A stretch of 64,000 bases of DNA from Trichomonas vaginalis G3 (taxonomy: Eukaryota > Parabasalia > Trichomonadida > Trichomonadidae): assembly GCF_026262505.1 (NCBI RefSeq), contig NC_067206.1:34921896-34985895 (forward strand), read 5' to 3'. Below the pieces are notes generated by a model that was not told where the DNA came from, ran no database searches, and saw only the letters and a program-made list of their open reading frames with translations. Below are positions 1 to 64,000 of this stretch, one piece after another (position 1 is the first letter of the stretch; the number at the start of each line of letters is the position of its first letter). Made by a program: the position numbers and the translations under genes.

Positions 1-136
1 TTAAATTATTTTTTATTTCTTGATAAATTTTCAGGATTTCTTCATCATTGTATGATCTCAGCTTGTATAAATTACTAAATGCATCATTGAAATCTTTGTA
101 TAACTCCATAAATTCGCAATAACTGTTGTTCTTCAT
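1..136 (-). CDS. Ankyrin-family protein, N-terminal part only
   Basis: About 45 codons read from an ATG at 136 towards the left edge without a stop, so the gene is cut by the window. The visible N-terminus (FMELYKDFNDAFSNLYKLR, then an acidic stretch and IYQEIKNNL) has the same layout as the start of the intact-looking DUF3447-type ankyrin genes in this window, which begin with a helical segment of the form ELM-LYKD followed by LY-LK and a conserved I--I-K. Known family members carry a roughly 200-residue helical N-terminal region and then many ankyrin repeats; none of the repeats is visible here. It is divergent from the coiled-coil gene at 214, with only 77 bases between the two start codons. 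The call rests on N-terminal resemblance alone. Confidence 0.6.
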   Translation of the reverse strand, partial: MKNNSYCEFMELYKDFNDAFSNLYKLRSYNDEEILKIYQEIKNNL

Positions 137-213
137 GGGAAAAAAAATATAAGGGAAATATTAAATTTTCCATCTTTAAAATTGCGGAAAAAACTAAATA
201 TTAATATTACTAA

Positions 214-3087
214 ATGCAAGACGAAATTAGTGCACTCAAGGATCAACTTCAAGCCCTTGACGACAAGATCAAAGCTAACGAAGAAGCCAAAGCCGCTCAA
301 GGTGCCGAAGATCTTGCCGGTGTCAACGATCGTCTCGATGCTCTCAACAACAAGATCGACGATAACAACAACAAAGACAACAAGCAAGACGAGGATCTCA
401 AGGCACTCGCCGACAAGATCCAAGAGATGGAAGACAGAAAGAAGGAGGAAGACGAGCAGCGTGCTGCCAAGAACAAGGCACTTGTCCAGAACTTGAACGA
501 CAAGTTCAACGATCTCGACAACAAGATCCAAGACGGCGACGACAAGAACGAGAAAGACCTCAAGGCACTCAAGGAGCAACTCGATGCTCTCAACGATCGC
601 CAGAACGCCAACGAGGACAAGGACAACAAGCAAGATGACGATCTCAACGAGCTCAAGGACAAGTTGAACTCTCTTGACGACATGATCAAAGCTAACGAAG
701 AAGCCAAAGCCGCTCAAGGTGCCGAAGATCTTGCCGGTGTCAACGACGCTCTCAATGCTCTCAACAACCTCATCAAGGAGAAGGCCGACGACGATGCTCT
801 CAAGGCCCTCGAAGACAGGTTGAACAACAACGACAACAAGGACAACAAGCAAGATGAGGATCTCAAGGCACTCGCCGACAAGATCCAAGAGATGGAAGAC
901 AGAAAGAAGGAGGAAGACGAGCAGCGTGCTGCCAAGAACAAGGCACTTGTCCAGAACTTGAACGACAAGTTCAACGATCTCGACAACAAGATCCAAGACG
1001 GCGACGACAAGAACGAGAAAGACCTCAAGGCACTCAAGGAGCAACTCGATGCTCTCAACGATCGCCAGAACGCCAACGAGGACAAGGACAACAAGCAAGA
1101 TGACGATCTCAACGAGCTCAAGGACAAGTTGAACTCTCTTGACGACATGATCAAAGCTAACGAAGAAGCCAAAGCCGCTCAAGGTGCCGAAGATCTTGCC
1201 GGTGTCAACGACGCTCTCAATGCTCTCAACAACCTCATCAAGGAGAAGGCCGACGACGATGCTCTCAAGGCCCTCGAAGACAGGTTGAACAACAACGACA
1301 ACAAGGACAACAAGCAAGATGAGGATCTCAAGGCACTCGCCGACAAGATCCAAGAGATGGAAGACAGAAAGAAGGAGGAAGACGAGCAGCGTGCTGCCAA
1401 GAACAAGGCACTTGTCCAGAACTTGAACGACAAGTTCAACGATTTCGACAACAAGATCCAAGACGGCGACGACAAGAACGAGAAAGACCTCAAGGCACTC
1501 AAGGAGCAACTCGATGCTCTCAACGATCGCCAGAACGCCAACGAGGACAAGGACAACAAGCAAGATGACGATCTCAACGAGCTCAAGGACAAGTTGAACT
1601 CTCTTGACGACATGATCAAAGCTAACGAAGAAGCCAAGGCTACCCAAGGTGCCGAAGATCTCCAGGGTGTCAACGACGCTCTCAATGCTCTCAACAACCT
1701 CATCAAGGAGAAGGCCGACGACGATGCTCTCAAGGCCCTCGAAGACAGGTTGAACCGCAACGACAACAAAGACAACAAGCAAGACGAGGATCTCAAGGCA
1801 CTCGCCGACAAGATCCAAGAGATGGAAGACAGAAAGAAGGAGGAAGACGAGCAGCGTGCTGCCAAGAACAAGGCACTTGTCCAGAACTTGAACGACAAGT
1901 TCAACGATCTCGACAACAAGATCCAAGACGGCGACGACAAGAACGAGAAAGACCTCAAGGCACTCAAGGAGCAACTCGATGCTCTCAACGATCGCCAGAA
2001 CGCCAACGAGGACAAGGACAACAAGCAAGATGACGATCTCAACGAGCTCAAGGACAAGTTGAACGAGTATCAAGCCCTTCAAGACAAGCTTAACGAATTG
2101 CAAGACAAGATCAATGAATTGCAAAATGAGATGCATCCAGAAGAAGAGGGTGTTGGTGAAGTCCAAGCACGTGACATCGACCTTGTCGCTGCCACACCAG
2201 AAGATGAGAATGCTCCAACACTTTCTGAGTTGAACGATGCTCTCAAGGAACTTCAAGAGAAGCTCAACGATCTTGCAGCTAAGGCTGAAGATAACGATAA
2301 CAAGGATAACAAGCAAGATGAAGACCTTAAGAACGTTAACGATGCTCTTCAAGCATTAGAAGATAAGGTCAAGGGTCTCCAAGACAAGGATGCCGCTCAG
2401 GACGAGAAGGACAAGAACCTTGAAGACGCCATCCAAGAACTCAAGGACAAGGATGCCGCTCAGGACGAGAAGGACAAGGCCAACGAAGAAGCAATCAAGT
2501 CCCTCGCCGACAGACTCCAGGATCTCAAGGACAAGATCAGAGACGCCGAGGAAGCCAAGGCTACCCAAGGTGCCGAAGATCTCCAGGGTGTCAACGACGC
2601 TCTCAATGCTCTCAACAACCTCATCAAGGAGAAGGCCGACGACGATGCTCTCAAGGCCCTCGAAGACAGGTTGAACGCCAACGAGGACAAGGACAACAAG
2701 CAAGATGACGACATCAACGAGCTCACGGACAAGTTGAACTATCTTGATGACAAGATGCAGGTAGTCGAAGCGGCTAATGCAGATGCTCTTAAGGCTCTCG
2801 AAGACAAGGTCAAGGAGCTTAACGACAAGGCCGACAACACAGACAACCACAACAACAAGAAAGGTGATTACATGGATCTTGCAAATATGATCAAAGACCT
2901 TCAAGATAAGGAAGCTGCTCAAGATGAGAAAGATAAGGCCAACGAGGATGCAATCATGTCGCTGACAAACAAATTCCAGGATCTAAAGGCAATTATAATC
3001 TCTGGAATTTTCGAAGAATTAAGTAAGGCTGTCACATCACTGAACGACATCGTCAAGGATAGGGTTGTTAAAAATATCAAAAATTAG
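214..3087 (+). CDS. Large repetitive coiled-coil protein
   Basis: 957 residues, almost entirely charged heptad-like helix with no cysteine cluster, signal peptide or membrane segment, so a cytoplasmic filament or scaffold protein is likely. The first two thirds consist of near-identical tandem units of 155 residues (465 bp), each containing NEEAKAAQGAEDL, EKADDDALKALEDRL, KALADKIQEMEDR and NANEDKDNKQDDDLNEL; about four copies occur before a less regular C-terminal third (around residues 620-957) with EEEGVGEVQARDIDL. Codon use is strongly biased to C-ending codons (CTC, GCC, GAC, AAC), unlike the AT-rich neighbours, as expected of a highly expressed trichomonad gene. The ATG at 214 is the first in frame after an AT-rich leader. 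I cannot name the protein; a cytoskeletal fibre component is a guess. A diverged copy lies at 5640-7085. Confidence 0.85.
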   Translation: MQDEISALKDQLQALDDKIKANEEAKAAQGAEDLAGVNDRLDALNNKIDDNNNKDNKQDEDLKALADKIQEMEDRKKEEDEQRAAKNKALVQNLNDKFNDLDNKIQDGDDKNEKDLKALKEQLDALNDRQNANEDKDNKQDDDLNELKDKLNSLDDMIKANEEAKAAQGAEDLAGVNDALNALNNLIKEKADDDALKALEDRLNNNDNKDNKQDEDLKALADKIQEMEDRKKEEDEQRAAKNKALVQNLNDKFNDLDNKIQDGDDKNEKDLKALKEQLDALNDRQNANEDKDNKQDDDLNELKDKLNSLDDMIKANEEAKAAQGAEDLAGVNDALNALNNLIKEKADDDALKALEDRLNNNDNKDNKQDEDLKALADKIQEMEDRKKEEDEQRAAKNKALVQNLNDKFNDFDNKIQDGDDKNEKDLKALKEQLDALNDRQNANEDKDNKQDDDLNELKDKLNSLDDMIKANEEAKATQGAEDLQGVNDALNALNNLIKEKADDDALKALEDRLNRNDNKDNKQDEDLKALADKIQEMEDRKKEEDEQRAAKNKALVQNLNDKFNDLDNKIQDGDDKNEKDLKALKEQLDALNDRQNANEDKDNKQDDDLNELKDKLNEYQALQDKLNELQDKINELQNEMHPEEEGVGEVQARDIDLVAATPEDENAPTLSELNDALKELQEKLNDLAAKAEDNDNKDNKQDEDLKNVNDALQALEDKVKGLQDKDAAQDEKDKNLEDAIQELKDKDAAQDEKDKANEEAIKSLADRLQDLKDKIRDAEEAKATQGAEDLQGVNDALNALNNLIKEKADDDALKALEDRLNANEDKDNKQDDDINELTDKLNYLDDKMQVVEAANADALKALEDKVKELNDKADNTDNHNNKKGDYMDLANMIKDLQDKEAAQDEKDKANEDAIMSLTNKFQDLKAIIISGIFEELSKAVTSLNDIVKDRVVKNIKN

Positions 3088-4739
3088 CGTTTTGAAGACA
3101 CCATGGTGTCTTATAATTTTCCCTTCCTTATTGGCGTGTAGAAATAAATGCGCCAATAGATTGAAGAAGAAGAATTGTTTTTCTCTTAATGAACTTTAAT
3201 CCTTTTGATATAAGAATATTAAAAACATTAATATAATTTCGATTTCGGAAAATAAATTTCCAAATTTTTTGTCGATTTCGGAAATAACAGGATCCCGCAT
3301 CCAACACGCAACAACAAAACACAAAACACACTTTTTGGTTCTTTCATCGTTTTAATCGTAATTTATGTAATACATGATTTGGATAAATTTTACAAAAATA
3401 GAACCTATATTATATTCTTTTCAAAGATTCTTGCAAATCATCAAAAATAATTGTATTTTAAAAAACGATCAAATTATCCTTTCATTATTTTAAACTTAAA
3501 TTAGTTTTTATGATTGACTAAAGCAATCATATTTATTCATCATTAAATAAACAAAAAAATAATATTTGAGAGTTATTTCAAAAAAAAACACATTGAATTT
3601 ATTAATTTGTCTCAATTTCAGTATTATAAATTTTTATAATTTCAATATTTTGAAATACACTTTTTAATATTTCAATATTTATGATATTTCAATGTATTAA
3701 GTGGTCTCAAATTGAGCTTCTCAAATATAAGTTGGCCTATTCAAATAATAAAATTAAATAATATTTAAAATAATAAATAAAAGTGATTGAGGTCATAGCA
3801 AAACGGCTGTTTCAGTCATTAATTCTTAAAAATAAAAAGGGTAAAAACTAAATAAAATGGGTAAAATTCAATAGTGTCTGTGCTATCGTTCAATTTGAAG
3901 GTGTCTTTTGAAACCGCAAGACACCTTGAATTTTTGAATAGTGTATTATGGTTTGACAGACACCAATGAAAAAAATAAAATGATATTTATTTTGAATATA
4001 TAAGATCCTTATATAAAATATAAATATTTTATCGTTTTATTTTCTTGTTTTAGAAATGTTTTTTATTGAAAAATCAATAAAACTAACTCCAAAATAAAAT
4101 TTTTGATTTAAAGACACTATGATGACACCAGGCAAATCTTCCAAGACACCTATTATAGATCCGTATTTTTCCCAAGTGAGGGGGGTATCTCCAATCCCAG
4201 CCCTATCGTCCTCCCAGTGTCAGTTTTCAATATAAAATCCAAATTTTTTTTGAAAATAAAAATTTCGAGAAATTTTTCTGATTTTTTTTCTTTAATTTCA
4301 ATAATTCAAAATAAATTTGGGAGTAAAAAGACACTATTTAATGAAATTCATATGAGTGAATGTGGATAAATACTCTCAAAACATACAATTTATCTATTTT
4401 TTCTTTATATTATCAACTAATTAGTGATAATTTTTTTTGAATCAGATTTTTTTTTCATTAAAAACATAATATATAACACAACAATGATGCACACATACGT
4501 ATCTACACATCAAAATATAAAGCTTGTTTTGGTCTGGGCATCCCAACCCAAAATTCTTAAAAAATTGAATAAAATTGAATACTTGGGGCTGGGATACCCA
4601 TCCCAAAACCGAATTGAATTTTTTGAATTAAAGAATATATTTATGTATTTATAATATACATGTGATTTCTATAAAAAATACTAAATTCTAAAAAAAATTC
4701 AATTTATTCAAAACGTATACTAAGTGATCACTTCATTAG
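3088..4739. other. AT-rich intergenic region with GACACC hairpins
   Basis: No convincing gene; the 76-codon open frame at 4424 is low-complexity and starts inside AT-rich sequence. A perfect 18-bp palindrome (AAGACACCATGGTGTCTT) sits at 3095-3112, eight bases past the stop codon of the coiled-coil gene. The same GACACC word recurs as a hairpin at 3898-3927 (arms AAGGTGTCTT and AAGACACCTT, 10-base loop) and in scattered copies near 3950, 4123 and 4143. This looks like remains of a fold-back element or a 3'-end structure. Confidence 0.5.
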
Positions 4740-5480
4740 TAGGATCAGCAATCCTACTAAATGGTGAGAACGCCACTAACTCAAAAGGGAGTCCTTGGAG
4801 CTCTTGATCTCTTGTCAGTAGAGTTCATAATGAGGCATGGCATCTACTGATTAGAGATCAGAGCAATCCTACCTTACCTTCAGGAGCTACAAAGCTCCTA
4901 ATCGTTACGAGAGGGAGCCTTGGAGCTCCTGAAGCTCATCAGCAGAGGCTATTTACCATTTGGGCCTCTTCTGATGAAAGATGCGAAACACGTCTACGAA
5001 CCAGGAGCTTCAAAGCTTCTAATCCTTACTAAAGGGAGCTTTGGAGCTCCAGAGTCTCCATCAACAGAGTCCCAGATGGTAAATGTCCTTTGCTGATGAA
5101 AGATGCGAAACACATCTACGAACCAGGAGCTCCAAAGCTCCTAATCCTTACGAAAGGGAGCTTTGGAGCTCCTGAAACTCCTTTTACTATAAAATAGGAC
5201 AGTTTTCTTCTGAAGTTCTCATCAAATCTAAGACTTCAGAAGAAAGCTGGCCTATCAATGTATACTTACACTCTCATGGACTACAAGTGTACAATTTTAA
5301 GGCAGAGATTATCCGAGGCCTCTCATCAAATGAGGGACCTCGGATAATCTCTACCTTAAGTAGTCAAATAACTTTTCTCACTATTTAGGAACAAAAGAAC
5401 AAGAGTTGGAGTACTTTAAGGCAAGATTCTTCCGAAATCTCTCATCGAATGAGAGACTTCGGAAGGACCTTGCCAAATCC
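4740..5480. repeat. Array of consecutive long hairpins
   Basis: A GC-richer island in AT-rich DNA, made of at least six consecutive inverted repeats. A stem of about 17 bp joins 4805-4822 to 4843-4858. A unit of about 121 bp is then repeated from 4881, 5003 and 5124; in the last copy AGGAGCTCCAAAGCTCC pairs perfectly with GGAGCTTTGGAGCTCCT across a 15-base loop, and the second copy keeps the stem through changes that would be G-U pairs in RNA. The units also share GATGCGAAACAC and CTACGAACCAGGAGC. Further hairpins occur at 5208-5243 (TTCTTCTGAAGT), 5300-5355 (AGAGATTATCCGAGG) and 5419-5474 (CTTCCGAA), each with a loop resembling TCTCATCRAATGAG. No open frame crosses it. Its function is unknown; structured RNA or a fold-back mobile element are both possible. 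Confidence 0.65.
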
Positions 5481-5639
5481 TTGAACGCCAATATCCTTGG
5501 AACTGAGCTAGAACCAGGGAGAAGTAGCATACTATAGAGCACGATGGTAATCTCGGAAATGCTTATATCGCCCCAAGCACAATATTTAAGAAGTCTAACT
5601 CATATATACAAGAAGTCAGGCTGAATAGATATTGTGCAT

Positions 5640-7085
5640 ATGGTTTGCAGAACTCTCATGATATTTCAAATTCATGTTATCCCAAAAAAGGTGACACTTT
5701 GGGTGTATCGTCCATCCCAGGGATGCAAAAATCACATCACCTTGGATCTATACACCTATCGTCGGGAATCTAACAACCCTATCAAGGAGAAGGCTGACAA
5801 AGATGCTCTCAAGATCCTTGAAGAGAGAATGAAACATAGCGAAAAAAGGTTTGATATTCAAAAGAAAGACATCATGGCACTTCATGACAAGATCCTGGAG
5901 ATGGATAATAAGATAAAAGATGAAGATGAAGAGACTTTTCGTATTAATGACATTAACAGTAAGATTGGTGATCTTGGAAACATGATTCATGAATGCGACA
6001 AAAAGATCGAGAAAAACATAAAGGCACTTCAGGAGAAATTTGATGCTTTTTTAGAGAGTCAACACAAGGAGGAAAATAAAAATATTAGACAAGAGGAACT
6101 TGTGAAATATGATCAAAGAATCAACAAACTAAAGAATCTTTTTGATCAAATGAATGAAAAGTTTAATGATCTTAAAAATAAATACGATGAACTTGAATAC
6201 GAAGCTCACCAAGAGGAAGAGACAAATTGTGAAGTGCAGGCAAGGGATGAAGATACATTAATGAAGTTACAAGATATTAATGAAAAGATTGAACAAATTG
6301 AAAAAGAAAACGCTTCATTTAATGAAGATTTGTCAAATGTATTACAGAGATTAGGAGAAAACGAAAAATTATATGAATCACAAAATCATGATATTATTGA
6401 TGTGAAGAAATTATTAAGCAAATTAAATAATGATATTAACGAAATAGAGGAAGCAGATTCTAAAAAGCATTCTAATGAATTAACAAATGCTTATGGCAAT
6501 TCTCTGAAAGCTCTTGAAGAAAAGCTCAACAAATATGACATCAGTTATAACACCCAAAAAGAAGAAATCAACATAATAAATAACAGGATCCAGGAAATTG
6601 AAGATAGATGTATGAGCAATCTTTGTATGATGCATGTGAAAACAAATGAATTTGAAAAGAACTTGCAAGAAAAGTTCAATGACCTCAACAACAAAATCCA
6701 AAATAATATTAATAATAGCGAGAATGATATTAAAGTACTTAAACAGAAAATCGAATCTTTCGAGGATAACCAGAATGTTAACGAATTTAACAATAAATTA
6801 AATGAATATCAAGTCATTCAAGATAAGCTTAACAATTCCTTCGTTGAACTTCAAGAGAAGGTTAATTATCTTACAGATGCAACATCCATGTTCTTTGGTT
6901 GTGATAACAATCAAGATGAATCGATAATCATAAAAATACATTATGATGATGACATTCTTGAAGATAAGATCATATCTAATGAAAATACACTTAATATACT
7001 CGAAAGTAAGATTAAAGATATAAAGAATCAAATGAGAAATACAGAAAATTACAAAGTTGCAAATGGAGCACAAAATAATCAATGA
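5640..7085 (+). CDS. Diverged partial copy of the coiled-coil repeat protein
   Basis: 481 residues from the ATG at 5640. From about residue 46 it aligns with the protein at 214: NPIKEKADKDALKILEERM corresponds to NLIKEKADDDALKALEDRL, EEETNCEVQARDED to EEEGVGEVQARDID, and LNEYQVIQDKLNN to LNEYQALQDKLNE. It has one diverged copy of the repeat rather than four. The first 45 residues do not match the relative and include hydrophobic, non-heptad sequence, so the frame probably runs out of a truncated copy into unrelated DNA. Codon use is AT-rich and has lost the strong C-ending bias of its relative, which suggests low expression or ageing as a pseudogene, although the frame is still open for 1.4 kb. 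The hairpin array lies directly upstream. Confidence 0.6.
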   Translation: MVCRTLMIFQIHVIPKKVTLWVYRPSQGCKNHITLDLYTYRRESNNPIKEKADKDALKILEERMKHSEKRFDIQKKDIMALHDKILEMDNKIKDEDEETFRINDINSKIGDLGNMIHECDKKIEKNIKALQEKFDAFLESQHKEENKNIRQEELVKYDQRINKLKNLFDQMNEKFNDLKNKYDELEYEAHQEEETNCEVQARDEDTLMKLQDINEKIEQIEKENASFNEDLSNVLQRLGENEKLYESQNHDIIDVKKLLSKLNNDINEIEEADSKKHSNELTNAYGNSLKALEEKLNKYDISYNTQKEEINIINNRIQEIEDRCMSNLCMMHVKTNEFEKNLQEKFNDLNNKIQNNINNSENDIKVLKQKIESFEDNQNVNEFNNKLNEYQVIQDKLNNSFVELQEKVNYLTDATSMFFGCDNNQDESIIIKIHYDDDILEDKIISNENTLNILESKIKDIKNQMRNTENYKVANGAQNNQ

Positions 7086-7459
7086 GTTAATATACCAACA
7101 AGCAACAATTGAGTTAGATTCAACTCTATAAATAAGAGATCCAATGAAAAATATTGATAAAAAGTATTATTAATAAATTTATTGTGAATGCAGATGTGTT
7201 CTGTGCAAACGTCAACATGGAAATAAATGTTATATTTTATAAAAGTTATGTTATATTTTTTGTTATCTAAATAAATTTGTGATTTCTATCAACAGGAGCT
7301 ACTAATCATCATGATTGAAAATCATTTTATGCAGTTTCAATTTCTTAAAAGTGAAGCTGATTGGGATGAGGTTGGCATAACAACGTGAACCATTCAATAT
7401 TGAGAAGTTTGCATCGTTACACCTACTCCAAAAAATTATTTTTGACACATCATTTTTAG

Positions 7460-9113
7460 TTAATCATATGTTGGAAGCAAATATTGAAGAGGAGTTTCCC
7501 CATATTGGTTTTTTATATTAACTTTTGCACCATTTGACATAAGGATTTCTGCCATTTCTATATTATGTCTTCTAGCAGCAAGATGAAGAGCAGTTTCTGA
7601 ATCTTTGTTCTTTGCATTGATGTTTGATCCATGCAAAACTAGAAAATTTACTAAATCATTATAATCAGTTTTAGCTGCAATATGAAGAGCTGTTTCTCCA
7701 TTTCTATTTGCAACGTTGATATTTGCACCATGAGCTAATAAAAGTTCTAAAAGTTCTTTATTATTGTCTTTGGCTGCAATCATAAGGGGAGTTTCTCCTG
7801 AGCTATTTTGATCATTATACTACTAGGAGTTCTACTAGTTCTTTATTTTTGCATCTCGTTGAAATATGAAGAACTGATTCTCCTCTATTGTTTCTTGTTT
7901 TTAATTTGGCACCATGTGAAACAAACAGTTTTGCAATTTTATTTTTGTTATATTCTACTGACTTATGAAATGGTGTATTTCCAAATTTGTCGGGGATGTT
8001 GACATTTGCACCATGCAAAATAAACAACTCTAATATATCTAGGTCATTATTTTCTATGGCATAATGAAGAGGTGTAGAAAGATTGTTATCTTGAATATTG
8101 GGATTTGCACCATGAGATATTAGATATTTTACGAATTCTTTATTATTATTTCTCGTTACAATATGTAGTGCTGTTTCGTTATATTGATATTTTGCATCGA
8201 TATTTGCTCCATGCTTAAGTAAATATTCACACAGATTCAGATTATTAAAACAGTATGAATGGATAAAGCATTGATCATAATCACGAGTTTGATCCAAATA
8301 AATTAAGAATGCTTGAAGATTATTATATTTGCTGCAATATTCCAGATTAATATCCATCTGGTACTCATTCTTCAAAAATGTATAAAAATCAAGGTTATGT
8401 GAAATTATTGCATATTCCATGGATAATTCTAAGTCCCATTCGCGTTTCTTCGAACACTCAGCGATAATATCTGGATTTCCACCTAAAAAAGAAAATCCAC
8501 AACAAAGTGGTGTGATTTCAAATTCGAACTCTGTTCTCAAAAACTTGAAGCAATTAACTGAGCCATAATAACAGCATAATTCAAGCAATGAATATTGTTC
8601 ACCTGATTTATAGAATTTTGATTTACATGAAATACCTACAGAGTCATCATTTTGTCTAATAAGAGTTATGAATGACTTTATGTCATCATCCATAATTGAT
8701 CTGAAAATCGTGTTTTCATTATGAACATCCAAACTATAATTGTTTGCGTTGTAAGATAAAATGTATTTTTGGTGCTTTTCCTCTAATAAAAATCCATACT
8801 CTTTATAAAAAAAGTAATCGAAAATATATCCAATATGTTTGGCTTGCTTCAGCTGATATTCTTCAATAACCTTCTTAAATATTGTCCAATAGGACCTGAA
8901 ATAGTAGTTGTTGAATTTTGAAGCAGTTTTAATAATTGGTAAAATCTGAGAAGGTGATAATATATCTGTTTCAATCAATTTAAATTTAATATCATTGAAA
9001 ATTTTTTCGATATCATTGTCATTGAAAGTCTTAAGTCTGTACAATGAATTCATTGTATTGGCATAATCTCCATATAAAGTCATAAGCCCACCATATATGG
9101 ATTGGGGCTGCAT
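7460..9113 (-). pseudogene. DUF3447-type ankyrin-repeat protein, frameshifted
   Basis: Two minus-strand frames make one gene. The 5' frame (ATG at 9113; the upstream TTG is not a likely start) gives the family N-terminus with LYRLKTFNDNDIEKIFNDI, SRSYW-like and FYKEYG motifs, SLLELCCYYGSVNCFKFLR and then ankyrin repeats (ETALHIVTRNNNKEFVKYLI, TPLHYAIENNDLDILELFI). It stops at 7815, inside a repeat, after KELVELLVV. The next frame resumes at about 7810 with GETPLMIAAKDNNKELLELL and two further repeats, ending at 7460. The break falls where the SHGANIN part of a repeat should be, so a short out-of-frame deletion near 7,800-7,815 is the simplest cause. Ankyrin proteins bind other proteins; the partners of this family are not known to me. 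Confidence 0.8.
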
Positions 9114-9977
9114 TATTTTCAAGTGATTTTTTTTCCACTATTCAAATTATTTTTCCCACTTTCAATTTTTTTTCCACAATTTGAAAAATCCAGGATATAA
9201 TTCGAAGTGATATTGGGCAAAAATAATTAAGGCAATATCAGGTACCGTAGCTATGAAGTGCTATGTTGTGGTTTGAAACGATATTATCGTATTTTTCATT
9301 TCTTAATTGCATAATGCTATTTTTTTAAAAAATAAATAGACTATTTTCGATAAGAATATTTTTGAAATTTCAAATTTAAGGTCTCAGTAAGCTCCAGTTT
9401 TAAGGAAACGGATACTTTAAAAATTAAGAAATAAACACATAACGTTATATATTATATTTAGGGAAAAACATTTTGCCCAACTAGTTTTCAAATCTATTTC
9501 TTCAATTTGCTACGGAGAGAATGATATAGGAAGGTCGAATATCATGCCTATCTGAAGCTCCCATTGATTTCATATAATTGATTAGTTTTATAAAAAGTAT
9601 TTTTATGCATTATTTTCATTCATTTCTTTTTTTGATATGTTTGATGAAACAATAAGGCTCAATGCAAAACATGATGAACTATATCATAGGTTAATCTTCA
9701 TTGATGTTGCACTAAGCATATACTCTCCAAACTTCGAGAAACCAAATTATTCTAATATTGAAAGTAATAATGCCATAATCTTTAGGATGATGATTCTAAA
9801 TAGTGGAGATATGTAGATATAATTTTGAAAGCTGTAAGAATGTTTCTAAATATCAATTTCAATTTCTTTTGTTTGAAAGAAATTCGAATTCAAGTTAGAT
9901 AAAGTTAAGGACATCATTAACATTGTTAAAAAATAAGTTTTTAGTTATAAATCTTTTCAAACAAAAAAATTTATTTA
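9114..9977. other. Intergenic region with a small possible ankyrin-gene fragment
   Basis: Mostly AT-rich. A 59-codon frame from 9637 to 9816 on the plus strand ends in NNAIIFRMMILNSGDM, which resembles the ENTIFRSIMDDD segment of the neighbouring ankyrin proteins, preceded by short hydrophobic helices. It could be a relic of that family; the similarity is too short to be sure. Confidence 0.3.
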
Positions 9978-12900
9978 TTATATAACAAATTTTCCAAATA
10001 ACGAAGGTTTTGAAGGCTGAATCTCTTCTACTTCGCTAGACTCTGTTGGTTCTGGTTCTGGATCTGTTCCAGACAAATCAAAACCAATTGTGAAATTAGA
10101 TGAACTCAAATGACCAGAAACACTCTTCAAATTGCTTAACGTCGTGAAGACATATATCAGTGAGCGAAGGGAGGCTCTTCCTGTTGTTGATTTCGCAATT
10201 TTCTGGTTTTGGACTAATTTAGAAATTTTCTTTTGATCTCTTAGGGAATTTATTGTCTTAACAGACTGCATTGCATTCTTTGATGCAAGAACAAGGTCTT
10301 CTATTATAGAACGAAGTCTATCTCCGCTTCTTACTGGATCAAGATTTTCATCAAGAGCAATTTGGCCAATTTTCCTTGCCCATGCTATCCATTGCTCTGC
10401 CTCTTGCATCTTGTCAGCATTTTCTTGCAGTTTGGCACGCTCGCTCTTGATTTTCTCGCTTTCTTTCGATAGTTGGTCGAATTCATTCAATTTTGAAACA
10501 GTCTGTTTGATGTATTGACTGATTTCAGATGAAAGCCTTGGAGCTGTTCCTTGGATTCTTGGTCCGAAATGGTTCCCAATTGCTCTCATTTCCTCTTTCA
10601 TTGTCTCATTCTCCTTTCTTTCGCTGTTTGCATCTAATATTCTTTGTTGGACCTTAACAAGAAGCTTTTCCGTCGATTCCTTCGTAATTGGCTGTGTATA
10701 ATCCGCGAATTCCTTAAACAATCGAACAATTTTAGCGCAAAAATCATGAATTTGTTTCAATGCGTCGTTCTTTGCTTTTTCTACTCTATTATCAGCATCA
10801 CATTTGATCTGCTGTACCTGGAAATCATTCTGCTTCTTCTTTAAGTTCATTTCCCTTTGATTTGCATCTTCAATACTTTTTAGCTTCAATTCCGAGCTTC
10901 TCTGCTTTATTGTCATAGCCGACAACTTCTGTCTTTCCTGTTTGAGCTCTTCTCTTACCTTGTCTCTGTCAGATTTAACAAAATCTAATTGTTTTTTAGC
11001 GTTTTCCAGCTCTTTTCTGAGTTTCATTGACTTCTTTTCGCTTTCCTCCTTCTCTTCCACGTATTTCTGTAGCAACAAAGTGTTGTTTGACCTCATTTGG
11101 CTGAGCATTTGTTTAAATTTCGATTTTGAAGTGGAGAAAAGGTCATTTGTCTCAACATTTATAGCTGCTATGCCATCATGGAACTGTTGGACCAACGAGT
11201 TGAGGTCAGATTTGACGTCATTGAACTGCAAAACCAAATCTTCCATTTGAGATTTGTTTGTTTCGTTCAATTGCTCGTTTTCTGAGGATTTATTGGACAG
11301 TTCTTGCTTTAGATGTTCATTTTCAGCTTCGATCTGCTCTATTTTTGACTTTTGCTCGACAATTTCGGATTTAATTTCTTCAGATTGTTTTTCAAACATG
11401 TTTTTACTGTTTTCGAACTCTTTCTGTGTAGTTTCAAGCAAACCCTGCAACTCATTGATCATATCTCCGTATTTTGCACCTGCTTCACTGAATTTTTGTT
11501 TTTGAATTTCGATCTTTTTCTCCAAAAACGCGATTGTCTTTGTTTCTTCACTTATTTCGACAGCCTCACCATTGGTAATTGCGTTGTACAAGTTCCTGAA
11601 CTTATCTTCTTCGTCTGTTCCGATTGAACTCGCTAATAATTTCTCAGAAATCTTCTTTGATAATTTTTGACACTTTTCCAGTTCATTTATACGGTTTTGG
11701 AGGTCAATTACTTGGGAATTCGTCATTTCGGATCTTGTATTCAACTCTGATTTGAGGTTTCTGTTTTCATTGGCCGTTTTTGTCGCTAATGATCTGACTT
11801 CCATCGAATACTTCTGTAAAACAGTGTTTGCGACCACGCACTGTGTCAGAACAGTGAATAACGGTTCATTGTTGGGTGCTCTGTACTTGTTATTCACTAA
11901 ATATTCGATCATAAAAGATTCTGGATCTTTTATTTCGCCGGAAATTGGTAAAAAGTGCTCGAAAACACTCTTCTCGGTATCAATGTTAAGTTTGTTCTTC
12001 GAAATAAAGGTGTTTACGTCAGAAACTGCAGAAATTAAAGAATTCTTCATTGCATCGGAAATTTGAGACGAAATCATGAATCTTTGAAGCTCCTTGCTAC
12101 GAGATAGCTCATTGATGTAATGTAATTGTGAATAAACAGCATTTTGGAGCTCTTTATTATATTCTTTGATTTTTTCAATGTCTTCAGCATTGGACTGGAC
12201 AGTAAGATTATCTATGACCTTAATTACCTTTTCTTCATCCGAAATCATGCTATTTTCCAAGATTTCTTCGATATTTTTATCATTATTTGAAGATTTGCGA
12301 ATTTCTTCAAAGATATTGGTAAAATCGAAGGTTTGTTCAGCAGACAAATCAATATCACGCGTCATTACCTGCTGTTGCTCGTTGGTTTCCTGGATTTGTT
12401 CGATCATTGAAAGTAATTTGAAGGAAGATTCGCCAAGGAGACGTCTTTGTTCGTATAGTTTTGTGAGCTGATCGTTCTGGAGCTGTAATTGGTCGCTCTG
12501 AGTGTCAATAAACTTAAGAAGTTGATCATTTTGGGATTTTAAGTGTTCTATCTCAACAGTGAGGTCTGCGATCTGTTGATCTTTCTCTTCTGTGTTATGC
12601 TCGCTGTCAAGCTGCGCTGTAAGCTCTTGAACTTTTTGATCTGTGTCATATAACAAATCTTCAAGCTTTTGACGCTTTTCTTTGGAACGACGAATGTAAT
12701 CTTGCATTTTCTCTTTTTCACTTGATAGTTGTTGAACACGATTTTCGTAGTTTTGTAATTCATTTGTTAAATCAATGATTTGAGCCTTTTGTTGAGTTAA
12801 TTTCGTCTTGCAATCTGCTACAATAGAACTATATTTTTGTTGTGTCTGCTCTAATTGCTGTTTTGTCATCTTTAATTCGTCTTTTACAGGTGAAAGTAAA

Positions 12901-13244
12901 GATGTGTTTGAAAGACGTGAATTTTCAGCTTTTAACTCTGTAAGTTGATGCTTGAGATCTTCGTTTTCATCAATAATATCTGTAAAAACATGAGAAGAGT
13001 TTTGGCTATATAAAATTTTCATTGTAGTGGAAACCAATGTCAAAACTTCGCTAGAATCACTTTGTTGGACTGTCTTAATAAGATCATCATTCAGTTCTTG
13101 CAAATGAGCAAGGTTTTGGGGAGTGAAATCAGGTTTATTTTGAAAATCTTTAACACACTTCTCCAAAGCAGTATATTGTGGAATACTCCTATAATTTGGT
13201 GGATTTACCTGTTTGTTGGAGCCTTTAGACGCTAAAGTTGTCAT
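9978..13244 (-). CDS. Long coiled-coil protein
   Basis: 1088 residues from an ATG at 13244. The N-terminal 110 residues are ordinary globular-like sequence (NPPNYRSIPQYTALEKCVKD); residues of about 110-1000 are nearly continuous coiled coil rich in Q, E, K, N and S, and a short Ser/Glu-rich acidic tail (DPEPEPTESSEVEEI) ends in SLFGKFVI. No signal peptide, membrane segment or catalytic motif is visible. Trichomonad proteins like this are often labelled viral A-type inclusion protein in databases because of coiled-coil similarity; that label says nothing about function. A golgin-like tether or cytoskeletal role would fit but is inference. The gene is divergent from the ankyrin gene at 13432, with 187 bases between the starts. 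Confidence 0.85.
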   Translation of the reverse strand: MTTLASKGSNKQVNPPNYRSIPQYTALEKCVKDFQNKPDFTPQNLAHLQELNDDLIKTVQQSDSSEVLTLVSTTMKILYSQNSSHVFTDIIDENEDLKHQLTELKAENSRLSNTSLLSPVKDELKMTKQQLEQTQQKYSSIVADCKTKLTQQKAQIIDLTNELQNYENRVQQLSSEKEKMQDYIRRSKEKRQKLEDLLYDTDQKVQELTAQLDSEHNTEEKDQQIADLTVEIEHLKSQNDQLLKFIDTQSDQLQLQNDQLTKLYEQRRLLGESSFKLLSMIEQIQETNEQQQVMTRDIDLSAEQTFDFTNIFEEIRKSSNNDKNIEEILENSMISDEEKVIKVIDNLTVQSNAEDIEKIKEYNKELQNAVYSQLHYINELSRSKELQRFMISSQISDAMKNSLISAVSDVNTFISKNKLNIDTEKSVFEHFLPISGEIKDPESFMIEYLVNNKYRAPNNEPLFTVLTQCVVANTVLQKYSMEVRSLATKTANENRNLKSELNTRSEMTNSQVIDLQNRINELEKCQKLSKKISEKLLASSIGTDEEDKFRNLYNAITNGEAVEISEETKTIAFLEKKIEIQKQKFSEAGAKYGDMINELQGLLETTQKEFENSKNMFEKQSEEIKSEIVEQKSKIEQIEAENEHLKQELSNKSSENEQLNETNKSQMEDLVLQFNDVKSDLNSLVQQFHDGIAAINVETNDLFSTSKSKFKQMLSQMRSNNTLLLQKYVEEKEESEKKSMKLRKELENAKKQLDFVKSDRDKVREELKQERQKLSAMTIKQRSSELKLKSIEDANQREMNLKKKQNDFQVQQIKCDADNRVEKAKNDALKQIHDFCAKIVRLFKEFADYTQPITKESTEKLLVKVQQRILDANSERKENETMKEEMRAIGNHFGPRIQGTAPRLSSEISQYIKQTVSKLNEFDQLSKESEKIKSERAKLQENADKMQEAEQWIAWARKIGQIALDENLDPVRSGDRLRSIIEDLVLASKNAMQSVKTINSLRDQKKISKLVQNQKIAKSTTGRASLRSLIYVFTTLSNLKSVSGHLSSSNFTIGFDLSGTDPEPEPTESSEVEEIQPSKPSLFGKFVI

Positions 13245-13431
13245 TTAAAGGTCCAATTTTTGAAATTAAATTCCAAAAAAGTGACAAATGTAAATACTTA
13301 TAAGAAAATGTTAAATGGGGTCTTAAAATCAAATTAAAAGGTAGTTAACGATTATTTTTAAAAGAATTCTATAATTTAAGGGTCTGAAAATAAATTTAAG
13401 TTGTAACGTACGATTATTTAGGAAAGAAATT

Positions 13432-14718
13432 ATGGAAGGGGATAAGTCTGGCCCCTTTGATTCAGTGAACATTCCTAAACATATGCAGAAATATGCTCAA
13501 CTCCTTGAGTATCTCAAAAAATTATCGTTAGATAACATGGATGATACACTTGGAGCGCTTAGACATTCGTTTTTTCATGAAGACTATGATGAAGTAGCCG
13601 CAATTCTCGTCTATACATCAACAGCACCACTTTACGATTCTGTTATGGCAGAAATTTTAACATATAAATTATGTATTGAGTGGAATCACTTCAATTACGC
13701 AGTATTACGCGTTTTTGCATCAATGGAATCAATTCTTCCGTATACAAAATATATTAGAAGTCTATTTCAGCGAGGAATGTGGACATTTAGTAAAATTCAA
13801 GAATCATTACAGGATGTGAATGGATATGAGTTAGTCTTTGCCAAAGAAATCGTTGAAAACTGTCCACAAGATGACAAATTCGATAAATTGACTCGAGAAT
13901 ACAGGAAAAATGATTGGAAACTTTATAATGAAATTATTGAATGCGGATTCCCACTAAATGAATTAGGATATGCAATTAAAAACGATAATCTACCACTCTT
14001 ACAAGAATTAGCCTCAAAAGAAGACTTTGATTATGATCAAAAAATTTTACAAGAACATTTCGGCTCTCATGAGCGCACATTGATCAGTACAGCTGCATAC
14101 TACGGAAGCATCAATTGCTTTAAGTTTTTACTCGTAAATAAAGCAAAAATCGACTCATCAACTGCTGAATGCGCCATAATGCATGGAAACCTCGAAATCA
14201 TCAAACTATCAATTGAACAACTCAAAGACCATTCATGTCTTCTTCCTGCAGCAGTTTTGGCCCATAGAGATGACTTATTTGTTTGGATTTCCGAAAATTT
14301 CTCAGATACGAAGCAGGCATCACTGTATGATTGTGTAAGATCATTAAACTACAAAGCTTTGCTATATTACATTGAAAAACAGTCAATGTCAAAAGATTAT
14401 CAACCTTCTTTATGTGTTGCCGCTCAAATGGGTATTGTTTCAATGTGCCGTGTTCTTATCGAGAATGGTGCCGACACTAAAGCGACTATGGGACTTAAAG
14501 ATACTGCTCTTCACCTTGCAACTAGATGCCAACACTTTTATGTCGTTTCTTTCCTTTGTTCTCATGGTGCTGATTCAAATCTGAGGAATGAAATTGGAAA
14601 AACTCCATACGACATCGCCGATGATGTCAAGAACGAGAATATCAGACAATTCCTTAGTTATAATGGCGGGAAACCAGCCAGACTTGTAGAGAAGATGAAT
14701 AATAACAATACTAAATAA
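13432..14718 (+). CDS. Ankyrin-repeat protein of the DUF3447 type
   Basis: 428 residues and intact. The N-terminal two thirds are helical, with the family signature around residues 160-250 (IKNDNLPLLQELAS, LISTAAYYGSINCFKFLL, ECAIMHGNLEIIKL), which corresponds to the SLLELCCYYGSVNCFKFLR block of the other members. Recognisable ankyrin repeats lie near the C-terminus (QPSLCVAAQMGIVSMCRVLI, DTALHLATRCQHFYVVSFL, GKTPYDIADDVKNENIRQFL). The ATG at 13432 follows an AT-rich leader. It lacks a signal peptide or membrane segment. A 270-bp piece of this gene has been copied to 17479-17751, differing at only a few third-codon positions, so the copying is recent. Confidence 0.85.
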   Translation: MEGDKSGPFDSVNIPKHMQKYAQLLEYLKKLSLDNMDDTLGALRHSFFHEDYDEVAAILVYTSTAPLYDSVMAEILTYKLCIEWNHFNYAVLRVFASMESILPYTKYIRSLFQRGMWTFSKIQESLQDVNGYELVFAKEIVENCPQDDKFDKLTREYRKNDWKLYNEIIECGFPLNELGYAIKNDNLPLLQELASKEDFDYDQKILQEHFGSHERTLISTAAYYGSINCFKFLLVNKAKIDSSTAECAIMHGNLEIIKLSIEQLKDHSCLLPAAVLAHRDDLFVWISENFSDTKQASLYDCVRSLNYKALLYYIEKQSMSKDYQPSLCVAAQMGIVSMCRVLIENGADTKATMGLKDTALHLATRCQHFYVVSFLCSHGADSNLRNEIGKTPYDIADDVKNENIRQFLSYNGGKPARLVEKMNNNNTK

Positions 14719-15462
14719 ATTATGTTTTTTTTATCACATTGAATATTAATACTTTTTACTTTTTAGGGATTTGATTTTTAATAATTGACAACTCCAAAAT
14801 TTTTAAAATACGCAAATAATGTGCAAATTCAATTTTAAATAATCGTTTTTGCGCATTTTCTTCAATCTATGTAAAACCCCAATAAGGATTCATTAATTTA
14901 AATTGTCTGTAAAATGTTTGAATATTTCCATAATTTCCAAGCTTTTACTTTTTGGGATTTTAATAGATTCTTGAATTTGTATAATTTGAATATTAACACT
15001 TTCCTGACTTTTTGTCAGACATGCGAAGTAAGCCAAAAATGTAGGAAAAGTGTGATTCTATTGCATATGATTATTTTTACTTCTATTGCAAAATTACTTA
15101 ACAACATTTGCACCAAAAATAGTTGTATGCAAGAGAATTGCAATTTTTATGAAGCTTCTCTAAGGCAAACTCTATTCACATTAAGTGTACTGCGAGTCAA
15201 AAGGCATATCTACCTTCAACTTGATTCACAGCTTATATTTACTACTTTGTGACACAAAGCAAATGAAAAAAATTACTTGTCGAGTTAACGAAATAAGTTG
15301 TAAACAACTTTATTAAAACAAACTCTATCTATTAAATCATTCAATCGATGATATATAAGCTGCATTTAGAAAACATGATATTCAAATTGCGAATGCTCAT
15401 TTTAAAATAAAAAATATTTATGATAGAGATAATTGCTTACAAACAATACAATTGTGAAAAAA
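14719..15462. other. Intergenic region, nothing recognised
   Basis: AT-rich sequence between two convergent genes. A 112-codon frame at 14914 is rich in Phe, Leu and Cys, has no motif and starts in AT-rich sequence, so I do not call it a gene. Confidence 0.5.
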
Positions 15463-16083
15463 TTAACATTCACAAAAATCGTTGAAAAATTCTTCCTCAT
15501 TGAGTATTTCATCAATAAATGGTCCTTCTTGTAGGATGAATTCGATTTCATCCGAATTTTGAATGTTTGTATGTGAAACATCACCATATTTTGATAATAC
15601 TGCGTTATCGTGCTCGAGAGACGATTTATTCGATGCTTTGCGGGTAATGAATCTTTTAGTGCAAAGCTTCTTGAGAGCACTTTGGTTATCTTTGTTCACG
15701 GACAAGTATATCTGAAAAGATGATTCAGTTGCGATTTTCCTTCTCTGGAGTCTCTTGTAAGCGAGTTTGATGTCAATATCAGTTCTTCCCTCGAAAAAGC
15801 TAGACATTTTTACCCAATGAGGGCCAATAATCGAATACAATTGAATGATCCTTAAAAGTTCATTATTTGTGAAATCTATATTTTGTTTTGTGTTAATAAG
15901 ATAGTTGTAATATCTATCTTTACATTGTCGAACATTTCTCTTCATAATTCTGCTGATTTCATCCCAGTCGATTTCACATTTTTTGAAAGATGAAACTAAG
16001 GATAAAAGTTGCGCATCCTCTTCTTGGCTGAAATGATTTCTAACTCTCTTCGTGCTTGGTTGCATATCATTACAAGGAAACAT
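15463..16083 (-). CDS. R2R3 Myb-like DNA-binding protein
   Basis: 206 residues. Two Myb/SANT repeats are visible. The first (about residues 15-65) has FSQEEDAQLLSLV, then a tryptophan in IDWDEISRIM and RQCKDRYYNYL as recognition helix. The second (about 68-118) has FTNNELLRIIQLYSIIGPHWVKMSSF and RTDIDIKLAYKRL. Repeat spacing and the RQCKDR motif match the small Myb proteins that are numerous in trichomonads, where family members regulate transcription by binding promoter elements. The C-terminal 90 residues are acidic and probably disordered (EIEFILQEGPF, DEILNEEEFF), possibly an activation region. The ATG at 16083 is the first in frame. Targets cannot be told from the sequence. Confidence 0.85.
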   Translation of the reverse strand: MFPCNDMQPSTKRVRNHFSQEEDAQLLSLVSSFKKCEIDWDEISRIMKRNVRQCKDRYYNYLINTKQNIDFTNNELLRIIQLYSIIGPHWVKMSSFFEGRTDIDIKLAYKRLQRRKIATESSFQIYLSVNKDNQSALKKLCTKRFITRKASNKSSLEHDNAVLSKYGDVSHTNIQNSDEIEFILQEGPFIDEILNEEEFFNDFCEC

Positions 16084-16299
16084 TTATAAAAATGTAAAAT
16101 TTTTTCACGTTTTCAATTGATCACTTTTTGAGAGTAATTCAATTTAACCATAAAACAAATATAATAATTATTTAAAAAGACACAGGATGGTTGATTTTTT
16201 TCTTTTTTCACCTCACAATATAATCGGATCCTACAAAAACCTAAACATATAACTTTATCATCATGTAAATTAATAATAAATATCAGAATAATAAAAAAA

Positions 16300-16590
16300 G
16301 AGGATGTTTTATTGTCGTCTGGAAAAGTGACAAAATTATTATTGTCGTCTAAAAAGGTGACAAATTATTATTGTCGTCTGGAAAAGTGACAAAATTATCA
16401 TTGTCGTCTAAAAAATAGATTTTTCAAGCATGTTTCGGTACCTAAATAAAGGAAGAACATCAATTCCATCTATGTATATAGTATGCAAACACGCATGATA
16501 TATGGAGTAGCTCTTTATCTGGCTAAAAATCCTATTATTTGAAAATTCGCATTGTCGTCTAAAACCGCCAGACGACAATAATAATACCCC
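16300..16590. mobile_element. MITE, copy 1 (GTCGTCTGG terminal repeats)
   Basis: A 291-bp non-coding element almost identical to the copy at 19546-19837. Ends are imperfect 23-bp terminal inverted repeats that share ATTGTCGTCTGG next to a G-rich tip (GAGG left, GGGG on the reverse strand of the right end). Four subterminal direct repeats of the type TTGTCGTCTRRAAAAGGTGAC follow the left end. Flanks here (ATAAAAAAA and TAAAAAATA) are only an approximate target duplication. The terminal and subterminal structure with a 9-bp duplication at the second copy points to a MULE-type DNA transposon family, by inference. Confidence 0.8.
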
Positions 16591-17139
16591 TAAAAAATAT
16601 TTTACAAATAAATTATTGAAAATTATCGTATTGCTATTTTGGAAACAGAATTAAAATATAATATGATTTTATAAACAACGTAAAATTTCAAATTGAATAA
16701 ATTCTGAATTTTGAACCCCGGTGAACTTTGAAATTTTTGAATGCAAACCGACAATTTCGCATTCAAAGTAAAGCCAAAGATGAACTATCACCGTTTTAAT
16801 CATATAAAATATTTTTACAATATGTTACGAATAGGAATATCATAATAAATACAGCTATTTCATAACAAATGAATCAAAAATTATGAAAAATATATTAAAA
16901 TTATGTTCTCATATAGACAAAAATCATCATAATGTTGATGTTCAGTTATTAAAAGAATATAATTCGAAAATAAAATGATAAATAAAAATAGATAAATTTG
17001 ATTTATGGTAATATACCATTTAATTATAATTTATTATATCATCATAAAATATACATCACTCCAAATGATTACCCAATAATCGAAAAAGAATTTCAATTTA
17101 TTTTCTATAAATTGAAAAATTAATAAACCACAATCAAAA
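16591..17139. other. AT-rich intergenic region, nothing recognised
   Basis: No open frame of interest and no repeat matched to the rest of the window. It separates the MITE from the gene fragments at 17140. Confidence 0.5.
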
Positions 17140-17405
17140 ATGATTGTTTAAGCTTTTCCACAATCAATTTCGGAATAAATCAAAAATAAGATTTCAAATT
17201 ATGAAATTTAAAAGATTTAATATTTAACAAATACAACAAAATCATACAACATATGTTAAATTTACAATCTTAGAGAAACACGCACAATCAAAGGAATTGA
17301 AATAAAAACAATCGCGGATCCGCAAATTAAGTTGTTTGAGTATTTTATTGAAGAAATAAAAAGATTTGAATTGCTTTCAACAACAGGAGATATGAAAGTA
17401 AATAA
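17140..17405 (-). pseudogene. Fragment of the multi-pass membrane protein gene
   Basis: This stretch matches the 3' end and downstream sequence of the membrane-protein gene at 21285 in two blocks: 17140-17278 with about 21121-21257, and 17298-17405 with about 21401-21508 (sharing GAATTGAAATAAAAACAATC and TTGAATTGCTTTCAACAACA). Roughly 140 bp between the blocks, coding for the C-terminal tail, are missing. It is a diverged, internally deleted copy without a start and cannot make the protein. Confidence 0.7.
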
Positions 17406-17478
17406 AAACTAATGATATATTTGGAACAATTAGGTATTTTTTTTCCTCGAAGCAATTTATGAAGTAGTCATCTTATAT

Positions 17479-17751
17479 ATCCGAGAATTTCTCAGATACG
17501 AAGCAGGCATCACTGTATGATTGTGTAAGATCATTAAACTACAAAGCTTTGCTATATTACATTGAAAAACAGTCAATGTCAAAAGATTATCAACCTTCTT
17601 TATGTGTTGCCGCTCAAATGGGTATTGTTTCAATGTGCCGTGTTCTTATCGAGAATGGTGCAGACACCAAAGCTACTATGGGACTTAAAGATACTGCTCT
17701 TCACCTTGCAACTAGATGCCAACACTTTTATGTCGTTTCTTTCCTTTGTTA
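17479..17751 (+). pseudogene. Ectopic fragment of the ankyrin gene at 13432
   Basis: About 270 bp nearly identical to 14288-14558, differing at a few positions that are silent in the source frame (for example GCC to GCA and ACT to ACC). It encodes the segment from NFSDTKQASLYDC through HLATRCQHFYVVSFLC and then runs into unrelated sequence and a stop. It has neither the N-terminus nor the last repeat. It lies directly beside the membrane-gene fragment, so two unrelated gene pieces have been joined here. Confidence 0.85.
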
Positions 17752-18029
17752 ACAGAGATATTTCTCAGAATCGGCCAACAAATAAGATTATTTTCGAAAT
17801 AAACTAAAACATGTCACCATCATCAAAATTAAATTATTAATATGGAATTTTTATTGAAATAATATCATCATTAACATATCTTGTTTCAATATAGAATCGC
17901 GCAACTAAAAAAGAATTATTTGATATTCTTAGCACCATGTTCAGATAAGAATTTGACAATTTCAGATGAATTCGCCTTGATAGCAATACTTAAAGGACAT
18001 TCATTAAAATTGAGAGAATTGCATAAAAA

Positions 18030-18463
18030 ATGATCAATATGAAAAGAAGGAGAATTCTATAAAATAATGAGAAATATGAAAAGAAAGAGAATGTATTTAA
18101 ACAATGAGAAACATCAACAGAAAGAAAATTCTATAAAACAATGGTAAATATTAAAAGAAAGGAAATTCCATAAAATATTGATAAATATAAAAAGAAAGGA
18201 AATATGATGAAGCAAAGAAAAATATGAAAAGAAAACGAATTGTATAAAACAATGATAAATATGAAATGAAGGAAAATGAAATAAAACAATAAGAAACATG
18301 AGAAGAAAGAAATTTCCATAAAACAAAGAGAAATATGAAAAGTAAAAGAATTATATAGCACAATGATAAATATGAAAATATAGAGTATTTCATAAAGCAA
18401 TGATAGATGTTAAAAGAAAGATAATGTAATAAAACAATGATAAATATGAAAAGAAAGAGAAAA
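18030..18463. repeat. Minisatellite block 1, about 35-bp unit
   Basis: Degenerate tandem units of about 35 bp with the core ATAAAACAATGATAAATATG followed by AAAAGAAAGAGAATT. The period is not a multiple of three, so reading frames rotate. The block sits between two ankyrin-coding pieces of the broken gene. Confidence 0.8.
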
Positions 18464-18574
18464 AGATTCATGTTAACATCAGCGCCATGTTCAACTAGGA
18501 ATTGAACAATTTCTATTGATTTCATTTTGATTGCAATACCAAGAGGGCATTCATTAATATTAAGAGAGTTTCAT

Positions 18575-18945
18575 ATAATAATGATATATATGAATAGAAG
18601 GAGGATTCTATAAAATAATGATAAATTTGGAAGGAAAGAAAATTTGATAAAACAATGATAAGTTTGAAAAGAAAAAGAATTCTATAAAACAATGATAGAT
18701 ATGGAAAGAAAGAAAATCCCATAAAACAATGAGAAATATGAAAAGAAGGAGAATCATATAAGACTATAATAAATATTAATAGAAAGAGAATTTCATTACA
18801 CAATGATAATTGTGGAAAGAAAGAGAATTGCATAAAACAATGATAGACATGAAAAGCAAGAGAATGTAATTAAATAATGCGAAAAATTAAAAGAAAGAAA
18901 ATTAGATAAAACTATTATAAATATGAAAAGAAAGAGAATAAATAT
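18575..18945. repeat. Minisatellite block 2, about 35-bp unit
   Basis: Same degenerate unit as the block at 18030, again flanked on both sides by a single ankyrin-coding piece of about 100 bp. Ankyrin piece plus block together recur at intervals of roughly 480-530 bp. Confidence 0.8.
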
Positions 18946-19049
18946 CTTGTTAACATCAGCACCAAGCTCAACTAAGAATTTGACAATTTCAATTAAATTC
19001 ACTTTGATTGCAATACTTAGGGGACATTCATTAATATTGAGAGAATATC

Positions 19050-19412
19050 ATAAAAGAATGATGTATATGAAGAGCATGAGAATGTAATAAAATAGTGCGG
19101 AATATAAAAAGAAAATTAATTATATAAAACAATGAGAAGTATGAAAAAGATAGAAAATTCTATAAAACAATAAAAAATATGAAGAGAAGGGAAATATAAT
19201 AAAACAATAAGAAACATGAAAGGAAATAAAATGTAATAAAACAACGAGAAATTTGAAAAGAAAGAGGATTACAATAAATATTGATAAATATGAAGAGAAA
19301 GATGATTTGATAAAACAATGACAAATATGAAATGAAGGATAATTCTAGAAAACAATGGTAAATATGAAAAGAAGGAGAATTCTATAAAACAATGAAAAAT
19401 ATGAAAAGAAAA
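19050..19412. repeat. Minisatellite block 3, about 35-bp unit
   Basis: Third block of the same unit. On its right it meets the pre-ankyrin coding sequence (GMDYDEI on the minus strand), so the first expansion occurred close to the start of the repeat region of the gene. Confidence 0.8.
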
Positions 19413-19545
19413 AGTAAATAAATTTCGTCGTAATCCATTCCATTAAAAAGTAAATAAGATGCAACATCATAATTTCCCCAATACATGCTTTCTGCTATTG
19501 AAGGTAAAGTATGCTCAAAATTTGTTTTAAGATACTCAGCAATTT

Positions 19546-19837
19546 GAGGATGTTTTATTGTCGTCTGGAAAAAGTGACAAAATTATTATTGTCGTCTAAA
19601 AAGGTGACAAATTATTATTGTCGTCTGGAAAAGTGACAAAATTATCATTGTCGTCTAAAAAATAGATTTTTCAAGCATGTTTCGGTACCTAAATAAAGGA
19701 AGAACATCAATTCCATCTATGTATATAGTATGCAAACACGCATGATATATGGAGTAGCTCTTTATCTGGCTAAAAATCCTATTATTTGAAAATTCGCATT
19801 GTCGTCTAAAACCGCCAGACGACAATAATAATACCCC
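19546..19837. mobile_element. MITE, copy 2, inserted in an ankyrin gene
   Basis: A 292-bp element almost identical to the copy at 16300, differing mainly by one A. It is flanked by an exact 9-bp target duplication, CAGCAATTT at 19537-19545 and 19838-19846, which fixes the element ends. Removing the element and one duplication copy rejoins the ankyrin-gene reading frame (YRNYEIA on one side, EYLKTNFEHT on the other). A 9-bp duplication is typical of MULE-type transposons. It encodes nothing and must be moved by a transposase elsewhere. Confidence 0.9.
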
Positions 19838-20797
19838 CAGCAATTTCATAGTTTCGATATTTCAATGCTGTATAAATCATGTCATCGAACGACTTACCAT
19901 CTTCTATCATTTGCATAAAAATGTTTATATTTCCACCTTGAACAGCATACATTTTGGATTTGCAAGTATACTTGGCTCCTAAATTTTTCAAGTAATTGAA
20001 ACAAAATTCTGATCCATATTTAATTGCACAATCGAGTGGTGTGATTGCAATTGTTTCCTCATTTATATCGAGATTTGGGAATTTACTCTTAAGGTCATCA
20101 ACTTTATCCCATGCAATATAGTAAAAAGGAGATTCTGTTGAATTTAAATGCAGGATTTCATCTCCATCAATTGCAGGTTCGAAGTTTTCAAATTGGATAC
20201 ATGAAAATTGGTTTAATATCTTTTGGTAAAGTTCTGTAAATAATTTAATATCTTTAATACGAATTCGTGAAATAACCTTTATCAGGTAAAGTGACATTTG
20301 GATAGATATTTTGTTATTTGTAACGAATTCGATAATTTGTGAAAATACTTGTAAAATATTTTTGGAATTGACACTCCAAATAATTTTTGATGCTTGACTA
20401 GGGTACTCAAATACTTCAATTGGCTTAATGCTAATAAAATCACATCCATTTTCATTTTTTGATCTCTCAGAACTTGACATTCTTTGTAACAAAATTTAAA
20501 TGTGGCACTTTTGATAACATTTCTCCCACTTTTTCAATTTGCTACTCAAATTTTGTGATGTATTCAAAGTGAAAATGAAAAACTTAATTGAAAAAGTACA
20601 TTAGGAATGATTTTTTTTAAATTTTATACTTTTTGAATTTTCAATTCAAAAAGTGTTAAAAGGTGGTAAATTAATTAATGCAATGAAGTCATAATCAAAA
20701 AAGGTAGTCCTACGAAGTATCTAAACAATAAGTTTCCAAATAAATAAGATAAATAGAATCAGTTGGCTCTGAATATTAATGATATGAATTTATTTTC

Positions 20798-21052
20798 GGG
20801 GTATTACCATTTTTGTCAGGTAAAGTGACAAATTATCATTGTAATTTATGTGGGTATCATTCCAATGCAATCTCATAAATTTATCTTTATAGAATGACGT
20901 GAAAATAAAATATTATCATTATCGTCTGATGAAAATAATTATATACCCGAGAATTACACTTTTCCGACATTTTTGGGTCGATTCACGCCCCTGACAAAAC
21001 ATCGGAAAAGTGTAAATTTTATCATTTTTCCAGACGAAAATAATAATCCTTC
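20798..21052. mobile_element. Small element distantly related to the MITEs
   Basis: About 255 bp. The ends resemble those of the two MITEs: the left end has GGGGTATTACCATTTTTGTC and the right end, on the reverse strand, GAAGGATTATTATTTTCGTC. Flanks carry ATTTATTTT at 20788-20796 and 21053-21061, a probable 9-bp target duplication. Near the right end is an inner inverted repeat (ACACTTTTCCGA and TCGGAAAAGTGT). The body is otherwise different, so this is an older or separate subfamily. The rest of 20,493-21,284 is AT-rich and holds no gene. Confidence 0.6.
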
Positions 21053-21284
21053 ATTTATTTTGATAAGTTACTAAAATAATAAATTGATTTATGAATTATC
21101 TCACATTTGTTTTAATCAAATATGATTATTTTTCTTTCCTACAATTGATTTCGAAATAAATCAAAAAATGATTTCAAATTATGAAAGTTAAAAGATTTTA
21201 TTTTCAAAATAAACAACAGAATCATACAATACATGTTAAATTTACAATCTTAGAGAGTTATAAGCAAAGAATATGAAAATTAAT

Positions 21285-22598
21285 TTAATCATCAGAGACA
21301 ATATCAAGATCTAAATCTTCTTGGACAATCTGTATATCACTTATGGAATTTGTTGACTGATATTGGTCATTAAGCTGTGAATAAGAATAAGAACAAAGAA
21401 TTGAAATAAAAACAATCGCAGAACCACAAATTAAGTTGTTTGAGTACTCTAGTGAAGAAATAAGAAGATTTGAATTGCTTTCAACAACAGGAGATATGAA
21501 AACAAATAAAAATAATTTGAAAATTAAATTAACAATTGTAATAGCAATAAATGGACGAGTATTTGATACTATTTTGGCCTTGATAACAAAAAGAACAAAA
21601 GAAACTAATACTGTAATAAATAAAATCGAATAAATAATTTGTTCTATGATATTTGGTTTAAAATCAATGATTACTGGGCCAAAATACTGATATTTGCACT
21701 TAGAAAATGCATCAAATAGATTTAATACGACCGATAAAGCTGTGAATGCAAGATTTGTGGAAAAATTGAACTGAATTTTGAGAATTTGTGTTGGAACACA
21801 GATAAACGATGTTTCTAGTAATAATAAAATCGTATTATAAATGAATTGAGTAATCATATCGATAAATTTGTTGTTGAAAATTGGAATAAAATAAGCTAAA
21901 GCATTTGAATAAAATAACATCGATATAAGAAATGAAACATAACATATTCTCTTCAACCCTAGAGTTTTTGTCTTGAAAATGTTATAAATTTCTGTAAAAA
22001 CTGGATATGCAATGATTAATAAGGGGAAAATACGCATATTAATGGCAAATCGGTAGACATTTGGATCTGGATAATTGTAATCAATTTTCAGTCCTGTAGC
22101 ATTCAGTACATTGCCGATTAAACTCACATTAACAATTATTTGATCATAATACGTAACAATTTCGTTTAGGACGTTAAATTCAGTTGACAATCGATCATCG
22201 CCAGTAAATTTTAAGAATATTGGCTGTGAAGTATTTTTCTCTGTAATTTTGGAATTTTTATAGTATTTTTTTGAAATATTCATCACTAAATCCATTGTTT
22301 CGTTTTCAGGAGAGTATGCTCTGACAACAGAAGCATTTACATTCACGAGAGAATGATATTTTGAAATGGGACCAACAGCAAAGTCAAAATCGCCTTGAAT
22401 ATAAGAGTGAAATTTGCGGAATGGTTGGTAACTACCTGATGAGTGAACTGAATATTTGTTATTTAAAGATAAATAAATAAAAGTTCCTTGTAAAATAGCA
22501 ATATATAAAAACATCACAAATGCTAATGAACCTTCTGATTTTTGGACTGATATTGACTGCTCTTCTTGCCCTTTTGCTATTGGAATTTCCGAAAACAT
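21285..22598 (-). CDS. Multi-pass membrane protein, GOST/Wntless-like layout
   Basis: 437 residues, intact. A first membrane segment (about residues 26-46, SLAFVMFLYIAILQGTFIYL) is followed by a 135-residue soluble region with several N-x-S/T sites (NVNAS, ENETMD, EKNTS), then about seven hydrophobic segments between residues 187 and 410 (FPLLIIAYPVF, SFLISMLFYSNALAYF, LLLLETSFICVP, IIYSILFITVLVSFVLFVI, IVNLIFKLFLFVFI, SAIVFISILCSY) and an acidic tail. One N-terminal anchor, a lumenal domain and a seven-helix bundle is the layout of the GOST/Wntless/TMEM181 group, which act in membrane trafficking; I see no diagnostic motif, so this is inference from topology. A broken copy of its 3' end lies at 17140. 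Confidence 0.7.
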   Translation of the reverse strand: MFSEIPIAKGQEEQSISVQKSEGSLAFVMFLYIAILQGTFIYLSLNNKYSVHSSGSYQPFRKFHSYIQGDFDFAVGPISKYHSLVNVNASVVRAYSPENETMDLVMNISKKYYKNSKITEKNTSQPIFLKFTGDDRLSTEFNVLNEIVTYYDQIIVNVSLIGNVLNATGLKIDYNYPDPNVYRFAINMRIFPLLIIAYPVFTEIYNIFKTKTLGLKRICYVSFLISMLFYSNALAYFIPIFNNKFIDMITQFIYNTILLLLETSFICVPTQILKIQFNFSTNLAFTALSVVLNLFDAFSKCKYQYFGPVIIDFKPNIIEQIIYSILFITVLVSFVLFVIKAKIVSNTRPFIAITIVNLIFKLFLFVFISPVVESNSNLLISSLEYSNNLICGSAIVFISILCSYSYSQLNDQYQSTNSISDIQIVQEDLDLDIVSDD

Positions 22599-23180
22599 GT
22601 TTTTTTATTCAAAAAATTTATCAAGTAAAGAAATTTTCAAAGACCGAAAAATCTGAATTTTTTTCGAGCTAGTTTAGCATTTTGCCATGCATACTTTTTA
22701 AGGAAAATTCGTAAAATTTGTTTCAAATATTTTATCATTTTGATAGGTTCTGTCGATTTGCGAACTCATAAATCAGTAGATGATAGCTTCATTTACTCCT
22801 CTCCTACCATATTGTCTACTGAAGCATCGGGGAATAGTAAGTCTGCGTTCCTACAAGATGCCATGAAGTTGAAACAAATTGAGAACCTTTACTTGGTCGA
22901 TCAGAACCCTTAAACTTGAAAATATCATTACCTCATCTTCATCGATAATTAAAACAAATTATTTTATTAGAATTTAGGCAATACAATCTATTTCATTAAC
23001 AGAAGTCTCAAGAAACAATTATTTATCTGTTGAGAAATTGTTTTGACAAGGTTCCGATGTTTTTGACAATATAAACTATTCAATATAATTTCTCATTTCT
23101 CACATTAAATTCAAATATAACATCATATAAGGAATATATTGTTCTCTAAAATTTCTGAAATCTGACACAGTATTTAAGTT
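22599..23180. promoter_or_regulatory. Divergent intergenic region
   Basis: 582 bases between the start codons of two divergent genes, so it must hold both promoters. It is AT-rich with TCATTTCTCA at about 23092, which resembles the trichomonad initiator (TCA followed by pyrimidine and A/T), but it lies some 90 bases before the ATG at 23181. No repeat or RNA gene was seen. Confidence 0.35.
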
Positions 23181-24833
23181 ATGATATCAAATCTTCCACA
23201 ACCTCTTATTCTTGCAATTTTCCATGATGTTGAAACATATGTCCCAGGAAAGGCAGGTTCAAGAGGTGTGTTCATTATTGGAAGAGACAACGGAAATTTC
23301 TTTTTTAAGTGGGCCCAATATTCCGAAGACAGAATAAGACACGAACAACTGCGCGTTACATCTTCTCCAGGTAGTACGCGCACATCTGTTATGTATCGCC
23401 ATCAAATCTACTTACAAGCATCGCAAATACAAAAATTAATTGTCACTCCGCAACCGCATTGCATGGATATGCTTATATCCACATTACATCCACCAGAAAT
23501 GTATCAATTTCAATTCAAACAAAACCCTATGGAATCATGTTTACAGTTTTTACAAGTTATTGCGATCAATTCCGCCATTGGTGGCGAAAATGATTTATCA
23601 TCAGATGTATGGCGAACAATTACACACAATAATGCTCAAGTTTTCCCATCATTTTCATCTTTAGCACGTGTTTACATTATTCCATGCGAAGATGGTAAAT
23701 TTAATGTTCCTTTCATACAAGTTTCCATATCAAACCAATCAGTACCATTCGTTGACGAGATTACCAAAGCTCAAATCGCAACACAATTCGGAATAGATGG
23801 TGCATCTTTTACAAATGCTCCATTTACGAAGGCAGACTACGATCATATCGTTGGCTCATCCATCAGTTTCAACGATATTCGCATGCAAGCTTCCAGAAGA
23901 GGCATTGATACTGATCTTCGACCATTATTATGGCCACAGCTTCTCGGAGTGCTTCCATTTGCCAAGGAAATCGAATCAGTGCTCGATCAGCGTGTCGATG
24001 AATACAAATTGGTCAAGTATCAGTGGGAATCAATGTCATCATTCCAATTAACTCACCGTCCTGAACTCAGATCGGCATATCAGACCATCAGGATGGATGT
24101 TAAGAGAACTCATCTACCAGAAGGCTCAAATGAACAAGCAATTAAGCCTATGATGGAAAATATTCTCAAAACATATGCAATTTGGAACTACGATGTACGA
24201 TACACACAAGGAATTAATGATGTAGTTCTTCCTTTCCTTCTTGTTTTCTACAATTCCAAGCTTTATACAGATGATCAAGTTGAAGCTCTTGGTTTTTGGT
24301 GTTTCGCAAGTTTTGCGGAGAAAATCAACAGCTCACTCATCGAAGGCAGCATGGATGGAGTCACAAACATCGATCTCCAGTTAGTTATTGAGTTACTTGG
24401 CACTCACGATCCGAAAGTTAAAGAATGGATTATAAAAAGTGACATGCAAGACATGAATTTTGTTGTTTCTAGTTTCATGTTAGCATTCAAGCGGTCACTT
24501 GACGAACCGAACCTTGAGCGTGCCTGGGATTCAGCGATGTGCAGTGATTCACCACATACATTTATTATTTGTTTCTGTGCTGCATTGATCATCTTTTGTT
24601 ATCCAGCTTTTTCAAGAATCGAAAACTGCTCAACACCACAGATTCTTCCTATTTGCGACAAGATAATGAGGAGACAACCAATAGGAAGTGTCGTTGGTGT
24701 TGCTCTGGAGATAGAAAGTACTGCTCCAAGACCAGAAAAAAGAATTGTTGCAAACGAATTTTATTCGATGCCAAATATCGAAACAGACTTCTTCAACTTC
24801 ATTTCTCCTTCACTTCCTAACTTGTTCTCTTAA
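23181..24833 (+). CDS. TBC-domain Rab GTPase-activating protein
   Basis: 550 residues. The C-terminal half (about 235-500) is a TBC domain: the entry motif DLRPLLWPQLLG at 245-256, IRMDVKRT at 303-310 with the catalytic arginine finger R309, and YTQGINDV at 341-348 with the glutamine finger Q343. Later helices (EALGFWCFASF, DLQLVIELLGTHDP, NFVVSSFMLAFKRSL, AWDSAMCSDSPHTFIICFCAAL) fit the known fold. TBC proteins switch Rab GTPases off by supplying both residues in trans, acting in vesicle traffic. The 230-residue N-terminal region, with its own beta-rich start, resembles the layout of the TBC1D15/Gyp7 group, though I do not see a diagnostic motif there. The ATG at 23181 is the first in frame. 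Confidence 0.9.
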   Translation: MISNLPQPLILAIFHDVETYVPGKAGSRGVFIIGRDNGNFFFKWAQYSEDRIRHEQLRVTSSPGSTRTSVMYRHQIYLQASQIQKLIVTPQPHCMDMLISTLHPPEMYQFQFKQNPMESCLQFLQVIAINSAIGGENDLSSDVWRTITHNNAQVFPSFSSLARVYIIPCEDGKFNVPFIQVSISNQSVPFVDEITKAQIATQFGIDGASFTNAPFTKADYDHIVGSSISFNDIRMQASRRGIDTDLRPLLWPQLLGVLPFAKEIESVLDQRVDEYKLVKYQWESMSSFQLTHRPELRSAYQTIRMDVKRTHLPEGSNEQAIKPMMENILKTYAIWNYDVRYTQGINDVVLPFLLVFYNSKLYTDDQVEALGFWCFASFAEKINSSLIEGSMDGVTNIDLQLVIELLGTHDPKVKEWIIKSDMQDMNFVVSSFMLAFKRSLDEPNLERAWDSAMCSDSPHTFIICFCAALIIFCYPAFSRIENCSTPQILPICDKIMRRQPIGSVVGVALEIESTAPRPEKRIVANEFYSMPNIETDFFNFISPSLPNLFS

Positions 24834-25125
24834 CAAGATATATTATTCTTTATTCTTTATTGTAATTAAATAGTTTTTGTTATATATCTTTTTCTGTCCA
24901 AAATAATTCAAACAACATTTTTCCCTTCTCAACTATTTGTTGCTGAATCAGGAAATGGGTACTTCTTCATATGACTAGTATCCTTTTTTTAAAAAAAATC
25001 GAGGGTTTTCCTAGCAACAATATATCTAATTTCTTTCCAATAAACTCTTTATAAGCCCGTAAAAAGTGTCAAAACTATTTTGAATATTTTGTGAACGTTC
25101 ACTTTCATATTCATGTGGCATTTAA

Positions 25126-27861
25126 AGAGGGAAGACTAAAATTTTTGTTACGGGCGTGACCAAGACCAAAATTTCACCAAAAGTGACGCTTTTTTGAGAA
25201 AAATCTTTATCTGGGACTTCTATGTATACCACTCATCAGAGCATACTCCATACTATCATACTTTATCTTGATGATGAAGTCTGAAGATTATATAAAAATT
25301 GATTATTGATTATTATATAAATATTATGCAATTCTTCAATATGTTGTATAGATTAGTACACTTATTGCAAATCTATCTTGTATTAATGATTAAATTTATT
25401 CATTTAAGTATAATGTATTTCATTTCCACCAAAAATGCTTTTTTATTGTGTAATAGTATACAAATAGATAAATATTATATATTAAAACTCATTTATATTG
25501 TGATAACGCTTTAAATGCTTATAAATTGTATTGAATATCAAAGTTATGGAATGAAATAGTCTATTAGTTAAATTAGAACGGGAATAAATATACTTATAGT
25601 TAAGCATTAGATATTCTAATGTAATTATTCCAAAATGTCGCAATTACAAAAAAAAAAAATATTATTACCTAAAAAGTATTGTTTATTCAGCAAACAATGT
25701 AAAAATAAAATTATATTATAATTTTGGAAATAATAAGGGTATACATCCAAATTTAATAATCTTGCCTTTTTATATCAACGTAATCAAAGTATGATCTATG
25801 CAATTTGTATTTTACCTTTGTATTTAAATTGAAAAAACGCATTTAAAATCGAATCTGTTCAATTTGAGTGATTTCTATAATATATTTATATGAATTCGAA
25901 TTAAATGGAAATATAGTTCGTAGTTGCTAGTACTGGGAATTACAATTGCCTATAGATTTATTGTTCTTTGTGTTAATAAATTATTGAATTTGAAAAATAA
26001 ATCGATTATTGTATAATATCTTGCGTCATTGATGATAAATCTCCATGTATGTTGAATTTCCGATGAAATTATTAGTTTAATCGAATGATATAAGATTCAA
26101 GGTTTGCGATTTTATATGATTTAAGGCTTAATTCAATGGGTTACAATAAAGAACATTCACCTTATTCAAAATTCCGTTTGAAAATCTATTATGTGCATGT
26201 TTGTTAAAATGTGTGATGTTCATTATAACAAACAACACAATCTTATGGAAATTTTCCCCGATAATTATGTTATTTATAGTTTAAATTTTCATATACTTTG
26301 TTATTTATGCTTAGTATCGTATCTAATACTGTGATATCACAAATTTTGATAATTGAATAGAGGAATCCCCAATTTGATAGTGAAAATGCAATAATAGATT
26401 AATAAGGATTAAAATAAGACAGGCAAAAATCTCCAAAAATATTTGAATTTTTAAGATTTAATATGAAATTTGTTAAAATTTACATCATATTGAAAAAAAT
26501 AAAAAAAAATTGGAAAAATTACATCAGAGAATATACATTATTTTTAGTAATTCATTAGAATTGCTTTCAAATTCATCATAAATTCTGCATTATTAATATT
26601 GATAAAATAATACTTTGAATTTTAGTAGGGGGCACACCAAAACATATAAGTATATAGTTTTCTAAATCTACATATGAGATCAAAATTTCATAAACTAGTT
26701 TTATATCTAAATTATTTTTGCATAAAAGATAAAATCTGTAGCTTTATTCATTTATATACTAATATAATTTGAAATCCAGAAATAAAATGGCAAAATAATC
26801 AATTTGAAATGACAATATTTGAATAATATGAATAAAATCAATTTTATTGATCATAAATAAAATACACCTACACAATAAAGCTAAAAACACATCTTTGGAT
26901 GCCTTTTATCAATGATTTTGAATGAGATTCTTCAATTTCATGAACCAAAGAGAATTATTCTAAAATTCAATGACATTTTTGTATGTTTATTAGTTAAAGT
27001 CTAATATTCAATCTGTTAATCAATCAAATAGCATTTTCACACAAAGAAATTGCTTATTTATCATAAAATTTAGATTTCAACTTATTTTCACAATATGATT
27101 GAGCTTTCATACAATATACAAACAAAGTGCTATATTGAAATCCACTATATTATACTTTAACGCAGATATTCAATTCAATGAGCTTCATGAATCATATTTT
27201 AAACAAAGATAGTTATCCACATATGACATATTTATATAGTAATATCATTGATAGAATATCTACACAATTTTATTCTAATATGAATAAATTATTTCTGAAT
27301 TTTTTCCAATTTTTATTTTCTGTTTATAGGTTGCTTCATAGTTTCAATGTTATTGATACTTACAGTTTCAACTCCTTCCAAACACATTTTATTTTTTAAA
27401 TCATAATATTAACCATCATCTTTGGAAATTTGCAGGCAAAAATGAAACAATTTACTAGAATGGATTCACTATATATGTATTCTATATGACCAAAGGTATA
27501 TATTCATCAATATTATATTTGATATAATGAATACGATACAGAATACTTCATTTTTAAGATTTCACAGCTAAATCTACTTCAGTTGATACTATAGTATGCT
27601 GAGGCAATTATAAACGATTTGATACGCTCATATTCATTGAGAATTATCCTATTTAATTGCATAAATTTTATTAACATATGTGTTTAATAGCATAATATGA
27701 TAGAGCAAATTCTAGGCCATATAATGCCAAAGTTGAAAGACATGATGATCAGTATTTGAGGATTTTCAAGCTAAACTACGATTTTGACACGTAAATTTTG
27801 TCAGAAATAGTGAAATTTTGGTCTTGGTCGCGCCCGTAACAAAAATTTTGGTCTTCCCTCT
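25126..27861. mobile_element. Non-autonomous DNA element A (AGAGGGAAGAC ends)
   Basis: About 2.7 kb bounded by terminal inverted repeats of about 50 bp with only two or three mismatches; both ends share AGAGGGAAGAC, TTTTTGTTACGGGCG and GACCAAGACCAAAATTTCAC. The flanks carry a 7-bp direct repeat, CATTTAA, at 25119-25125 and 27862-27868. The interior is extremely AT-rich and has no frame longer than about 75 codons, so no transposase is encoded. The 292 bases between the TBC gene and the element hold nothing recognisable. Confidence 0.75.
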
Positions 27862-28604
27862 CATTTAAGGGTGCACCCGTATGTACGTTTATTTGAGAGG
27901 AGGAGGATTACCCTCTCAATTTTGAGGGATTCGTTAGTTTATTTTCTCGATGAATATGCAATAAAATTTGATTTTTACCTTATCAATATACTTCATATAA
28001 TATACACATGTTCATGTAAAAACTTTTTTCCAAAATCCTCAGGAATTAAGGGATTTTTGAATTTTAAGAATTTTTTTCGAATTTTTTCAAATTTTTTCGA
28101 AAAAAATAGGGATGCGTTAAACACGCCATTTGACCAGGCGTACATTTTTTTGTTCGCCCAAAAATTTCGCCATTTGAGAAATTCAAAAATTAAAAATAAA
28201 ATTTTAATCTTGATTTTTTTATTTTCGTGATTTTTTTGAAACTTACATAAGCGATGAAATACTTTTTTTAAGTAATCGTTTATTATATATAAATATATCT
28301 TAATAAATTTAATTCCTTAAGGTAGAGCGTGTTCAAATTTAAAATCTCATACAATATTTTCTTAATGGCGTATTTTTCTGAGGTCGCCCAAATAAAGGCG
28401 AATTCAAAATTGAGAACTCCAAGGCGTATGGCGAGTATTCAAAAAGTACGCCACTTACAAAATATTGAATGTGGATTATCAATTTTTTGGCGTGTTCAAT
28501 TTCAAATTTTGATATTTATGTTTATTTTATTCAGTATAATGCTAAGAATTAAAATATAAAATTCATAGAATTTTTTCTTTGAAAATATTTTACATTTTTA
28601 TTAG

Positions 28605-29120
28605 ACCACTCCTAGACTAGTCATCAGGTTATCCTCAGATCATCCTCAGACTACTCCTTATCAGATTACTCATCATCCTCAGACTACTCCTTAGACCCCT
28701 CCTCATCAGACTACTCCTCAGATCTTCCTCATAAGACTCCTCCTCAGATCTTCCTCCTGAGACTACTCTTCAGACTACTCCTTAGAGTCTTCCTCATCAG
28801 ACTAGTCCTGAGACTAGTCCTCAGACTACTCCTGAAACTACTCCTCAGATTATCCGCAGACTCCTCCTCAGATTATCCTCAAACTACTCCTCAGTCTAAT
28901 CCTCAGACTCCTCCTCAGATTATCCTCAAACTACTCCTCAGTCTAATCCTCAGACTCCTCCTCAGATTATCCTCAAACTACTCCTCAGTCTAATCCTCAG
29001 ACTCCTCCTCAGATTATCCTCAAACTCCTCAGACTACTCCTCAAACTCCTCAGACTACTCCTCAAACTACTCCTCGGTCTAATCCTCAGACTCCTCCTCA
29101 GATTATCCTCAGATTATCAC
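28605..29120. repeat. CTCAGA-rich minisatellite
   Basis: About 500 bp of tandem repeats built from CCTCAGACTACTC-type words. In the best-ordered part (about 28860-29010) a unit of about 47 bp containing CAGATTATCCTCAAACTACT repeats three times. One strand is strongly pyrimidine-rich. It lies inside element C. Confidence 0.85.
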
Positions 29121-29215
29121 TTTACATATATATATCGATAACTAAATAATTACTTATTATACTTTCTTTATTTTTTTTAATTTTAAAATAATATTAATAT
29201 ATCTTTCTACGTTTA

Positions 29216-29336
29216 ATGATGAAAAGAGAAAGAGGAGTAAAAAGAGGAAAGAGAAAAGAAAGAGAGAGAGAGAAAAAAAAAAGAGAAAGAGAGAGAAAAA
29301 AAAAAGAGAAAGAGAAAGAAAGAAAGGAAAAAAAAA
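29216..29336. repeat. Polypurine tract
   Basis: About 120 bases that are almost pure A and G (AGAGAGAGAGAAAA-type runs). Its open frames on both strands are low-complexity artefacts. With the pyrimidine-rich satellite 100 bases to the left it gives strong strand asymmetry that could form non-B DNA. Confidence 0.85.
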
Positions 29337-30568
29337 GGACGGCGATAATTTTGTATTGTTTTGTTATTCGGCCGAATGGCGGCTACTTCGTACCCGCCAT
29401 TCGGCCCCAAAAATGGCGTATTATTCTATTTTTAAACGGTCATGGCGTAAAACCGTCGCATCCCTAAAAAAATGTTTTCAGAACAGCCTTAACGGCTAAG
29501 ATTTAGGAACAATGTTAAGTATCAAAAAGAAAGGAGGTCTGATATAGACAACATATATCGTTGAAGGTTGAAAAAATCTCTAATATTTGAGCCCAAAATT
29601 TCAAATTTTAATTTTTTGAAAAAAGAGGCCACCCGTATGTACGTTTATTTGAGAGGAGGAGGATTATATTTTTGAAAGGGTGAAACATTATGAATATGTT
29701 AATTATATAATAATATGTATTATTATAAAAAAGAAAAAATAAACCACGTTAAAAGTTTTCTTTCTTGATTTTTTACAAAATCTACTTAGAATTATGCAAA
29801 ATATGACTAAATAATTATAAATTTCAAGTTAAATTTTAATTTTGATAAATAATTTAAATTTCAAAATATCAAGTTCAGTTCGACTATGTATGTAGTAATT
29901 CCTCAATAAAGTGCCAAAACCCTATTAAAATATATGAACATTTTCAACATTTTAATGTTTTTATTTAAAAATTTGTTGGAATATGAGCTTCAAACAATTA
30001 TTATGTAAATAAAAATAATTAAATATATGTATTTATTCGTATTACAACCGTAGTAAGTCGATTCTTCCTTTCTTCTACTGAGGTTTGAATTTGATTTCGA
30101 ATTGTAAAGAGATTCAAAGGGAAAATACTAGCGGATAAAAACTACCTCCATGAAAGGGTCATAATGGAGTCAAGTTGTATTTTTTGATATTTTTTGCTTT
30201 TCGACCCTAAATAGGTAGCCAAGATAATGCCTAAAATAAGGTTCTAAATTCTGAAGTTTACATGATCCTCTCGTGTGCACCCTTAAATACCAAATGTTTT
30301 TTTTTCTCAAATAAAATATAAAAATAAAATATTCAATTCAGAATTAAAAAAAAATCCGTTGACTTAAAGTTTGAACTTCCTTAAGCTTATCCATCAAAGC
30401 CAAGCATGAACTGAATCAAATAATTATATTCCACGGCAAGTGTACCGTTTTAATGCGTTTTTATTATACTTATGTCCTTTTGTCTAGTTGACATGCAATT
30501 TTAAATAATTTTATTAAAACAACAATAGAATGACAATCTTAAAATTAATGATCCAAAAATGACAGTAA

Positions 30569-31678
30569 ATAACTAGTATTAATTCTTTATCTTATTATCT
30601 CAAAGGCACAACAGGTCAAGCAACTCAAAATGTCAGTTATTACAAAGATTCATACCTTTTCCAGTACCCATGCAAATTATTAAATATTTGCGTACCATAT
30701 GCTATTGAATTTTCCCGTGGTACATATCAAATTGAACTATGGGGTGCGTCAGGAGGATTTGCACGAGTTGTAAACCGGGCAGAATTTTCTCCCAATTCAG
30801 CAGGCCCTGGCTCATATGTTTCTGGAATTATTAACCTTAAACAAGCCCGAACTATGTATCTCTATCTTGGAGGTCGTGGAGAAGATCAATCTGACATGTC
30901 ACATTCCCATATTCCAGTATCAGGCGGCTGGAATTTTGGTGGTAAAGGAGGCAATGATTATCACAATGATCTAGGTGGTTCTTATCCAACAGAAAGCGGG
31001 GCCGGTGGTGGTGGTGGAGTTGATCTTCGCCTTGAATATTATGATATCAATCAAGACGAAATTGATGAAAATCTTTTAAACAAATCTCTAGAGAGTCGAA
31101 TAATCGTCGCCGGATCAGGAGGAGGCGGCTGCTCAGAAAGGGTTCTAGATTGGGGATTTATGAGAGGATTTCCGGGAGGAAATATTTCTGCCATTTCAAA
31201 TGGTCTTTATGTTTTCGGTGGAAATCAAATCCAAGGATTATTAGGGAAAGGAATGAACGGAACTGACGGGCCCCACAATGAGGGAGGTTCTGGTGGATGC
31301 GGAAGTGGCTATCATGGCGGATATACCAGCTTTCCTCCAAGCACACGAGATGGAATTTTTTCTGTTGGCGGTTCTGGAGGAAGCTCATTTATCAGTGGCC
31401 ATTTTGGATGCATTAGTCCATACTTTAAGAATGATACAGAACCAACTCCACTGAATTCCTTCCATGAGTCAGGTTTATACTTTACAGAAACGGTCATGAA
31501 GAGTGGCAATGAAGACATGCCTAGTCCATACGATGACTCTATAATCACAGGCCATATTGGCCACGGTGTCTGTCGTATTACTATTCTTCGTCCAAAAATT
31601 TGCCCTTCGTTTAATTTTTGTTTTTCAATTCCTCTTTCCCTTTTATTTGCACCTCTAGGTTTTTCAATAAAATCTTAA
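30569..31678 (+). pseudogene. Glycine-rich (ALK-type) protein gene, 5' truncated
   Basis: Coding similarity begins just after a stop at 30566 and the first in-frame ATG is only at 30854, well inside the domain. The part before that ATG still reads as the conserved start of the domain (VPYAIEFSRGTYQIELWGAS, then GSYVSGIINL). The remainder shows the glycine-rich blocks of this family: YLYLGGRGE, GGWNFGGKGGNDY, SGAGGGGGVDLRL, RIIVAGSGGGG and GGSGGSSFISGH, which resemble the glycine-rich domain of ALK-type receptor ectodomains. A short hydrophobic C-terminus follows. The family normally has sequence before this point, so the 5' end is lost, or translation starts late and makes a partial domain. 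Surface or secreted roles are assumed for the family but not shown here. Confidence 0.65.
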
Positions 31679-31946
31679 TTTAAATTTATATTTTCCTATT
31701 ATTTTAAATTAGCGAACAAAATCAAAAATCAAATTTCAAAGATAATTTGATCAAGTATTTTGATTGAAATTTGATTAACACAGATAATTTTAATCTCTTT
31801 GGATCACTTGGAAAGATTCATTTTAATAAAAACGCTATTTTTCCAAATTTGAATTAAGCAAGTTATTGAAAACAACTGAGGTAGCAATCCAAAATGTTTC
31901 CAGGAACAAAAATACTTATTTTTTTGTTGAATTTTTGAAAATTTAA

Positions 31947-33038
31947 GGGTCCACTGTAAAAATTGAAAGTCTCTCAAAATTGAGAGGCGATTTGCAAATA
32001 ATCGTTATCGTCATTTTTCGAAAATCCACTTTTCCTAGTGTTCTGATTAATATTTTGTGAATGTAACAATGAAGCATATGTTTTAATAAGATGATAATAT
32101 ATTCTATCACTTCAAATCACATAAAAATTGCAAAATCAGCGAGTTTTATAAGAACATGATTTTTTCCTATTTTTTTGCTTCTGGATGCGTGTTTTGAAAA
32201 ATAGATATTTTCGAATTTTGATTTTATTATAAGTATGAATTTTATATTAGGAATTTTTTGACCTATTTCCAATCATTAATTCCTAAGTTTTTCTAGGAAT
32301 TAAATTGAGAAGAAATTAGGAAATTCGCTTTAATGCCATTACATACTAATATTATGATGCATAATATATATATTTAAAGAGGCTAATGTCGGAATATCTT
32401 GCATTTAAAAAAAATTCAAAGAATTGACAATTGGATAGCACAAATTTAATTCCCTGGACAAAGTATTATTGTTTATATATTCAAAACATTATCCTTAGTT
32501 TTGAAATGTTGGCCAAAAATTTTCGTGTTATTTTTTGTGTTTAAGCATAAATTATGTATTTACTTATGAAAGATAAGCATTTTATTCATTATCATAAAGA
32601 TATACCATAACAAATTGATAACATTTAAAAAAAAGTGTATTTTAGTGGGTATTATTCTGGCCAATGCCCATTTTTAAACAATTTAATATTGACCATATCA
32701 ATAGCCGACTCAATGTAAAAATTTAGATATTATTTTTTTCATTAATCAAACTTTGATAAATTTTAGTATAATAAATGATTTTGTTTCGTGTATGATACAG
32801 AAATGAAAAGCTTAATTAATATCATTTTGCATTTTTTCAAGAATGTTAGAGTACATCTACATTAAAAAATCGGATTCGAATTGCGATACTGCATCAAATT
32901 GTTGCACATCTGATAAGGATCTCAAAAGAGTAAAGTTAATTTTTTTGTGTTTTTTTAAGTTTTGGGTCTTAGTAAAACACCATCTTGAGCAATATTTTTG
33001 GGATGACGATAGGCCTTATTTGGCCTTACAGTGGACCC
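31947..33038 (+). mobile_element. Element D, copy 1, between TTAA sites
   Basis: 1092 bp with 13-bp terminal inverted repeats GGGTCCACTGTAA, each end next to TTAA (31943-31946 and 33039-33042). It is nearly identical, in reverse orientation, to 37966-39058. The match between the two copies continues beyond the outer end for about 140 bp (31808-31946 against 39059-39196) but stops at the inner end, so flank and element were duplicated together. No transposase frame is seen; the 60-70 codon frames at 32843 and 32985 are artefacts. Confidence 0.75.
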
Positions 33039-33183
33039 TTAAATGTTGTTGAATTCAAAAATTCTGTAATTTTTGTTGCAAATGTTTCTTTGATCTATTA
33101 TAATAAATTCCATTTTAACATTGAAGGCATTACAAATCCACACAAAATAAAAATTCCATTTGAATTTGGAAAATAAATTTTGA

Positions 33184-35045
33184 ATGGTAATAAAGAATAA
33201 TTTGAATACAATGAAAATTTTTCATATTTTTTTAATATCTTCAACAGAAGGCGCGCTCAGTAAATTCTCCGAGCTCATGCTCTTGTACAAAGATAGAGGC
33301 GAAGTCTTTGAAGCCTTGGGCCATCTCAATACATGCAATAAAGAAGAAATTAACAAAATCTTTCAGCAGATCAAAAAAGTTTTGATTGATTCTAATGAAA
33401 ATTCAGTCAATGATATCCTAGTCCTTATCTCTAAGTTTGCTATCTTCAATAATCGTTATTTCAGATCATATTGGGAACTTTTCAAACTCATCTTCGAAGA
33501 ATACCGTCCAAAATATGAAGGCATACATCCTCTTTTTTATTATCTGATTTACAAAGAATACGGAATAGGTTTTGAAGAGAAATGTGGAATTCGATTCAGC
33601 GATTTAGAATCTCAACACGTTTCATTGAACACTCTTGAAGAAAATACCATTTCCAAAGCTATTATGGATGATAATGTTCAATCATTTATAAACTTCACGA
33701 AAGTCGATGGATTTAATGAAAACCAGAAATTCAAAGTGTATTTTATCCAGACTCATATGATGGCTATTCATTATTAGAAATAAGTTGTTTATATGGATCC
33801 ATTGAATGTTTCAGATACATAAGAACAACATTCAATGCGGAGATTACTCCAATATGCCTTTCCTTTTCATTTTTGGGAAGAAATCCTGAAATCATTCATG
33901 AGTGCCTCGCAAATATAAAACCCGATGATTTTGCAATGGAATGTGCAATTATTTCACATAACATGGATTATGTAACATTGTTATACAATACATACAATCT
34001 GAAAATCGAGGTATTCAAATGCATTGACTTCAGAAATCTCCCAGCATTTTTCTATTACTATGAGCAAACTAATGATGCAGAATGCTTTATCGAGTCACCA
34101 AAATTAAAAATACAATCACTTTGTGCATATTTCATTTCACATGGCGCTGCAATCAACGAAAAATCATCACTGAATCGTACAGCAGTTCATTTTGCTACAA
34201 AGTGTAATGATAACAATATGGTTGAATTCCTTATTTTACACGGCGCAGATATCAATATAGTTGGTGATATTCTTAGCGGTTCATGCCTCCAAATTGCAAT
34301 TACAAATAGAAATTTGGAGTTAGTAAAAATCCTTCTTTTCCATGGTGCAAAATTAAAACATGATTCCAACGAGCAGTACTCAGCTCTTCGCACTTGTGCA
34401 AGGTGCGGAACAAAAGAAATCGCTCAACTTTTATTAGATCACGGAGCAGATTTCAATGCAGAAAAAGACCTTCTACATGATTCTGCATTAAAGAACAATA
34501 CAGAAGTGGCCGAATTCCTTCTTCAACACAGTGCAGATATTAATGCACGTTCATTTGATGATTCAACACCTCTTCATCGTGCAGCTCTCGGCTGCTCGTT
34601 TGAAACAGCTAAATTCCTTATTGACAATGGGGCAAATGTCAATGCAAAAACAAAAATAGAAAGAACTCCATTTCACATACTTGCATGGAATCCATGTCAA
34701 CAGGCTTTCTACGTTCTCTTAAGAGATGACCGAATTGAAAATTCAAAAGAAACTGACAGAGTTGCAGTTTTCCAGTCAGTATCAAATAAAATCAAAGACT
34801 TGGTCGAATACTTCATCTCTCATGGCGTTGAAATAGATGCCAAAGATGAAAAAGGAAAAACTCCTCTCCATTATGCATCCAAATCGAATAACCTTGATAT
34901 GGTTGAAGTTTTGATTTCTCATAATGCTGATATCAATGCGAAAAGCCAAAAAGGAAAATCTGCTCTCTTTTATGCAGAAAAGGCCAACAACAAAGAAATA
35001 GCAGATTATCTTAAATCACACGGTGCTGAAACAATTCCAGTTTAA
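33184..35045 (+). pseudogene. DUF3447-type ankyrin protein with one frameshift
   Basis: The frame from the ATG at 33184 gives the family N-terminus (KFSELMLLYKDRGEVFEAL, NRYFRSYWELFKLIFEEY, YLIYKEYG, ENTISKAIMDDNVQSFI) and then leaves frame near 33,745; the next frame carries on without loss with YDGYSLLEISCLYGSIECF and FSFLGRNPEIIHECL and runs to 35045 with about eight ankyrin repeats (TPLHRAALGCSFETAKFLID, TPLHYASKSNNLDMVEVLIS, SALFYAEKANNKEIADYLKS). A single one-base indel explains the break, so this is a young pseudogene or a sequencing error. It lies between the two inverted copies of element D, directly upstream of a second ankyrin gene in the same direction. Confidence 0.85.
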
Positions 35046-35247
35046 GCATCGATTCTTTTCTCGAATAAAAATTTTCCCATATCATAAGAATTGAGATTAC
35101 TCATTGAATTTTTTTGAATATAAATTCTATAAAGTATTTGAAAATCAATCTCATAATAAATTATGATGTACGATGAATAAACATATATAATAATCAAATA
35201 AAAATAACGTGTTAGGCCACTCAAAAAATAAAATTATTGAAAAATTA

Positions 35248-36747
35248 ATGACTATTGCTTTATTTGAAGAATCGCTTCCTGCGGAATTTAAAATTCTTAT
35301 CACAGCCACCGATATGCTTTGGGAGATAGAAGAAGATCAAATAGAGCAAATTGTTGATGGTTTAATCAAATCAGTTGAGACAAAATTGCTCACTGATAAA
35401 GATATCGCTATGATGATAGACTACGTTTGCTCAAAAAGATGCAAGAAATCCAAATTATATCTTAAAACAATTAAAGACTATGCAACAAGACAAAATTTTT
35501 TCATTCCTCCAAAATGTATTGAGAATTCTGACGAATTAAAAGCGTTACTCTTGATTGAAAACCAAATATATGGAGCTTTGCCTGATCAATACATTGGAAA
35601 ATATGAAGAAGAAATTTTTCAAATTTACAAGAAAGGTTCGATTTTACACGCCCTATTATGGGATGATTTAGAAGAACTCCAGCAATTTACATTCAATGTA
35701 GATTTCGATTTCAATAGGAGAATTCAAGGATTATCTCTCGTAGAGCACGCTGCTAAGAATGGTTCTGTAAATTGTTATAAATATTTAATTTCAAATGATG
35801 CAAACATATCATCCGAAACATTACAATTAGCTTATCTTGGAAATGATTTCGAAATTATTCATTCTGCCGAAGAAAAAGGAGAAACAGAAGAACTTTGCCT
35901 GAAAAACGCTGTTATGTCACACTACTACGATGCTGCTTATTATTTACACGACAAATACCTCTTTGAATACAAATGGGATTGGGCTTTAAGAAGTTACAAC
36001 TTTTCAATGTTCTTTAACAAACTTTATGAGTCAGATAATGTTGATAATAAGGATGCCGATGGAGATACAGCCTTTTTATGCGCAACAAGGCTCGGATTAA
36101 GGTCAATTTGTGAAATGTTGATAGCAAAAGGAGCAAACATCGAAGAGAAGGATAGAGATGGGAATACACCATTGATTATTGCAGCTAGAGATAATATATC
36201 TGAAGTATTTGATCTTTTAATTGAAAATCATGCGAATGTCAATGCACAAAACAACGAAAACTATAGTGCATTGATGTATGCAAGTGAAAATGATTACATG
36301 AGCATCATAGAAAAGCTCTTTGAAAACAAAGCAAGCGTAGATTTATTTAATATTTACGGATGCAGCGCTTTAATGCTTGCTTGTCGAGCAAATAGACTTG
36401 ATGTTGTTAAATTACTGCTTAAAAAGCACGCATACATCGAAAGACGTTCAACAGAAGGTTATACGAGCATAATGCTTGCAGTTCAAAATAATAACATACA
36501 AATCGTAAAGTATTTAATAGATAATAGAGCTAATCTTGAAGCTAGAACAAATGATGGCTTCTCAGCATTGATGATTGCATGTGAACACAATTATGTCGAA
36601 ATTGTGAAATTATTGTTGGAAAATAAGGCCGCAATTGATGCTACTGATGAATATGGGTTTAATTCATATATTCTCGCATCAAGGTACAAACATACAGAAG
36701 TTATTAAGCTTCTTAAAAAGTACAACAATAAGTGCAGAATTTGTTAA
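35248..36747 (+). CDS. Ankyrin-repeat protein of the DUF3447 type
   Basis: 499 residues from the ATG at 35248; the open frame extends upstream only to a GTG. The helical N-terminal part (to about residue 155) is followed by the family block (LSLVEHAAKNGSVNCYKYLI, LQLAYLGNDFEIIHSAEEKG, KNAVMSHYYDAAYYLHDKY). Seven well-kept ankyrin repeats follow from about residue 270, for example DTAFLCATRLGLRSICEMLI, TPLIIAARDNISEVFDLLI, SALMLACRANRLDVVKLLL and SALMIACEHNYVEIVKLLL. No signal peptide or membrane segment is present. It is intact, unlike the upstream ankyrin gene 200 bases away, to which it is only distantly similar, so the pair is not a recent tandem duplication. Confidence 0.9.
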   Translation: MTIALFEESLPAEFKILITATDMLWEIEEDQIEQIVDGLIKSVETKLLTDKDIAMMIDYVCSKRCKKSKLYLKTIKDYATRQNFFIPPKCIENSDELKALLLIENQIYGALPDQYIGKYEEEIFQIYKKGSILHALLWDDLEELQQFTFNVDFDFNRRIQGLSLVEHAAKNGSVNCYKYLISNDANISSETLQLAYLGNDFEIIHSAEEKGETEELCLKNAVMSHYYDAAYYLHDKYLFEYKWDWALRSYNFSMFFNKLYESDNVDNKDADGDTAFLCATRLGLRSICEMLIAKGANIEEKDRDGNTPLIIAARDNISEVFDLLIENHANVNAQNNENYSALMYASENDYMSIIEKLFENKASVDLFNIYGCSALMLACRANRLDVVKLLLKKHAYIERRSTEGYTSIMLAVQNNNIQIVKYLIDNRANLEARTNDGFSALMIACEHNYVEIVKLLLENKAAIDATDEYGFNSYILASRYKHTEVIKLLKKYNNKCRIC

Positions 36748-37965
36748 CTTTACAAATTTCCGATACAGCCTCTCAATTTTAATTATATATTTTTATCATG
36801 AAATTTTAATGTGTTTATGTTTTGTTTAATAAATGAATTTTTATGTATTTATTCAATTTTCAGATTTCTCAAAATTTTTGTCAAGACTGTCAAAATTTTG
36901 TCAAATTATTTTTCAAAAAACATCGATCAAGAATTCCTCATGAATAAGCAACTAAAACATAAACTATTGAGAGCCTAGGTTAAGATCAAAGCAATCTATT
37001 TGCATTTTTGCAGAATATTATCATTTTCAAAAAAGATCCAAAATTTCTATCACACGCAATCAAGGATCATGTAAGACTATTAGAAGAAAAGCTCATTGAT
37101 TATTTAAGGAAATATAATAAATTTAATTTTTTTGTGTCTTGAATCTAGCATTCAGAGGTTATTAATTGAACCCATATATTCATATCATGAATTTAGTCTG
37201 CAAGTAAGTATATAAATGCTTTTATACGTAATTATGTAGAGACAATTTTCGATAATTAAGGCAATATGATTAGATTCGGAATTTGGAATACTGTAGATTA
37301 ATTCAGAATAGAAATAGCTGTTCCTTCCAAGTTTAATACAATATCAAGATAGAAAAATTTCAACTCGGAAATATTCCAATTAATACTATATTCCGAAGAG
37401 TCATGCTACAACTTTAAGATCACATTTAATCCTAACATAATAATTTTGATGTATTGACCAAAAATCTTACTGTACGTTAAAATCGGACCGAAATCATCTG
37501 CGAAAGTCGGTTTTGATCAATGAATTTCTATATCTATAATAAAGTTTTCCTTAATTGTGCAAATATCTAAGTTTGGATATGCAATAACTTCCTTCACAAA
37601 AATTTTATTCATCGATTTAGATTTTTCGAGATATCGAAATTTTAATTATATTCTGATACTTTTAATGCAACCGGATATCTCATGCAACACGTAATGCTCG
37701 CTTTGACTTATATAGTGGCAGAATTATCTTCAATTTTGAGAACCTCAAATGAGTTCAATCTATTTGGTATTATGCTTTGCATCACATGATAATAGAACTG
37801 ATTCCAGAATAGGGAGAATGTTAAACAATATACAACATTTCGATAAAATTTTGCATTATCATCTCTGAGAGGTGTATTGAAATAGATAGACTCAAAATCA
37901 TATTACAAATATAATTTTCGCAGTATTTTGTAAAATGAAGTGTAATTTAAAAGTCAATTTTTTAA
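36748..37965. other. Intergenic region, nothing recognised
   Basis: About 1.2 kb of AT-rich sequence between the ankyrin gene and element D copy 2. No frame of interest and no repeat matched elsewhere in the window. Confidence 0.5.
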
Positions 37966-39058
37966 GGGTCCACTGTAAGGCCAAATAAGGTCTATCGTCG
38001 TCCCAAAAATATTGCTCGAGATGGTGTTTTACTAAGACCCAAAACTTAAAAAACACAAAAAAATTAACTTTACTCTTTTGAGATCCTTATCAGATATGCA
38101 TGAATTTGATGCAGTATCGCAGTTCAAATCTGATTTTTTAATGTAGATGTACTCTAACATCCTTTAAAAAATGCAAAATGATATTAATTAAGCTTTTCAT
38201 TTCTGTATTATACACGAAACAAAATCGTTCATTATACTAAAATTTATCAAAGTTTGAATAATGAAAAAAATAATATCTAAATTTTTACATTGAGTCGGCT
38301 ATTGATATGGTCAATATTAAATTGTTTAAAAATGGGCATTGGCCAGAATAATACCCACTAAAATACACTTTTTTTTTAAATGTTATCAATTTGTTATGGT
38401 ATATCTTTATGATAATGAATAAAATGCTTATCTTTCATAAGTAAATACATAATTTATGCTTAAACACAAAAAATAACACGAAAATTTTTTGCCAACATTT
38501 CAAAACTAAGGATAATGTTTTGAATATATAAACAATAATACTTTGTCTGGAGAATTAAATTTGTGCTATCCAATTGTCAATTCTTTGAATTTTTTATAAA
38601 ATGCACGATATTCCGACATTAGCCTCTTTAAATATAAACTACATGCATCACAATATTAGTATGTAATGGCATTAAAGCGAATTTCCTAATTTCTTCTCAA
38701 TTTAATTCCTAGAAAAACTTAGGAATTAATGATTGGAAATAGGTCAAAAAATTCCTAATATAAAATTCATACTTATAATAAAATCAAAATTCGAAAATAT
38801 CTATTTTTCAAAACACGCATCCAGAAGCAAAAAAAAAGAAAAAAATCATGTTCTTATAAAACTCGCTGATTTTGCAATTTTTATGTGATTTGAAGTGATA
38901 GAATATATTATCATCTTATTGAAACATATGCTTCATTGTTACATTCACAAAATATTAATCAGAACACTAGGAAAAGTGGATTTTCGAAAAATGACGATAA
39001 CGATTATTTGCAAATCGCCTCTCAATTTTGAGAGACTTTCAATTTTTACAGTGGACCC
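37966..39058 (-). mobile_element. Element D, copy 2, inverted
   Basis: 1093 bp, the reverse complement of 31947-33038 with few differences. TTAA borders both ends (37962-37965 and 39059-39062) and the terminal repeats are the same. The shared outer flank, 39059-39196, includes the leader and the first codons of the gene at 39183, so the copy at 31808 carries an orphan, inverted duplicate of that gene start. Confidence 0.75.
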
Positions 39059-39182
39059 TTAAATTTTCAAAAATTCAACAAAAAATAAGTATTTTTGTTC
39101 CTGGAAACATTTTGGATTGCTACCTCAGTTGTTTTCAATAACTTGCTTAATTCAAATTTGGAAAAATAGCGTTTTTATTAAA

Positions 39183-39581
39183 ATGAATCTTTCCAACGCT
39201 CAGCTAGACGGCCACGACCATCCTACGTCACCTCTAGCTGATCAAGTCTTTTCCCCTATGTCAGCATTGACAAGAGGTCTTACCAGTCCATCAAAAGTTT
39301 TCGATTTTAACATTGGAGTTTTCAATGACTTCAATGACGTTAGATACAACGATGCATCCGATCCAATATTTAACGACGATTTGTTCCTCTCTCCTAAAAA
39401 GCCAGTTATTGACCGCAATATTCCAATACCGATAATAAACCAAACAACAACGAAACGAATTATAGATAGACCTGCTCAAAAAGTACAGAAGGCTCGTTTT
39501 GTTATGAAGCCATTTGCTACTTTTGACTCAATAGAATTAACAGTTAAATCGTTAAATAGCATATCCACTATTAAGGTTTAG
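39183..39581 (+). CDS. Small protein of unknown function, probably disordered
   Basis: 132 residues from the ATG at 39183; the open frame extends further upstream but into transposon-flank sequence. Rich in Asp, Asn, Ser and Pro with repeated short SP/TSP words (PTSPLADQVFSPMSAL, GLTSPSKVFDF, FLSPKKPV), which could be phosphorylation sites for proline-directed kinases. The C-terminal 40 residues are more basic (TTKRIIDRPAQKVQKARFVM). I do not recognise a family. Its start codon and leader are duplicated in inverted orientation at 31808, next to the other element D copy. Confidence 0.55.
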   Translation: MNLSNAQLDGHDHPTSPLADQVFSPMSALTRGLTSPSKVFDFNIGVFNDFNDVRYNDASDPIFNDDLFLSPKKPVIDRNIPIPIINQTTTKRIIDRPAQKVQKARFVMKPFATFDSIELTVKSLNSISTIKV

Positions 39582-40107
39582 AAGGTCTTTGGCGATCTCA
39601 TGCCTTAGTGTTTGCTATATAATTCTCTCGTTTTACTTCCTGTATATATAATTTGCTTTTTTTCATATAAAAAGTATTTTTATGAAAATAAGCCATATTA
39701 AGCATTATCCTATGCACAAATTACTGAGTTACACTTTTTCACACCTTTGATGGTTACTTTTTACGAGCTTCTATGAAGGTTTTTTGAATTTAATTTTGAA
39801 AAGAGCTCTCTATTAAAAGAAAGCAATGCATTTAATCTTTGAGCTATATGCAGCTGAAATGATAGAGATATACGCGCAACTTTTGAAATTAATATGAGAT
39901 TTTTCTAAATATCCAAATTACATTTAGATTAAGATTTGTTGTGAATCTTATGGATTCAAAAAACTAAGAGACACAGTTTCACATTTCAAATTGTATACAT
40001 AAAAATTTCAAATAATTTTTTTTATTCAATTCTTATGATTATATGGTATATTAAGATTTTTCTCAATCTCCATATATCATTTATGAAGATTGAATTCATT
40101 TTTCTTC
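39582..40107. other. Intergenic region upstream of the helical-repeat gene
   Basis: AT-rich, no gene. A TCATTTTTC word a few bases before the ATG at 40108 fits the trichomonad initiator consensus (TCA, pyrimidine, A/T), which usually lies just upstream of the start codon, and is the likely transcription start signal. Confidence 0.4.
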
Positions 40108-41586
40108 ATGGATTACAAAGATGAAATTGAACAAATTCCCAAAGAACGTGATCCAAATGAAAAGGATCCAAATCAATCAATATTCGAGTCATCAAAGTTC
40201 ATCAAAGTCAATTTTGATCCAGATCAGCTTTATTATGATTTTAAATCTGCCTATAATTCAGAAAATATAGATTTGATCAAAGATATGCTCGAAAAAATGC
40301 AAAGATATACAGAGAACAACATGTGGCTATATCATAATTCGTTTGATGAATACCAAATTCCGTTAGTTCTAATTGATTTAGGATTTGAAAAGTTCAAAAT
40401 GATAGATTTAAGAATAAACACACTAGCACTTCAAGTTATTGCACAGTTTATGGATCCTGTTTCATGTGGTCACACAGAATACTTTTTAAATTACGGAATC
40501 ATCGATGCTATTAACAAATTTATTACTGTAGATGGTTTTCCTATACAATATGTTCTCGAAATCATGATTGGAATTGTAAATTATTCAGAAGAAGCGATTG
40601 ACCAATTATTTTCTACTGTTGGTATAGATGTTATCATAGATTTATACATGACATCGGATGCAGGTCTTTATTGTGCAAAATTACTGTATTTATTTAAAGT
40701 TGTAAATTTTGAAAATTGTGACGACTCCATTTTCGAAAGTGTACTTAATGTTTGTCAAGAATTCTTAGTTCGTAACTATTCCAAGGCAAATCTTGACGAA
40801 ATTGCAAATCCAGGACAATTTGTCCCAATTCATTTCACAGATATTCTTTTTGATACACTAACACAACTCTGTACGTCATTAGAACGCTATAACATTATCA
40901 GAAGGATATATTACATCTCAGAAATTTTAAATGCTTGCATACCTCATGCAGAATACAAAACTGCGATCGCTGCTTTGCGTCTTTTATCTAAGTTTTCATT
41001 GCATTTCACAGATATGCCATCAATCTTTCCAATTGATTACAGAGCAATTATTGGATTGTATGAGTCCACAAATATACCTTCCAGTTTGTCAGAACAGATA
41101 TTACATACCATATATGACATGGTTGCTTGCTCAGAACAGTCATTTATCTTCATGACTCAGTCTTATAACATAATTCCAGTTTTAATCGCTTCTTATAAGA
41201 CCAAACGATACACCGAAAAAGCGCTTATCTTTGATATATGCGTAGAATGCATTAGACATGGATCAGAAACGTTAAAAGCTAGATTTATGTCAAATGGAAT
41301 TATTGAACCACTTGTCGGAGCACTTACAGTTGTAGATGATGAGAAAAGAGTTACTGATGCATGCTATGCAATTCATTACCTTCCTAATGATATAAAATCT
41401 CCAGAAGGACTTAATATTAAATATTATTCGTTACTTGCGTTGAATGCTCCAGAATTAGTAATAGATTTACTTAATGATGATAATTTAGAAGATTCTACTT
41501 ACGAAGCTGTTGAAATGCTTGCTTCTGATCCAATAATGAAATTTTTGATTGACAATGACTGTCCAACTGACCCAGAAGATGAATAA
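40108..41586 (+). CDS. Probable ARM/HEAT-like helical-repeat protein
   Basis: 492 residues from the ATG at 40108 (upstream in-frame codons lack an ATG). After an acidic, polar N-terminus (RDPNEKDPNQSIFESS), the protein is a regular series of paired helices of about 40 residues: PLVLIDLGFEKFKMIDLRIN, LQVIAQFMDPVSCGHTEYFL, YVLEIMIGIVNYSEEAIDQL and, near the end, GIIEPLVGALTVVDDEKRVT. Leu/Ile spacing and the pattern of a helix ending in G-I-x-x-L fit armadillo-like repeats, which act as protein-binding scaffolds. Similar proteins are common in trichomonads. No catalytic motif or membrane segment is seen, and the partner cannot be inferred. Confidence 0.75.
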   Translation: MDYKDEIEQIPKERDPNEKDPNQSIFESSKFIKVNFDPDQLYYDFKSAYNSENIDLIKDMLEKMQRYTENNMWLYHNSFDEYQIPLVLIDLGFEKFKMIDLRINTLALQVIAQFMDPVSCGHTEYFLNYGIIDAINKFITVDGFPIQYVLEIMIGIVNYSEEAIDQLFSTVGIDVIIDLYMTSDAGLYCAKLLYLFKVVNFENCDDSIFESVLNVCQEFLVRNYSKANLDEIANPGQFVPIHFTDILFDTLTQLCTSLERYNIIRRIYYISEILNACIPHAEYKTAIAALRLLSKFSLHFTDMPSIFPIDYRAIIGLYESTNIPSSLSEQILHTIYDMVACSEQSFIFMTQSYNIIPVLIASYKTKRYTEKALIFDICVECIRHGSETLKARFMSNGIIEPLVGALTVVDDEKRVTDACYAIHYLPNDIKSPEGLNIKYYSLLALNAPELVIDLLNDDNLEDSTYEAVEMLASDPIMKFLIDNDCPTDPEDE

Positions 41587-42286
41587 TATATTGTTTGTTT
41601 GTATTAAATTATAACTTTTATTTGAAATTTCATGAAATTATTTTTATTATTTTTGGAATATCTTACTTCAAGAAATCAAATAACAAAATATATTAAGTAA
41701 AATTAGAAATAGAAAGATAAAATGGAGAGAAGTTATCATTATAAATTCAAAATGATAAAACAAAAGGACTCAAATCTTGATACATTAAAGGGAGAAATAC
41801 AGTAATATGATGGTTTTTCGTAATTAGGATCTTTGATATCAATTTTGAATTTAATTACCTTAAATTCGAGCTTTAAATAAACAATTATGCATAAATTTCA
41901 TCTTTATTCAATTTTTATAAGGATATCAAGTGTTATTGCTTTTTCCAAAATTATTTTCAAAAAAAAAACATCTAAATTCCTGAAAAGTATTCAAAACATC
42001 CCATAAAATCAATATAATTTTAACTGAAGATAGGTCAGGTATGAGGGGCTTCCAGGGGCTGCGCCCCTTCTAGCCCTGAAGATGTTTAGTATAAATGAAG
42101 TTTATATTCGGAGGACTCTTCTTGGATAGAGTCTTGTATTTCCTCCTCCATTGCTTCTGGGAAGAAGCCTTCTTCTGGGTCGAAAACATTATATAATGTT
42201 TCACTTTTCACAAATTATATATGTTTTCATGTTTTGTCACTTTTCTGTCACTTTTCAGGAAAAAACATTTTTATTATTATATATAA
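41587..42286. other. Junction between host DNA and the Maverick
   Basis: Up to about 42,020 this is ordinary AT-rich spacer. At about 42,030-42,080 a GC-rich stretch appears with a hairpin (AGGGGC and GCCCCT around TGC), followed by repeated GAAG/CTTC words. The style of the sequence then changes to that of the element, ending in the TTTTTATTATTATATATAA leader of the methyltransferase gene. The exact terminus and its terminal inverted repeat cannot be fixed because the other end is outside the window. Confidence 0.5.
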
Positions 42287-43084
42287 ATGAATTTTACAAA
42301 ACCACCGTTACCGTTCTTTGGAAATAAGAGTAGATGTAAAGATATTATATTGAGAGAACTTAAGAAACTACCGAATGGTCTAACATTTGTAGATTTGTTC
42401 GGTGGAAGTTTCTATATATCCCATTTATGTCATACCGTATTTCCTGACTCAAAGATTATATGCAATGACTTCGACAACTATATGGACCGTCTCAAACATA
42501 TACCAGACACAAACAATATATTGAAAGAGTTAAAAGAAAAGATACCTATAGGTAAGATGGAACGTATACCATTAGATAAGAAAAATATTGTGAGAGAGGT
42601 TTTGAAAAAAGCAGAATATATAGACTGGGATAGTATATCTGCTAGACTATTATATAGTGGTGCTATAAGAGTTCATGACATTGAAACACTTATGTCAAAA
42701 GTTTTATATCTTAACTATACAAATGTTTTCAAAGAGGACATAGAAAAATATATTGAGGGTATAGAGTTTGTGAGATGTCATTGGACAGAGTTGTATGAAA
42801 AATATAAAGACAAGGAAAATGTTTTCTTTATAGTGGACCCGCCGTTCTATAACACATGGGATTTTCAATACCAAGTAGACTGGACTTTGAGAGACTCTTT
42901 AGAAACTTTAGACGTTTTACATAACCATCCATGCTTTTACTTTACATCCGATAAAAGTGGTTTGGAAACCGTTATGAGATGGTTAGAGGACATACATGAC
43001 TATGAGTTTAGATATGACAAGATAGAATATGAGAGAGGTCCTATAAACCGGAGAAGTGTCATAACAAAGAAATTTTATTGGTAA
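42287..43084 (+). CDS. D12-class adenine-specific DNA methyltransferase
   Basis: 265 residues, intact. The N-terminal PPLPFFGNKSR (residues 6-16) is the F-x-G-x-K binding motif of Dam/D12 enzymes; VDLFGGSFYISH (35-46) is motif I for S-adenosylmethionine; and VDPPFYNTWDF (183-193) is catalytic motif IV, DPPF in place of the usual DPPY. Length agrees with Dam-type enzymes (about 260-280 residues). The family transfers a methyl group to N6 of adenine in a short DNA motif. No restriction endonuclease gene is next to it, so it is either an orphan enzyme that marks the element's DNA or part of its life cycle. It is the first gene inside the left end of the element, preceded by a T-rich leader. Confidence 0.9.
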   Translation: MNFTKPPLPFFGNKSRCKDIILRELKKLPNGLTFVDLFGGSFYISHLCHTVFPDSKIICNDFDNYMDRLKHIPDTNNILKELKEKIPIGKMERIPLDKKNIVREVLKKAEYIDWDSISARLLYSGAIRVHDIETLMSKVLYLNYTNVFKEDIEKYIEGIEFVRCHWTELYEKYKDKENVFFIVDPPFYNTWDFQYQVDWTLRDSLETLDVLHNHPCFYFTSDKSGLETVMRWLEDIHDYEFRYDKIEYERGPINRRSVITKKFYW

Positions 43085-43088
43085 GTAA

Positions 43089-43219
43089 ATGTGGTTTGAA
43101 ATAGGACTACTTGTTTTAGGTTTTTCCATTGTGTCATTTATTTATTTGACGTGGCAGAAAAGTACAGAGAATATGAAGATGAACCAATGCCTGCAAATGT
43201 TCAGTATATGTACTCGTAA
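43089..43219 (+). pseudogene. Small single-pass membrane protein, frameshifted
   Basis: The ATG at 43089 starts a hydrophobic segment (MWFEIGLLVLGFSIVSFIYL). At about 43,150 the frame shifts: the original frame runs on into the next gene, whereas a neighbouring frame continues with an acidic tail (VAEKYREYEDEPMPANVQYM) and stops at 43219, just before the leader of the next gene. A membrane anchor with a short polar tail of about 43 residues is therefore the likely intact product. Function unknown; small membrane proteins of this sort are common in virus-like elements. Confidence 0.45.
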
Positions 43220-43242
43220 GAGATATTTTTATCTAATATTAA

Positions 43243-43604
43243 ATGGACGCACAGAACTTAGCGAATGCACAGCAACCTGGACAACCAAACCCAGAGAATA
43301 TTCCAAATGAAGTTAGAATACAAACTGCAATGGCAAACTATGGTCAAGTGCCAACAGATGACAAATGCAAACTGCCATGTCAAATGACGCTGCGTTAGGT
43401 TTGCCACCATGGTATGCAAATATGAGATGGAAAGAGTTTTATACAAACCCTGAAGTGGGATATAAACAACTTTATGCAGATGACGCGAACACAGGAGTTG
43501 ACCCAGAATATGTTTTCTACCAGAGGAGAAACAGAATGTATGAGCTCCAGTTAAAGAATGCTATGGAACTCAACAGGAAACGTAAGAGACTAGGCGGACA
43601 TTAG
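43243..43604 (+). pseudogene. Small unknown Maverick protein, one frameshift
   Basis: The ATG at 43243 follows a TATTTTTATCTAATATTAA leader. The first frame gives a Gln/Asn-rich start (NAQQPGQPNPENIPNE) and then hits a stop near 43,396. Near 43,364, in a short A run, a one-base shift leads into the frame that ends at 43604 (ALGLPPWYANMRWKEFYTNP, VFYQRRNRMYEL, a basic C-terminus RKRKRLGGH). About 120 residues in all. No family recognised; the basic tail might contact DNA. Confidence 0.5.
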
Positions 43605-43622
43605 ATTTTTACACGTAGTAAA

Positions 43623-43865
43623 TGGGTTTCTTCAGTAGTATTGGAAACTTCTTCAGAAGAGTTGGAAGAGGTATATGGAATGGAATAAAATCTGTCGGAA
43701 GAGGAGTATGGAAACGGAGTCAAAAATATTGGTAAAAGAGTAGGTCAGTTCGTTGGTATTATACCTAAAGACCCTGAACCAGAAGAACAAGCTCCTGTTA
43801 TACAACAGCCTGAACCTGCACCACAGTCTAGTTGGCAACCAAATCCAACACCTCAACCGTATTAA
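43623..43865 (+). pseudogene. Small Gly-rich amphipathic protein, one frameshift
   Basis: Begins MGFFSSIGNFFRRVGRGIWN, an amphipathic aromatic and glycine-rich helix, and stops early near 43,733. An extra A in TGGAAACGG near 43,710 appears to cause this; the neighbouring frame continues with NIGKRVGQFVGIIPKDPEP and a Pro/Gln-rich tail to 43865. The gene at 47113 has the same design (MGLFGALAGVASRF, then a QPQPPQ tail). Amphipathic small proteins of adenoviruses and other virus-like elements can be membrane-active minor capsid components; a role like that is only a suggestion here. Confidence 0.45.
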
Positions 43866-43869
43866 AAAA

Positions 43870-44715
43870 TTATATTTTTACCGTTCGATAGTAGTTGTAT
43901 ATGAAACTAAGTTCTAAGTAAAACGCATGGTATAATGGAATTATTCTTTTTCTTCCATCTGTAGTAAACCATACTTGAAAGTCTGAAATACTTCCACTTG
44001 GTGGTTCGTATAACTTTGTAGGTTTTTCGTAAAAGTCATTTGCCAAGCATAGAAAGAGTTTTGGGCGCCAGAAAATGAAGCATGAACAATAATAGCATCT
44101 TGGTCGAAAATATTTTCATATGTTCCATTAGGGTTTTCGACTTCATAATAGTCCGGGTGTACTGGATATACTGCAGGCTGATTTAACATCCTCATAAATC
44201 TATACCATGCCAAGTTGTTATATTTTGTAGAAATATAAACGTTTCTCCAAGGTCTTCTATTTTTTTGATTTTAACAGTTGCATTTTTTCCTGTCATAAAT
44301 ATATCGAGATGGTATTCTCCTTCGTCAATGTTATACTGGTTTGCATATTCGATATAGATATCGTTTATTTTTTCTTGAAAAGCTTGAAGAGTTGTTTCTA
44401 AGTTTACAAGCAAACTAACTTGTAAAAGTTTTCCCTGTTCAAATTTCTCATACATACGTTTTTCTTTGTTATAGTATCGAACTTCAAAAACCAACCGTAA
44501 ATGGGAAACCATGTATGGCTTCTGAAATGAACTTCATTCTACGAAAGCCAATAGCTTTTGTGACGGATGGGTCTCTTAGCCATCTTAATGGGTAGTCAAA
44601 ACGATAGCCTTCATGCTTTACGGTATCTGTCTCAAACTTTGACCGACATTAGTAAAAGTTCATCTAATGGTTTAGTTGTAGCAACTCTTGAATTTTCTTT
44701 TTCTATTGGAAGCAT
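43870..44715 (-). pseudogene. Decayed copy of the unknown gene at 49058
   Basis: From an ATG at 44715 the start resembles the 49058 protein (TTKPLDELLL against DTKPLDYIF), and other frames on the same strand continue the match: YRFDYPLRWLRDP against YRFDYPIRWLQSP, AIGFRRMKF against AIGFRRVLF, IIVHASFSGAQNSF against VMCHASFSSSNNSF, and IIPLYHAFYLELSFIYNY near the end against IIPLYYDFYLELSFIYNY. At least three frameshifts or stops break it, so only the open pieces 44192-44512 and 43941-44213 are long. It shares a near-palindromic start region (TTTTATCTAGAATAAAA) with the fibre gene that begins 19 bases to the right. Confidence 0.75.
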
Positions 44716-44733
44716 ATTTTATCTAGAATAAAA

Positions 44734-46140
44734 ATGTCGAAAGATATTGCTTCCATGAGAGAAATACAACACAACCGACAACTCATTATGCAAGCTCTAA
44801 ATAAGAACACAACAAACTTTTCAAACTATTCTAAGATATCTGAGTCATTGAAAGAAGGAAACTTAAAACTGACATTAAACCCAATGACAGATGAGTTTCT
44901 ATTTCAAGACAAGAAGAACAATACTGTCTGTATAAATCCAACAAAAGGAACTTTAAACGAGAAACCTATAAATGAACTTCTTTTGAAAACAGATGTTGAC
45001 AACAAAGCTGACAAAGAATATGTAGACGATGCAATAGCAAAAGAAGAAGAAAGAGCTAACAATGCTTATGCAACAAAAGAACATACTCATCCTGAACTAG
45101 CAGACAAAACATATGTTGACAATAAAATGTCAAGTGAAGTGACAAGAGCTGAAAACGAATATTCTAAAAAGACTCATATACATTATATTAACCAAATACC
45201 AAGTCTTAAGGAAACATTAGAGACAAAAGCAGATAAGACTCATACACATTATATTAACCAAATACCAAGTCTTAAGGAAACATTAGAGACAAAAGCAGAT
45301 AAGACTCATACACATTCTATATCTGATATTACAAACTTACAAGAAACCTTAAACAGGAAAAGTGCCGTTGGACATACACATACATCTTCTGAAATAACAG
45401 ACTTAAACGTTAGCCTTGAAAAGAAAGCAGATAAGAACCATACACACGATTTCTTCGCAACTGTTGGTATAGAAAATATTGAAGGAACGGTTGAAGGAGC
45501 TGATGGAACTGGTGGGGATGTATTGTATTGGAAACCTCCTAACTTTCCACAAGGTTTAACATCGAATGAAAACATAACAACGAAGAAAGACATTAGCTGT
45601 AAAAATGTTTTTGTCATGGAGGATGAAAATAAAGTTAAATTCACTGCTCAAGATTTATATGACAAGAAAGCAGACAAAACAGAGCTTCAAACATTAAAGA
45701 CTGAAATACTTCAAACATTATATCCTATAGGCTCTATTTATACGTCAATGAACTCTACCAGACCAGAAGTAGTACTTGGTTTTGGAACTTGGACTCAAAT
45801 AGTCGACAGGTTTTTGTATTGTGCAAACTCTTCAAAGGAAACAGGTGGAAGTAAAACGATTTCAGGTGAAAATTTACCTGCGCACAGTCACTACATAGAT
45901 TTAAGTACATCTCAAGCAGGTTGGCATAAGCATAGATATTGGGATTGGTCAGCAATGACAAAAGGTAAAGGATATGATGTTAAAGACAACGTTAAGTTTG
46001 CTATAAATTGTTACTGGAGTAACACTGAGGGAGGAGGAAACCATACACATTTCGTTTCAGGATATACGCAAACAACGGGACAAAGTAAAGAATACATGCA
46101 ACCTTACATGACAGTTTACGCATGGTATAGAATTGCTTAG
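44734..46140 (+). CDS. Phage-like tail-fibre protein with collar-type C-terminus
   Basis: 468 residues, intact. Residues 100-235 hold six tandem repeats of about 22 residues ending in T-H-x-H (KKTHIH, ADKTHTH twice, VGHTHT, ADKNHTH), two of them identical; this HTH-type histidine repeat is typical of phage tail fibres, where it binds metal ions in a trimeric shaft. After a short linker, YPIGSIYTSMNSTRPEVVLG and FGTWTQIVDRFLY (about 330-365), SGENLPAHSHYI and the end PYMTVYAWYRIA are characteristic of the phage tail-collar/receptor-binding domain. No signal peptide. By analogy it would be a host-attachment fibre on the particle encoded by the element. It is flanked by the integrase gene, which ends at 46137 and overlaps its stop. 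Confidence 0.9.
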   Translation: MSKDIASMREIQHNRQLIMQALNKNTTNFSNYSKISESLKEGNLKLTLNPMTDEFLFQDKKNNTVCINPTKGTLNEKPINELLLKTDVDNKADKEYVDDAIAKEEERANNAYATKEHTHPELADKTYVDNKMSSEVTRAENEYSKKTHIHYINQIPSLKETLETKADKTHTHYINQIPSLKETLETKADKTHTHSISDITNLQETLNRKSAVGHTHTSSEITDLNVSLEKKADKNHTHDFFATVGIENIEGTVEGADGTGGDVLYWKPPNFPQGLTSNENITTKKDISCKNVFVMEDENKVKFTAQDLYDKKADKTELQTLKTEILQTLYPIGSIYTSMNSTRPEVVLGFGTWTQIVDRFLYCANSSKETGGSKTISGENLPAHSHYIDLSTSQAGWHKHRYWDWSAMTKGKGYDVKDNVKFAINCYWSNTEGGGNHTHFVSGYTQTTGQSKEYMQPYMTVYAWYRIA

Positions 46141-47095
46141 TCGTCATTTTCAACTTCTTTAGCATATTCGTCAGGAGTTGTCTTATATTTGTTAGGAACT
46201 GTCTTTGAAAGTATACCACCTTGAACTTTGACAAGTTTGAAACGAGGTCTGACAATAGTAGTTTTATCTTCTGCTTGCAGTGTGTACATTTTGCCATGTT
46301 TGCCTAAAACTTCATAATATTCTCTTGTATACTTTCTTCTATTTTTACGAACACGAATGTGAGTACCTGTCGGGTTCCCATTGTTGTCATAGTCAATAGT
46401 ATTTTCATATGGGTCGCGTTTAGGTATTTCTATTTTTACTTTGTCACCTTTCTGAAGTTTGAAGCCCGGCATTCTTTCTTGTTTGTCTCTTTTGACTAAA
46501 TTGTTAAATATATAGTCTTTCTCTAAGTCAGGGTTGTTTTTCATTTCTTCGGGGGAGTGGTTTCCCAAACCTTTTTGTTTACGGCTATTGTAAATATTTA
46601 AAACTTGTCTCATCTTTGCCATGGAGAAGTGTCTATATTTGTCGTCATATGACATTTCATTTGCTTCACCACCTTGTGGTTGGTTTAAGTCTCTTAACAT
46701 TTTTATACAACCGTCAATGACACCAAGAGCAGAATGGTTTTGGTCGACAATGAAATATTGGTTTACATTTTTTGAACGCAGATAGTTTTTAATATCATCT
46801 GATTTGAAAGAACTTTCACAGTCAGATGTCAGTTTTGTTGGATGGTATTTGTCAACGAATATTGTCAAAGCAGTTTTCACATCTAAAATATTTTTGGACC
46901 ATAATGGTATGGCTTCACAGTATCTTGTGTTTTGACCGACAAATATTAGCCGGTATGGTGGTCCATCTGTTCTAACTCTCGGAATGTTTTCCAAGATATC
47001 CATAAACCAAGCATTTGGTGTTGAACTAAAGATTTTTATCATGAGTGCTTTTTTGTTGCCTTAGAAACATAGGGGTCCTTGTTTGGATTCGTCAT
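46137..47095 (-). CDS. Retroviral-type (rve) integrase of Maverick
   Basis: The 301-residue open part starts at 47042. Its catalytic core has D15 (WFMDILE), D74 (LTSDCESSF) and, 35 residues further, D110 (HSALGVIDG) where the DDE family has glutamate. The C-terminal third is basic with a beta-rich segment (KKGDKVKIEIPKRDP-like, REYYEVLGKHGKMYTLQAED), consistent with a chromo/SH3-like DNA-binding region. The upstream ATG at 47095 opens 18 residues that end in TGA overlapping the next ATG; a one-base shift there probably separates the true N-terminus. The enzyme joins element ends to target DNA. It is divergent from the gene at 47113, with 17 bases between the starts. Confidence 0.85.
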
Positions 47096-47112
47096 TTTTT
47101 AACCCATAAGAA

Positions 47113-47514
47113 ATGGGTTTATTTGGCGCATTAGCAGGAGTTGCATCTAGATTTTTACCCGCAGTGGGAACAATAGCCAGTGGTGCATTTGGAATTGGAA
47201 GGAAGATTTTGAGTACATTAGGTATACTTAAAGAGAAAGCACAACCTATTATACAAACTGTACAGAAAGGTTGGGAGGTAGCACGAGATGCAACAAATCT
47301 TATTCCAAATCCTGAAACAAGAGGAAAAGTTCAAGGATGGATGGACAATGTAGGAAGACAAGCAGGAAACTATTATAACAAAGCAAATGACTACTATAAC
47401 CAAGCAGGACACTATATGGACCAAGGTGAAAGATTCTTTAACAGAGGATATAACCATGCACAACAGTGGGTAAACAATAACCAACCTCAACCGCCTCAAA
47501 CTTGGGGAATGTAA
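47113..47514 (+). CDS. Gly/Ala-rich amphipathic Maverick protein
   Basis: 133 residues, intact. The N-terminal 40 residues are hydrophobic and glycine-rich (MGLFGALAGVASRFLPAVGT), a possible membrane-active segment. The middle is helical and polar, and residues 85-133 contain Tyr/Asn/Gln repeats (YYNKANDYYNQAGHYMDQ) and a Pro/Gln end (QPQPPQTWGM). It resembles in plan the frameshifted gene at 43623. It could be a minor capsid or membrane-piercing component; no family was recognised. Confidence 0.6.
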   Translation: MGLFGALAGVASRFLPAVGTIASGAFGIGRKILSTLGILKEKAQPIIQTVQKGWEVARDATNLIPNPETRGKVQGWMDNVGRQAGNYYNKANDYYNQAGHYMDQGERFFNRGYNHAQQWVNNNQPQPPQTWGM

Positions 47515-47533
47515 AATTTTTTACTGAGATGAA

Positions 47534-47686
47534 ATGAACAATGCAGCATTGAGACAAATGGGTTCAAGATGGATTTGTCGACTTCCAGCAGTTACACCAC
47601 GTGTTTGTCAAGTTCTTCCTATACCTCAGGAAGTTTTAGACCGACTTAAAAAGCCTAAACAACCAGTTGAAAACAAACCAAACTAA
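47534..47686 (+). CDS. 50-residue Maverick protein
   Basis: A short frame (MNNAALRQMGSRWICRLPAV to the end QPVENKPN), basic and proline-rich, preceded by AATTTTTTACTGAGATGAA. Exactly the same 18-base leader precedes the next gene at 47706, which supports both starts. An in-frame-stop ATG five bases upstream (ATGAAATGA) is present in both leaders. Function unknown. Confidence 0.5.
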   Translation: MNNAALRQMGSRWICRLPAVTPRVCQVLPIPQEVLDRLKKPKQPVENKPN

Positions 47687-47705
47687 AATTTTTTACTGAG
47701 ATGAA

Positions 47706-47879
47706 ATGACCGAAGAAGTTGAAACGGTAGATTTGACACCACAAACAAAAAGTTCAGAACCATTGTCAAAACCTGTCAAAGAACTTACAGATGAAGAGAA
47801 AAATTCAATAATAGAAAGTGCCAGGTCTGGAAATACAAACCCAACTACAAAGTCACTTTTCATAAAATGGAACGGCTAG
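47706..47879 (+). CDS. 57-residue acidic Maverick protein
   Basis: Begins MTEEVETVDLTPQTKSSEPL and ends PTTKSLFIKWNG; acidic and polar at the N-terminus with a short hydrophobic C-terminus. It shares its leader with the gene at 47534 and overlaps the start of the next gene by 13 bases (ATG at 47867). Function unknown. Confidence 0.5.
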   Translation: MTEEVETVDLTPQTKSSEPLSKPVKELTDEEKNSIIESARSGNTNPTTKSLFIKWNG

Positions 47880-48288
47880 TATCTCAAAAAAGAAACAGAC
47901 TCTCACAAATAAAATATTGAAGTCTGAAGGAGCTTTCGAGACAACAGATGGAAAAGTTTACTTCACTGACCAACAGTTCATTATAGAACATCTCATTGAC
48001 TTAGAGTCGAAATATTCTAAACTTTACAACAAACACAAAAAGTTGAAAGGAAAACAAAAACAAATGGCATATGATATTTATGAAGATGTTGACGACACAA
48101 CTGTTCCTGCAAGTGAGGTAAAGTCAGAGGAACCGAAAAGTGACGAAAAACCGATAGAAGAAGATAAACCAAAAACTGAAGATAAACCAAAACCCAAGTT
48201 TAGTTTGGAAACTAAACCAAGTCAACCTTCATTAGCTGGTATGGGTTGGCGTCAAAGACTTATGGCAGCAGGTGGTTATGTAAAGTAA
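47867..48288 (+). pseudogene. Small unknown Maverick protein, one frameshift
   Basis: The ATG at 47867 opens 17 residues (MERLVSQKRNRLSQIKY) and stops. One base short in an A run at about 47,911 separates it from the frame that continues at once with LKSEGAFETTDGKVYF to 48288. The second frame itself has no ATG before residue 50, which supports the frameshift reading. The body is helical (HLIDLESKYSKLYNKHKKLK) followed by an acidic Pro/Lys/Glu region with KPKTEDKPKP and a conserved-looking end, MGWRQRLMAAGGYVK. Function unknown. Confidence 0.6.
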
Positions 48289-48320
48289 AGAAAAAAAATA
48301 TTTTTTTAAATTTTATTTGA

Positions 48321-48410
48321 AATGTACGCTGAGTTTGTTAGTGAACCTCAAGTTGAAGGAAACTTGTTTGTTAGATGAGAAATATGAAATGGCATACCAT
48401 TTTAAAACAA
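48321..48410 (+). pseudogene. Internally deleted copy of the HNH gene
   Basis: The leader TTTTATTTGAAATGTACGCT and first codons of the HNH gene at 48448, a short segment matching its codons for ACLLDEKYE-like sequence (TTGTTTGTTAGATGAGAAAT), and then the last codons and trailer (GGCATACCATTTTAAAACAA) are joined. About 490 bp of the interior are missing. The relic lies directly upstream of its full-length relative and in the same direction. Confidence 0.8.
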
Positions 48411-48447
48411 TATATTTTTAAAAAAATATTTTTTTATTTTATTTGAA

Positions 48448-49032
48448 ATGTACGCTGAGTTTGTTGGAGAAGACCGTTGGGAAACTTGTTTGTTAGATGA
48501 GAAATATGAAATTCACTGTTGTGAGTCATTTGAAGTCAGAAACAAAAAGACAAAAAGAGTTTTAAGCGAATGGGAGCGAAATGACGGATATGCTATTATG
48601 AAGATGGGTGGGAAACGCTATCTTAAACATGTTGTCATTGCAACTCATTTTATACTGAATCCTAACAATTTACCTTTTGTAGACCATATAAACCATATAA
48701 GAAACGACAATAGACTTGAAAACTTACGTTGGGTCACTCGTTCTGAAAACAATAAGAACAAAGGCAAATTTGGAGATATTGTATTCGAATTTGTCGACGA
48801 ACTAGAAGATGAAACAATTGAAATTACAGACTATGGTAAGCATACGTTTGAGTTTTACTACTATAGCGAAGAACAAGACTCTTTCTACTTTTATACCGGC
48901 GTAAACTATAGGAAATTACAAGTATATTTTACTAAGGCGGGCTATGCTTATGTAAACACTAGAGATACAGATGGAAAATACGTTCAAATACTTCTTAACA
49001 AATTCAAGAAGCTATATGGCATACCATTTTAA
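48448..49032 (+). CDS. HNH endonuclease
   Basis: 194 residues, intact. Residues 79-104 read VDHINHIRNDNRLENLRW followed by VTRSENNKNK, the HNH_3 type signature with the metal-binding H80 and the N-x-N pattern. A short N-terminal tryptophan-containing segment (GEDRWETCLLDEKYEIH) resembles the DNA-binding NUMOD-like start of free-standing phage HNH enzymes. The C-terminal 90 residues are rich in Tyr/Phe and of unknown fold. Such enzymes cut DNA and often behave as homing endonucleases that spread themselves between related genomes. Position between unrelated small genes and a shortened copy upstream fit that mobile behaviour. Confidence 0.85.
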   Translation: MYAEFVGEDRWETCLLDEKYEIHCCESFEVRNKKTKRVLSEWERNDGYAIMKMGGKRYLKHVVIATHFILNPNNLPFVDHINHIRNDNRLENLRWVTRSENNKNKGKFGDIVFEFVDELEDETIEITDYGKHTFEFYYYSEEQDSFYFYTGVNYRKLQVYFTKAGYAYVNTRDTDGKYVQILLNKFKKLYGIPF

Positions 49033-49057
49033 AACAATATATTTTTCCATATATTAA

Positions 49058-49918
49058 ATGCTTCAGGTTGAAAAACAAAGAACAAAAGTAGCAGATACAA
49101 AACCGTTAGACTATATCTTTACAAATGCTGGTAGGACTATTTCAGATGAAGAAATTTCATCCCGAGCATACAGGTTTGACTATCCAATTCGTTGGCTTCA
49201 AAGTCCTTCAGATGCAAAGGCAATAGGATTTAGAAGAGTTTTGTTTTCAAATAGAACTAACGCATTTATGTTCGCAGTATATTTTCATGGGCAGTATAAA
49301 GGTTCTGATGGTCTAATAGACAAATTTGACGAAATGAGAATCTTTACGGTTCGTTCAGACGAAAGTCTTGAGAAAACTCTAAATGACTTTCAAACTCAAA
49401 TGAACAAATATTATTGGGAATTTCAAGAAAAATACGACTCTTTACTAAATGGAACATACTATCTGAAACTAGAATATGACAAGATGAACTCCACCGTTTC
49501 ATTTCAAAGGATTGAAATTAACCCTCCAAGAGATACAGAGTTTTTATTTTGGAAAGTAGACAAACGTTCTTGGGCACAATTTCTTCGGTTACTAAACCAG
49601 AACGAACCATTACCACCAGATGGTCCATTTAAATTTATACTTCCACCAGCAGATTTGACAGTTTATAGAAACGTGTTTGACCCTCAAAATGTTATGTGTC
49701 ATGCAAGTTTCAGTTCAAGCAACAATAGTTTTCTATGTATTGGTAAGAACTTTTATGACTTTGCTTCTAAATTCTACGAACCACCTAGTAACAGTTTCTC
49801 TGACTTTCAAGTTTGGTTCACAACAAATGGTGTGCAACATATTATTCCATTGTACTATGACTTTTATCTCGAATTGTCTTTCATATATAACTACGGAAAA
49901 GTGCTGAAAAAGTATTGA
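49058..49918 (+). CDS. Unknown Maverick protein, 286 residues
   Basis: Intact and preceded by TATTTTTCCATATATTAA. The sequence is mixed alpha/beta with many aromatic residues: YRFDYPIRWLQSPSDAKAIG, VLFSNRTNAFMFAVYFHGQY, FLFWKVDKRSWAQFLRLLNQ, VMCHASFSSSNNSFLCIGK and the C-terminal YYDFYLELSFIYNYGKVL. No catalytic motif recognised. Beta-rich, non-enzymatic sequence of this size would suit a virion protein; this is a guess. A broken copy on the other strand lies at 43870-44715, so the gene has been duplicated within the element. Confidence 0.65.
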   Translation: MLQVEKQRTKVADTKPLDYIFTNAGRTISDEEISSRAYRFDYPIRWLQSPSDAKAIGFRRVLFSNRTNAFMFAVYFHGQYKGSDGLIDKFDEMRIFTVRSDESLEKTLNDFQTQMNKYYWEFQEKYDSLLNGTYYLKLEYDKMNSTVSFQRIEINPPRDTEFLFWKVDKRSWAQFLRLLNQNEPLPPDGPFKFILPPADLTVYRNVFDPQNVMCHASFSSSNNSFLCIGKNFYDFASKFYEPPSNSFSDFQVWFTTNGVQHIIPLYYDFYLELSFIYNYGKVLKKY

Positions 49919-50032
49919 ATGTGAAGATATTAGAAAATAACATTTTTTCTAACATCGTAGAAAACTCATGAAAACAATTTATTTTTGACACTTTCACAAA
50001 AAACATAAAAAAAGTGAGTTAAAATGAGATGT

Positions 50033-50398
50033 TTACTGAACTGGCTGAATGTCGCCTTCACAGGTTATGTAGAATGGTTGACCAGAGAAGTGAAGGAGAC
50101 CCTTGAGAATTTGGTTCATTCTTGGGAAAGGGTTCTCTCTGTTTGGAAGTAGTATCCAAGGACGCTTTGCAAAGAACTTGAGAAGAGCTTCTTTCTTCAT
50201 CTCCTTTATGCCGTCTACAGGAGTGTTTTCTGGTATTTGAATTGGAATTCCGGTTTCAATTTCGATTTTCAGCGCACCTCTTCCAGACAACCAGAAGCCG
50301 AGGGACTTGTTGGCTTTGTCCTTGCCCAAGTACTGCTTAACAACTTCATTTATCTCTATAAGGTAAATTGCCTCATCTAATGGCTCGATGTTGTCCAT
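50033..50398 (-). CDS. Unknown Maverick protein with DEAIYLIE start
   Basis: 121 residues from the ATG at 50398. Begins MDNIEPLDEAIYLIEINEVV; the rest is mixed with a hydrophobic, proline-rich part (KRPWILLPNRENPFPRMNQI) and ends in FSGQPFYITCEGDIQPVQ. The start DEAIYLIE is repeated in a truncated relative at 54799-54932. In both places a tandem-repeat array separates it from a divergent gene that starts M-(S/T)-DVP. No family recognised. Confidence 0.65.
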   Translation of the reverse strand: MDNIEPLDEAIYLIEINEVVKQYLGKDKANKSLGFWLSGRGALKIEIETGIPIQIPENTPVDGIKEMKKEALLKFFAKRPWILLPNRENPFPRMNQILKGLLHFSGQPFYITCEGDIQPVQ

Positions 50399-50400
50399 TG

Positions 50401-50709
50401 TACTGCTTCAGAACAATACTTGTACTGTTTCAGAACAATACTTGTACTGTTTCAGAACAATACTTGTACTGTTTCAGAACAATACTTGTACTTTTTCAGA
50501 ACAAATTGAGAGCATTTACGGGAAATTTGTGAGAAAAATTTTCTGTTTCAGAACAATACTTGTACTTTTTCAGAACAATACTTGTACTTTTTCAGAACAA
50601 TACTTGTACTTTTTCAGAACAATACTTGCACTGCTTCAGAACAATACTTGCACTGTTTCAAGACAATATTTGTACTGTTTCAAGACAATATTTGTACTGT
50701 TTCAGAACA
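50401..50709. repeat. Tandem array of 22-bp units between divergent genes
   Basis: About a dozen units of TTTCAGAACAATACTTGTAC and variants, in two runs (about 50401-50510 and 50548-50709) split by 40 bases of other sequence. Each unit carries the small inverted repeat TGTT-TCAG-AACA. The array fills the whole space between the start codons of the two divergent genes, and the last unit runs into the start of the right-hand gene (CAGAACAATG, where ATG is the start codon). It must therefore contain or replace both promoters. Confidence 0.85.
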
Positions 50710-51048
50710 ATGTCCGACGTCCCACCAACCGAGTCCATTCCCAAACCAGAGGAACCTAAAGCACCAGCCCCTGCACCTCAGTTCCAGCAAGTACCTTCGA
50801 ATTACTACCAATTTCCACCTCAAGGTTACTACCCACCACAAGGCTTCCCGAACTACCCTCCTCCTCAGCCTATGCCTTACTTCCCCAACCCTTGGATGTT
50901 CCAGCAAGCTCCACCCCAACAATTCCAATCTCAATCCCAATCGAAGAGAGACCAAGAGTTCGAAGAAGGTCTGAACCGCTTACGCAAAGAGTATGCTACA
51001 GCTCCAATTGAGAGAAAGTTGTTCCCGGACCAAAAAAATAATGTTTAG
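50710..51048 (+). CDS. Proline/glutamine-rich Maverick protein
   Basis: 112 residues from the ATG at 50710, which lies at the very end of the repeat array; longer frames that read upstream through the repeats are artefacts. Begins MSDVPPTESIPKPEEPKAPA, followed by a low-complexity Pro/Gln/Tyr region (YYQFPPQGYYPPQGFPNYPP) and a helical, charged C-terminus (RDQEFEEGLNRLRKEYA, then KLFPDQKNNV). A short relative begins at 55202. Disordered adaptor-like protein; function unknown. Confidence 0.65.
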   Translation: MSDVPPTESIPKPEEPKAPAPAPQFQQVPSNYYQFPPQGYYPPQGFPNYPPPQPMPYFPNPWMFQQAPPQQFQSQSQSKRDQEFEEGLNRLRKEYATAPIERKLFPDQKNNV

Positions 51049-51104
51049 GTGAAGAGGTGAGATCTCACCTGTTTTTTCACCCTCATGAATTTTCATGAAT
51101 TTCC

Positions 51105-51166
51105 CCGAAATAAAAAATAAAGTTAGTTTTATTTTATTTATTTTTTTTATTTTTATTGTAAGAACA
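51105..51166 (+). promoter_or_regulatory. Shared T-rich leader, copy 1
   Basis: The stretch AAAAATAAAGTTAGTTTTAT followed by a T/A-rich run and a short GTAAGAACA tail precedes the gene at 51167. Closely similar copies precede the genes at 52899 and 54022. It probably carries the transcription start signals of this gene group. Confidence 0.5.
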
Positions 51167-51937
51167 TGTTAGCAACAACAGCACCAAACTCGTTAGTCAT
51201 GAATCCAACATCTATGTTAGTAGAGATGAAAAGCTTCATTCCTTCTTCATATACTTTCGAAACAGAAATCCAGAAGATAAAGCAAGAACTTTTAACAAGT
51301 AATTTAGACTGTAGTGCGAAAGATGAAACAAATGAACAGTATCTTTATGAAATGCAGGACCTCATCGACCATTTGCCTAAACTACCTGAAATTCAGCAGC
51401 AAAAACTCACTATTCCTGAATTCGACGAAATTGAAGTGAAACCAACTGACTCAGTAGAAATAAAGAAGTTCATACGAAAGGTAAATTATGAATTCCTTGG
51501 TTTTCATTGCGACATGGTTTATAAAAATATTTCTGACATATATAAATCTGGGGAGTTTAAGACATACGACAACTTTGTTTCATTAGTTGCAGAATGTGTA
51601 TGGCAGATAAGAGATAAAGATAGAAGAGGTAAGGTATGGCATGAACAGATAAAACCAACTGCTTCAGATTTAAAGAAAACCATTGACGCTTTAGTTGTTT
51701 TAGCAGGTAAGGTTTCAATGTATAACGCAAAAATGAACCCGCAATGTTCTAAATGTAAAGCAGCAATTAGGAAATATAACTACTCCGTCAAAGAGATAGA
51801 AAGAATGAGAAACGACTATGCAGACTTAAAGAAAGAAGCAGAAAAGCCAGCAGAAATAAAATGGACATGTAGAATTTCTGAACAAAAACTATCCAACTGC
51901 TGACGATTTCCTTCTATCTGACGTCAAGAAGAAGTAA
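51167..51937 (+). CDS. Unknown Maverick protein, about 255 residues, one shift near the end
   Basis: The frame from the ATG at 51167 is open to 51903 (245 residues). Near 51,863, after the conserved-looking KPAEIKW, a neighbouring frame gives a more plausible end (EFLNKNYPTADDFLLSDVKK, stop at 51937), so a one-base shift is likely. The first half is acidic and helical; the middle has FLGFHCDMVYKNISDIYKSG and SLVAECVWQIRDKDRRGK; two cysteines in NPQCSKCKAAIRK could bind metal; a short coiled coil follows. No family recognised. Confidence 0.6.
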
Positions 51938-52019
51938 AAGAAACTTCGGCATTGTTAAAACATTCGATGTACTAAAAGAAGAAATAAAAGCTACAAAACT
52001 GTTTAAGTCTCACGAATTC

Positions 52020-52117
52020 ATAACGTTTACCATGTAAAACGCTTATAAAATAACTGGGGTGAAATTAGGTAGAAAATGGGTAGATCTAACCTTCTACCCT
52101 AAAATATATTTTTACTG
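52020..52117. repeat. Repeated intergenic segment, copy 1
   Basis: ATAACGTTTACCATGTAAAA, CGCTTATAAAATAACTGGGG and a following imperfect palindrome around AGATCT recur at 53541-53642. Both copies lie directly downstream of a gene end, so a 3'-end or terminator role is possible. Confidence 0.7.
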
Positions 52118-52121
52118 AAAA

Positions 52122-52815
52122 AAATGACCAAAAATCATGATATAACTGTTATTTTTTTACGAAGAGAACTTTTACTCTTCGTCAAAAAAATCCCTGAAAT
52201 CGTGAAAAAATGACCAAAAATCATGATATAACTGTTATTTTTTTACGAAGTGAACTTTTACTCTTCGTCAAAAAAATCCCTGAAATCGTGAAAAATGACC
52301 AAAAATCATGATATAACTGTTATTTTTTTACGAAGTGAACTTTTACTTCGTCAAAAAATCCCTGAAATCGTGAAAAAATGACCAAAAATCATGATATAAC
52401 TGTTATTTTTTTACGAAGTGAACTTTTACTCTTCGTCAAAAAAATCCCTGAAATCGTGAAAAAATGACCAAAAATCATGATATAACTGTTATTTTTTTAC
52501 GAAGTGAACTTTACTCTTCGTCAAAAAAATCCCTGAAATCGTGAAAAAATGACCAAAAATCATGATATAACTGTTATTTTTTTACGAAGTGAACTTTTAC
52601 TCTTCGTCAAAAAAATCCCTGAAATCGTGAAAAAATGACCAAAAATCATGATATAACTGTTATTTTTTTACGAAGAACTTTACTTCGTCAAAAAAATCCC
52701 TGAAATCGTGAAAAAATGACCAAAAATCATGATATAACTGTTATTTTTTTACGAAGTGAACTTTTACTCTTCGTCAAAAAAATCCCTGAAATCGTGAAAA
52801 AATGACCAAAAATCA
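52122..52815. repeat. Eight tandem 86-bp hairpin repeats
   Basis: Eight full units plus a partial ninth, each starting ATGACCAAAAATCATGATAT and containing TTTTTTTACGAAG, a short spacer and CTTCGTCAAAAAAATCCCTG. The ACGAAG/CTTCGT arms form a hairpin in every unit. Units differ by small deletions or changes that keep the arms paired: ACGAAGAG with CTCTTCGT in the first, ACGAAGT with ACTTCGT in the third, ACGAAG with CTTCGT in the seventh. No open frame runs through. Between the last unit and 52898 lies a copy of the shared T-rich leader. Confidence 0.85.
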
Positions 52816-52825
52816 TAAATTTCCT

Positions 52826-52898
52826 TAAGATAGAAAAAATAAAAATAAAGTTAGTTTTATTTTTATTTATTTTTTTATTTTGTATGTAAAGACAGAAA
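52826..52898 (+). promoter_or_regulatory. Shared T-rich leader, copy 2
   Basis: Contains TTTCCTTAAGATAGAAAAAA, AAAGTTAGTTTTATTTTTAT and TTTTGTATGTAAAGACAG, almost identical to 53945-54021 before the second KilA-N gene. The ATG in TTTGTATGTAAAG is followed at once by a stop in both, so the true start is the next ATG. Confidence 0.55.
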
Positions 52899-53505
52899 AT
52901 GACAAACATTGAGTTTGAAACAGTTAGAAAGATAGACAATGTCACCAAAATGGTTAGAATAGGTGATTTAAACGTAAGATACTCAAAGAAATACAACAAA
53001 TATTCTTTGTCAGACATTATATCTCCATCTGGAAAGAGAGCAATAGACTGGGTTAGAATTGCTTCTACTCAGAAAATTTTGACAAGAAATCCTGAGCTAT
53101 GATATCGGTAGATTTTATGGAACTACAGCATATCTCATGACAAAAGTCTTATACCAATAGTTTTGTTATGGTTAGACCCAGTTGTTGGATATAACTTCAT
53201 AACTTATGGTTCATTCGATACGGAACGTTGCAGTGAAGGCTTACTTTACATCGTTCAGAAACCGAAGGACTTCAAACAAAAAGATATAAGATAGGAAGAC
53301 ATATAATATAACTAAAAGATATGACAGTACAGTCAATAGAGTTAAGGTTGTGTTTGTAAATGATATGAGAGCTGCAGAAACAGAACTACTTGAAAAGTTT
53401 GAGAAAATGTATGGTGCTCCCATGAAAGGTAAAGAAACTTTCGAAGTAGATGAGATAGATAAAGCTATAAAATTATTTGACGAAGTTGCTGAAAAATACA
53501 TGTAA
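52899..53505 (+). pseudogene. KilA-N domain protein, broken
   Basis: The ATG at 52899 opens 67 residues that include the first half of a KilA-N domain (RYSKKYNKYSLSDIISPSGK followed by RAIDWVRIASTQKIL). After the stop at 53100 the homologous reading continues in other frames: YDIGRFYGTTAYLMTKVLY, then WLDPVVGYNFITYGSFDT (the second half of KilA-N), and finally an open piece ending at 53505 with LLEKFEKMYGAPMKGKETF and DEVAEKYM. At least three shifts are needed. KilA-N proteins bind DNA in many large DNA viruses. A second, intact gene follows at 54022. Confidence 0.65.
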
Positions 53506-53540
53506 AGCGTTTATTTTTGGTCTTTTGTGAAATTTAAAAA

Positions 53541-53642
53541 ATAACGTTTACCATGTAAAACGCTTATAAAATAACTGGGGTAGAAATGAGGTTAGAAAAC
53601 AGGTTAGATCTAACCTTCTACCCTAAACATTATTTTTACTGA
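53541..53642. repeat. Repeated intergenic segment, copy 2
   Basis: Second copy of the segment at 52020-52117. It contains a perfect 14-bp palindrome GGTTAGATCTAACC at 53602-53615 and leads into TTTTTACTGAATTCAGCAAC, a string that occurs again near 53,922. Confidence 0.7.
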
Positions 53643-53654
53643 ATTCAGCAACAA

Positions 53655-53897
53655 ATTTCATGAATTTCCTCATATGCTTGCTACCCTCGGAAAACCGAGG
53701 GAAGAGATTCCGTATGAAAACATGAAAACAGCGAGTAGGTAAAAAACCCTGGTCGCCAAAACTCATGAAAATCGTGAAAAATTCGACAGACTTTTTCGGT
53801 CGCCTAAAACTCATGAAAATCGTGAAAAATTGCCAAAGGGTTTGAGAGGTTGGTATGTACATAGACTTCTTGTAAATGCTGTTGCAATGTGGGCTTC
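53655..53897 (+). pseudogene. Internally deleted copy of the KilA-N gene at 54022
   Basis: Two pieces of the 54022 gene are recognisable: 53664-53718 matches 54230-54285 (GCTACCCTCGGAAAACCGAG), and 53833-53897 matches 54303-54369 (GGTTTGAGAGGTTGGTATGT). Between them lie two short repeats with CTCATGAAAATCGTGAAAAA. The left joint falls at ATGAATTTCCT, a word shared by leader and gene; the right joint falls at TTCACCTC. As with the HNH relic, it stands directly before the full-length gene. Confidence 0.75.
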
Positions 53898-53944
53898 ACC
53901 TCTTCACCTAAAATATATTTTTATTGAATTCAGCAACAAAAATC

Positions 53945-54021
53945 ATGAATTTCCTTAAGATAGAAAAAATAAAGTTAGTTTTATTTTTATTTATTTTTTT
54001 ATTTTGTATGTAAAGACAGTA
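53945..54021 (+). promoter_or_regulatory. Shared T-rich leader, copy 3
   Basis: Same arrangement as 52826-52898: TTTCCTTAAGATAGAAAAAA, AAAGTTAGTTTTATTTTTAT and TTTTGTATGTAAAGACAG directly before the start codon at 54022. Confidence 0.55.
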
Positions 54022-54849
54022 ATGTCAACAACAGAGAACACAACAACAGTTATAGTCCATGAAGCTATAGATGAAGAATATGAGTGGGTTCAGTTTAACA
54101 AACAGTTACGTCTCATTCGTTCGGTCAAAGACGATATGTACCAAATGCAAAGTATTTTGAATGCTCTTCGTTCTACAAAGCAAGCATATCATTGGTTTGA
54201 AAACCAACAGACAAAAGAACTTTTAGAAGAATTTCCTCATATGTTTGCTACCCTCGGAAAACCGAGGGTAGAGATTCCGTACGAAAATCGCAAGAATTTG
54301 GCTCCTGGTTTGAGAGGTTGGTATGTACATAGACTTCTTGTAAATGCTGTTGCAATGTGGGCTTCACCTCGTTATGCTTGTTATATTTTCATGATGTTAG
54401 ATGAAATTCATAGACAAGAACGTGAAGAGCTAGAGAACAAGCTTGAAGCAAAAGATGAAGTCATTGAAGCAAAAGACAAAAGCATTCAGAAAAGAATACC
54501 ACGTTCGGTACCAAAAGGAAAGGAAAAGAACTATAAGTATATGATTTATACTGAAGAGATGGAAAATGAAGAAGATAAAGATATGGTTATGTTGCATTTA
54601 GTCAGAAGAAACAACAAGAGCTTTTACGACCTTGCTAAGATTTACAAATCTGACAGAAATTGGTTCTATCGCGAAAACTTACCGATTTCAATGACCCCAA
54701 ATGAAGATGTGAAACAAATAGTTCAAGATACTTTACCTCAAACACACTATGATATTAAAGGTTGTACAATTTTTACATTCAAAGAAGATTTGCCATTGTT
54801 AAAGGAAAAAATAACAGAGTATTTTGACAACTTCAAACAAGTAGAGTAA
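54022..54849 (+). CDS. KilA-N domain DNA-binding protein
   Basis: 275 residues from the ATG at 54022; the open frame extends upstream only to a TTG in the leader. Residues of about 25-130 form a KilA-N domain: FNKQLRLIRSVKDD, YHWFENQQTKELLEEF and the conserved second half GLRGWYVHRLLVNAVAMWAS followed by PRYACYIFMMLDEI. A short charged coiled coil (EELENKLEAKDEVIEAKDKS) links to a C-terminal module (KYMIYTEEMENEEDKDMVML to the end), which occupies the place of accessory domains such as DUF3627 in viral relatives. The family binds DNA; in Trichomonas many copies are thought to be of viral or Maverick origin. The 3' end overlaps a short convergent remnant at 54799. Confidence 0.85.
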   Translation: MSTTENTTTVIVHEAIDEEYEWVQFNKQLRLIRSVKDDMYQMQSILNALRSTKQAYHWFENQQTKELLEEFPHMFATLGKPRVEIPYENRKNLAPGLRGWYVHRLLVNAVAMWASPRYACYIFMMLDEIHRQEREELENKLEAKDEVIEAKDKSIQKRIPRSVPKGKEKNYKYMIYTEEMENEEDKDMVMLHLVRRNNKSFYDLAKIYKSDRNWFYRENLPISMTPNEDVKQIVQDTLPQTHYDIKGCTIFTFKEDLPLLKEKITEYFDNFKQVE

Positions 54850-54932
54850 ATTGCACTCTTTATTTTTACGCTTGACTTCAGATGGCTCAGGTAGCTCTAT
54901 AAGGTAAATTGCCTCGTCAAATCCTTCTGGCA
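54799..54932 (-). pseudogene. Truncated relative of the DEAIYLIE gene
   Basis: 44 codons from the ATG at 54932. MPEGFDEAIYLIELPEPSEV matches the first 20 residues of the protein at 50033 (MDNIEPLDEAIYLIEINEVV); the remainder does not match and overlaps the end of the KilA-N gene on the other strand. It faces away from a short MTDVP gene at 55202, repeating the arrangement at 50033-51048. Confidence 0.6.
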
Positions 54933-54944
54933 TTCCGAGTCCTT

Positions 54945-55200
54945 CCTTCCGACAGGAAGAACTCTTCCCGACAACTGGAAAAAATTTTCCCGACAACTGG
55001 AAAAAATTTTCCCGACGACAGGAAGAACTCTTCCAGTTGTCCGTCCGTAAACCATTCAAATTTTCGAAAATTGAGAACTTTTTGGTCGAACTTCAGGAAA
55101 AAACATCAGACAGGAAAAAATTTTTCTTCGACACTCTTCCAGACAGGAAAAAATTTTTCTTCCGACAGGAAGAACTCTTCCATCCGACAGGACACAAACG
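54945..55200. repeat. Tandem array of CCGACAGGAAGAACTC units
   Basis: Two alternating words, CCGACAGGAAGAACTCTTCC and CGACAACTGGAAAAAATTTT, or variants such as GACAGGAAAAAATTTTTCTT, repeat about ten times in 255 bases. Both words are near-palindromic (GGAAGA-AC-TCTTCC and GGAAAAAATTTTTC). It lies between divergent paralogues exactly as the array at 50401 does, yet the two arrays have no sequence in common. Confidence 0.8.
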
Positions 55201-55201
55201 G

Positions 55202-55297
55202 ATGACTGACGTTCCTCTTCCTGAATGCCTTCCAAAGCCAGAAGAACCGAAAGCTGCAGAACCACAACAGACTTACTTACTAAGACTAAACACTTAG
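55202..55297 (+). pseudogene. Short relative of the Pro/Gln-rich gene
   Basis: 31 residues: MTDVPLPECLPKPEEPKAAE corresponds to MSDVPPTESIPKPEEPKAPA at 50710. The long Pro/Gln region and the charged C-terminus are missing. The convergent ATPase gene ends six bases downstream. Confidence 0.6.
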
Positions 55298-55302
55298 ATT
55301 TT

Positions 55303-56179
55303 TCAAGCTTGACTTTTTACAATTTGAACTTTGTTTGCGTAGATATGAATTCTGAAAGAAGTATGAGGGTCTTGTATGACTTTATACTTCTCCCATAGTT
55401 CATATCTGTCAAACTTACCTGCCATGGACTCTTTCATAAGTTCCATGAAATCGTCTTCGGACAATCCGGGGAAAAGTATTATGTCAGTAAGTATTCTTTT
55501 AACATCCTTACTTAAACTCTTTGCTGTCTGTACACAAATGACAACTGAGATGTTAAAGTGTCTGAGCTTCTTAAGAATTCGACACATGTCTTGTTCTCTG
55601 TTCTTTAACAAAGGATGAGAGGCGAAATCATCTAAGATAAGAAGACATCTATGAGGGTAAGTCTTCCAATCGTAAGATTGCAATTTCTTCGAAATGTATT
55701 CTATCTCTTTCTGTTTGTTTCTGAAGTGTTTCTTCTCTAATATTCTCTGCATTTCCTCATTTGGGTCTTTGAACTTAGAATTTATATACTCATTTATAGC
55801 ATTATACTTCAAAACTCTTCTTTGGTACTTTCTTTATCCAATCCAACAACTCAGAGTCTTTTATACATACTAACTTAGACTTCTTTATAATATCTTTGAA
55901 CGAATTGACGGTTTGGTCAAATTGACCAGAAGTACTACAAATGACTACTAACTCATAGAATGGGTTCTTCTCATCTAGTTCTTGTTGTTGTGCAGCCATT
56001 TTAAGATAAGTGAAAGTCTTACCAGACCCAGGTGGTGCAATTAGACCTGTTATACCATTCTGAGCAAATAAGAACTTGTCATGTATAGGTTTTATCTGAG
56101 CATTTTCTAACTTCACCTTGTTCTTGTTTAAAACATTCTCAAATTTCTTGTCAATGTCAGCAAACTTTTTTTCTAACAT
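55303..56179 (-). CDS. FtsK/A32-like DNA-packaging ATPase, one frameshift
   Basis: Two overlapping minus-strand frames form one gene of about 290 residues. The 5' frame, from the likely ATG at 56179 (MLEKKFADIDKKF), contains Walker A (LIAPPGSGKTFTYLKM) and the sensor-like segment VVICSTSGQFDQTV. The 3' frame (from about 55812) contains Walker B with two acidic residues (RCLLILDDFASHP) and VVICVQTAKSLSKDVK, a typical A32/HerA pattern. A one-base shift near 55,812 separates them, between Walker A and B, so the assembled copy could not make a working enzyme. In Mavericks this ATPase is thought to pump DNA into capsids. It is divergent from the gene at 56216, with 36 bases between the starts. Confidence 0.8.
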
Positions 56180-56215
56180 ATTTTTAGAAAAATTAAAATT
56201 TTTATCTTTTAGAAA

Positions 56216-56668
56216 ATGTCTAGCGATTTCGCTATCTATATTCGAGACAAGCTTTTCGACAGCAAAACATCTGTCGACCATAAAATCTTACATAGTGTAA
56301 ACAAGAAAGGTGAATTTGTTCTAAAGTTCTGTTTCTGGGAATATGACAAGAACCATAAAACATTAAGCAGAGCAGTCTTAAAATTTGTCAATGACAGACT
56401 TGTTGACAGAGATGACACCGATTGGAAAGATGAAGTCCAACAAAAGTTCTTAGAATGCAAAGAAGACACATGCGCTGTTCTTGAAGATGAAATAGAAAAC
56501 AGAATAGATGAGCTATTAAAGGATAAAGAACTTTTACATAAATATAGTTGCGCCAAATTTGACATAACTCCACCAGAAAAGAAGAAGAGAGAAAAGAAAG
56601 AAAAGAAAGTAGACGAAGAGAAGAAAGAACCTGAACCAGTTCCAGAGAAAAAGAAATTTGACATGTAA
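56216..56668 (+). CDS. Unknown acidic/basic Maverick protein, 150 residues
   Basis: Intact from an ATG preceded by TTTTTATCTTTTAGAAA. The N-terminal 110 residues look globular (SSDFAIYIRDKLFDSKTSVD, FVLKFCFWEYDKNHK, LEDEIENRIDELLKDKELL). The last 40 are a Lys/Glu-rich charged tail (PPEKKKREKKEKKVDEEKKE) with Pro. Convergent with the gene at 56685, 16 bases away. No family recognised; a nucleic-acid or virion-internal role is possible. Confidence 0.6.
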   Translation: MSSDFAIYIRDKLFDSKTSVDHKILHSVNKKGEFVLKFCFWEYDKNHKTLSRAVLKFVNDRLVDRDDTDWKDEVQQKFLECKEDTCAVLEDEIENRIDELLKDKELLHKYSCAKFDITPPEKKKREKKEKKVDEEKKEPEPVPEKKKFDM

Positions 56669-56684
56669 AAATAAAATTTTATTT

Positions 56685-57104
56685 TTAGAACATTTCTGGG
56701 TCAATGTCAATGTTCTCTTCCTCTTTAGGAGCAAACACTGGCTTAGACTCTAATAGTTTTTTACCCAATTTACCTTGAACTTCTACAACTTTAGACTCAT
56801 AATATTCATAGTCGTCTGCTTTCTTTGGTTCATAAGGTATAACAAGTTTGTATGCTTTGCCTTCTTTAAGGTTTGAGAACCTTCTGTCAAAACTTTCTTT
56901 AACTGTTAACAAACCTTCTATGTCTAAGTCTTCAAATTTCGCACCATTTTTAGTCACAATAGCAAACTTAACTGGTTCGATGTTCCAAACTTTGCTGAAT
57001 GAAGACTTTTCAAAATGGTAGAAGTAAACATTCAAATATGTGAATGGGTCTAGTTCTTCTTTAAGTCCTGACATATACTTATTTACTGAGATGAATTTTG
57101 TCAT
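56685..57104 (-). CDS. Unknown Maverick protein, 139 residues
   Basis: Intact from the ATG at 57104 (MTKFISVNKYMSGLKEELDP), which follows TTTTTTATCCGATAGAAAG. Beta-rich centre (YLNVYFYHFEKSSFSKVWNI, VKFAIVTKNGAKFEDLDIE, KAYKLVIPYEPKKADDY) and an acidic tail ending in IDIDPEMF. A beta-rich body with an acidic C-terminal tail is the general plan of viral single-stranded DNA-binding proteins, and it lies next to the helicase gene, in the same direction; that function is only a suggestion. Confidence 0.6.
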   Translation of the reverse strand: MTKFISVNKYMSGLKEELDPFTYLNVYFYHFEKSSFSKVWNIEPVKFAIVTKNGAKFEDLDIEGLLTVKESFDRRFSNLKEGKAYKLVIPYEPKKADDYEYYESKVVEVQGKLGKKLLESKPVFAPKEEENIDIDPEMF

Positions 57105-57131
57105 CTTTCTATCGGATAAAAAATATTTTTT

Positions 57132-58322
57132 TTAAAATTTACTCAGAAAATTTTTCTTTGTATATACACCATTCTGTACGTCTAAAAGACTTTTGACATT
57201 TGCCAAGAATGTACGTTTAGAAGCTGCCATATAACCATATTCTTGACAATATTGTTTATACGAATCGTACAATGACCTTTCATCTAATGACACAAAGTCA
57301 GTTTCATCTATGAACAGTTCATATACACTCTTGTTTGCTTCTAACAATGTTTGTCTCTCTTCGGTATGTGGAATTTGTCTTGGATTGAACTTAGAAATAT
57401 CTATTGTCATGAAATATGAGAACAAGTGGTTGTAAAAGTCAGATGTCAAAGTTTCTGCTAAGTCGTCAAAATATTCTGTATCTTGCATATGAGCTTCTGA
57501 CGTTCTGACAACTACATATCTTCTGTCAGAACTTTCTAACTTCATCGGAACAGCATTGTTTGAAACCATAATGAAGTTTGCAGCATTTTCACAAACTCTT
57601 TGGTCTTTATATTTTCTTTCAACAACTCCAACTTTGTCTGTTATAAGACTCTTCAAAGCATCTGAGTTCAAAATTTTTGTTGTATCTATACTTTGAAGTT
57701 CATTGCAAACTATAAGTTTCATATTCTCTATTGAGGAGTTAAATTTACCGCAGATGTTTTCTAAGTTTGTCATATTCGGATTCGAATAGCCCTCTAACAG
57801 TTTGCACAAAATATCTGTAAAGAAAGTATTCTTACCAGTTCCTTGTTTTCCAATTATAATGAGAGCAGTTTCATTTTTAGCACTTGGATGTTGTAAGATA
57901 TTTGCAAACCAACATAAGATATACTCATAGACTCTTTCGTTTCCATTGCATATAATTTCTTTGACATGGTCTAACCAAGCTTCTATAACATTTTCTTTCC
58001 ATTCTACTTGTTCGTATTTATATCCAGTGAAGATAGAATAGAAGTTTGGAGAAGGTGTATAAAACTTTATACCACGAACTGAAAAATCTTCTAACTTTGA
58101 CAATAAGATATCCCAAGCATCTAACATCTTCATGCCAACTTGTACGACTTTTATTTTCTTAAGTTTCTGTCTACATTCTTGTTCTGAAACTATTGTCGCT
58201 TTAGGTTTGTTAAAGACAACATCCCATTCTTTCATGACATAACATTCTGGGGCAGAGTCGACATAAATGACTAAACGTTTCAAATTCTCGACTGCTTTGT
58301 TATAGTCTCGAAATGGACACAT
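57132..58322 (-). CDS. Superfamily 3 helicase (D5-like)
   Basis: 396 residues from the ATG at 58322. Walker A is IIGKQGTGKNTFF (157-169), Walker B KLIVCNEL (202-209), motif C NFIMVSNN (249-256) and an arginine finger lies in SSDRRYVV (264-271): the order and spacing of SF3 helicases. The approach to Walker A (YILCWFANILQHPSAKNETA) matches the segment typical of poxvirus D5-type and parvovirus-type enzymes. It unwinds DNA for replication. In-frame coding-like sequence (RFYDFQAFRN) continues upstream of the ATG, while the leader-preceded ATG at about 58373 is in another frame, so the N-terminus may be shortened by a one-base shift. No primase domain is visible. Confidence 0.85.
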   Translation of the reverse strand: MCPFRDYNKAVENLKRLVIYVDSAPECYVMKEWDVVFNKPKATIVSEQECRQKLKKIKVVQVGMKMLDAWDILLSKLEDFSVRGIKFYTPSPNFYSIFTGYKYEQVEWKENVIEAWLDHVKEIICNGNERVYEYILCWFANILQHPSAKNETALIIIGKQGTGKNTFFTDILCKLLEGYSNPNMTNLENICGKFNSSIENMKLIVCNELQSIDTTKILNSDALKSLITDKVGVVERKYKDQRVCENAANFIMVSNNAVPMKLESSDRRYVVVRTSEAHMQDTEYFDDLAETLTSDFYNHLFSYFMTIDISKFNPRQIPHTEERQTLLEANKSVYELFIDETDFVSLDERSLYDSYKQYCQEYGYMAASKRTFLANVKSLLDVQNGVYTKKNFLSKF

Positions 58323-58400
58323 ATTTCTGAATGCTTGGAAGTCATAAAATCTGAAACATCTATTCTGTACATTTTTATAAAAATAAAAAAAATATTTTTT

Positions 58401-59198
58401 TTATTCTTGACTTTGTTGTTCCATTTGTTGCATTTGTTGTTCTTGAGCTATTTGTTGTTGAAGTTGTTCTTGTAATACAATACTTTCACCAGTTGCATCT
58501 TCCAATTCGAAACTTTCTGCCGTCATTGACAAATACATAGGACATAAAAGTTTTACAGGAACAAAGTTTGCGTCAACTAATGTCAACGTTATACTTGCCA
58601 AAGTGTTTGAGTTCACTAAGGTTGAAAATTCTGCATTCGAATGAACAATAGGCAAACCAGCAGAGAAAGTATTGTTTATACGCATAAGTATCTTTTGGTC
58701 ATAATAGTTTCTGTCGACATTCGAATAACACTTTGAACCTAAGTTTGAAACAATATATAAGATTGGTGTGCTTAATGTCAATGGAATAGACATTCCTTGT
58801 ATGACACCTTTTCCTGTTATAGGAAACTGTTGGTAGTAAAAACCAGAAATAAGTTTTGTATTATAGCTCATATCGTTTATAGTAAACTCAGTCGGACATC
58901 CAAACATAATGAAACCTGCTCTAGTTGCAGCACATGTTACACCCGTACTTAAAGTATTAAATAAGTCAACAAAACCTGTTGGTGGTATATCTGAGTAAGT
59001 ATCTTCAAAGGAGTATTTTTTACCATTCACAACAATAAAAGTCTTCTTGGTGTCAAAAGAGCAAAACAGGCTTTAGTCGTCATTGTGTTTAAGGTTAGTT
59101 TACAATATCGTCCTTGAGGACTTTGTAAGTTTGTTGTTATAGAATTATATGACTCAGGTTTTAGTCGTAATAGTATAAACCACTATGTCTTCTGCCAT
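58401..59198 (-). CDS. Candidate minor capsid (penton) protein, frameshifted start
   Basis: The open part (209 residues, starting only with GTG at 59030) is beta-rich: FVDLFNTLSTGVTCAATRAG, FYYQQFPITGKGVIQGMSIP, LASITLTLVDANFVPVKLL, followed by a Gln/Met-rich tail (EQLQQQIAQEQQMQQMEQ). An ATG at 59198 with a good leader (TTTTAAATATATAAAA) opens MAEDIVVYTITTKT, and two other frames between give NLQSPQGRYCKLTLNTMTTK and SFDTKKTFIVV before the open part, so two shifts interrupt the first 55 residues. Size (about 265 residues), beta content and position between helicase and capsid genes suit the single jelly-roll penton of Polintons. I see no diagnostic motif. Confidence 0.45.
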
Positions 59199-59208
59199 TT
59201 TTATATAT

Positions 59209-59440
59209 TTAAAAGTTTTTCTGAAAGTGGAGAAGAACTTCATCTAAACTTTCACATGGCGTTTCTTGAAGTTCTCTGTCTAAGAAGTTCAAATATTTTG
59301 TAAAGACATAGAACTTTCCTTTGTCTACACGAACAAACAAAACAGGGTCTTTCATATCGTTCAAAGTGTGTAAAGTCCTTTACATGAAATAAAGTCTATA
59401 TTATTTTTCTTAAACACAATCTTTCAAGAAGTTTTGACAT
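59209..59440 (-). pseudogene. Small unknown Maverick gene, frameshifted
   Basis: The ATG at 59440 opens MSKLLERLCLRKI and soon stops. Neighbouring frames give NIDFISCKGLYTL and then an open 48-residue piece (KDPVLFVRVDKGKFYVFTKY, LNFLDRELQETPCESL, EVLLHFQKNF) ending at 59209. About 75 residues if intact. Two one-base shifts near 59,385-59,395 and 59,350 explain the breaks. No family recognised. Confidence 0.45.
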
Positions 59441-59446
59441 TTTTAC

Positions 59447-59980
59447 TTAGCAAATAAATTTTAATGAAATGTTGTGGTCGTCAAATATTTTTATAACGTC
59501 TGGGAAACTATACTTTAAGTTCAACGTTTCACCTCCTTTCATAACGTATATCTTGTCAATGACATTATATGAAACACCACAGCAACCAATGTCGGGTTCT
59601 ATTTCTTTGATGTTTATATCGTCTGCCTCTGTCAAAAGTTTCAATAGTTCTTTCAAAACTTCATGAGGTGCAATGACATATGAGTTCACTTTTACAGGGT
59701 TGTGTTCGACCAAGTTTAACATTATACTTAAAGCTTGACAAATCTTCTCCTGAGTTTGAAGTTTGTCTTTCAGTTGTTGGTAGTCGTTTCGAATATCTGC
59801 AACAGAACTTAAGTCTCTGCTAACTTCAGGATATGTTGGTTCTTTTACAGGAACAATTGTTATACCATCTTTGTCTTCGTATGGTTTCCCCACTTCAACA
59901 TCTCTGTCTTTGACATTGACAATAACACTTTGACTGTTTGTTTGAGTTGGTGAATTTAACTTCACATCTGCCACCGCCAT
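59447..59980 (-). CDS. Unknown Maverick protein, 177 residues
   Basis: The first good ATG is at 59980 (MAVADVKLNSPTQTNSQSVI); the frame extends 18 bases further only to a GTG. After a polar N-terminus come a short coiled coil (VADIRNDYQQLKDKLQTQEK) and a mixed region with EVLKELLKLLTEADDINIKE, GCCGVSYNVIDKIYVMKGGE and a C-terminal SFPDVIKIFDDHNISLKFI. Divergent from the gene at 60046. No family recognised. Confidence 0.6.
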   Translation of the reverse strand: MAVADVKLNSPTQTNSQSVIVNVKDRDVEVGKPYEDKDGITIVPVKEPTYPEVSRDLSSVADIRNDYQQLKDKLQTQEKICQALSIMLNLVEHNPVKVNSYVIAPHEVLKELLKLLTEADDINIKEIEPDIGCCGVSYNVIDKIYVMKGGETLNLKYSFPDVIKIFDDHNISLKFIC

Positions 59981-60045
59981 TAAACCTTTTTGAAACACTT
60001 ACGCTTCTATTTTTTCGGAAATGACATTTTACTTAGAATAAAAAG

Positions 60046-60463
60046 ATGGACGTATTCGGATATCTTTATTGAATTGAAGCAGAACAAAGTTTATACTCAC
60101 AAACAATACAAATACATTGACAGAATAGTTCTTTACACAAACAATGGAAAATGTTATAGAATAGCAGTCTTTGCTGAACCTAAATATTTTCATAAAGCAA
60201 AGAAAGTTGGTATAACTGAAATGGTGAAAGTTCTTGAAGCAGAAAAATATAACTTCAAAACTGACGATATTACTAAAGGAAAGTTTATAATACAATATTA
60301 TGTCAAAACTGGCGTACTGTCAATATTTGACGGAGAGAAGTCAGTTCAAGAACAACTTACTGACCTGCTGCCAAAATCTGCTCGATGGAAGCTGTCGTTA
60401 TGCCAATCTGAGGAGCCCCAGCAGGTTTCATCGAACGAATCTTCAAAAGAGCATCTTCCGTGA
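60046..60463 (+). pseudogene. Unknown Maverick protein, frameshifted near the start
   Basis: The ATG at 60046 follows TTTTACTTAGAATAAAAAG, the same kind of leader as the fibre gene, and reads MDVFGYLY before a stop. The neighbouring frame is open from there to 60463: FIELKQNKVYTHKQYKYIDR, IVLYTNNGKCYRIAVFAEPK, FIIQYYVKTGVLSIFDGEKS. A one-base shift near 60,060 is the simplest reading. The last 107 bases overlap the 3' end of the candidate capsid gene on the other strand, so the true C-terminus may lie earlier and the tail be an artefact of another shift. Confidence 0.5.
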
Positions 60464-61960
60464 AAAGTGCTATTGGTTTTGTAAACTTCTTTGCTTTCAA
60501 ATTCATCTGGACCGTCTCTGTCACCAGTATATTGTATTTGAACTGTACCAACAGTTGAAATACCACCCATAAAGTCTTCTGAGTCAGCAAATGGAATGCC
60601 AAGCAAAAGTTGAACGGTCTCCATTTGTATATTGAGTTTTTTGACCTCCTGTATGAGTCCATACTTTCACATATGGCATAATAGAACTTTGCATTTCAGG
60701 GTTAATGGTTGTTGTGAAGTTGTTGTTAAAGTTCATAGCATCTAATGTCAAGTTGTATGACCCTCATATCCTCAACTGTAGAATATTCTTCTCTTGGATA
60801 ATATTTGCCATCTATGTTTATATGATATTTAATACCAGGGTTGTAGAAACAAGAATAGTCATTTATAGTTCGTCTGAACAGTACAAACATAGTATCTGCA
60901 TGTTTCATTGCAGTTGTTAAAGCAATATCTGTTCTTGCACCTGGGGTCAGCACTTTGGTTTCCAACTTCACCTGCAAAGTCTTTGACAGATATTTGGTGT
61001 ATAGGGAACATAAGTGGAACTGCAATATATTTGGCAGCTAAAGCATTTGAAATATCTGGTCCAACATATAGACTGCAAGTCTGCTTTCTATTCTCTTGCA
61101 TTCAAATTTTTCGCATGTGAACTTAACTGGGTCCCAAGCAGTTCCAGCAGCATTGAAATAATAGTTTACTTCAGTGTTGAGGTTTGAGAAACCAAAGTCT
61201 AAGTCAACCTTGCCTTTGCAAAAGTCACAGAACTTGGCTCCACCAGTTCCAGCTACAGTAATGCTGAATGGGTCTTGTGTTGGTGCAATGACTAAGTTAT
61301 TTTTGCTTGGAGTAAGTTCGATAGAAATTTTTCCTGCCCAGTTTGGCAAGTATCTTAAAAACCTGAAGATGAGGAAAGATGACAAAGGAACTCTAAGTTT
61401 CAGTTTTACTTTAGTGGCAGCAGTTCCATCTGAACCAGAAAGGTTAACATAAACTCCTGGAACGTTAGGGTCAAGTCTTCTTATTTTCTCAATAGTTGCA
61501 TACTGGTCTGTTTGTTCTCTAGCTTGTGGTTGTACTGAGTTTCTCAAAGCGAACCATTCATAGTTTGCCCATGTTACTGTTGAACTAAGTCAGAGTTAGA
61601 ATATATCTTATATCCCATGAAAACTTCTGGAGCATATTGGTATCCGACATAGAAAATTCCATTGCAACCTTTCTTGTCAGACAACTTGGCAGAAGGTTTT
61701 ATTTCAATGTCTTGTTCCACGTATAAGAATGAGTTGTCAATAGAAATAATATGAAACCTGTCGCAAGCAATATCTACTGTTGTTGAAGAACCTTCTCCAA
61801 ACTCACCTACGTTTCCATAAGAAACAGCAGTTGTATATTCGTAAGTTCCAGGAACTATTTCTGACCTTCTAATGGCATTGTCGCATTCGTTATACCATTC
61901 GGAAACATTTCCGTTCATGGCATCCAAAACTGTTGGCGTTATATTCTGAGCGGCGTACAT
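60357..61960 (-). pseudogene. Candidate major capsid protein gene, several frameshifts
   Basis: From the ATG at 61960 (MYAAQNITPTVLDAMNGNVS) to a stop at 60357, five consecutive open pieces in different frames cover about 530 codons: 61574-61960, 61038-61547, 60726-61025, 60624 to about 60480, and then to 60357 (GAPQIGITTASIEQILAAGQ). Beta-rich stretches (VDIACDRFHIISIDNSFLYV, KVKLKLRVPLSSFLIFRFLR, SITVAGTGGAKFCDFCKGKV) and the total length match the double jelly-roll major capsid of Polintons, and no other gene here has that size and character. Identification is by length, composition and place in the element, not by a specific motif. As assembled it cannot make a complete capsid protein. 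Confidence 0.6.
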
Positions 61961-61992
61961 TTCATATGGGTAAAAATATAGAATAGTTGGAT

Positions 61993-64000
61993 TTATGTGT
62001 CATAATAGAACCCACTCGTACCAAGCTTTACTTTCTTCCTGACTGAGTTTTTAACTCTTCTTTTTCCTTCATTGCCACTACTTTCACTAGATGAAGTTAC
62101 TTCTTCACTACTTTCACTTTGTTCTACTCTTCTCTTCTTCTTTGGTGTCGCTTTTGGTAACTTGCCCTCTGCTTCAAGTTGTAGCATCTTTGCCTCATGT
62201 TCACCTAGTATGTTGTTAATTTCCCATGTCCTTTTTGCCTTTGGGCTCTGGTCGCCCATTCAGGTAACCTATATCCTAGAAAGATTTTGTCATAGTTTGT
62301 ATTTGAGTCTTCGCGTATTGTTTGCATGACTCTTTCCTGAGTTTCCGGTTCAAGCTCTTCAAACAGAGCTTGTCCATATGGAATAAGCTCGTTTCCAAAT
62401 ATATGTTTTTGTAGCCATTCTGGTTTTCTTTCCATGTTACCAATAATATCTTTTGTGAATGGGAAAGTTTTTACCCAATGTTTCAGTCTTGCGTCATTTA
62501 TTTCTGTAGTTGGTTTTATTTTGTCAAGGAACATGTTTTTCAATACTAACATTTCATTTGGTACTGTCCATTTGAGTTTTCTTAAATATTCATCCCTTCT
62601 CAGTTCATTGTCTGCAAAGTAAGTTTTTATGACATTTTGCAAACTTTCGTTTGCAAGGTCATGTACAATAGGTTCTCTTCCTTCTCTCTCCCTAACTTTC
62701 TTTCTAAACTCTTCACCAAATATACCATCTCTATGGTTCTGTGTAGTTCTTTGAGATAAATGTTCTAGAACGTCAGGTGTTATATTTCCATCAGCCATGT
62801 TCATTTCATACTGGTCCAAAATATCTGCATGTTTCATATCTTTCAATGGCATTAAAGCCGCGCTGAAAATACCAGCTATATCTGGTTCACCATTCACTTC
62901 CATTGCGTCTACAACTTCTTGGAATTGAGGTTGTAAGTTTATGAACCACCTATCCGGATTAGCTTTATGACCCCATCTCATTGTAGTTCCATAGTCTGCA
63001 GAAACAAAAGTAGGTTTGTTTCCATATTGGCTAGGTTCTGAATGAACTTTAAACAATGTTTCATTTCTATATGTTTTGTTGAAATTTAACCTTTTATTTT
63101 CACCGAGTTCAGCCAAAGATTGAACGTTATATGGTCGTAAGTAAAAAGGATTGTTGTATTTGCGTACATTTTCTTTCAGTACTTCCATTCTATGCTGAAT
63201 ATTTTCATCTGATGTTGGAGTCTTTTGTATGTCGGCGAACATTTTTCGATATTCTTCTACTCTGTCAGCCGAATTTTTCTTAGACTCTTGGAAAGATTCC
63301 ATATTCTCCGCATACACTTGTTGAGGGTCAAGATTTTTCGGCTGTTCCAAATCTTCATCTAGTTCTGTGAAGTTAGTTTCCAAAGGAGGGATTTGTTCGT
63401 TTCCTTCAGGCTCTTCTAGCTGTTGTTGCTGAACTATTTCTTCCATGTCTGGTTGTATCTGAACTTCTTCCTGTTGAGTTTCTTGTACCTCATCTGCTGG
63501 CATTTCATATATTCCGAGACCGTTTTTAACAAGTTCCCTATCTAAGTCATCCGGACTCATAAACCTTTCTTCTTTCGTTCCGTCTCTATTTTTTACGCGT
63601 TTCATGAAGAGAGTTGAATTATCATTTAGCTCTGACACCAAATATCTCGGAGTAAATTCATCCATGTCATTTGGATGATATGCTATTAAATCATATCCCT
63701 TAGCGAGCTTGTATTTTCCAGGTTTGAAATTATATTCCATTTGGTGCTGAAACATAAAGCTAAATAGGTTCGGGTCATTATTTCCTTCCTTGAACTTTCT
63801 AATAGCTTCTTTATATCTGTCACTAAAGTCAAGAGTATCTGGGTAACCATAATCTTCCTTAAGCATTTTTAAGAATTCTTGGTTTCCTTGTTCTCTACTT
63901 CTTTTATGTCCTTGCTCTGTTTGTGGTTGTTGTTGTGCTGGATTTTGAACTGTTGGTTGTTGTGCTGGATTTTGAACTGTTGGTTGTTGTGCTGGATTTT
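61993..64000 (-). CDS. Large unknown Maverick protein, 5' end beyond the window
   Basis: The frame is open from the right edge to 62205; the ATG at 63866 is internal, because the same frame continues upstream through repeated NPAQQPTVQ and PQTEQGHKRSREQGNQEF to position 64000. Residues after that ATG include an acidic Gln/Glu-rich segment (DMEEIVQQQQLEEPEGNE) and a long helical C-terminal half (WVKTFPFTKDIIGNMERK, LEPETQERVMQTIREDS). It stops at 62205, while a frame entered near 62,240, in an A run, continues to 61993 with a basic Ser-rich tail (PKKKRRVEQSESSEEVTSSS), so one shift is likely. It is upstream of the capsid gene in the same direction; a virion-internal protein would fit. No family recognised. 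Confidence 0.6.

Follow-up and report, generated by a model that had tools for sequence, protein, structure and literature searches.

The open reading frame at 44734-46140 (+ strand) in Trichomonas vaginalis encodes what we take to be a receptor-binding fibre of the vertex type, belonging to a Maverick virus integrated in the genome; we put the probability of this reading at roughly three in four. In the window (the whole stretch of 64,000 nucleotides analysed), the gene is unbroken, as the preliminary description had stated; it runs for 468 codons from ATG to stop, and a stop-free run of this length has a chance of about 6e-16 given the base composition of 42-64 kb. We propose that the conserved N-terminal 94 residues would plug into the capsid vertex, most likely into a penton base that the same element encodes at a distance of some 12 kb. 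A trimeric shaft of variable length would be formed by the 22-residue repeats, whose H-x-H motifs may bind metal, and the gp10-type collar would present variable loops at its tip for contact with the next host trichomonad. The gene and its parts are:

44734-46140, + strand: fibre gene, intact ORF of 468 amino acids with anchor, repeat shaft, linker and gp10-type collar (Pfam PF12789 and PF21939; PHROGs tail families)
44734-45015, + strand: residues 1-94, which we propose anchor the fibre to the particle (across 99 copies, 70 of the 94 sites do not vary)
45016-45453, + strand: residues 95-240, shaft of phage tail repeats with H-x-H every 22 residues, the number of repeats varying among copies
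45454-45699, + strand: residues 241-322, variable linker (comparison of copies)
45700-46137, + strand: residues 323-468, gp10-type collar domain (Pfam and PDB sequence matches)
45892-46053, + strand: residues 387-440, variable collar tip (61 distinct tips in 99 copies)

Domains of the fibre protein

Two Pfam families, and no others at E<=0.1, match the fibre. PF12789 ('Phage tail repeat like') covers four stretches (E 1.3e-75), and PF21939 ('Baseplate structural protein Gp10, C-terminal domain') covers residues 325-467 (E 7e-26), with a score of 92.2 bits against a curated cut-off of 27. The preliminary description had read the protein as phage-type tail repeats with histidine motifs followed by a C-terminal collar-type domain. 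Both readings hold, the latter in the gp10 sense, and the strength of the profile matches removes the doubt it had raised that tail-fibre or collar families might fail to match. The H-[T/I]-H motif occurs at residues 148, 170, 192, 214 and 236, a spacing of exactly 22, with further motifs at residues 117 and 437. According to the accessible text of PMC11705849, H-x-H motifs hold iron, or are predicted to, in T4 and related fibres; by analogy, the motifs of the present fibre may hold a metal.

In PHROGs, the first match of the fibre is a family of unknown function (E 3.7e-18), with tail proteins next (best E 2.5e-17). A sequence search of the PDB at E<=0.1 matched residues 323-468 to three T4 gp10 sequences only (E 4e-4 to 4e-3). 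Residues 1-100 gave no match at E<=0.1 among 50,697 phage records. AlphaFold2 applied to the fibre monomer, with an alignment of 56 sequences, returned a pLDDT of 36.

The Maverick element and its likely penton base

The fibre is carried by a Maverick, as had been proposed, with an integrase, a packaging ATPase, a DUF4106 ORF and a likely penton in the same element; the linkage is seen in one copy, the present one. ORFs assigned to the element are found from about 42 kb onwards, and it continues past the window end at 64000. They follow the order DNA methyltransferase-like, broken DUF7777, fibre, rve integrase, HNH, DUF7777, DUF3839, KilA-N, A32-type ATPase (two frames), DUF4108, D5-type helicase, likely penton and DUF4106. 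The features that matter here are:

42287-43084, + strand: DNA methyltransferase-like ORF near the left side of the element (PHROG 56, E 3e-15; no Pfam match at E<=0.1)
46137-47042, - strand: rve-type integrase (PF00665, E 2.5e-7, 31.3 bits, slightly under the Pfam cut-off of 32.6)
48448-49032, + strand: HNH endonuclease of phage type beside the fibre block (PHROGs, E 8e-20), possibly a homing gene
55303-56281, - strand: A32-type packaging ATPase, split across two frames (Pox_A32, E 1.6e-7, at 55303-55812; weak ResIII/DEAD at 55802-56281)
57132-58322, - strand: D5-type helicase (DUF5906, VapE-like and Pox_D5 in Pfam)
58401-59198, - strand: minor capsid protein, likely the penton base and proposed as the fibre's socket, interrupted here (tblastn of P0242 at 59198-58473; fold of P0242; VIA)
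62205-63866, - strand: DUF4106 ORF (PF13388, E 2.2e-93, residues 1-148 matching profile positions 278-431)

The fibre sits between a broken relative of DUF7777 (43876-44715, - strand) and the convergent integrase, and the ends of fibre and integrase overlap by 4 bases. The preliminary description had placed it between the integrase and a small virion-like ORF; it is actually on the other side of the integrase. A second DUF7777 relative (49058-49918, + strand) flanks the fibre-integrase block on its far side, and the pair could be a sign of duplication or of a junction between elements. The small ORF at 47113-47514 (+ strand) has a glycine/alanine-rich amphipathic start, which we take to be reminiscent of membrane-active proteins of the adenovirus protein VI type. 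Many neighbours of the fibre were said to be broken, and this copy of the element indeed has a broken DUF7777 relative (43876-44715), a split ATPase (55303-56281) and an interrupted penton (58473-59198). No protein-primed DNA polymerase B was matched among the 29 ORFs scanned with Pfam, in an element that runs off the window at 64000. Likewise, no terminal inverted repeats bracketing the element were found within the window, which does not include its right end.

The family of the proposed socket has no Pfam domain and is recognised by predicted fold only. P0242, an intact database relative, gave a model with a pLDDT of 80 whose fold resembles the mavirus/adenovirus penton. In a Foldseek search of the PDB the mavirus penton came out on top (E 3e-10, TM-score 0.40, rmsd 8.3, 12% identity); the TM-score to predicted viral relatives is about 0.6, above the 0.40 to the solved mavirus penton. 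On the strength of this model, the family is likely to be the penton base of T. vaginalis Mavericks, of the single jelly-roll type. A scan of IMG/VR with the penton alignment found no relative.

Two other ORFs of the element bear on its capsid. Fragments at 61574-61960 (- strand) and in broken frames to about 59.9 kb resemble, by eye, the first part of a major capsid protein (MCP) of the jelly-roll type. The DUF4106 ORF, by contrast, has a helical look on inspection, with a Pfam match confined to residues 1-148; DUF4106 is the major capsid protein of T. vaginalis Mavericks according to the part of PMC10120064 that was accessible. Either may be the true capsid gene of this element. At E<=0.1, PHROGs held no match to P0242, to the MCP-like fragment, to DUF4106 or to the ORF at 59447-59998.

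Other repeats were noted in the window. Within the Maverick, 48-base inverted repeats (51034-51081 and 53590-53637, 83% complementary) enclose the DUF3839 ORF, which is possibly a nested transposon. Elsewhere, inverted arms of about 1.2 kb (31808-33043 and 37961-39196, 93-98% complementary) enclose two ankyrin-repeat ORFs (33873-36747). A further pair of 52-base inverted repeats (25126-25177 and 27810-27861, 96% complementary, 2.6 kb apart) possibly belongs to a DNA transposon.

Conservation and variation among the fibre copies

At least 710 proteins match the fibre at E<=1e-3 (7,992 candidates sharing most words were scored), and Trichomonas vaginalis is named for 118 of the best 120 of these matches. 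Their database names include 'phage tail repeat-like family', 'tail fiber protein, putative' and 'Baseplate structural protein'. Contigs of 20-40 Mb carry some of these relatives, which shows that the fibre gene is no assembly chimera; the concern that it might occur in this copy only, joined to phage DNA, falls away. By start and end, 99 of 121 fibre proteins are full length, in a set where gene calling favours intact ones. All 56 copies scanned contain both the PF12789 repeats and the gp10 collar. Collagen was not found: a run of at least four G-x-y triplets is present in none of the 121 proteins, and PF01391 in none of the 56.

Statistics on the 99 copies understate diversity, being drawn from the best 120 of at least 710 matches, picked by similarity to the present copy; a second T. 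vaginalis fibre type, with a collar about 50% identical, falls outside them. Invariant well-filled sites number 70 of 94 in the anchor, 57 of 92 in the collar core and 23 of 54 in the tip, and the mean minor-residue fraction is 0.048, 0.028 and 0.138, respectively. Taking sites as independent, none of 10,000 permutations matched the anchor against all well-filled sites, and none of 10,000 matched the tip against the core. The linker (0.123) and the well-filled part of the shaft (0.183) are about as variable as the tip: variability singles out the tip within the collar, not across the whole fibre. The shaft often differs by whole units, common protein lengths being 421, 443 and 465, i.e. steps of 22 residues. 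The fibre family combines a constant base, its first 94 residues nearly fixed, with variable tips, of which there are 61 among the 99 copies. The tips may be driven to change or may be less constrained.

Tips and linkers appear to have largely separate histories. In a split-half test of pairwise distances on 97 of the 99 copies (the other two have an alternative insert), rho was 0.68 within the tip and 0.72 within the linker, while tip and linker distances were unrelated (rho 0.04, or 0.03 at equal size). Rho between the other modules was 0.30 for anchor and linker, 0.20 for core and tip, 0.15 for anchor and core, 0.12 for linker and core, and 0.09 for anchor and tip. With 19 variable sites and a within-module rho of 0.11, the collar core gives the test no information, and for the anchor (0.37) the test is weak. 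The 30 pairs with identical anchors have a tip distance near the average (0.175 vs 0.196). Since tip and linker distances are unrelated though each is self-consistent, it is probable that copies have now and then swapped tips. The independence is incomplete: linkers are closer in the 87 pairs whose tips are identical (mean distance 0.119 vs 0.201 over all pairs), and core and tip retain the rho of 0.20 given above. A broader picture, in which the Mavericks of T. vaginalis are viruses whose receptor-binding tips are diversified through exchange between integrated copies, the parasite genome serving as an archive of swappable tips, would be a eukaryotic-virus counterpart of tail-fibre tip swapping in phages. 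We offer it tentatively and consider it rather doubtful as it stands.

The same data bear on whether the fibre is still in use. It may have worked on an ancestral virus, today's copies being silent debris whose conservation reflects the virus before integration, or gene conversion. The broken neighbours in the present copy fit this history, as does the near absence of Maverick mRNA. In the available text of PMC7845603, 25 of 38,656 Maverick and mariner ORFs exceeded the expression threshold in culture, and 507 of 4,808 Maverick elements had RNA-Seq coverage. One protein class is named there after its relation to PRD1 capsid and phage tail fibre; it may correspond to the present fibre, and a single one of its 3,907 analysed members was expressed. 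The high share of full-length sequences speaks against such a history, though gene calling favours intact ones, and the region-wise conservation together with the tip pattern suggests function at least during amplification. We consider the relic history unlikely. The decay of this copy and the silence of Maverick ORFs in culture do weigh against the receptor-binding reading, under which particles would still be produced today; so do the low TM-score to the mavirus penton, the incomplete independence of the tips and a missing adenovirus-type motif (see below).

A fibre in use could also be purely structural, a vertex spike or cement protein that binds no receptor, with the gp10-type collar merely capping the trimer. 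The only PDB match, T4 gp10, is named there as a baseplate structural or wedge protein, which suits this role. Collar variation nevertheless falls mainly within residues 387-440 and is for the most part inherited separately from the linker, as would be expected of an outward contact surface, and we think a purely structural role somewhat less probable again than a relic. It is very improbable that the parasite has taken the fibre over as an adhesin or for binding bacteria. The collar does resemble antireceptors of bacterial phages, but hydropathy shows neither a hydrophobic N-terminus nor a membrane segment, the gene lies inside an element beside an integrase, and there are many near-equal copies, not one domesticated gene. 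For these reasons we rejected a T. vaginalis surface adhesin as the main reading.

Origin of the collar and comparison with known systems

Among phage records, 128 match the collar; of the 25 listed, the best is a 'putative antireceptor' of Lactobacillus phage Ld3 (34% identity). IMG/VR yielded no relative with the single fibre sequence; with the collar alignment it gave 537 relatives, from which 80 loci were kept, and the ORF lists of 9 of these have by eye the look of tailed phages. Bacterial collar loci (80 kept from 163) are titled Bacillota in about 70 cases, many of them from animal gut by title. In a tree of 67 collars, 13 sequences from T. vaginalis share one side with 19 metagenomic sequences, and 20 bacterial, 12 phage or IMG/VR and three metagenomic sequences lie on the other, with a support of 90/94 for the split. 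The two diverged collar types of T. vaginalis are separated in this tree, and two metagenomic sequences join one of them. An earlier tree lacking bacterial rows placed the Lactobacillus collar on the T. vaginalis side instead, so that the two trees together point to no one donor of the collar. The rows of both trees were hand-picked, P0232 was dropped from the first, and a length limit removed from the second two bacterial loci with short matches, which covered roughly half the domain at 43% and 40%.

The preliminary description had inferred gene flow from phage, and recent gain or continued selection. Phage ancestry is plausible for the collar and the repeats; it would be old and undated, and the N-terminal 100 residues lack a phage match. 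Recent gain is not supported, as the collar lineage stands apart from the sampled bacterial and phage collars and contains two diverged types; the signs of protein-level constraint agree with the other half of the claim. Despite the profile matches to phage families, we reject both a recent capture from phage and a chimeric assembly with phage DNA, and give them almost no weight, considering the 34% identity of the best listed phage match, the many T. vaginalis relatives (some on contigs of 20-40 Mb) and a separate lineage shared with environmental sequences.

About a third of the T. vaginalis genome consists of Mavericks, and their missing capsid gene was among the last arguments for regarding them as transposons until it was found in 2023 (both from the accessible part of PMC10120064). 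A conserved fibre with exchanged-looking tips and a likely penton would be further evidence that Mavericks have spread between cells as infectious particles, and the two offer concrete proteins for seeking particles, receptor and host range.

The core idea of phage-like fibres on T. vaginalis elements is already in print. According to the accessible portion of PMC12220804, T. vaginalis elements (n = 20) join as many as seven phage tail repeats to a collagen-like domain; its authors make the case that cell entry by viruses of this sort relies on phage-like fibres. Those polinton-like fibres share with ours the species, the PF12789 repeats and the proposed role in attachment; they differ, as far as that text goes, in the collagen fusion, whereas the present fibres have a gp10 collar, no collagen runs and a described variation of the tip. 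In the open-licence literature, as far as it was accessible and with most subscription papers outside it, we found no mention of the penton family, of tip exchange, of the anchor-shaft-tip pattern or of a collagen-free architecture with a gp10 collar. The Organic Lake virophage proteins OLV18/19 likewise place a phage tail collar domain on a polinton relative, with a suggested role in adsorption; they are different proteins, likened to ours by description in the available text (PMC3671162).

Among phage proteins, the C-terminal domain of the T4 baseplate protein gp10 (PDB 2fkk, 2fl8, 5hx2) has the family PF21939 in common with fibre residues 325-467. In T4 it is part of a phage baseplate; the present collar sits on a repeat shaft, with an N-terminus that has no phage match, in an integrated eukaryotic virus. 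The antireceptors of Lactobacillus delbrueckii phages Ld3, LL-Ku and c5 are among the closest named phage collars listed (31-34% identity). These are phage genes, that of Ld3 following a gene annotated as glycerophosphodiesterase in a tailed-phage genome. Unlike gp10-collar proteins, which occur among tailed-phage tail genes, the present fibre has Maverick-type neighbours.

The adenovirus fibre, standing at the vertex on its penton base, is the model for how the present fibre may work, with the penton-like predicted fold of its partner as the link. Adenovirus-type fibres carry an N-terminal penton-binding motif, which we did not see on reading the N-terminus of the present fibre, and the PDB search gave no sequence relation between the two. 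A fibre of phage type attached to a penton of adenovirus type would bring the attachment parts of both together in one virus.
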